A stretch of DNA of 28,882 nucleotides from a virus, in IMG/VR virus record IMGVR_UViG_3300042295_000537, positions 1-28,882 of that record. One strand, given 5' to 3'. The notes under the pieces are model-generated. The model searched no databases. It saw only the letters and a program-made list of their open reading frames with translations, and was not told the DNA's origin. Of this stretch, positions 1-28,882 are shown one piece after another (position 1 is the stretch's first letter; every line of letters starts with the position of its first letter). Position numbers and translations under genes: made by a program.

Positions 1-261
1 ATCAAACCTGCAACTAAAGGACCTGATAGTGTGTTGAATGGTATTGACATACTTAAACGTCATAGAATACACGTTACAAAACAATCCACCAATATAATTA
101 AGGAAATAAATGGTTATAAATGGGTAACAGATAAGGACGGTAACAAATTAAACAAACCAATTGATATGTTTAATCACGCCTTAGACGCAGCGCGTTATGT
201 AGCCCTAAACAAAATAACCAAAAGCAAAGCACCAGCAACATACAACATTAAAATAATTTAA
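1..261 (+). CDS. terL: Large terminase subunit, C-terminal fragment (contig end)
   Basis: This is the last 86 codons of a large terminase, open at the left edge of the window and ending at TAA 259-261. It carries the last acidic residue of the nuclease domain in the NHALDAARYVAL segment. The same stretch occurs as the 3' end of the full terminase gene at 27690-28868, with 7 base differences over 275 aligned bases. Five of the 7 are silent and the other two give Leu/Met and Ile/Leu. It is best read as the other end of a circular or terminally redundant genome, not as a second gene. The GTG at 31 could start a 76-residue ORF, but the reading frame is open further upstream and matches terminase, so I reject it as a start. 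Confidence 0.9.
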   Translation: MKPATKGPDSVLNGIDILKRHRIHVTKQSTNIIKEINGYKWVTDKDGNKLNKPIDMFNHALDAARYVALNKITKSKAPATYNIKII

Positions 262-263
262 TA

Positions 264-959
264 ATGAAAATAACTATCACGTACCCTGAATCATGGGCTG
301 AAGTAAAATACAGCCAGTATCTTAAATACTACAAACAATCTAAATCATATGAGGGTACAGATGAATTTGAAAAAATCAATTTAGAGACAGCAGCGTTAAA
401 CTTTTGCAAGATACCTGCTGAACACTTATATGCTTTACCTAAGAAAACATTTGATAAAGTTACTGAATGTTTGTTTAAATTATTCAGTGAACAGAAATCA
501 CTTCCATTGGTCAAATCATTTACCGTTGGTGATACAACATATGGTTTCATACCTGAATTAGATGATATGGCTTATGGTGAGTACCTAGATTTAGTTAGCT
601 ACACTAGTAGTAACGTTTGGGACAACATTCCTATTATACTATCAATTCTATACAGACCAGTAAAATATAGTTTAGGCAAAAAATACACAATAGAACCGTA
701 TACAGGTACTAATGATGAGAGAATAGAATTATTCAAACACGTACTAACAATGGACGTTGTATTTGGTGCCGTGGCTTTTTTTTTGAGTTTACAAGCAGAC
801 TTACAGACAGGTATCCTGACTTATATAATGGATATGATGAAGGAGGGGAAGACAGATCCAAGGATTTCTCAAGCACTGCAGGATTTGGAAAAAAATGGAG
901 TGGATATAGCACAGTTGCAGTCCTTTCTAACAATGACGTCACAAAATTTGACTCAATAA
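264..959 (+). CDS. Tail assembly chaperone, unshifted form (231 aa)
   Basis: The 231-residue protein starts two bases after the terminase stop. It has no SD sequence and a TTTAATA leader. No enzymatic motif is visible. The body is mixed alpha/beta with a hydrophobic helical segment (VVFGAVAFFLSLQ, about residues 165-177) and an acidic, polar tail. The call rests mainly on the 3' end. A 7-A run at 889-895 lies where a -1 slip would join this frame to a second open frame that reads like a coherent protein domain. That is the hallmark of siphovirus tail chaperones (lambda gpG/gpGT type), which coat the tape measure during tail assembly. The family assignment is inferred from this architecture, not from a recognised domain. 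The position next to terminase and far from the tape measure (19161) is unusual. Confidence 0.6.
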   Translation: MKITITYPESWAEVKYSQYLKYYKQSKSYEGTDEFEKINLETAALNFCKIPAEHLYALPKKTFDKVTECLFKLFSEQKSLPLVKSFTVGDTTYGFIPELDDMAYGEYLDLVSYTSSNVWDNIPIILSILYRPVKYSLGKKYTIEPYTGTNDERIELFKHVLTMDVVFGAVAFFLSLQADLQTGILTYIMDMMKEGKTDPRISQALQDLEKNGVDIAQLQSFLTMTSQNLTQ

Positions 960-1057
960 CAAATTTACCAATGCACCAATGTTTGACATATTTGGTGTAC
1001 CTGAAAGACTATAACAACCACCAGTCTCAATTGCTCAAACAACCATCTGTTTTATAA
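264..1057 (+). CDS. Tail assembly chaperone, predicted -1 frameshift fusion (264 aa)
   Basis: This is the predicted product of a -1 ribosomal frameshift. Frame 0 codons run from 264 to AAT 894-896. The ribosome then re-reads base 896 and continues TGG AGT GGA to TAA at 1055-1057. The result is 211 frame-0 residues plus a 53-residue extension starting WSGYSTVAVLSNND, compared with 20 residues (GVDIAQLQSFLTMTSQNLTQ) in the unshifted protein. The extension has a W-x-G-Y start, an amphipathic middle and a helical end (CLTYLVYLKDYNN). This is what the T domain of G/GT-like chaperones looks like. In lambda the T part binds the tape measure and the tube protein. The shift itself is inferred from sequence. 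An independent start at ATG 971 would give only 28 residues and is less convincing. Confidence 0.6.
890..896 (+). promoter_or_regulatory. Slippery heptamer A AAA AAT for -1 frameshifting
   Basis: In frame 0 the bases read A-AAA-AAT, an X-XXY-YYZ heptamer with X, Y = A and Z = T. It lies inside a run of seven A (889-895). Slipping back one base leaves Lys-tRNA fully paired and places TGG (896-898) in the A site. I see no strong downstream stem-loop. An AAGGAGGGG stretch at 840-848 resembles a Shine-Dalgarno but lies about 40 nt upstream, farther than known SD stimulators. Confidence 0.55.
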
Positions 1058-1141
1058 TTTGGATGGCAGAGTAAAGGGATATATTTTTTACAAATACAAA
1101 TGGTGTTGAAATGAAGTTGCTGAATGTGGTTATAACAGCAG

Positions 1142-1399
1142 ATGAAAAGAAACTACTCAAGTAATCCAACCACACGCTACAAATTAGATAGCAGACCACA
1201 ACCAAAACACAGTTATGGTAATGCAGTACCACGTGCTGGAATGGAAGGATGCCTTTGCGCAGACAAAAACACCTACAGCAAGAAGTGTTGTAAAGGATAT
1301 CTAATAAACCAGGGTATTGGTAGCACTATTTCACCATATCCATCTGGTGGTGGATTTAGCAAAGGATTTAGTAACGGCTTTCAAGTTGTACAACCATAA
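1142..1399 (+). CDS. Small Cys-rich conserved phage protein (85 aa)
   Basis: The 85-residue protein has a basic N-terminus, then a compact motif G-C-L-C-x4-T-Y-x3-C-C-x-G (about residues 37-52) followed by QGIG. It ends in a Gly/Ser/Phe-rich tail. The GCLC...TYS..CC.G..QGIG signature recurs in small proteins next to structural genes of Bacteroidota and aquatic phages, as I remember it. Its function is not known to me. Four closely spaced Cys suggest a disulfide knot or metal site. The gene sits between the tail chaperone and the giant fibre, so a minor virion or tail component is plausible. The start is the first ATG. The 84 bases before it (1058-1141) hold only short interrupted frames. Confidence 0.65.
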   Translation: MKRNYSSNPTTRYKLDSRPQPKHSYGNAVPRAGMEGCLCADKNTYSKKCCKGYLINQGIGSTISPYPSGGGFSKGFSNGFQVVQP

Positions 1400-1418
1400 A
1401 AATTTAAACATTTAGATA

Positions 1419-4400
1419 ATGTCTTCACGTAATCAAGTACTGTCAAACAATACAAACAGCTTCCCTAATAATAATTCAGGTCAAATTACGCCTGCTGATT
1501 TAAGAGATTTCAATGCTGATTTTATTGACTCAGTAAGGTTCTTAGATGAACCAATTCCATTAGCAACATCAGCTTCATATGCTGAAAATGCTACATCAGC
1601 GTCATTTGCCTCAAACGCAGCTAATGCTACTTCAGCATCATTTGCTTTAACTGCATCATATGCTTTAAATGGTGGTACTGGAACTATTAATACAGGATCA
1701 CTATTAACTGATGCTAGCGCAGTAAACGCTACTACCACATTCACAAGAGGAAACGGTACAACATTTGATGTTACTGTTGATAATGTAGTAAACGCTGATA
1801 CAGCATCTTATACTCCAAACGCATTAGTAAATGCTATAGGTGGTGTAGGAGATATTACATTTATAAAAGGTGATGGTACTTCATTTGCAGTAGTAGTTCC
1901 AGTATCTGGTTCAACAGCAACAGCATCATTAGCTCTAGACTCAGAAAGATTAGGTGGTGTGTTACCAAGTGGATATGTTACTACTTCAGCAACGTCTTCA
2001 TTTGCTACAAAAACAGAATTAAATGCATATACTGCATCTACAAATACATTTACTGGCTCAATACAAACGCAAGTAAATGCTCTAGAAGCAGCTACATCAT
2101 CTTATGTGACAAATGCTCAAACATCAAGTATGAGCGTTTTAAGCTCTTCTTTTGCTACTACTGCATCATATGCTTTAAATGCTGGTACTACTGTTGACAC
2201 AGGATCATTTGTAACAACAAGTTCATTTAATGCATTTAGCTCATCTGTAGATTCACAATTAACAGCATTAGAAAACTTTAGTTCATCATTAGATGCAACT
2301 TATGCTACTGAAGCTGAATTAAATGCTGCTACAGCATCATTAAGTGCTAGTTTAGCTACTAGTATTGCTACTAAATTAGATACAACTGTATTTAATGCTT
2401 ATACTTCATCTAATGATAGTAAAGTAAATGCATTAACAGCAGCAACATCATCATATGTTCAAAATAGTCAGACATCAAGTATGTCTGTTGCTAGTGCTTC
2501 ATTTGCTACATCAGCATCATTTGCAACAAATGCAGCAATAGCAGGATTTGCTCAAACAGCATCTAATACTCCAAACGCTATTGTAACTGCTTCAGTTAAC
2601 GTTAGTACTATTACTTTTACAAAAGGTAATGGAACAACTTTTGATGTAACTGTATCTCAATCAGGATCTGTTGCAACAGCATCATTAGCTTTAAATTCAG
2701 AATTATTAGATGGATTAGATAGTACAGCGTTTGTTTTAAACTCACAAACGTCAAGCATGAGCGTTGCTAGTGCGTCTGTAGCTACATCAGCTAGTTTTGC
2801 AACAAATGCTTTAACTGCAGATAGTGCTACATCAGCGTCATTTGCTACTAATGCTGCACAAGCAACAAGTGCTAGCTTTGCTACTTCTGCTTCATTTGCA
2901 ACAACAGCATCATACGCAGAAAATATTCCAGATGTAAACGTATTAGTAGAACAAATTTATACTGGTGAAGCAATAACCAAAGGTGATCCATTATATATTT
3001 CAGGATCACAAGGTGCAAAACCAATTGTATACAAAGCAGATGCTGGAAATGCAGCTAAAATGCCTGTAACATATATTGCTTCAGAAACAATAGGTGCAGG
3101 TAGTGATTCAACAGGCATTGTACTTGGTTTAATTGAAGGAATAGATTTAACTGGCTATACAGCAGGAACAGAAGTTTATGTTGCTGTAGGGGGTGGTTGG
3201 ACAGATACAAGACCAACAGGTTCAGCAATTGTACAAATATTAGGTATAGTAACTAAAGGAGGTTCTGGTGGTAAGGGTTTAGTATTAAATCCTGGACCAG
3301 TAGAATTACCTAATCTACAAGCAGGATATGCTTGGATTGGTGATGCAAACGGTGTTCCTCAAGCAGTATCAACTTCATCATTATTAGTTTCAACAGCTTC
3401 ATTTGCACAAACAATTGCAAGTGGATTAAACATAACAGCTTCAAATTTACAAGTAAACAACAACGTTAGTATAGGTGGTGATTTAGTTGTAAACGGAACA
3501 GCATCATTTGGTTACGTACAAACAGTAACTGGTAGTGCTGTAATCATAAATGAAGAATACATCATATTAAATACCCAAACACCAGCTGCACGTTATGCTG
3601 GATTGTTAGTATATGATAGTGGTTCAAACGCAACTGCATCAATAGTTTGGGATTCAGAAACTAATCACTTTGTTTATGAAAATGCAAGTGGTAGTTCATA
3701 TATGGGAGGTGGTTTTATGGCAGGTCCTAGAAACACAGGATCATTAGCTGATATCACTTACCCTACATTAAACAGAATTTTAAGAGGACAAGGTGGAGAT
3801 CATTTATATGATTCAAATATCATAGATGACGGTACAGTAAAAATTCAAGTAAATACAGAAGTAACTGGTACTTTAGGCGTTACAGGTAATATTACAGGTA
3901 ACTTAGTAGGAACAGCTTCATATTCTACTTACGCAGAAAATGCAGGTGCTGCTTCAACAGCAACATCAGCATCATATGCTTTAAGCGCTTCATTTGCTAC
4001 AACAGCATCATTTGCTGAAACAGCAGTTAGTGCTTCATACGCTCCAGATACTACATTCCCTTATACAGGTAATGCTCAAATTTTAGGTAACTTAGGCATT
4101 ACAGGCAGCATTTTTGGACAACCAACATATGCAGTTACTGAATTTCCATTTACAGTTAATGAAGGTAGTGATGGCACGTCAGCATCTTCAAATTTAATAT
4201 TTGATAGAAATACAACTGCAATTACTACAGGTTCAGTTACTGTTTCTGGTTCAAATAACTTTATTTCTTTAAATTCAGGTACACCAAATGCAACCGTAAC
4301 TGGTGGTGGTGCAGGTATAATTAGAGCTGCAAATAGTATTGTATTAGGTGGTGGTGTAAGAGTTACTGGATCTAATGGTTCAGGTTATAATAGAACAGCA

Positions 4401-7400
4401 CCTACATTAACAACTTCTATCAACTCAGGCCTTGTTACTGTTACAGATAATAGACCAACAACAACAACTGCTCCGTTAGCATTTACAAATGTTAATAATA
4501 ATGGTGCTATCACAGCTACTCTTACAACAGGTAGTGTAACATTGAACAATAATATAATGTTTGGTAATAGTGGTACTATTATTAATGTAACAGGTAGTGC
4601 TGGAGCCGCTAGAACTATTAATAGCAGTATATTAGGTGGATTTAGTGGAAACAGAATTGAATTTGATGGTTCTGGAGGTAATATAATTGGAAGTATGCTT
4701 TTGGGTAATCTCTTAACAGCATCATTTACAGATACAAATACTGTTTTAAATAGTGTGTCTGTATTAGGTTATCAATTAGCTGTTTCTGCATCAGGCCCAG
4801 CAGGAAGTACAACATTATATGGTTCAACTTATGTTGGTAGATGGAATGCTACAGATGATACTTCAAAACCAGGAACTACAGTGTTTGCTATTGGTACAGG
4901 TACATCAAACGCAGCTAGAAGAACATCATTCCATGTTAGTGCATCAGGTTTAACAACAGTTAGTGATTTAAGTGCAACTGGTAGCTTACAAGGTACAGCA
5001 TCATTTTCTAATAACGCTACTTCAGCTTCATTTGCCCAAACAGCATCATATGCTTTAAACGCAGGTGTAACAATTGATACTGGATCATTTGCAACTACTG
5101 GTTCAAATACATTTACTGGTGATCAAACAATAGATTCACCAAATAAATTATTTGTAAACTCAATTGAAAATAATTCATTAGCAGATCTAGTAATATCTGG
5201 AGGTCCATTTGCTGGTATTAATTTAAATGGTAATACTACCCTTAACGGTAATTTAACTCTTAATACAGGTTATATTATTACCGCAGATTCAATCACTGGT
5301 AGTTTCACTGGTAGCTTAGAAGGAACTGCATCATTTGCTGTTAGTGCAAGTTGGGCACCTCAACAAACATTTGACACTGGCTCATTTGCAACAACAGGTT
5401 CTAATACATTTACTGGATTTAATACTTTTGAAGACGGTATTGCAGTAAATCAAATTCAGGCTCAAAATGCTGGTATAGATGGACCAGATATTACAATCAC
5501 TCCTTATTCTATTGGTTATTTAGTAGTAGGAGGTAGTGGTATTAAAGTTGATGATGGTATCATAGCAACTGGCAGTATAAGTGCATTAGGTGGTTTTACT
5601 GGTAGCTTACAAGGTACAGCGTCATTTGCAGTAACAGCTTCATATGCTTTAAATGCAGGTACAGCTGTTGATACAGGTTCATTAATGAAGACAGGTTCTG
5701 CATCAGGTAATACTTTAACATTCACTAAAGGTGATGGATCAACATTTAATTTAACTGTAGCTACAGGTTCTGCAGGAGCAGCATTTCCATTTACTGGCTC
5801 AGCTACTATCAGTGGTAGCTTAAGTATAGTTGGTACTTTAACTAATGGAGAAAATAATAATCTTTCTAGTGGGGAATTTTCACACGCTGAAGGTTGGGGT
5901 GCCGTTACTGCATCAGGATATGGATCTCATGCTGAAGGTGCACGTACTAAAGCTACAGGAAATGCAGCTCACTCAGAAGGAGTTGATACAATTGCTTCAA
6001 ATAATGGTTCTCATGCTGAAGGTGCAACTACAATTGCATCTGGTCTTTGGGCGCATGCTGAAGGAGATCAAACAGTAGCAAGTGGACAATATGCACACTC
6101 TGAAGGACAGCGTACATTAGCTAGTGGAAATGGTGCTCATGCTGAAGGTTCTCAAACAACAGCCTCTGGTGTTGTATCTCATGCTGAAGGTATAGGTACT
6201 ATAGCTAGTGCTACTGGTCAACACGTACAAGGTAAATGGAATTTAGTTTCATCTACAGCAAGTTCATTTATTATAGGTAACGGTACTGATACAAACAACA
6301 GAAGTAATTTAGTTTTTGCTGCAGGCAATGAATTCCAAATTACTGGTTCAGCTCAAATTACAGGTAGCTTAGGTGTGTCAGGTAGTATTTTTACCAAACC
6401 AACATATGTTACTACAGAACGTTCATTCTCTATTCTTGAAGCAGCTGATGATTTTACAAGAAATGGTAACGTAATACTTACAAGAAGTCAACTTGCTACA
6501 TCAACAGGTTCAGTTGCTATTACTGGTTCAAATAACTTTATTGCTTTAAGTAATGGTTTAGGTAATATTTTTGCTAATGGTGGTGGTGCAAGTATAATTA
6601 GAGGTATAAACAGTATAGTATTAGGTAATAGTGTACCAACTATCACTGGTTCAAACGGTAGTGGATATAATAGAACAGGTCCTCTATTTGCAAACTCTAT
6701 TAATATGGGTAGTCTTAGTATTACTGATAATAGACCAACAGCACTTCCAACTTTCTTTACTAGTACCAATAGTATGATTAATGGTACTGTATCTGCTACT
6801 ATTTCTACTGGTAGTCTTTCAATTAATAATAGTAATATAAATGCTTCTCTTGCTTTAACTATAACAGGTAGTAATGGCACAGCAAAACTTATACAAAGTA
6901 CTACAATAGGAGGAGGTGCAAGAATAGATTTTGCATCATCTGGATCAATGTCTATACAAAATGGTCTAATAGCAGGTAGTGCTATGACAGCATCACTTGT
7001 AGATGGTGCTTCAGCTATGTTAGGTGTTGCTATGCTAGGTAATGGATTATCTGCATCTGGAAGTCTTGGTACAACAGCAACTGGAGGTTCAGCTTACGTT
7101 GGTAGATGGAATACTTTAGATAGTACTTCACAAGTAGCAAATACAGCATTTGCCGTTGGTACAGGTACTGCTGATGGATCTAGAAGAACATCATTACATG
7201 TTAGTGCATCTGGTTTAACAACAGTTAGAGATGGATTAAATGTAAGTGGTAGTTTTGATTTAGTTGGTAGTGCAAGCATAAGTCAAACACTACAATTAAG
7301 TGGACAAGATCCATTACCAACAGGAGCAACAGGTATGTTAGCTGTATCACAATCATTACTATGGTTTTATGATGCAACTCAATGGAGACAAGTAAGTTTA

Positions 7401-7406
7401 GTATAA
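1419..7406 (+). CDS. Giant tail fibre / host-recognition protein (1995 aa)
   Basis: This is by far the largest gene. Residues 1-50 (SGQITPADLRDFNADFIDSV) resemble the virion-attachment end of phage fibres. Residues about 50-500 are Ala/Ser/Thr repeats of the type ATSASFATNA. About 510-655 form a globular segment starting EQIYTGEAITKGDPLYISG. About 680-850 form a second folded segment (GDLVVNGTASFGYVQ onward). About 889-1190 and 1648-1950 are two diverged copies of one domain, each starting G-L-x-G-S-I-F-x-x-P-T-Y and ending HVSASGLTTV. About 1487-1605 contain YadA-head-like repeats (HAEG every 14-15 residues). The C-terminus (PLPTGATGMLAVSQSLLWFY) is a typical fibre tip ending. The Ala-rich part probably forms a fibrous shaft, and the duplicated domains and tip probably contact the host surface. 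No chaperone or peptidase motif was seen. Confidence 0.85.
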   Translation: MSSRNQVLSNNTNSFPNNNSGQITPADLRDFNADFIDSVRFLDEPIPLATSASYAENATSASFASNAANATSASFALTASYALNGGTGTINTGSLLTDASAVNATTTFTRGNGTTFDVTVDNVVNADTASYTPNALVNAIGGVGDITFIKGDGTSFAVVVPVSGSTATASLALDSERLGGVLPSGYVTTSATSSFATKTELNAYTASTNTFTGSIQTQVNALEAATSSYVTNAQTSSMSVLSSSFATTASYALNAGTTVDTGSFVTTSSFNAFSSSVDSQLTALENFSSSLDATYATEAELNAATASLSASLATSIATKLDTTVFNAYTSSNDSKVNALTAATSSYVQNSQTSSMSVASASFATSASFATNAAIAGFAQTASNTPNAIVTASVNVSTITFTKGNGTTFDVTVSQSGSVATASLALNSELLDGLDSTAFVLNSQTSSMSVASASVATSASFATNALTADSATSASFATNAAQATSASFATSASFATTASYAENIPDVNVLVEQIYTGEAITKGDPLYISGSQGAKPIVYKADAGNAAKMPVTYIASETIGAGSDSTGIVLGLIEGIDLTGYTAGTEVYVAVGGGWTDTRPTGSAIVQILGIVTKGGSGGKGLVLNPGPVELPNLQAGYAWIGDANGVPQAVSTSSLLVSTASFAQTIASGLNITASNLQVNNNVSIGGDLVVNGTASFGYVQTVTGSAVIINEEYIILNTQTPAARYAGLLVYDSGSNATASIVWDSETNHFVYENASGSSYMGGGFMAGPRNTGSLADITYPTLNRILRGQGGDHLYDSNIIDDGTVKIQVNTEVTGTLGVTGNITGNLVGTASYSTYAENAGAASTATSASYALSASFATTASFAETAVSASYAPDTTFPYTGNAQILGNLGITGSIFGQPTYAVTEFPFTVNEGSDGTSASSNLIFDRNTTAITTGSVTVSGSNNFISLNSGTPNATVTGGGAGIIRAANSIVLGGGVRVTGSNGSGYNRTAPTLTTSINSGLVTVTDNRPTTTTAPLAFTNVNNNGAITATLTTGSVTLNNNIMFGNSGTIINVTGSAGAARTINSSILGGFSGNRIEFDGSGGNIIGSMLLGNLLTASFTDTNTVLNSVSVLGYQLAVSASGPAGSTTLYGSTYVGRWNATDDTSKPGTTVFAIGTGTSNAARRTSFHVSASGLTTVSDLSATGSLQGTASFSNNATSASFAQTASYALNAGVTIDTGSFATTGSNTFTGDQTIDSPNKLFVNSIENNSLADLVISGGPFAGINLNGNTTLNGNLTLNTGYIITADSITGSFTGSLEGTASFAVSASWAPQQTFDTGSFATTGSNTFTGFNTFEDGIAVNQIQAQNAGIDGPDITITPYSIGYLVVGGSGIKVDDGIIATGSISALGGFTGSLQGTASFAVTASYALNAGTAVDTGSLMKTGSASGNTLTFTKGDGSTFNLTVATGSAGAAFPFTGSATISGSLSIVGTLTNGENNNLSSGEFSHAEGWGAVTASGYGSHAEGARTKATGNAAHSEGVDTIASNNGSHAEGATTIASGLWAHAEGDQTVASGQYAHSEGQRTLASGNGAHAEGSQTTASGVVSHAEGIGTIASATGQHVQGKWNLVSSTASSFIIGNGTDTNNRSNLVFAAGNEFQITGSAQITGSLGVSGSIFTKPTYVTTERSFSILEAADDFTRNGNVILTRSQLATSTGSVAITGSNNFIALSNGLGNIFANGGGASIIRGINSIVLGNSVPTITGSNGSGYNRTGPLFANSINMGSLSITDNRPTALPTFFTSTNSMINGTVSATISTGSLSINNSNINASLALTITGSNGTAKLIQSTTIGGGARIDFASSGSMSIQNGLIAGSAMTASLVDGASAMLGVAMLGNGLSASGSLGTTATGGSAYVGRWNTLDSTSQVANTAFAVGTGTADGSRRTSLHVSASGLTTVRDGLNVSGSFDLVGSASISQTLQLSGQDPLPTGATGMLAVSQSLLWFYDATQWRQVSLV
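1560..2925 (+). repeat. Degenerate Ala/Ser-rich coding repeats in fibre shaft
   Basis: Short protein repeats of the type (T)SASFATNA, TASYAENA and SSMSVASASFA recur many times, giving an AT-rich DNA repeat family built on GCATCATTTGC-like words. Longer units are also repeated, such as LNAYTASTN...VNALEAATSSYV and a related NAYTSSNDSKVNALTAATSSYV unit. Codons vary between copies, so the repeat is kept at protein level. Scattered copies continue to about 5660 (TGSLQGTASFAV units). Confidence 0.8.
4086..4990 (+). repeat. Fibre domain duplication, copy A (partner at 6363-7260)
   Basis: About 300 codons that align with 6363-7260. Shared landmarks in order are GSIF-x2-PTY, GS-V-x-(V/I)-(S/T)-GSNNFI, GGGA-x-IIR-x-NSIVLG, ITGSNGSGYNRT or VTGSNGSGYNRT, TDNRPT, TGS-(V/L), YVGRWN, RRTS and HVSASGLTTV. 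The DNA is diverged, so the duplication is old. Between the copies lie fibre linker segments and the HAEG repeats. Confidence 0.8.
5878..6240 (+). repeat. HAEG (YadA/Hia head-like) beta-helical repeats
   Basis: About eight units of 14-15 residues with consensus (S/A)H(A/S)EG-x2-T-x-ASG, for example SHAEGARTKATGNAA and AHSEGQRTLASGNGA. The last unit is decayed (HVQGKWN). These match the left-handed beta-helix head repeats of trimeric autotransporter adhesins, which also occur in phage fibres. They imply that the fibre is a trimer. Confidence 0.85.
6363..7260 (+). repeat. Fibre domain duplication, copy B (partner at 4086-4990)
   Basis: Second copy of the fibre domain described at 4086-4990, placed directly before the C-terminal tip. 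It keeps GSNNFIALS, GGGASIIRGINSIVLG, TGSNGSGYNRTG, TDNRPT, YVGRWN and HVSASGLTTV. The segments between these landmarks differ most, which fits variable surface loops on a shared scaffold. Confidence 0.8.
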
Positions 7407-7423
7407 AAAATAAATAAATAAAA

Positions 7424-7633
7424 ATGCCAATACCAAAACGTAGATCAAGTGAAGCAGAACAGGACTTTATAGGCCGCTGTGCTGAAAAATTAATTGGTGA
7501 AGAAGGGTATGAACGTGATCAAGCAGTAGCTATTTGCTATCAGCAATTATCTGTTGATTTAACTGCAGATAAAGATTGGCGTAAATCATTTTTGGCAAGT
7601 AAAAACCCATCATCATGGATCAAAAAGAGCTAA
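7424..7633 (+). CDS. Small conserved phage protein (69 aa, PxPK/CY type)
   Basis: The 69-residue protein starts MPIPKRRSSEAEQDFIGRCA and has a second signature, QAVAICYQQ. Similar short modules (PxPK...FI.RC...Q..AICY) are common near head genes or fused to prohead proteases in tailed phages. I do not know their biochemical role. Here the module is a free protein directly upstream of the scaffold-like gene, and its last 19 bases overlap that gene (ATG at 7615). The protease itself lies 13 kb downstream, so a module usually linked to it appears to have been separated. A role in capsid maturation is inferred from context only. Confidence 0.65.
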   Translation: MPIPKRRSSEAEQDFIGRCAEKLIGEEGYERDQAVAICYQQLSVDLTADKDWRKSFLASKNPSSWIKKS

Positions 7634-8493
7634 AAAACAGTATTTTTGCTAGAATGGCTGGACAAAAATCAAATGAAAGCAATACATCAAGTTATAACAA
7701 CATAAATCAATTACAAATGGATTCAAAAGCAATTCTAAAAAACATCATGACTATGCTAGGCGTAGAAAAGAATGTTGAGTTAGGTGGCAATGCAAACGCT
7801 GGTGGTCCGTTTTATGGTAAATTAGAAAACGGTTCTCCTGTTATGTCAGATTTTTTTGACGTAGGACACACGTTACTAGTTATCAAAGAAGACGGATCTA
7901 AAGTAGCTGCACCAGACGCTGACCACATTATTTACTTGCCTGTTGGTTTAGCTGGTGGAGACAAAAGATATTTTATCACAACCAAAGATGGCATCATTAC
8001 ATCAATGCACTTAGAAGACAATTACGGCGCTAAGAAAATTAATGTAAATTTTGCTGTTGAAGAAAAATCCAATGAAATGGAAAGTACAAAATTAGCAGAA
8101 GACAGCTTGGAAATCAAAGATGAGAAAAAAGCTGTTGAAAAAGAAGAAAAGATGGCAGATGAAGCATCACGTCTTGATTCTTTAGAAGAACAATTAAATC
8201 AACTACGTGTTGATATTGCTCAACTTTTTGAAGCAGTAAAAGGCAAGAAAGAAGAAATGGGTATGGAAGTAAATGATGAAGAAGCAGCTGTTAAGCGTCT
8301 TCAAGAAAAAGATCAATTACAAGGTGAACCAAATTTTGGTGGACCAGGTAAAATGGGATTAAGCGCTCAGAAGAAATTCAATGGTGCTCCTGTAGAAGAA
8401 AAATCAGATTTAGGTGGTATAGTTAAAGCTAAACAAGGTGGCACTATGGCTTCAGTGTTAGCTAAAATGAATAACTCTAGATTTGGTAAATAA
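7615..8493 (+). CDS. Putative capsid scaffold or head assembly protein (292 aa)
   Basis: The gene lies directly upstream of the major capsid gene, the usual scaffold position. Residues about 1-50 are polar. Residues about 55-140 form a compact domain with GGPFYGKLENGSPV and DHIIYLPVGLAGGDKRYFIT. Residues about 145-225 are strongly charged and helical (MADEASRLDSLEEQLNQLRV), a likely coiled coil. The C-terminus is Gly/Lys-rich and ends SVLAKMNNSRFGK. The coiled coil, high charge and location fit a scaffolding protein. The folded N-terminal domain is unusual for a simple scaffold and could instead be a head decoration protein. No protease motif is present. The start overlaps the previous gene. 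Confidence 0.5.
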   Translation: MDQKELKNSIFARMAGQKSNESNTSSYNNINQLQMDSKAILKNIMTMLGVEKNVELGGNANAGGPFYGKLENGSPVMSDFFDVGHTLLVIKEDGSKVAAPDADHIIYLPVGLAGGDKRYFITTKDGIITSMHLEDNYGAKKINVNFAVEEKSNEMESTKLAEDSLEIKDEKKAVEKEEKMADEASRLDSLEEQLNQLRVDIAQLFEAVKGKKEEMGMEVNDEEAAVKRLQEKDQLQGEPNFGGPGKMGLSAQKKFNGAPVEEKSDLGGIVKAKQGGTMASVLAKMNNSRFGK

Positions 8494-8527
8494 CAATTAA
8501 TTAACAAAAAAGTAAACATTAGAAAAA

Positions 8528-9439
8528 ATGGCAACTTCAGTATCAATTAGCACCACGTATGCCGGTCAGTTTTCTGGCAAATACATTGCTGCTGCATTAT
8601 TATCTGCTCCTACACTTGATAAGGAGTACATAACTATCAAACCAAACATCAAGTACAAAGAGGTAGTAAAAGTATTATCTCAATCAAACATCATTGTAGA
8701 TGCAACTTGTGATTTTGCTGCAACAGGTTCTGTAGCATTAACTGAGCGTATCTTACAACCAGATGAGTTCCAAGTTAACACTCAGTTATGTAAGGAAGAT
8801 TTCCGTTCTGATTGGGAAGCTGTAGAAATGGGTGTATCAGTTTATGATAACTTACCTGCTTCTTTCACTGACTTCTTGATTGCTAACACAGCTGGTCAAG
8901 TAGCTCAACAAATTGAATTAAATATCTGGTCTGGTTCAGCTTCAGTAAACGGTCAGTTTGCTGGTTTAATCAACCAATTAAGCGGATCTGGCGCTAACTT
9001 TGTTACCGCTTCTGCTCAAGTAACTTCATCTAACGTTGTTGCTGAATTAACTAAAGTAGTAAACGCTATCCCTAACACAGTTTACGGTAAGGAAGATCTT
9101 TACATCTACGTTCCAACCAACGTTGTAAAGGCTTACCAAGTAGCTTTAGGTACTGCTAACTACCAATTCAACGCATTCACTGGATTTGCTCCGTTAAACT
9201 TCCAAGGTATTAACTTAGCATGGTGCCCAGGTATGCCTTCAAACATCATGATTGCTGCACAAAAGAGTAACTTATTCTTTGGTACTGCGTTGTTATCTGA
9301 TAAGAATGAAGTTAGAGTGTTAGATATGGCTGATCTTGATGGTTCTCAAAACGTACGTGTTATTATGCGTTACACAGCTGGTGTTCAGTATGGTATTGCT
9401 TCTGACATTGTGGTTTACGGTCCAGCAGGCTTAATCTAG
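8528..9439 (+). CDS. Major capsid protein, HK97-fold candidate (303 aa)
   Basis: The 303-residue protein begins ATSVSISTTYAGQFSGKYIA, which resembles the N-terminus of major capsid proteins in Bacteroidota phages. A helical middle region (SFTDFLIANTAGQVAQQIEL, about residues 117-136) and a beta-rich C-terminal half ending VRVIMRYTAGVQYGIASDIV fit the HK97 fold of about 300 residues. Codon use differs from the neighbours: more C-ending codons (AAC, TAC, ATC, TTC) than in the fibre or tail genes, as expected for the most highly expressed gene. It follows the scaffold-like gene by 34 bp and is followed by a hairpin. No long N-terminal delta domain is present, which fits a separate scaffold. The assignment rests on resemblance, position and codon bias. 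Confidence 0.8.
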   Translation: MATSVSISTTYAGQFSGKYIAAALLSAPTLDKEYITIKPNIKYKEVVKVLSQSNIIVDATCDFAATGSVALTERILQPDEFQVNTQLCKEDFRSDWEAVEMGVSVYDNLPASFTDFLIANTAGQVAQQIELNIWSGSASVNGQFAGLINQLSGSGANFVTASAQVTSSNVVAELTKVVNAIPNTVYGKEDLYIYVPTNVVKAYQVALGTANYQFNAFTGFAPLNFQGINLAWCPGMPSNIMIAAQKSNLFFGTALLSDKNEVRVLDMADLDGSQNVRVIMRYTAGVQYGIASDIVVYGPAGLI

Positions 9440-9446
9440 TAGATTA
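9432..9446. other. 15-bp inverted repeat around the capsid stop codon
   Basis: TAATCTA and TAGATTA flank a central G, placing the capsid TAG stop inside the palindrome. It could add to the hairpin just downstream in stabilising or processing the capsid mRNA 3' end. This may be coincidental. Confidence 0.35.
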
Positions 9447-9453
9447 AAATATA

Positions 9454-9483
9454 GTGGCGGGAGCTAAAAACTCCCCCACTTTA
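9454..9483 (+). terminator. Hairpin after capsid gene, partial terminator
   Basis: GTGGCGGGAG (9454-9463) pairs with CTCCCCCAC (9471-9479) through nine base pairs and one bulged C, with a CTAAAAA loop and only TTT after it. The weak T tract suggests partial termination or mRNA 3' end protection between the capsid gene and the tube-like gene. Confidence 0.55.
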
Positions 9484-9520
9484 AAAATAACAATTAACTC
9501 ATTCAAATAAATTTAACAAC

Positions 9521-10066
9521 ATGGCTTGTGATATTTCATTAGGTAGAAATGAACCTTGTAAAGACAGTATAGCTGGTCTGCAAGCTGTGTATTTCATGAA
9601 CTTCAATACTGGTAGCTTTGTAACAAATGCTAACGGTGAAGTTACAGCATTCCCTTCAGGATCAACTGTTTACAAGTATGAATTGAAAGGAACAAACGGA
9701 TACACAGAAACTGTTAACACATCACGTGATAACGGTACTACATTCTTCAGCCAAGAATTAAGTTTACAATTAAAGAAATTAGAAGCAACTGCTACTAAAG
9801 AACTTAAATTGTTAGCTTATGGCCGTCCTAAGATTGTAGTATGGACTAGAAATGGTGATGCATTGTTAGTAGGTAAACAAGAAGGTGCTGATATGACTGC
9901 TGGTACAATTACCACAGGTACAGCATACGGTGACTTGTATGGCTATACAATGGTATTTACTGGTCAAGAAAAAGAACCTGCTAATTTTATTAGTGGTTCA
10001 ACAGCTACAAACCCATTTGCAGGTGTGAGCAACGCTCCAACTGTAGTTTACGGTACTAATAGCTAA
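9521..10066 (+). CDS. Putative major tail tube protein (181 aa)
   Basis: The 181-residue, beta-rich protein starts MACDISLGRNEPCKDSIAGL and contains YKYELKGTNGYTETVNTSRD and LKLLAYGRPKIVVW. I associate this pattern with a structural protein family of Bacteroidota siphoviruses that is probably the tail tube. Its size suits a tube subunit. It follows the capsid gene and precedes a strong terminator, so the two abundant virion proteins share one transcription unit. The codon use is also fairly rich in C-ending codons. An alternative is a head decoration protein, but the tube is preferred because no better tube candidate is present elsewhere. Confidence 0.55.
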   Translation: MACDISLGRNEPCKDSIAGLQAVYFMNFNTGSFVTNANGEVTAFPSGSTVYKYELKGTNGYTETVNTSRDNGTTFFSQELSLQLKKLEATATKELKLLAYGRPKIVVWTRNGDALLVGKQEGADMTAGTITTGTAYGDLYGYTMVFTGQEKEPANFISGSTATNPFAGVSNAPTVVYGTNS

Positions 10067-10067
10067 T

Positions 10068-10091
10068 ACAGGGGTAATAATAATACCCTGT
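10068..10091 (+). other. Hairpin just after tube-like gene
   Basis: ACAGGGGTA (10068-10076) pairs with TACCCTGT (10084-10091) with one bulged G and a 7-nt A/T loop. There is no T tract, so it is unlikely to terminate alone. It may protect the mRNA 3' end together with the terminator at 10135. Confidence 0.5.
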
Positions 10092-10134
10092 CTCTATATA
10101 GAAACCCCGCTATAGTCTCAGTATTATAGCTCTA

Positions 10135-10167
10135 GAACCCAGGCTTTTCAGCTTGGGTTTCTTTTTT
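10135..10167 (+). terminator. Strong intrinsic terminator after capsid/tube block
   Basis: AACCCAGGC (10136-10144) pairs with GCTTGGGTT (10151-10159) with one G-U pair and a TTTTCA loop, followed by TCTTTTTT. This is a classic rho-independent terminator. It ends the abundant head/tube transcript and implies a separate promoter for the portal block downstream. Confidence 0.85.
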
Positions 10168-10201
10168 ATCAAATAAGGACAAAATTAGTGGTTATAGCAA
10201 C

Positions 10202-10558
10202 ATGAATATAGTAATTCCACAAACAGGTACAGTTAAGTTTGATGTTAGGACTAGACCAACGTCTTCATACAATACATTTGTAGTGAAGATGAATTGGACA
10301 AATGAAGAATCAAATACAACAGGTAGTACAATTGTTACTGCATCTTATGATTCAAATGATTTTTTAAATGTAACAGCATCACTATATGCATCAGCAAGTA
10401 ATTTCTATAAATTTACATTAGTACAAATGAGTGGTAGTGTTGAATGTAATGAATTATACCGCGGTGAATTATTCCCAACAACAGGATCAGCTTACATATT
10501 AGACAGTGAACCATTTAGTTCATATACAACAGCAAGCAATACGTTTATAATATTTTAA
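10202..10558 (+). CDS. Hypothetical beta-rich virion protein (118 aa)
   Basis: The 118-residue protein is rich in Ser, Thr and Tyr with alternating hydrophobic residues, so probably all-beta. It starts MNIVIPQTGTVKFDVRTRPT, has no Cys-rich, catalytic or membrane motif, and ends in a hydrophobic SNTFIIF. The C-terminus resembles that of small structural proteins in related phages. It is the first gene after the terminator at 10135 and stops 2 bp before the portal ATG, so it is co-expressed with portal. I do not recognise the family. A small head, neck or tail accessory protein is the best guess from context. Confidence 0.6.
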   Translation: MNIVIPQTGTVKFDVRTRPTSSYNTFVVKMNWTNEESNTTGSTIVTASYDSNDFLNVTASLYASASNFYKFTLVQMSGSVECNELYRGELFPTTGSAYILDSEPFSSYTTASNTFIIF

Positions 10559-10560
10559 AC

Positions 10561-12105
10561 ATGAGTCAAGAAAAAAATAAAAACAACATTAGAGTTGTAA
10601 ACATGAGTAATGAGGGTGGTTACATACTACCTAAAATAACAGAATCATCACGTAGCAGAAAAGCACACGTTGAGTTTGGTATTGAATCTACAGATGATTT
10701 CTTTACTATGTTAATCAGAACTTATGAAACATCACCTACAAACCAAGCAGCAGTTGATAGTTCAACTGACTTAATTTACGGTAAAGGTGTTAAAGCAAAA
10801 GACAGATTAGAATTAGAAGAGTATTTGTATACACTTACTACTGATGATGAAATCCGTAAAATATGCTTTGACTATAAGTTATTTGGTAACGCAGCTATTC
10901 AAGCAGTATTCAATGAGAGTAGAGATAAAATCATTGGATTCTATCATATGCCAGTAGACACATTACGTGCTGAAAAGGTAGATGAACAAGGTAATATTGC
11001 TGGATACTATTATTCTCCTGATTGGAACAATAAGCGTATCATACCAAAATACATTCCGGCATTTGGTCAAAACCAATTTGAAAATGATGTACAAATAATC
11101 TATTTCAAGCGTTATTCACCTGGTAAATTCTATTATGGTGTACCTGACTGGTATTCTTGTTTACAATATTGTACTGTAGAGGAAGAAATTTCTAACTTAC
11201 ACGTAAACAACATCAAAAATAACTTTATGCCTTCAAGCATTATTAACTTCAATGGTGGTGTTCCTCCAGTTGAAGAGCAATATATGGTTGAACAAAGCAT
11301 TATGAATAAGTTTTCTGGCACAACAAACGCTGGTAAGTTTATCTTATCATTCAATGACAACCCAGAATACAAAACAACTGTTGAAATGTTGCGTCCAGAA
11401 AACCTACATCAACAGTATGATTTCATTGCAGAAGAATCATCACGCAAAATCATGTTAGCACACCGTATTACATCTCAGATGTTATTAGGTATTAAAACAG
11501 CAACTGGTTTTGGATCAAACGCTGATGAATTAAAAACATCATATGAGATATTCTATGCAATGGTAATTAATCCATTCCAACAAGAAATCATGAAACAAAT
11601 TCAAGGTATAGTTGAATTTAATGGTATTAATGGTGAAGATTTATACTTTGCTCCATTGATTCCATTTGGTTTCTTAGCTGAATTAATGGATGATGCTGGT
11701 GCAGCTAATGCTCAGGAAATTATTGAAAATCCAAATGACGTACCTGATCTAGAAGCAGAACAAAAACAACCAACAGATCAAGATATAGCTCCAAATCCAG
11801 ATGAAACAATTGGTGATGTAGTAGGACCAGAAAATGTTGGAGTACAAGGTTTAAGTGAAGATGGTGGTGTAAATGAAAATCTAAAAAATTTATCAGGCAG
11901 ACAATACCAACAATTACTACGCATTGTAAATCAATTCCAGAAAGGTAAAATCAATGAAGCTCAAGCAGAATTAATGTTAATGAGTGCATTTGGTTTTTCA
12001 GGTGCTCAAGCTAGAACAATGTTAGGAATTGATACCAACAACAAAGTAGAAATGTCAAAATACAATGATGTTGATTGGAAAAATTGGAATATAGAAGAAA
12101 ATTAA
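10561..12105 (+). CDS. Portal protein (514 aa)
   Basis: At 514 residues it has the normal length for an HK97/PBSX-type portal. Recognisable segments are MLIRTYETSPTNQAAVDSST near the N-terminus, then KICFDYKLFGNAAIQAVFN, YGVPDWYSCLQYCTVEEEIS, and the helical hinge region HRITSQMLLGIKTATGFGSN. The last 130 residues are acidic and Gln-rich and probably disordered, ending in a helix-rich tail (QYQQLLRIVNQFQKGKINEA) that may be the crown or a binding site for internal proteins. The portal dodecamer forms the DNA channel and docks terminase. The gene lies downstream of the capsid gene, the reverse of the usual portal-protease-capsid order. Confidence 0.88.
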   Translation: MSQEKNKNNIRVVNMSNEGGYILPKITESSRSRKAHVEFGIESTDDFFTMLIRTYETSPTNQAAVDSSTDLIYGKGVKAKDRLELEEYLYTLTTDDEIRKICFDYKLFGNAAIQAVFNESRDKIIGFYHMPVDTLRAEKVDEQGNIAGYYYSPDWNNKRIIPKYIPAFGQNQFENDVQIIYFKRYSPGKFYYGVPDWYSCLQYCTVEEEISNLHVNNIKNNFMPSSIINFNGGVPPVEEQYMVEQSIMNKFSGTTNAGKFILSFNDNPEYKTTVEMLRPENLHQQYDFIAEESSRKIMLAHRITSQMLLGIKTATGFGSNADELKTSYEIFYAMVINPFQQEIMKQIQGIVEFNGINGEDLYFAPLIPFGFLAELMDDAGAANAQEIIENPNDVPDLEAEQKQPTDQDIAPNPDETIGDVVGPENVGVQGLSEDGGVNENLKNLSGRQYQQLLRIVNQFQKGKINEAQAELMLMSAFGFSGAQARTMLGIDTNNKVEMSKYNDVDWKNWNIEEN

Positions 12106-12118
12106 GAAACATAAGATA

Positions 12119-12634
12119 ATGAGTAAAAATATACTTTTTTGTAGCAGAAATGATATTGTTAAACGCACACCACTTGGTGGCAATATTGATCCTGAAAAAA
12201 TCATTCCGTTTGTTAAAACGGCTCAAGACAAATACTTACTATTAATTTTAGGTACTAAATTGTTTAATAAACTACAGGATGATATTGCTGCAGGTACTAT
12301 TGCAAACCAGTATTTAACATTAATGAATGAATATATCATTGATACATTAGTACACTATGCAATGGTTGAAGCATTACCATTTTTAGCTTACACAATAGCA
12401 AATGGTTCTATTTCTAGAAACATACCATCAGAACAAGGTACAGGCACAATTAAAAGTGAAGTTGATTATTTGTTACAAAAAGAACTAGCTACAGCACAAT
12501 TCTACGCTGAACGTTTAACAACACATTTAATTGCTAGAAATAACCTATATCCAGATTACGTGTTAAGTACTGGATTTAGTGATAACGTTTATCCAGATAA
12601 AGGACAACAATATAGAAATGGTTGGGTAATCTAA
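12119..12634 (+). CDS. Head-tail connector-like protein, DUF6712-like (171 aa)
   Basis: The 171-residue, mostly helical protein follows the portal gene by 13 bp. It resembles the DUF6712 family of Bacteroidota phages: an N-terminal (GGNIDPEKIIPFVKTAQDKY) segment, then LLILGTKLFNKLQDD, and a helical core VHYAMVEALPFLAYTIANGS. The position after portal and the helical fold suit a gp6-type head completion protein that extends the portal ring. The family name is from memory. Its stop overlaps the start of the next gene (TAATG), indicating translational coupling. Confidence 0.65.
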   Translation: MSKNILFCSRNDIVKRTPLGGNIDPEKIIPFVKTAQDKYLLLILGTKLFNKLQDDIAAGTIANQYLTLMNEYIIDTLVHYAMVEALPFLAYTIANGSISRNIPSEQGTGTIKSEVDYLLQKELATAQFYAERLTTHLIARNNLYPDYVLSTGFSDNVYPDKGQQYRNGWVI

Positions 12635-12801
12635 TGGAACAGAAAAAAACATACTACGGCTATAAGCCTAAAGAAGACAATTTGAGCAAACTACAACGTT
12701 ATCTGCTGTCTAAAAACGCAGATAAAAGCGCAAACAACGCGTTAAATGAGAAAGTAGCTATGTTGTCATCAAATAAAGTACTTAAAAATAAACGCTTCTA
12801 A
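12634..12801 (+). CDS. Small basic hypothetical protein (55 aa)
   Basis: ATG overlaps the previous stop (TAATG) and the TAA is followed directly by the ATG of the next gene, so all three are tightly coupled. The 55 residues (MEQKKTYYGYKPKEDNLSKL onward) are rich in Lys, Asn, Leu and Ser and probably form one helix. There are no motifs I recognise. Perfect packing between neighbours with no gap is the main evidence that it is real. Confidence 0.7.
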   Translation: MEQKKTYYGYKPKEDNLSKLQRYLLSKNADKSANNALNEKVAMLSSNKVLKNKRF

Positions 12802-13323
12802 ATGCAGACATTTTATTCATTTACTCAATTCTTTGCTAACGTTTGTAATGCACATCCAAACATTACTACGTTTGACATGAGTGACATTAGAACACTTGAT
12901 ACTGAAAAACAAACATTGTTTCCTTATGCTAATCTAATTGTTAACAATGTTAACATTGATTCTGGTATAATGACTTATAATGTTACATTCATGGTAATGG
13001 ATAGAGTTGTTGAAGTAGAAGATGTATCTGTAGGTAAGTTTAATACAATAGAAAAAGACTATAGAGGATACAGCAACGTATCAGACGTTTGGAACACATC
13101 ATTACTCACAATTAATGACGTTGTATCTTATATCTACAGAAATCCAAGTGCATATCAGTATAATGTAATTGGTAGTTCATTAGCAACACCATTTGAAGAA
13201 AGATTTCAGAATTTACTTGCTGGATGGGCTATTGATATGAATATTGCCGTTGGTAATCCAAATGATATGTGTGTTATTAATTTAAGTGATATATTAGCCG
13301 CAGGTAATGACCCAACATGTTAG
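12802..13323 (+). CDS. Possible tail terminator or neck protein (173 aa)
   Basis: The 173-residue protein has an N-terminal helix (TFYSFTQFFANVCNAHPNIT), then a beta stretch with LFPYANLIVNNVNI and GIMTYNVTFMVMDRV. The pattern of a short helix followed by strands ending in a V-M-D-R-V-like edge is seen in tail terminator folds (lambda gpU type), and the position between connector and gp10-like protein fits a neck or terminator role. This is inference from layout. I do not recognise the family with certainty. Its 3' end overlaps the next start by 7 bases. Confidence 0.55.
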   Translation: MQTFYSFTQFFANVCNAHPNITTFDMSDIRTLDTEKQTLFPYANLIVNNVNIDSGIMTYNVTFMVMDRVVEVEDVSVGKFNTIEKDYRGYSNVSDVWNTSLLTINDVVSYIYRNPSAYQYNVIGSSLATPFEERFQNLLAGWAIDMNIAVGNPNDMCVINLSDILAAGNDPTC

Positions 13324-13796
13324 ATCAAGAAATAATAGAAGCAGAAAAGAGATGGGCTCAATTAGTAGTTACCAATGCTAAATCTATATTAATACGCAAC
13401 GGAAAAGTTGCTAGTGGTAGATTAAAAGATTCTATTGCTTACACAGTAAATGCTCAAGGTAAAATAAATTTTACATACGCACCAGAAGGTAAATGGGTTA
13501 CACTTGGTAGACGTAAAGGTTCTAGACAACCACCTACTGCTCCTATTGAAAGATGGATAAAACAAAAAGGTATTAGGGGTAGAGATCCTAAAACAGGTAG
13601 GTTTATTCCAGATAAATCATTAGCTTATCTTATTGCACGTGGAATTAAACGTGATGGTATTGCACCATTACCGTTTATGTCTATGGCTATTAAGGCAGCA
13701 AAGCAACAACTAGCAAAACAACTAAAACAAGCAGCTACTAAATCAACTGTTTCACGTTTAAGAAAGGCAGCTAAATCTGCTCTTAGCAAACCATAA
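13317..13796 (+). CDS. HK97 gp10-like head-tail joining protein (159 aa)
   Basis: The 159-residue protein matches the HK97-gp10-like pattern: helical N-terminus, VASGRLKDSIAYTVNAQGKI, then WVTLGRRKGSRQPPTAPIER, a W-I-x2-K-G-I segment, and LAYLIARGIKRDGIAPLPFM followed by a basic C-terminal helix. The GRK-G-x2-PP and IK-x-GI-x-P motifs are typical. Such proteins act in the neck or tail completion of siphoviruses. The C-terminus is very Lys/Ala-rich and could bind DNA. The gene overlaps the previous one by 7 bases. Confidence 0.7.
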   Translation: MLDQEIIEAEKRWAQLVVTNAKSILIRNGKVASGRLKDSIAYTVNAQGKINFTYAPEGKWVTLGRRKGSRQPPTAPIERWIKQKGIRGRDPKTGRFIPDKSLAYLIARGIKRDGIAPLPFMSMAIKAAKQQLAKQLKQAATKSTVSRLRKAAKSALSKP

Positions 13797-13809
13797 AATA
13801 ACAATTTAA

Positions 13810-13818
13810 TGTTATAAT
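13810..13818 (+). promoter_or_regulatory. Candidate TGTTATAAT promoter element
   Basis: TGTTATAAT lies in the 25-bp gap before the 415-aa tail gene. The same 9-mer occurs at 21102-21110 and at 27387-27395, each in or next to an intergenic gap. It looks like an extended -10 box, but here it would put the transcript start almost at the ATG. Low certainty. Confidence 0.25.
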
Positions 13819-13821
13819 AAC

Positions 13822-15069
13822 ATGTCAATACAAGTATTACAAAAACCATCAGATATTCAACCAGCACAATCACCAGTTGTGTTTTCTGTTATTGAAAACA
13901 GTGGTGCTTATACTAATAATGAATTTCAATATAAAGCATTTTTGTACGTTTGGGATGGTAATATGAATGATTCAGGATCATACATTTATCAAGCACGCAA
14001 ATATCCAAATGCATCAGGTAGTGGCATTTTTGATTTCAGTAGAATGATTAATTCAACATTAACTGATTTATCTGCTACTAATCCAAGTAACATCAAATAT
14101 TATAAGGTTGAAGTAGGTTGGCAATATGAATTAGGTGGTACTTATATAACACAATCTGGTGGATTAACAGCAATTACTTGTAGTGTTGGTGGTACAATGT
14201 TTAAAGCATATGACGGATACGCTTTATTCCCAGATCAAATTAATGACTCATTCTATAGCCAATCAGCATACTATCCGTTTATGACAGATGGTGGTGACGT
14301 TACTCAATCAGTTTTAATTACAGATACAACTACAGTAGGTAATGAATTTAAGGGTGCTGCTTTATGGCAAGGTGCTACAGATGCTATTTTAGTTGATTTT
14401 GTAAGCGCATCAGCAACATATGCAAATGGTAGTACAGTAACTACAGTTTTACCTACATTAGCATTTGCTGGTAACACAACATCATCACTTCAAGTTTATC
14501 ATAATGTGGCTGCTGCTCCAGGTGATACTTCAAATTGGCCTTTCAATACTTTACCTACAGCAAACTTAGAAAAATATTCAATCACTGCTTATGGTACAGG
14601 TAGTGTTAAATTAGGAACACTTAACTATGAAGTAGTAAGTGAGTGTTATTATGTACCAGTAAGAGTTGCTTACAAAAATAGATTTGGTCAATTTGATTTC
14701 TTTAATTTCTATAAGCGTCACAATACTCAATTCAATACTGATCAGCGTGTGTATCAACCACAATTAGGTACTTGGAACGCATCAACATTGTCTTATAATC
14801 AATATCAGACAAGACAACAACGTTATATTGTTGATGCAACTGAAATATTAGAATGCAATACAGATTTTATTCCACAAGGATATAATGAATTGTTCAAACA
14901 AATGTTAGTTTCAGATGAAATTTACTGGTTGTATGATCAAGCAAATCTTATTACTAAACCATTATCAATTAGAACAAATAGCCTAACATTCAAAACAGGC
15001 GTTAACAATAAATTAATTCAATACACAATAGCATTTGACATTGGTCAACCATACAAGTTAATTATATAA
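13822..15069 (+). CDS. Tail structural protein, distal-tail-like (415 aa)
   Basis: The 415-residue, beta-rich protein starts MSIQVLQKPSDIQPAQSPVV and has a central fold ending in a conserved-looking C-terminal part (FGQFDFFNFYKRHNTQFNTD; then LVSDEIYWLYD and PLSIRTNSLTFKTG). Similar proteins precede the hub-like protein in Bacteroidota siphoviruses. A distal tail role is inferred from length, position and the immediate coupling to the next gene (1 bp gap). There are no enzymatic motifs. TGTTATAAT lies 12 bp before the start. Confidence 0.6.
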   Translation: MSIQVLQKPSDIQPAQSPVVFSVIENSGAYTNNEFQYKAFLYVWDGNMNDSGSYIYQARKYPNASGSGIFDFSRMINSTLTDLSATNPSNIKYYKVEVGWQYELGGTYITQSGGLTAITCSVGGTMFKAYDGYALFPDQINDSFYSQSAYYPFMTDGGDVTQSVLITDTTTVGNEFKGAALWQGATDAILVDFVSASATYANGSTVTTVLPTLAFAGNTTSSLQVYHNVAAAPGDTSNWPFNTLPTANLEKYSITAYGTGSVKLGTLNYEVVSECYYVPVRVAYKNRFGQFDFFNFYKRHNTQFNTDQRVYQPQLGTWNASTLSYNQYQTRQQRYIVDATEILECNTDFIPQGYNELFKQMLVSDEIYWLYDQANLITKPLSIRTNSLTFKTGVNNKLIQYTIAFDIGQPYKLII

Positions 15070-15070
15070 C

Positions 15071-18000
15071 ATGGGATTACTAACTACACAAGGATATAGA
15101 GGTAAACTGGTTGATAAGTTAACTGGTACTATTTTAGATCAATTTGCAGATGAAGATATTAAGATATCTAACAATATTCTTGATTTATTTGATTTAGGTG
15201 AGATACCAGGTACATACACTCAAACATTAACATTACCAGGTACTAAACTTAACAATGCTTTTTTTGAACAGTATTTTGATATTAGTGTTTATGAACCAGA
15301 TATATTCAACACTAATCAGAAAGTAGAAGCATATCTTGATTTTGATTCATTTTATTTAGTTAATGGTTATTTACAACTAAACAAGGTTAATGTACTTCAA
15401 AACAAATTTGTTGACTCATATGAAGTGACTCTGTTTGGGATTATTTCTAATTTCAGTATTGATACAAGAGCGTCTTTCTTAACAGATATCACCTCTTTAG
15501 GCGTTTATAACCATACGTCTTCATACGCTAATATTAGCAGTAGTTGGGATAGACAATTATTTAATGGTGACATTGTTTATCCAATGGTTGAATATGGTAA
15601 TAATGTTGGAACTCTTCCAACAATTTACTATTCAGATGATGTATATGCAGGTATTGATGGACAAGAAGGTGCTTTAACAGTACAAGACTATAAACCAGCA
15701 ATACGTTTAAAGAAAGTATGGGACGCTATATTTCAGGAATTTGGCTACACATATACAGGATCATTTTGGAATGAACCATTCTTAAATGATGTTTATTTAC
15801 TTTGTGATAATGATTTAAGAGCACCTGTATATCAACCTAGTATTGAAAATTATGGACAAGGTAAGGTTACTGTTGCTTCAGGATCTGCTCCAATTAATTT
15901 AACTAATGGTGTAACTGCTAGTTTTGCATTTAATGCTAAAGACTATGATTATGACAATAAGTTTACTGTTGGCACTACAACAACATACACAACAGATATT
16001 ACAACACAATTAAGTGTAAACATATTATTAGGATTTAAAGTAACAAACACAGGTGCTGGTAGTGGTATGCCTGCGTTTTATTTGTATTGGACAAACAGTA
16101 CTACAGGTGCAATTGTTGGTTCTCAAGTATTAGCACAGATTAATGTTTACATGTCTACAATACAGCAATCAAGATCTAGTACTGTAACTGAGACATTTAG
16201 ATTACCTACAACAGTAAGGTCACCAGAATTACCTCCAGGTACTTATGAATTAAAGATTGAGTATGTTAACCAGGGTTCATCTAATTTTAGTGTTCAATTA
16301 AATCCAGACAGTGCTAATGTATCTACATTTGAAATATTTAAAGTTAACCAAGCAGCTGATGGTAAAGTAATTGATATTCCATCTAACATGCCATTTGGTA
16401 ATAGTGGAATACGTGTTATTGATTGGATTAGATCAATACAAAAGAAATTTAATTTAATTATATATCCTGATAAACAAAATCCTAATCAATTTGTTGTTGA
16501 AACATTTAACAATTGGTATAAACAAGGTACAATTAAGGATTTTAATAGATTTATCAATCTACAAGACAAAATATCATTTACACCTGCAAACCAATTAGGA
16601 TACAGACAGATAAAATATAGTGATGCTGAGGATACTGATTATGTTACAACATTATTTAAACGTACTAATAATAGAGTGTATGGTGAATCTAACTTTTATG
16701 ACTCAGGATCTTATTATTCACAAGGAAAATTAGAAGTACTTTCAGATACAACAGCAGCAGGTCCATTAGTTAGAGTACCAGGTTCAGTATCATCAGGTTC
16801 TGCTTCTAATACTACATGTACTAGTTATCAGTTTTACTATAATAATATATACAGTAGTGCTACAGTTAATTTTGTTTTATGTAATGGTACTTCAGGATCA
16901 GTTTTATTAGATAAAGATAATAGAAATCATATTGCTTGTATTCAAACAGGTCAATATTCAGTTAGTGGTCTTGGTTCTGATAGGGTGTTTATTTATGATT
17001 TAGGAGATTGTACACCAGCACCAGTAACAGGATTTAATGAATTTCCTATTTGGATACCTTATCATGTATCTGATGCTAATTATAGACCAGCTAGAGTATT
17101 ACCTAGATTATTTTTCTATAATGGTAAAGTATCTGCTCCACCTTATTATATCTCAGGTTATAATATACCTTCAACATCATCTGTTCCTGCATTACAATAT
17201 GATGCTTATCCTTATTTTGACGTTTATTCTACTGGTTCACTAAATGGTACTGCATCTCAATTCCCACAATTAGATTCACTATCATTACTTTACAATAATG
17301 AGCAAGCAGTATGGGGTACAACACCTACAGGTTCATTAGTAAGTGATTATTGGGCTACTTATTTAAGTTTATTATACAATCCTAGAACGCGTTTAGTAGA
17401 TGCTAGTGCTGTAATTGGTTTAGCTGATTATTTTGATTTAGAATTAAATGACATTGCTGAATTTAGAGGTAATTACTACCATTTAAGAGCAATCAATGAT
17501 TATAATTTAACTACAGGAGAATGTAATGTTCAAATGTTAGGACCAATTATTCCAGACACTATAGCTGCTGTATTGAGTGGATCATGGGCTCCAGTAGTAA
17601 ATGAATGTGAATTTACATTTACAGTAACAACTGGATCTGTTCCAACTACAACAACTACTTCAACTACAACGTCTACAACAACAACCCCACCAACAACAAC
17701 TAGTACTACAACAAGTACTACAACGGCGCCTACAACTACAACTACAACTAGTACAACTACTAGTACTACAACAGAACCAACAACAACAACAACTACAAGT
17801 ACAACTACATCAACTACTACAACGCCGCCTACTACAACAACAAGTACAACAACAAGTACTACTACATTAGCTTATTACACGTATAGAATATATAAACCAA
17901 GTAGTGGTTACAGTAATGCTGCAGATGCTTGTAGTAACCAACCATCTGATGAATATGTTGATTATTATGCTGCAGAAAGTACTTTATCAACTGTTACTAA

Positions 18001-18142
18001 ATTCTATTCAGATACAAATCTACTTACTCCGTTTGTAGGAGGAAGTCAATGGTATGCTTTCACAGCAGGTGGAACATCAACTCCTGTTAATAGAGCTCAA
18101 ATTAATAATGGTGGATTCTTAAGTAGTAATGCATCCTGTTAA
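15071..18142 (+). CDS. Tail tip / baseplate hub-like protein with Thr-rich linker (1023 aa)
   Basis: Residues about 1-130 (GLLTTQGYRGKLVDKLTGTI; TYTQTLTLPGTKLNNAFFEQ; YLVNGYLQLNKVNVLQNKF) match the N-terminal pattern I know from hub-like tail proteins of Bacteroidota phages. The middle 700 residues are beta-rich. Residues about 857-934 are a Thr/Ser/Pro linker (TTTSTTTTPPTTT type), and the last 88 residues form a domain with KFYSDTNLLTPFVGG and a terminal Cys. The same C-terminal domain ends the next protein (18152-19003). The linker probably projects the tip domain away from the tail. It is coupled to the 415-residue protein 1 bp upstream. Function as hub is inferred, and no lysozyme or peptidase domain is visible. 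Confidence 0.65.
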   Translation: MGLLTTQGYRGKLVDKLTGTILDQFADEDIKISNNILDLFDLGEIPGTYTQTLTLPGTKLNNAFFEQYFDISVYEPDIFNTNQKVEAYLDFDSFYLVNGYLQLNKVNVLQNKFVDSYEVTLFGIISNFSIDTRASFLTDITSLGVYNHTSSYANISSSWDRQLFNGDIVYPMVEYGNNVGTLPTIYYSDDVYAGIDGQEGALTVQDYKPAIRLKKVWDAIFQEFGYTYTGSFWNEPFLNDVYLLCDNDLRAPVYQPSIENYGQGKVTVASGSAPINLTNGVTASFAFNAKDYDYDNKFTVGTTTTYTTDITTQLSVNILLGFKVTNTGAGSGMPAFYLYWTNSTTGAIVGSQVLAQINVYMSTIQQSRSSTVTETFRLPTTVRSPELPPGTYELKIEYVNQGSSNFSVQLNPDSANVSTFEIFKVNQAADGKVIDIPSNMPFGNSGIRVIDWIRSIQKKFNLIIYPDKQNPNQFVVETFNNWYKQGTIKDFNRFINLQDKISFTPANQLGYRQIKYSDAEDTDYVTTLFKRTNNRVYGESNFYDSGSYYSQGKLEVLSDTTAAGPLVRVPGSVSSGSASNTTCTSYQFYYNNIYSSATVNFVLCNGTSGSVLLDKDNRNHIACIQTGQYSVSGLGSDRVFIYDLGDCTPAPVTGFNEFPIWIPYHVSDANYRPARVLPRLFFYNGKVSAPPYYISGYNIPSTSSVPALQYDAYPYFDVYSTGSLNGTASQFPQLDSLSLLYNNEQAVWGTTPTGSLVSDYWATYLSLLYNPRTRLVDASAVIGLADYFDLELNDIAEFRGNYYHLRAINDYNLTTGECNVQMLGPIIPDTIAAVLSGSWAPVVNECEFTFTVTTGSVPTTTTTSTTTSTTTTPPTTTSTTTSTTTAPTTTTTTSTTTSTTTEPTTTTTTSTTTSTTTTPPTTTTSTTTSTTTLAYYTYRIYKPSSGYSNAADACSNQPSDEYVDYYAAESTLSTVTKFYSDTNLLTPFVGGSQWYAFTAGGTSTPVNRAQINNGGFLSSNASC
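17641..17868 (+). repeat. Thr-rich microsatellite (ACA/ACT codons)
   Basis: About 228 bases of nearly pure ACN codons with regular AGT/TCA interruptions encode blocks of TTTTSTTTSTTT separated by PP, AP or EP. The block unit recurs about four times. Low-complexity DNA of this type can expand or contract in steps of whole codons and could vary linker length between strains. Confidence 0.85.
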
Positions 18143-18151
18143 AAATAGATT

Positions 18152-19003
18152 ATGCCTAACTTACAATATCAAATACAATTAACATTAATAGGTAAAAATA
18201 GTGGACCTTACTATAATGTAACTTACACTACAGGATCTACATTTTATCCTGTATTAGTAGGCACACCAGCTTTTTTACCAACAACAAGTAGTACTGCTAC
18301 AGTTGAAATTCCATCAGGCTCATTTAATTATTTAGCATTTAATTTAGACAATGGAGTAGATCCATGTGGGTTGTGTGATTATGATGTTACTGTTATTGTA
18401 ACAGGATCAGAACCACCACCACCTCCTCCAACATCAAGTTGTTGTACTCCAACAATTATAAACACACAATTATCAGGTAGTTCAACAAGTAGCTTATTTG
18501 TAAACTATACTGCAGGTACAGGTACTAATTGTTTAACTTGTTCTTATGTAACATTACAAACATCATCTGATGGTGGAGCTAATTGGGGTGGAGATATAAC
18601 AGGTAGCTGTGTTGGATCTCAATTTTTAATTGCAGCGCCTGCTTGTAGTACAACAGGATCTTATAGACTACAACAAACGTGTTCAGGATCAGTAACAAGT
18701 TCATATTCAGCAACTGCATCATTTAGTAACACTTGTGTTCCTCCATCACCTGTTGAATATATTATTGATATTGCAGCTAATGGTACTTTTATAGGTGCAT
18801 GTGGTGGTACAACTACAACAGTCCCTGTATTTGCTCAACCAGGATTTAATGTACCATTTGTTGGAATGATTTTATATGATGATAATACTTTAACAAATCC
18901 ATTTATTGGTTCAGTAGGATGGCGTAAGCTAGTTCAAGGTACTATAAATTATGTAGCTGAAGTAGATGTAAATGGTGAAATTACAAATTACGGAACTTGT
19001 TAA
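18152..19003 (+). CDS. Cys-rich Ig-like tail tip/adhesin protein (283 aa)
   Basis: Three parts are visible. Residues about 1-88 form a beta domain with PCGLCDYDVTVIVTG. A PPPPPP hinge (about 89-94) leads to a Ser/Thr/Cys-rich fibronectin- or Ig-like domain (about 95-200) with many Cys (SSCC, CLTCS, CSTTGSYRLQQTCSG). The last 80 residues have LYDDNTLTNPFIG and a terminal Cys, matching the C-terminal domain of the upstream hub-like protein. The high Cys content suggests disulfides in the extracellular virion. The gene follows the hub gene by 9 bp. A receptor-binding or decoration role at the tail tip is inferred from its composition and shared domain. Confidence 0.65.
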   Translation: MPNLQYQIQLTLIGKNSGPYYNVTYTTGSTFYPVLVGTPAFLPTTSSTATVEIPSGSFNYLAFNLDNGVDPCGLCDYDVTVIVTGSEPPPPPPTSSCCTPTIINTQLSGSSTSSLFVNYTAGTGTNCLTCSYVTLQTSSDGGANWGGDITGSCVGSQFLIAAPACSTTGSYRLQQTCSGSVTSSYSATASFSNTCVPPSPVEYIIDIAANGTFIGACGGTTTTVPVFAQPGFNVPFVGMILYDDNTLTNPFIGSVGWRKLVQGTINYVAEVDVNGEITNYGTC

Positions 19004-19012
19004 TAAAATAAT

Positions 19013-19168
19013 ATGCAACACATACAAAATATAGACATTGACTTTATTGTTACAGCACTGAAAATAGTGCCAAACAAATATAGTACACCTGCTATTAAAG
19101 TAGCAAAAGGTAAAAATAAATTACCAACCACACTTAAACAAGTGTTTAAAAAATTAAGAAATGGCTGA
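19013..19168 (+). CDS. Small basic hypothetical protein (51 aa)
   Basis: A 51-codon ORF (MQHIQNIDIDFIVTALKIVP onward) fills the gap before the tape measure. Its TGA (19166-19168) overlaps the tape measure ATG at 19161 by 8 bases. The C-terminal half is rich in Lys. I do not recognise it. The gap-filling position and the overlap with the next gene support that it is real. A role in coupling tape measure translation is possible. Confidence 0.6.
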   Translation: MQHIQNIDIDFIVTALKIVPNKYSTPAIKVAKGKNKLPTTLKQVFKKLRNG

Positions 19169-21101
19169 TGAAACAGTAGAGATAGACGTTAACATTGATG
19201 TCAATACAAATGAGGCTGAGGGTAGTTTCACTAGATTGCAAACGCAAATTAGAGAAACTAGAACAGCATTGCAAGCTGCTGCTGCGGCTGGTGACAGTGT
19301 CAATTTTAGCAGATTAAAAGGTCAGTTAGACGGATTAGAAGATTCACTTGAGGTAGTTACACTAAAACAAGTACAATTTGATGATGCACTTTCTGCTGCC
19401 CCAGGACCAATTGGTAAAGCAGGTCAAGCACTTAAAGGCTTTGATGGTGTATTGAAATTATTAGCTGCAAATCCTATTGTAGCAATATTAGCTGGTTTAG
19501 CTGCTGTATTAACTGCAGTAATTGGTGCGTTAAATAAAACTAAAGAAGGTACCGCTGCATTAACAGCTGTAACTGATGCATTTAGTAATATACTACAACC
19601 AATTATTAAGTTTATATCTGATGCTGCTGTTCCTGTATTTGAAGCATTTGCTGATATTGTTAATTGGTTTGGTACATCATTAGGTTTAATTGATGAAAAA
19701 GTAGTTGCTGCTAAAGAAAATTTTAGATTACTAGAATCACAAATTAAGCAAAATAATGCAGCATTAGAGGGTGAAATTGAAATATTAGAAGCTCAAGGTG
19801 CTAGCATAGATAAAATTGCTAAGTTAAAGAAACAACAAATTGATGGTGAGATCCAGTTATTACAAGCAAAGAAAGCAGCGTTTGGTGAAATAACAGCGGA
19901 TGAAGAAGCACAAATCATTGCATTAAATCAGAAAAAGAGAGTAATTGATGCACAGGTAGCTACTTATGAGAAAAAAAGAGATGAGGATAAGGCTAAGGAA
20001 GCTTTTAAGAAACGTCAAGAGACATTTAATAAAGAGCTAGATCAAATTGGTAAGGACTTAAAGGTTAGAACAGATTTAAATAACAAATATCTAACTGAAG
20101 AGAAATTTAGACTAGATAAAGCTAGAGCTGAAGGTTTACTAACAGAAGTACAATATCAGGAACAATTATTTGATGCACAGAAAATAACTAATGAAAGTAA
20201 TTTAGTTGAACAAGATAGATTCCTTAATTTTAGAAAAGAAAAATTAAAAGCAGGATTAGCTGCCAATTTAATTACTCAAAAAGAATATGACACATTAAGT
20301 ACAGACGCATTAATAGAAACTACCAATGCTAAAGACGCTATTGTCAAAACAGGATATGATCAAGAAATTGGTTATATCAATAATGCAGCTAAAGCACTAA
20401 CAGATTTACAAAATACCCAAATCACTGTTAATGAAAATATTGCACAAAGTTGGATTGAATTAGGTAATACTATTGGTAGTACATTTGGTACATTAGCTAA
20501 CTTATTTGAACAAGGTAGTGCTGCACAAAAAGCATTTGCTATTGCATCAGTAATAATCAATGGTGCTGCAGCAGCAGGTAAAATATTATTAGATACTAAA
20601 GAAAATATATCATCTGCTACTAAAGTAATTGCACAAGGTGTTGCTGCTAAAGCTCAAGGTGTTGCTATTTCACCTTTAAATCCAGTAATTGGTGGTGCTT
20701 TAATTGCAACAGGTACTGCAGCAACAACTGCTGGTGGTGCATTATTAGCTAAAGCAAAAACAAGTGCAGCATTTCAACTTGCAGCAGTTGCAGCTACATC
20801 TGGAGCTCAAATTGCAGCAATTTTAGGTGCTGGTAAAGGTAAAACATCAGCAGGTACTACTGCAGCAGCTGGTGGTGGTGAAGGTGGAGGTACTCCAGCA
20901 TTTGCTGTTCCAACAATTGGTGCACCACAAATTGGAGCTACATCAGCACAACAGGGTCAATTAGCAGGTATTGTTGCTGGTGCATTAGATAGAAATAATT
21001 CAGAAGGTAGACCTATACGTGCATATGTTGTAGGTAATGACATCACTACAGAACAACAATTACAACGTAGAATTAGAACAGCGGCTAGATTAGGAGGATA
21101 G
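19161..21101 (+). CDS. Tape measure protein (646 aa)
   Basis: The 646-residue protein starts with an acidic segment and a helix (FTRLQTQIRETRTALQAAAA), then a hydrophobic segment at about 95-122 (NPIVAILAGLAAVLTAVIGA), long coiled-coil helices to about residue 430, a second Ala-rich hydrophobic region (about 455-540) and a Gly-rich linker. It ends PIRAYVVGNDITTEQQLQRR, a C-terminal motif I know from Bacteroidota phage tape measures. The tape measure sets tail length. With about 0.15 nm per residue this gives a tail near 95-100 nm (inference). No lytic domain is present. The start overlaps the preceding small gene. Confidence 0.85.
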   Translation: MADETVEIDVNIDVNTNEAEGSFTRLQTQIRETRTALQAAAAAGDSVNFSRLKGQLDGLEDSLEVVTLKQVQFDDALSAAPGPIGKAGQALKGFDGVLKLLAANPIVAILAGLAAVLTAVIGALNKTKEGTAALTAVTDAFSNILQPIIKFISDAAVPVFEAFADIVNWFGTSLGLIDEKVVAAKENFRLLESQIKQNNAALEGEIEILEAQGASIDKIAKLKKQQIDGEIQLLQAKKAAFGEITADEEAQIIALNQKKRVIDAQVATYEKKRDEDKAKEAFKKRQETFNKELDQIGKDLKVRTDLNNKYLTEEKFRLDKARAEGLLTEVQYQEQLFDAQKITNESNLVEQDRFLNFRKEKLKAGLAANLITQKEYDTLSTDALIETTNAKDAIVKTGYDQEIGYINNAAKALTDLQNTQITVNENIAQSWIELGNTIGSTFGTLANLFEQGSAAQKAFAIASVIINGAAAAGKILLDTKENISSATKVIAQGVAAKAQGVAISPLNPVIGGALIATGTAATTAGGALLAKAKTSAAFQLAAVAATSGAQIAAILGAGKGKTSAGTTAAAGGGEGGGTPAFAVPTIGAPQIGATSAQQGQLAGIVAGALDRNNSEGRPIRAYVVGNDITTEQQLQRRIRTAARLGG

Positions 21102-21110
21102 TGTTATAAT
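21102..21110 (+). promoter_or_regulatory. Candidate TGTTATAAT promoter element
   Basis: Second copy of the 9-mer, starting on the base after the tape measure stop codon and 25 bases upstream of the protease start. A -10 box here would give a very short leader, which is acceptable for SD-less translation. No clear -35 element is seen. Confidence 0.3.
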
Positions 21111-21126
21111 CACATAATAAAATATC

Positions 21127-22752
21127 ATGGTAAAAAGTAAGAAAAGAGTATACAAAATGTTCATTGATGAAGAAGATATGGACAGTGGTGTATTTGCAAT
21201 ATCATTAGTAGCTGATCCAGCAATTGAATCAAACTGGATTTACTTATCAAAACAACACAAAATTGAATTAGCTGAGGTTAATAAGGAAAAACGCTTATTG
21301 TTAGGTCCTGTATTAATTCCAAATAAAGAAATTCCACGTATTGATGATGAGACTGGTGAAGAGTATGACATTGTATTTGATGAAGCTGTTATTGAAAAAG
21401 CAGCACAATTATTTTTACAACGCCAACATAATAATTCATCAACACTAGAACATGAAAGACCAATTGATGATATTTCAATTGTTGAATCATGGTTAGTAGC
21501 TGATCCTAAAGCAGATAAATCAAACGCATACGGATTATCATATCCAAAAGGTAGTTGGATTGTAATGGCTAAGGTTAACAATGATGAAATTTGGAGTGAA
21601 TATATTAAAACAGGTAAAGTAAAAGGATTTAGCTTAGAAGGTTTATTTGGACATAATCTAGTTGAAGCATCAAAGCAACAGCATTTTACGGCCTTATCTG
21701 CGTTAGCTGATGATTTTGATACTGAATATGCTGAAGAATTACTTACATCAATTAAGGGTATTGTAAAAGAAGGTAAGGTTGAATTAGAATCTTACAATGA
21801 CTATCCAGACACCGTTAAAAACGCCGCAGCACGTGGTATTAGATTAAATGAAAAAGTTAATAATAGATGTGCCACTGACGTTGGAAAGATCAGGGCTCAA
21901 CAGTTGGCAAACGGTAGAAATATATCTGTGCAAACCATCAAGCGCATGTACGCTTACACTAGCAGAGCTAGAGAATTTTACAACCCAGATGATACTACAG
22001 CATGCGGTACTATCTCTTACTTACTATGGGGAGGGGATGCAGCTAATAGATGGAGTGCAGCTAAATTAAAAGAATTAGGATTATTTGTTGAAAATGAAAC
22101 AGCAGTATCTGTTAGTTCATCATATGCAGGTCAATTTGGTCCTGCTACAAGCAAAAAACCAAAGAAAAAGAATTTTGTAGATACCCAAAATATGGAAACA
22201 CAATTCATAGCAGGACCTACAAGTGAAAAGGATAAGAAACGTTTTCCAGGTAATAGAGGAACAATGTTCTATCCTTATATAGCACCAGCAATGTTAGAAG
22301 ATGAGGTGAATATGGATGTGTTTGGATACAAAACAAAGTATTTCCAAATTTGTCCTGGTGCTCAAGCAACATTTAAATCATTAGTAATGTTACCTAACTT
22401 AGAAGAGGATAATATTGGAATGGTACGTTCAGCAGCAGTAATTGCAGACGCAATTTTTAAAATAGAAAATGACGTTTTAGAATCTAAAACCGCTACTCAA
22501 GCACAATTAGATGAAGCAATAGTATTAGTTGATGATTACAAAGATATCATTCATGAAATTGATGAAGACAACTTAACTAGTACAGACGTATCATATATGG
22601 ATAATCATATTGAAACAATTAGATCATTAGTTCCAGTTGAATTAGCTGAATTTGAACAAGGTCCATGTCAAGCAGGATACGTTCAAATTGGTATGAAGGA
22701 AAAAGATGGTAGAATGGTACCTAATTGTGTACCTAAAGATAAAGTAGGATAA
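21127..22752 (+). CDS. XkdF-like prohead serine protease fused to C-terminal domains (541 aa)
   Basis: Residues about 8-180 match the XkdF-like putative serine protease: SGVFAISLVADPAIESNWIY, LLLGPVLIPNKEIPR, LEHE with His109, and VKGFSLEG with Ser169 as the candidate His/Ser pair. Residues about 225-320 hold a second module (YPDTVKNAAARGIRL, VGKIRAQQLANGRNIS, ACGTISYLLWGGDAANRW) that is often attached to phage head proteases. Residues about 330-505 are a third region (KRFPGNRGTMFYPYIAPAML), and the last 35 residues carry GPCQAGYVQIGMK and VPNCVP. The protease should mature the head before DNA packaging. It lies after the tape measure, 12 kb from the capsid gene. A YAGQF motif (333-337) also occurs at the capsid N-terminus. 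Confidence 0.75.
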   Translation: MVKSKKRVYKMFIDEEDMDSGVFAISLVADPAIESNWIYLSKQHKIELAEVNKEKRLLLGPVLIPNKEIPRIDDETGEEYDIVFDEAVIEKAAQLFLQRQHNNSSTLEHERPIDDISIVESWLVADPKADKSNAYGLSYPKGSWIVMAKVNNDEIWSEYIKTGKVKGFSLEGLFGHNLVEASKQQHFTALSALADDFDTEYAEELLTSIKGIVKEGKVELESYNDYPDTVKNAAARGIRLNEKVNNRCATDVGKIRAQQLANGRNISVQTIKRMYAYTSRAREFYNPDDTTACGTISYLLWGGDAANRWSAAKLKELGLFVENETAVSVSSSYAGQFGPATSKKPKKKNFVDTQNMETQFIAGPTSEKDKKRFPGNRGTMFYPYIAPAMLEDEVNMDVFGYKTKYFQICPGAQATFKSLVMLPNLEEDNIGMVRSAAVIADAIFKIENDVLESKTATQAQLDEAIVLVDDYKDIIHEIDEDNLTSTDVSYMDNHIETIRSLVPVELAEFEQGPCQAGYVQIGMKEKDGRMVPNCVPKDKVG

Positions 22753-23099
22753 TGTTTACATCAGGAGATAGAGCGTTTTTAAATAACCTAAACAAATACC
22801 AGTCATTAGGCCGCAAACCTAAAGACGTAATTGCTATTGCTGAAAGTAGAGCAATGGCTGAGGAAATAAAACAAAACGTTATTGATCAACTAGATGCTTA
22901 TGATCACAATGTTACTGGTAATTTAGAAAACAGTATTGCTGTAAGACCTTTAGGTGGTGGTGAATTTGGAGTAACAGCAGCTGAATATGCTAAGTACGTT
23001 AACGGATATGATAGAGAAAAGACAGGTAGTGGTTTTGTAGATGATGCAGTAAATCAAGCAATACTTGACATTGGTCAAGATGCTGAAGTAAATATATAA
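22752..23099 (+). CDS. Second gp10-like / minor tail protein candidate (115 aa)
   Basis: ATG overlaps the TAA of the protease gene (TAATG). The protein has an N-terminal helix, then VTGNLENSIAVRPLGGGEFG, an AEYAKYVNGYDREKTGSGF stretch and a final helix with DDAVNQAIL. The G-x-L-x-N-S-I, Y-x-x-Y-V-N-G and F-x-D-A-V pattern is that of HK97-gp10-like folds, but shorter than the one at 13317 and without the GRK-PP motif. It could be a neck or minor tail protein. The genome would then have two members of this fold. I am moderately unsure. Confidence 0.5.
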   Translation: MFTSGDRAFLNNLNKYQSLGRKPKDVIAIAESRAMAEEIKQNVIDQLDAYDHNVTGNLENSIAVRPLGGGEFGVTAAEYAKYVNGYDREKTGSGFVDDAVNQAILDIGQDAEVNI

Positions 23100-23100
23100 C

Positions 23101-23370
23101 ATGGAAAACATTTATTCAGTATTAATGACAGCCGTTACTGTAATAGGCGGCTCAGCAGCCTGGCGTTATTATGAAAAGCGTGCTGCTAAAAAAGAAGATG
23201 ATGATAGGTGGATCAAAAATGATTGTACGTCACGTATATCAAAGCTAGAAGCATTATTAGAACAATCATCTAGAGAAAAGGATGAAATGCGTGCAATTAT
23301 ATTACAATTAACAGCTCAAGTAGCTGAATTAAGAACCAAGGTAGAATATTTAACAGGCAAACAAAAATAA
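23101..23370 (+). CDS. Putative inner-membrane spanin, Rz-like (89 aa)
   Basis: The 89-residue protein has a short N-terminal hydrophobic segment (residues 4-20, SVLMTAVTVIGGSAAW) followed by a basic turn (RYYEKRAAKK) and a long charged coiled coil from about residue 43 to 88 (SRISKLEALLEQSSREKDEM onward). That topology is the one expected of an i-spanin. The very next gene, 4 bp downstream, encodes a small lipoprotein, the matching o-spanin. The pair would fuse inner and outer membranes at the end of lysis. An alternative is a holin or a structural coiled-coil protein. The hydrophobic segment is short for a holin. Confidence 0.5.
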   Translation: MENIYSVLMTAVTVIGGSAAWRYYEKRAAKKEDDDRWIKNDCTSRISKLEALLEQSSREKDEMRAIILQLTAQVAELRTKVEYLTGKQK

Positions 23371-23374
23371 AAGT

Positions 23375-23530
23375 ATGAAATCAATTTTAGTAACATTATT
23401 ATTAGTTGTATTAGCAGCTGCATGTAAAGAAAGCGCGCAATCAACTGAAGTAAAGACAGATTCAACTGCAGTAGCAGTAGATTCAACATTATCATTAACT
23501 GATACAGTATTAGTAGATTCAGTTAAGTAA
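23375..23530 (+). CDS. Small lipoprotein, putative outer-membrane spanin (51 aa)
   Basis: The protein starts MKSILVTLLLVVLAAACKES. It has a positive Lys, a hydrophobic core and a lipobox ending in Cys17, with acidic or neutral residues after. The mature part is 35 residues, rich in Thr, Ser, Asp and Val, with no predicted fold. The size and lipoprotein signal fit an o-spanin (Rz1-like), although classical Rz1 is Pro-rich and this one is not. Lipoprotein signals imply a Gram-negative host. The gene is the last of the late block, immediately before a terminator. The reading frame stays open for 54 codons after its TAA. Confidence 0.6.
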   Translation: MKSILVTLLLVVLAAACKESAQSTEVKTDSTAVAVDSTLSLTDTVLVDSVK

Positions 23531-23575
23531 GAAGTTGGCGTCTTTGTAGATAGCCATTTTGTGTGTGTTGTATGT

Positions 23576-23610
23576 AAAGAAGGCCCTGTGAAAACAGGGC
23601 CAACTTTTTT
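23576..23610 (+). terminator. Intrinsic terminator at the end of the late block
   Basis: GGCCCTGT (23582-23589) and ACAGGGCC (23594-23601) form a perfect 8-bp stem with a GAAA loop, followed by AAC and six T. AAAG and CTTT on either side could extend the stem across an AA/AA internal loop. AAGTTGGC (23532-23539) is fully complementary to GCCAACTT (23599-23606), so it could compete with the terminator stem, an attenuator-like arrangement. Confidence 0.8.
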
Positions 23611-23676
23611 AAAACCATATAAACGTACAACAAAGAGTGATACAAATGTATTAATAGAATTCTGCCCGGAAAAAGA

Positions 23677-23701
23677 GGCCCGCTATAGAGAATAGCAGGC
23701 C
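23677..23701 (+). other. GC-rich hairpin in the convergent gap
   Basis: GGCCCGCTAT and ATAGCAGGCC form a 10-bp stem with one C-A mismatch and an AGAGA loop. It is GC-rich against an AT-rich background and lacks a T tract, so it may be a structured RNA element, an mRNA 3' end or part of a small RNA. Confidence 0.45.
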
Positions 23702-23712
23702 GGAAAGTGATC

Positions 23713-23735
23713 CTAAATAATGGCAGTTATTTTAG
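23713..23735. terminator. AT-rich inverted repeat between convergent genes
   Basis: CTAAATAA (23713-23720) and TTATTTTAG (23727-23735) pair with one bulged T. The stem lies 16 bp past the 3' end of the minus-strand nuclease gene and is symmetric, so it could end transcription from either side. It is weak because it has no GC pairs in the stem core. Confidence 0.35.
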
Positions 23736-23750
23736 ATGACTATAAATATG

Positions 23751-24296
23751 TTAAAATAATTTATCAATTGATTTTAATTCATAAGTTGGTCCTTGTGCTA
23801 AAGCATCTGATGTGCTAATATATCCATATATACTAACTGTTATATTGTTTTTAAATAGTTGTCTGTATGATTCTAACATCATATAACCGTTTTTTCTGTA
23901 CACACATTCTTTATGTTCTAACATTGGTGTACTAACTACAACATAATCAATATCATACTTAATCAATGATGCTTTTTTCCAGTATGAAAGCCCTGATTTA
24001 ACATCTATTTTAGCATTGATAGATGGAATATAAAAATCAATATCAGGGCTGTATTTGCGGTCATCTATTTTCTTATTGTAGACAAAATCAATATTATTCA
24101 ACACTAGGTAACCATACAAACCAGCCTCAGCCAATGCACCTTTAGCTGCACGTGCATACTGGTAGTGTTTGAGGTCTGTTTTTGTGAATGAATTTAAATG
24201 ATCATACTCCCAGTAACGGGCTGATTTTAGTTTCTCCCTGAATGATGCTTGGAATGAATCTGTTTGAAACAGGTCTGAATTAAGCGTTATAGTCAT
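23751..24296 (-). CDS. PD-(D/E)XK superfamily nuclease (181 aa)
   Basis: The 181-residue protein shows a PD-(D/E)XK core. A helix carries Glu57 (AKGALAEAGLYGYL), then P84-D85-I-D87 in KYSPDIDFYIP, then D98-V-K100 (AKIDVKSG), followed by DIDYVVVST. The spacing PD-x12-DxK is typical. Related folds include restriction enzymes, T7 endonuclease I, VSR and Cas4-like nucleases. The substrate cannot be told from sequence. Candidates are recombination or junction cleavage, host DNA degradation or competition with other phages. It is the last gene of a minus-strand set of four, and its start overlaps the previous gene by 17 bases. It is the only clear nuclease outside terminase. Confidence 0.65.
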   Translation of the reverse strand: MTITLNSDLFQTDSFQASFREKLKSARYWEYDHLNSFTKTDLKHYQYARAAKGALAEAGLYGYLVLNNIDFVYNKKIDDRKYSPDIDFYIPSINAKIDVKSGLSYWKKASLIKYDIDYVVVSTPMLEHKECVYRKNGYMMLESYRQLFKNNITVSIYGYISTSDALAQGPTYELKSIDKLF

Positions 24297-24459
24297 CTAA
24301 ATTTATGCTTTTAGTGATTTTGATTACGGCACGCAAACCGCGTATTTTTTCTTCAATAGCATACTTGTAAGAGCTATCCACCATCTTTTGGACGCGCTTC
24401 ATTAGTATTGCTTCATTTTTCTCCAGTACTTCAATTGTGTGTTGTAAATTAAGTGTCAT
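24280..24459 (-). CDS. Small coiled-coil hypothetical protein (59 aa)
   Basis: The 59-codon ORF reads MTLNLQHTIEVLEKNEAILM and onward. It is helical and charged with a hydrophobic heptad-like spacing, so a short coiled coil is likely. Its 3' end overlaps the start of the nuclease gene by 17 bases, a translational coupling arrangement. I do not recognise it. It could be a partner or regulator of the nuclease, which is inference from position only. Confidence 0.6.
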   Translation of the reverse strand: MTLNLQHTIEVLEKNEAILMKRVQKMVDSSYKYAIEEKIRGLRAVIKITKSINLDDYNA

Positions 24460-24470
24460 GTGTTTGTGTT

Positions 24471-24569
24471 TTATTTTAATAGTGATTTAATTTCATTTTT
24501 AAATAATATTGCAGCAGTAATTGCTATCAATATAACTTCAAAGGGATTCATGTAATTGAATGTTATCAT
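24471..24569 (-). CDS. Tiny single-pass membrane protein candidate (32 aa)
   Basis: A 33-codon frame reads MITFNYMNPFEVILIAITAA then ILFKNEIKSLLK. It has one hydrophobic helix of about 15 residues (residues 10-24) with a basic end, so probably N-out/C-in. It fills the gap between the two larger minus-strand genes. Length alone cannot prove it. A small inner-membrane protein in an early region may act on the host envelope. Confidence 0.4.
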   Translation of the reverse strand: MITFNYMNPFEVILIAITAAILFKNEIKSLLK

Positions 24570-24580
24570 AGTTGTTTATT

Positions 24581-25009
24581 TTATTGATTCATTAATCTGT
24601 TAAATTTTTCCAACGGTGTCTCAACCATTACACCATCATTCCCATCTACATTAACATTGTCATTGTCATTGTCATTGTCATTGACATTGACATTGACATT
24701 GACATACGTTAGCGTATCTTCTTTTACGCTGCGTAAATTATTTTGCGGTAGCGTATCTTTTTTTACGTGGCGTACCTTATTAGCATTTCTAGCTATTTCA
24801 ATACGTTCATTGTATTTGCGGTCATCTTCTTGTAACAAATAATTTACTCCAGCCCACACTAATTTGAGTCCCGGTGTGTTTAGTACCGGTTCTTCACCTT
24901 TAGCATAGTTAAAGAAATTATGTAACATTTGTGCTTGTTCTTCTATACTAAGCAGTGAAATTGATTCCTGCCAACTAGTATATAAATAAAATCTTTTTTT
25001 CATATCCAT
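24581..25009 (-). CDS. DUF6291-like protein, possible replication initiator (142 aa)
   Basis: I start this at the Met at 25009 (MDMKKRFYLYTSWQESISLL). A longer frame to 25222 would run antisense through the next gene and read as non-native sequence. Residues about 5-70 match the pattern of DUF6291 proteins of Bacteroidota phages (FYLYTSWQESISLLSIEEQA, YAKGEEPV). The second half is low complexity: a 13-residue duplication (RHVKKDTL / RSVKEDTL) and runs of VN and DN encoded by a hexamer repeat. VN/DN tails are common in these proteins. The DNA of this half carries four spaced GCGTAnnTT boxes. A role in replication initiation is an inference from family context and these boxes. Confidence 0.6.
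   Translation of the reverse strand: MDMKKRFYLYTSWQESISLLSIEEQAQMLHNFFNYAKGEEPVLNTPGLKLVWAGVNYLLQEDDRKYNERIEIARNANKVRHVKKDTLPQNNLRSVKEDTLTYVNVNVNVNDNDNDNDNVNVDGNDGVMVETPLEKFNRLMNQ
24648..24707 (+). repeat. Hexanucleotide tandem repeat (TCATTG/ACATTG)
   Basis: Ten 6-bp units: ACATTA, ACATTG, four TCATTG, three ACATTG, then ACATAC. Read on the minus strand it encodes the VN and DN run of the DUF6291-like protein. Since the unit is two codons, length changes keep the frame. Confidence 0.9.
24710..24787 (+). repeat. 39-bp tandem duplication with four GCGTAnnTT boxes
   Basis: Two 39-bp copies (24710-24748, 24749-24787) share TAGCGTATCTT, TTTTACG and GCGTA-N2-TT. GCGTAnnTT occurs at 24712, 24731, 24751 and 24770, spaced 19, 20 and 19 bp, close to two helical turns. 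T-rich stretches lie between. This looks like an iteron array inside the gene. Confidence 0.7.
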
Positions 25010-25115
25010 AAATATATAAAAGAATTCTGCCAACGCAAAAGAAATAAAAACTATATTTATTGGTAGTTGGCGTTTTGAAATAGAGGACATATATTTATTA
25101 TCACAATACACACTT
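25010..25115. promoter_or_regulatory. Divergent promoter/operator region between early genes
   Basis: This 106-bp AT-rich gap separates the minus-strand set from the plus-strand set and should hold both early promoters. GCCAAC (25029-25034) and GTTGGC (25066-25071) form an inverted pair. TATATTTATT occurs at 25052-25061 and 25090-25099, and TATATTTAT on the minus strand at 25016-25008. On the plus strand AGTTGGCGT (25065-25073) lies about 18 bp before TATATTTATT, a spacing that fits a Bacteroidota-type TTG (-33) and TAnnTTT-like (-7) promoter. Confidence 0.4.
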
Positions 25116-25466
25116 ATGAAACAATGTTCAAAATGCAAAGTAACAAAACCGTACACTGATTTTGTCAAAAGTAAATGGAATCTAAAAGACGGGTATGCAT
25201 ATACGTGCAAGGCATGTATCAAAGAATATCAATTAGCCAATAAGGAAAAACTCAAGGCATATCAAAAAGAGTATCAACCACAGTATAAGGCTGAACACAA
25301 AGACAAATTAAATGAGTATAATAGAGTATACCATAAAGAGATATACAGGGATAAACACCTTGCTTACGTTACTAAATGGCGTGCAGCTAATCCAGATAAA
25401 GTAGCACAATACAGAGCAATATCTGATGCACGTGCTAAAGCTAAAAAACAATTGAATGACCAATAA
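25116..25466 (+). CDS. Zinc-ribbon protein, Endo VII/HNH-like N-terminus only (116 aa)
   Basis: The N-terminus has C-S-K-C (4-7) and C-K-A-C (about 31-34) with KPYTDFVKSKWNLKDGYAYT between them, a zinc ribbon like that at the start of phage HNH/endonuclease VII-type proteins. The rest is a series of short Tyr/Lys/Glu repeats (KLKAYQKEYQPQYKAEHKDK) likely helical. No H-N-H catalytic motif is visible, so nuclease activity is doubtful. DNA or RNA binding is more likely. It is the first plus-strand gene of the early region and overlaps the sigma-like gene by 11 bases. Confidence 0.6.
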   Translation: MKQCSKCKVTKPYTDFVKSKWNLKDGYAYTCKACIKEYQLANKEKLKAYQKEYQPQYKAEHKDKLNEYNRVYHKEIYRDKHLAYVTKWRAANPDKVAQYRAISDARAKAKKQLNDQ

Positions 25467-25968
25467 TCAACTGGTTGAACACACCTATAGAAAACATAAC
25501 GTTTGGTTAATGCAGTGTGCTTATAATTTTACTGGTAGCAAAGATAAAGCAAATGAGTTAGTTCAAGATCTCTATCTTAAATTACTTGAATTGCAAGATA
25601 TTAAAAAAATAATGTATAAGGAAGATATTAATCTGTATTACATTTATAAGATGTTACGCAGCATATATCTGAATGGACAGAAGAAAAGTATAACAATGCT
25701 CCCAATTGATGAGGAGCTATACAATCTGTCTACTTCAGAATATGATGAACAAGCAGATAGTGATTGGGAACGTGCATTAGCATTATCAAATGAAGCATTA
25801 GATCAGTTATATTGGTTTGATGCTAAATTATTAAGAGTGTATATTGAAGAAAACCACAGTATACAATCATTACACAATGCAACTGGTATATCAAATAGTA
25901 CCATTTGGACTTCTATGAAAAAAACAAAACAATATGTCAGAGACTATGTCAAAAATAAAACTAGGTAA
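25456..25968 (+). CDS. Sigma-70-like transcription factor (170 aa)
   Basis: The 170-residue protein resembles a small ECF-type sigma factor. Residues about 5-75 (HTYRKHNVWLMQCAYNFTGS; DKANELVQDLYLKLLELQD) recall region 2. Residues about 120-165 (LLRVYIEENHSIQSLHNATG; ISNSTIWTSMKKTKQYVRD) recall the region 4 helix-turn-helix. The linker is acidic. It may direct host RNA polymerase to the late promoters, or it may be a phage late activator with the same fold. It overlaps the preceding gene by 11 bases and the next by 35. Position in the early region supports a switch role. Confidence 0.6.
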   Translation: MTNNQLVEHTYRKHNVWLMQCAYNFTGSKDKANELVQDLYLKLLELQDIKKIMYKEDINLYYIYKMLRSIYLNGQKKSITMLPIDEELYNLSTSEYDEQADSDWERALALSNEALDQLYWFDAKLLRVYIEENHSIQSLHNATGISNSTIWTSMKKTKQYVRDYVKNKTR

Positions 25969-26122
25969 CATTATAGAAAAAATAATAGCTGTTATAACAT
26001 TAGGCTATGGTCATTCAATTGCAATGTGGGTAGCTAAAAAATTAGGCTATGAATCATGCGGTTGTGAAACACGTAAAGAATGGCTCAATACTTTATTTGT
26101 TAAAAAAGATATCAAATTATAA
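25934..26122 (+). CDS. Small conserved phage protein, CGC-RKEWLN type (62 aa)
   Basis: The 62-residue protein contains LGNIIEKIIAVITLGYGHSI and CGCETRKEWLNTLF. The C-G-C-x2-R-K-E-x-L-N motif recurs in small proteins of Bacteroidota phages near terminase genes; function unknown to me. The start is ambiguous. ATG 25934 has an A-rich leader and overlaps the sigma-like gene by 35 bases. ATG 25946 gives a 58-residue form with 23 bases overlap. I chose 25934 for its A-rich leader. The hydrophobic stretch (about 13-23) may touch membrane. Confidence 0.6.
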   Translation: MSETMSKIKLGNIIEKIIAVITLGYGHSIAMWVAKKLGYESCGCETRKEWLNTLFVKKDIKL

Positions 26123-26127
26123 CATAC

Positions 26128-26343
26128 ATGACACATCAACAAGCACAAGAAGTAAAACAAATATTAATGGATTGTAGAGGTACTATTCCAGCTACACACG
26201 TAGATAGAATTTACCACTATTACAAAACATATATTAATCCAAATGTTGGAGGCAAACCATGTACTTGCTCTCCTAAGTATTGGAATGAGTTTTTAACAGC
26301 ATTAAAAGATAAAGTTGAATTGACACTAAGCCAACCTGAATAA
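26128..26343 (+). CDS. Small conserved phage protein with C-T-C-S-P-K motif (71 aa)
   Basis: The 71-residue protein shows a helical N-terminus (THQQAQEVKQILMDC), then IYHYYKTYINPNVGGKPCTC, then SPKYWNEFLTALKDKVEL. Y-x-x-Y-x5-P...KPC-x-C-S-P-K-x-W is a pattern I associate with small proteins next to the preceding CGC-type gene in related phages. Two neighbouring Cys could form a metal site with upstream His/Cys. Its function is unknown to me. There is a 5-bp gap to the previous gene with TTATAACATAC leader. Confidence 0.6.
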   Translation: MTHQQAQEVKQILMDCRGTIPATHVDRIYHYYKTYINPNVGGKPCTCSPKYWNEFLTALKDKVELTLSQPE

Positions 26344-26361
26344 GTTATATTAAAATCTGTT

Positions 26362-26817
26362 ATGAATAAAGAATGTAAAAAATGTTTTACAATTCAACCA
26401 CTATCTAATTTTGCTAAATCATCTAATACTAAAGATGGTTTACAACGTTATTGTAGAGAATGTATAAAAAAATCATGCAAAGCATATTATAGAAAAATAG
26501 TTACAGGTACTGGTGAGGAAAAATTAGTTTATAGGGGTGATGTATTAGAGAGAGAAGTAAATAAACTAATGGAATCAATTAGATTAAAACCAGTACCATG
26601 GAGTGAAACATTAGAACTACATAAACAGTATAAAACAGGTCCGTATAGTGAATCATACAAACCAGAATTACTGAAATGGGCACTACAAAAATGTCATGAT
26701 GATCACTCAATAGAACATAGAGTATCTAAAAAGAAACCTGGACATGGTTTAGGTACAGGTAAAAAACAAAGAGCAGAAGCAGAAAGATTATTATTACAAC
26801 AATTAGAAAATTCATAA
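26362..26817 (+). CDS. Second zinc-ribbon protein with C-terminal domain (151 aa)
   Basis: C-x2-C (5-8) and C-x2-C (about 32-35) with TKDGLQRYC form a zinc ribbon similar to that of the 116-residue protein at 25116. The rest differs: about 40-60 basic, about 65-115 a helical domain (LEREVNKLMESIRLKPVPWS; LHKQYKTGPYSESYKPELLK) and a basic tail (RVSKKKPGHGLGTGKK). No HNH motif. A DNA-binding regulator or processing factor is plausible. The two ribbon proteins are likely diverged relatives with different C-terminal partners. Confidence 0.6.
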   Translation: MNKECKKCFTIQPLSNFAKSSNTKDGLQRYCRECIKKSCKAYYRKIVTGTGEEKLVYRGDVLEREVNKLMESIRLKPVPWSETLELHKQYKTGPYSESYKPELLKWALQKCHDDHSIEHRVSKKKPGHGLGTGKKQRAEAERLLLQQLENS

Positions 26818-26818
26818 C

Positions 26819-26947
26819 ATGGCTAAATCAGTAGGTAGCACAAGAAAACTAACATTTGGTAAACGCAAAGGCGGTAAACCAGTTAAATCATACAACAAAC
26901 ACAATTCAAAATCATCATATGCAAGAAATAAAGCGCGTAGAAGATAG
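26819..26947 (+). CDS. Very basic 42-aa phage protein
   Basis: MAKSVGSTRKLTFGKRKGGK and onward to ARNKARRR. About 38 percent of residues are Lys or Arg. FGKRKGGK...KSYNKH recalls small basic proteins I know from Bacteroidota phages. It probably binds nucleic acid or acidic protein surfaces. It starts 1 bp after the previous stop with an ATAACATG leader, and its last 29 bases overlap the next gene in another frame. Confidence 0.65.
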   Translation: MAKSVGSTRKLTFGKRKGGKPVKSYNKHNSKSSYARNKARRR

Positions 26948-27128
26948 TACTGAACAGGAAGCAGTCAAAGAATACGTTGACGGACTGGAGAATAATATTG
27001 AATACTATAAAGAATGGTGCGCAATATACCAGACACAACGTGATTTAGCACGTAGTAAAGTATCACAATTAGAAATGAAGGTATTACAATTACAACATAT
27101 TATTTTACAACAAGATAGAACACAATAA
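26919..27128 (+). CDS. Small coiled-coil hypothetical protein (69 aa)
   Basis: I start at ATG 26919 (MQEIKRVEDSTEQEAVKEYV). The frame can be extended upstream to a TTG at 26856, but that would run through the whole basic-protein gene. The 69 residues are helical and charged with heptad spacing (LARSKVSQLEMKVLQLQHII), so a coiled coil is likely. I do not recognise it. The location two genes before terminase suggests a packaging or regulatory helper, which is speculative. Confidence 0.55.
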   Translation: MQEIKRVEDSTEQEAVKEYVDGLENNIEYYKEWCAIYQTQRDLARSKVSQLEMKVLQLQHIILQQDRTQ

Positions 27129-27142
27129 AAAACACATAAAAT

Positions 27143-27394
27143 ATGAAAACAGAACAAACCAAATTTGCTATACTAGGTGGTGCTGATCAAGCAGCCCTAG
27201 ATTCAAATGCATTTTACTTAATTGATTTTGATAAAGTAGAAACGTTAGATGACATGAAGCGTTTATTTGCTGCTATTGGATTTAATTTTGTAGGTAACCA
27301 TCCACGCATTGCATTAGTAGCTGATTTATTAGACCGTGATAATCCTATCTATCCACCACAACCAAAGGATGAAGATAGCGGAAACGTGTTATAA
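27143..27394 (+). CDS. Hypothetical protein, small acidic (83 aa)
   Basis: The 83-residue acidic protein (MKTEQTKFAILGGADQAALD; FYLIDFDKVETLDDMKRLFA; IGFNFVGNHPRIALVADLLD) has the look of a small alpha/beta fold. The C-terminus is Pro-rich then acidic (PIYPPQPKDEDSG). I recall similar proteins just upstream of small terminase in related phages but no function. No DNA-binding motif is evident. Confidence 0.55.
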   Translation: MKTEQTKFAILGGADQAALDSNAFYLIDFDKVETLDDMKRLFAAIGFNFVGNHPRIALVADLLDRDNPIYPPQPKDEDSGNVL

Positions 27395-27395
27395 T
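27387..27395 (+). promoter_or_regulatory. Candidate TGTTATAAT promoter element
   Basis: Third copy of the 9-mer, covering the stop codon of the 83-residue gene and 35 bases before the small terminase start. It would suit the start of the packaging and late transcript. Being partly coding, it may be chance. Confidence 0.3.
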
Positions 27396-27421
27396 ACGTA
27401 GACAACATAAATCAACATATT

Positions 27422-27748
27422 ATGCCATTTAAAGCAGGTGAAGTAACAGGTAGACCTAAAGGCGCTGAAGGTAAAGACACTAAACGCTTACGTGAAGCAA
27501 TTGCTGCTATCACTGAGGGTGGTATTGAGGACTTTCAACGTGCATTAGGTGAGGTGCTAGAGGAAAATCCATCTAAATACCTTGAACTATACCTTAGATT
27601 ACTAGAATACTCAATGCCTAAACTTAGATCAATAGATACAAACATAGAATTAGGTGACAACACAATACACAAAGTAACAATAAACGTTAATGCCAAGGGA
27701 ACTACAGATACAAGCAACAACAGTATTCCAGAAGAACTGGGAAGCTAA
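27422..27748 (+). CDS. terS: Small terminase subunit candidate (108 aa)
   Basis: The 108-residue protein starts MPFKAGEVTGRPKGAEGKDT, the G-R-P-K-G-A start common in small terminases of Bacteroidota phages, and continues with helices (RLREAIAAITEGGIEDFQRA; ENPSKYLELYLRLLEYSMPK). The C-terminus after LRSIDTN is Asp/Thr-rich. Small terminase recognises the packaging site and stimulates the large subunit. Position immediately before the large subunit supports the call. Its 3' end overlaps the large subunit gene by 59 bases, which is long for a coupling overlap. Confidence 0.75.
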   Translation: MPFKAGEVTGRPKGAEGKDTKRLREAIAAITEGGIEDFQRALGEVLEENPSKYLELYLRLLEYSMPKLRSIDTNIELGDNTIHKVTINVNAKGTTDTSNNSIPEELGS

Positions 27749-28868
27749 AACACGTTTTGTTGTTAACATAGGTGGATCACGTTCCACTAAGACATACTCA
27801 ATAATTCAACTGTTGATTGTTAAAGCATTAGAATCAACTGAACCGTTAGTTATTTCAATTGTCAGGAAATCCCTACCATCTCTACGTATTAGCGTGATGA
27901 GGGATTTTCTAGACATACTCAAACAACTAGACTTATACAACGCAGAAAAACACAATAAAACTGAGAACACGTACTTACTGAATAATACTTTGATTGAGTT
28001 TTTTAGTATTGATGACGCTCAAAAACGTAGGGGTACTAAGCGTGATATACTGTTTGTAAATGAGGTTAATGAATTAACGTGGGAAGACTTCTTCCAGTTA
28101 AACATCAGAACAACACAGCAGGTGTTTATGGACTTTAACCCATCAGAAACGTTTTGGTATAATGATCAAATTCAAAACAGGGATGATGTTACAATTATTC
28201 ATTCAACGTATAAGGACAATCCTTACCTCAATGAAGAGCAGGTTAATGAGATTGAAAGATTACAGTTTACAGATAAGCAATACTACCAAATTTATGCATT
28301 GGGTGAATTTGCTGGTCACGTGGATCTTATATATACTTATATACCTGTTGATGATATACCTACTTTTGGTGCTAAGTTGGTTGCATTGGGTTTGGACTGG
28401 GGTTACTCAAATGATCCAACAGCGTTATTAGAAGTATGGATTTGGAATGACGCTCTATACTTTAATGAATTACTCTATGAACGTAGCTTAACAAATCAAG
28501 ACATTATCAATAAACTAAATGAATTAGGTGTAGACAGGTATGTTGAAATAATTGCTGATAGTGCTGAACCTAAATCAATAGAAGAAATAAGACGGGCAGG
28601 GTTCAATATTAAACCTGCAACTAAAGGACCTGATAGTGTGATGAATGGTATTGACATACTTAAACGTCATAGAATACACGTTACAAAACAATCCACCAAT
28701 ATAATTAAGGAACTAAATGGTTATAAATGGGTAACTGATAAGGATGGTAATAAACTAAACAAACCAATTGATATGTTTAATCACGCCTTAGACGCAGCGC
28801 GTTATGTAGCCCTAAACAAAATAACCAAAAGCAAAGCACCAGCAACATACAACATTAAAATAATTTAA
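27690..28868 (+). CDS. terL: Large terminase subunit, ATPase and nuclease (392 aa)
   Basis: The 392-residue protein has the packaging motor layout. The N-terminal ATPase has a variant Walker A GGSRSTKT (28-35) and a Walker B-like strand DILFVNE ending N124-E125. The RNase-H-like nuclease has Asp236 (GLDWGYSNDP), Asp290 (IIADSAEPKS) and Asp368 (NHALDAARYV). It pumps DNA into the prohead through the portal and cuts concatemers. The start at 27690 gives a normal N-terminus (IQATTVFQKNW) and overlaps the small subunit by 59 bases. At 392 residues it is at the short end for the family. The last 86 codons are repeated with changes at the left contig end. Confidence 0.93.
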   Translation: MPRELQIQATTVFQKNWEAKTRFVVNIGGSRSTKTYSIIQLLIVKALESTEPLVISIVRKSLPSLRISVMRDFLDILKQLDLYNAEKHNKTENTYLLNNTLIEFFSIDDAQKRRGTKRDILFVNEVNELTWEDFFQLNIRTTQQVFMDFNPSETFWYNDQIQNRDDVTIIHSTYKDNPYLNEEQVNEIERLQFTDKQYYQIYALGEFAGHVDLIYTYIPVDDIPTFGAKLVALGLDWGYSNDPTALLEVWIWNDALYFNELLYERSLTNQDIINKLNELGVDRYVEIIADSAEPKSIEEIRRAGFNIKPATKGPDSVMNGIDILKRHRIHVTKQSTNIIKELNGYKWVTDKDGNKLNKPIDMFNHALDAARYVALNKITKSKAPATYNIKII

Positions 28869-28882
28869 TAATGAAAATAACT
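28608..28882 (+). repeat. Imperfect terminal overlap with bases 1-275
   Basis: Bases 28608-28882 align without gaps to 1-275. Differences lie at left-end positions 3, 34, 106, 129, 138, 144 and 148, and the last 127 aligned bases are identical. The circle therefore closes at about 28,607 bp. Confidence 0.95.

Follow-up and report, generated by a model that had tools for sequence, protein, structure and literature searches.

The locus analysed here raises the question of how one phage gene comes to encode a short and a long product, and at which point its reading frame changes. The window, that is, the whole 28,882-nt stretch of viral DNA under analysis, contains a plus-strand open reading frame (ORF) at 264–959 that encodes 231 aa, and a −1 frame that overlaps its 3' part. 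An earlier note proposed a programmed −1 frameshift in a tail assembly chaperone gene, located at an A AAA AAT heptamer at 890–896 (plus strand, frame 0). The ORF, the heptamer and a −1 frame that runs to TAA at 1055–1057 are all present in the sequence. The −1 frame is open as claimed, although the 53 codons assigned to it are too few: a reading-frame check of the window shows that it is open from 719 to 1054. A second candidate lies within this interval. A run of nine T's (T9) at 776–784 (plus strand), the longest homopolymer in the window, reads GCT TTT TTT TTG in frame 0 and contains an in-frame T_TTT_TTT at 776–782. With a slip at T9, the short product comprises an N-terminal domain to about residue 172 and a 57-codon 0-frame tail past the run, and the −1 extension (785–1057, plus strand) comprises 90 codons and TAA; joined to the frame-0 part it gives a long product of 264 aa. 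Because the window holds two candidate slip sites, only homologues can separate them.

T9 is present in four IMG/VR contigs (46–69% identity) and in the Nonlabens phages P12024S and P12024L, and the −1 frames of all these sequences are alike from T9 onward. A first profile scan yielded 80 loci and a second, with another starting sequence, yielded 80 more; pooled, these represent 140 distinct loci, with T9 in 120 and T10 in 20. Codon phases 0, 1 and 2 are found among them, and throughout, frame 0 encodes the N-domain and frame −1 the C-domain. A third scan, built around the member that diverges most, added 77 distinct loci, some overlapping earlier contigs (T9 in 65, T10 in 10, T12 in one, and T9 with a broken −1 frame in one, L416). 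The approximately 217 distinct homologues obtained by protein similarity thus have T9 in every clear case, or else T10 (~14%) or T12 (one), and in clear homologues the run always links frame 0 to frame −1, whichever of the three codon phases is used. Besides L416, the exceptions are L062, in which the frame is broken yet T9 is kept, and L151, which is cut by the contig end. The T12 run in L412 (2467–2478) has three T's more than T9, so the frame relation is kept. In two short contigs, T10 (L320 959–968 and L363 2227–2236) places both domains in one fused ORF; these are either one-T insertions or sequencing errors, and relatives of L363 at ~93% identity carry T9. IMG/VR was also scanned with a pattern of the run plus its context, which gives counts that are conditioned on the pattern and were left out of the statistics: more than 120 contigs matched with T9 (120 of 120 examined are family members), 67 with T10 and 13 with T8, the T8 contigs all lying outside the family. 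Most homologue sequences are metagenome assemblies; the first scan found no copies in bacterial genomes and the second found only two MAG contigs. The phage family is mostly aquatic and probably infects Bacteroidota, given the Nonlabens phages, a Winogradskyella MAG contig and cultured distant relatives.

These homologues place the slip site at T9. Conservation of the −1 frame at protein level, which the earlier note proposed as a check, is found, but it starts at the T9 run itself (FFFEFTSRLTDRYPDLY...), so that the homologous −1 frame begins ~110 nt upstream of A AAA AAT; the extension domain is conserved in 56 aligned homologues. At the alignment position of 890–896, an X_XXY_YYZ heptamer occurs in only 5 of 60 representatives (homologues below 80% identity) and in 11 of the 140 distinct homologues. 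Most homologues therefore lack a slippery run at this place, which the note itself had named as grounds for refutation, and the site is refuted; the heptamer exists because AAA AAA TGG encodes the residues KKW in the −1 frame. Ribosomal −1 frameshifting at 890–896 is consequently a very improbable reading, the least probable considered: A AAA AAT is in frame, the −1 frame is open downstream and, of the four nearest sequences that were examined first, three have the heptamer (the window, L002 and L003), but beyond its rarity among the representatives, conservation of the −1 frame already starts at 776, before the heptamer is reached, and distant single-frame relatives align through 776–890 in the −1 reading. 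Extra slippage at A AAA AAT may occur in the window phage itself, beside the conserved T9 site. Likewise, the peptide junction LEKN-WSGY is replaced by AVAFF-FEFTSRL.

What stands is a programmed change from frame 0 to frame −1 and a longer product that gene callers miss, as P12024S and P12024L illustrate. Genes 38 and 39 of these cultured phages correspond to phrog_32199 and phrog_38404, and T9 joins gene 38 to a −1 frame that holds gene 39. They are annotated as two hypothetical genes and, unlike in the window, the 0-frame tail is shorter (24 codons). In the P12024S annotation, gene 39 (L006 4474–4641) stands on its own and starts at an internal ATG. The N-domain of the window's frame-0 product matches phrog_32199 (unknown function; E 2.9e-10), and the −1 extension matches phrog_38404 in L004 and P12024S. 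Very likely, P12024S gene 39 covers the 3' portion of gene 38's −1 extension, and the two phrogs are halves of one product. No evident case of the extension as a separate gene was found, and distant relatives hold both parts in one ORF, so the frame change stands. An internal ATG start for the extension was considered and rejected: a count of ATG codons in the −1 frame downstream of the run, up to the final 20 codons, gave none in 34 of the 60 representatives, and in 24 of the other 26 the nearest lies at least 54 codons past the run.

The single-ORF relatives came to light through a fold search with a model of the frame-0 product (pLDDT 86.8), which matched an uncharacterised protein of Flavobacterium phage 6H. 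They include Duneviridae (FPSV-F7, laban, Ingeline), Polaribacter phage Leef and Microcystis phages (Mea-Yong924-1, phrog_25418). Fused T9-family proteins align with these single-frame proteins over 214 columns, continuously across the junction (hhalign probability 97.8, E 1.1e-12). Both groups thus have the same two-part protein, and in some relatives its gene lies a few genes upstream of the annotated tape measure gene; unlike the T9 family, they use one reading frame, have T6 or less at the junction and make only the long form. The two-form design is therefore not universal. T6 encodes the junction FF in laban, Ingeline and the Microcystis phage, where it is followed by G, A or E; the protein sequence by itself thus does not require a run of nine T's. 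6H gp10 itself (L465 10352–10927) stops at residue 191, with the break at the FF position, and the near-identical sister phages FPSV-F7, 23T and 2A have one ORF of 293 aa; gp10 probably reflects a local sequence error or a truncated gene.

Both products are under selection. As effect sizes without P values, since related pairs are not independent, third positions of the fused frame are substituted at 0.528 per site before the run, at 0.272 per site in the overlap that codes in frames 0 and −1 (785–956, plus strand, in the window) and at 0.398 per site farther downstream (2,695 pairs), and the 0-frame tail extends for a median of 54 codons past the run versus 5 in synonymous shuffles of the −1 codons (about ten times longer). 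Within the overlap, −1 frame third positions coincide with frame-0 second positions. The third frame closes after the run at a median of one codon. Halved substitution in the overlap and the long tail indicate that both frames are constrained, and hence that selection acts on the short product as well as on the long one. This analysis shows where the slip site lies, that the frame changes there and that both products are selected, and the gene at 264–1057 almost certainly makes two products that are joined at T9. An alternative is that errors in assembly or sequencing created the frame break, or that the T run varies in DNA (phase variation) with the fused form in other genomes. Homopolymers are prone to error and mutation, and T10 is fused in L320 and L363. 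This explanation is highly improbable because the same break recurs in ~217 independent sequences, cultured phages P12024S and P12024L among them, and the 0-frame tail is constrained in its own right; sequencing error as the cause was rejected on the breadth of homologues and on selection on both frames.

How the frame is changed is less certain. The mechanism that we propose is transcriptional. Ordinary transcripts with U9 would give the 231-aa frame-0 product. RNA polymerase, presumably that of the host, would slip on T9 at 776–784 and produce a fraction of transcripts with one extra U, on which the ribosome would carry on in the −1 frame to give the 264-aa product with its different C-terminal domain. 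Loss of one U would lead into the third frame, which is closed within a codon or so in most homologues. The features expected of transcriptional slippage are an uninterrupted A/T run of at least about nine, use of all codon phases and avoidance of such runs in other genes, and the family has all three. Across 302 other reading frames of these phages (218 kb), T9 or longer is observed 0 times against ~4 expected from synonymous shuffles, which puts T9 at the junction far beyond chance; A9 or longer is observed twice in other reading frames against 19 expected. Avoidance is commonly seen at run length nine, in a large share of bacterial genomes (PMC1088944).

The same two proteins would be made by ribosomal −1 frameshifting on T_TTT_TTT within T9 (776–782). 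This heptamer has the X_XXY_YYZ form of a −1 ribosomal site and is in frame in every codon phase open to T9, so a ribosome could slip there too, which counts against the transcriptional reading, as does the single fused frame of the T10 contigs L320 and L363. Known tail chaperone genes use −1 ribosomal slippage (PMC5009743; PMC3711429). A ribosomal slip would need only seven T's in phase 2 or eight in phase 1, but at least nine are always found. A T-to-C substitution at position 8 of the run would, in phase 1, alter neither protein and would leave a T_TTT_TTC heptamer in place; it occurs in 0 of 164 homology-derived sequences, compared with ~9.8% expected from the TTC/TTT (430/1344) and CTA/TTA (495/1457) odds of the same genes (P ~4e-4 for 75 sequences below 80% nucleotide identity). 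T_TTT_TTC is thus never used in the homologues, although uninterrupted T's could be kept since T_TTT_TTT is a better ribosomal site than T_TTT_TTC. Stimulators are also lacking at the run: Shine-Dalgarno-like motifs occur upstream in 0 of the 60 representatives, and there is no excess RNA structure (folding z-scores +0.35 and +0.18 for pseudoknot-free structures; some such sites need no stimulator). Ribosomal slippage at T9 is thus a possibility to be taken seriously, though not a probable one, and the ribosomal mechanism put forward originally is not the better supported.

Transcriptional slippage has precedents in bacteria. In Shigella mxiE, two ORFs are fused by an added U in a U run, and Thermus dnaX gives two products from one gene with A9 (PMC1088944); as here, runs of about nine A/T lie in coding sequence. 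Unlike these cases, the present one concerns a gene of a phage structural module, both C-terminal tails are under selection, and slippage is predicted from sequence. Together, the runs of at least nine T's, the absence of T_TTT_TTC, the lack of stimulators, the avoidance of T9 and A9 and the mxiE precedent make transcriptional slippage at T9 moderately probable, and we favour it over ribosomal −1 frameshifting. The combined statement that T9 is conserved and that transcription slips on it, with the role left aside, is a shade less secure but still leans towards probable.

Genome context bears on the role of the two products. The gene for the terminase large subunit (27690–28868, plus strand; Pfam Terminase_3, E 3.8e-23) lies directly upstream of 264 if the contig is closed, and its 3' end is repeated at 1–261. 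The window ends (1–275 and 28608–28882) overlap with 97.5% identity over 275 nt, which span the terminase 3' end and the start of the T9 gene, as expected for a circularly permuted genome assembled from slightly different variants. In relatives, the T9 gene follows terminase and precedes neck-like and tail genes. The two genes that directly follow it in most relatives are at 12802–13796 in the window (plus strand; synteny in 146 and 138 other loci), and the second weakly matches tail completion/neck proteins (phrog_222, E 0.0096). A probable tape measure gene, a weak assignment, is at 19161–21101 (plus strand; phrog_3336, E 0.0046; similar genes in relatives); it is 18 kb from the T9 gene in the window, the distance given in the earlier note, and ~5–7 kb, or four or five genes, away in relatives. 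The T9 gene and 12802 are separated by a block (1142–12801) that holds capsid and portal genes and encodes a fibre-like protein of 1995 aa; it is also present in some near kin and represents a rearrangement of the structural module. The 1023-aa tail-region protein at 15071–18142 has long Thr/Ser repeats (TTTTSTTTS) near its C-terminus.

Lambda G/GT-type chaperones bind the tape measure and major tail proteins, are absent from virions and are needed in a fixed ratio. Like the G/GT pair, the T9 gene is one structural-module gene with a short product and a −1-extended product, and its extension is unlikely to be made alone. It differs in having a T9 run instead of a varied heptamer, in a slip that precedes the 0-frame stop by a median of 54 codons and leaves a long overlap coding in both frames, in not lying directly upstream of the tape measure gene, in the lack of detectable homology and in the existence of single-frame relatives. 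No match to known chaperones was obtained in Pfam or in the PDB by sequence or fold; the frame-0 model resembles no solved structure in the PDB fold search, and a BFVD fold search with it returned annotated chaperones only at E ~1. The −1 domain modelled alone (pLDDT 63) is too poor for a fold search. Kinship with T4 gp26, suggested by a weak phrog_166 match, was dropped because T4 gp26 belongs to phrog_150. The products could instead be a head-tail connector or another structural protein with a short and a long form, whichever slippage mechanism operates. The gene's position between terminase and neck-like genes in relatives, the Cellulophaga phage Ingeline homologue that comes after portal, adaptor and gp4, and the single-form relatives all favour such a role. 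There is no fold or sequence match to connectors, however, the two-form design is best known from chaperones, and the region immediately before the tape measure gene showed no other candidate, either two-frame or chaperone. A connector or other structural role is accordingly a considerable possibility that falls somewhat short of likely. Of the roles considered, an assembly factor in the structural module, acting in the manner of the lambda G/GT pair, is the likeliest, and a chaperone-like function, argued by analogy, is about evenly balanced between true and false.

Ribosomal frameshifting is the textbook mechanism for genes of this kind, and we found no description of transcriptional slippage in a phage tail chaperone in the open-access literature searched. 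Where the two frames are annotated apart, as in P12024S and P12024L, the long product is missed, and it is probably absent from the annotation of hundreds of aquatic phage genomes. Occurrence of T9 in two cultured phages makes mechanism and function directly testable, and slipping homologues (T9) beside non-slipping ones (one ORF, T6) offer a clean comparison. If true, T9 would give phages a candidate site of transcriptional slippage that is very strongly conserved. A more far-reaching reading, which is less likely than not, is that in a widespread phage family, probably of Bacteroidota, RNA polymerase that slips on an invariant T9/T10 run, and not ribosomal frameshifting, sets the ratio of short to long tail assembly chaperone, with C-terminal tails that are dual-coded over ~160 nt.
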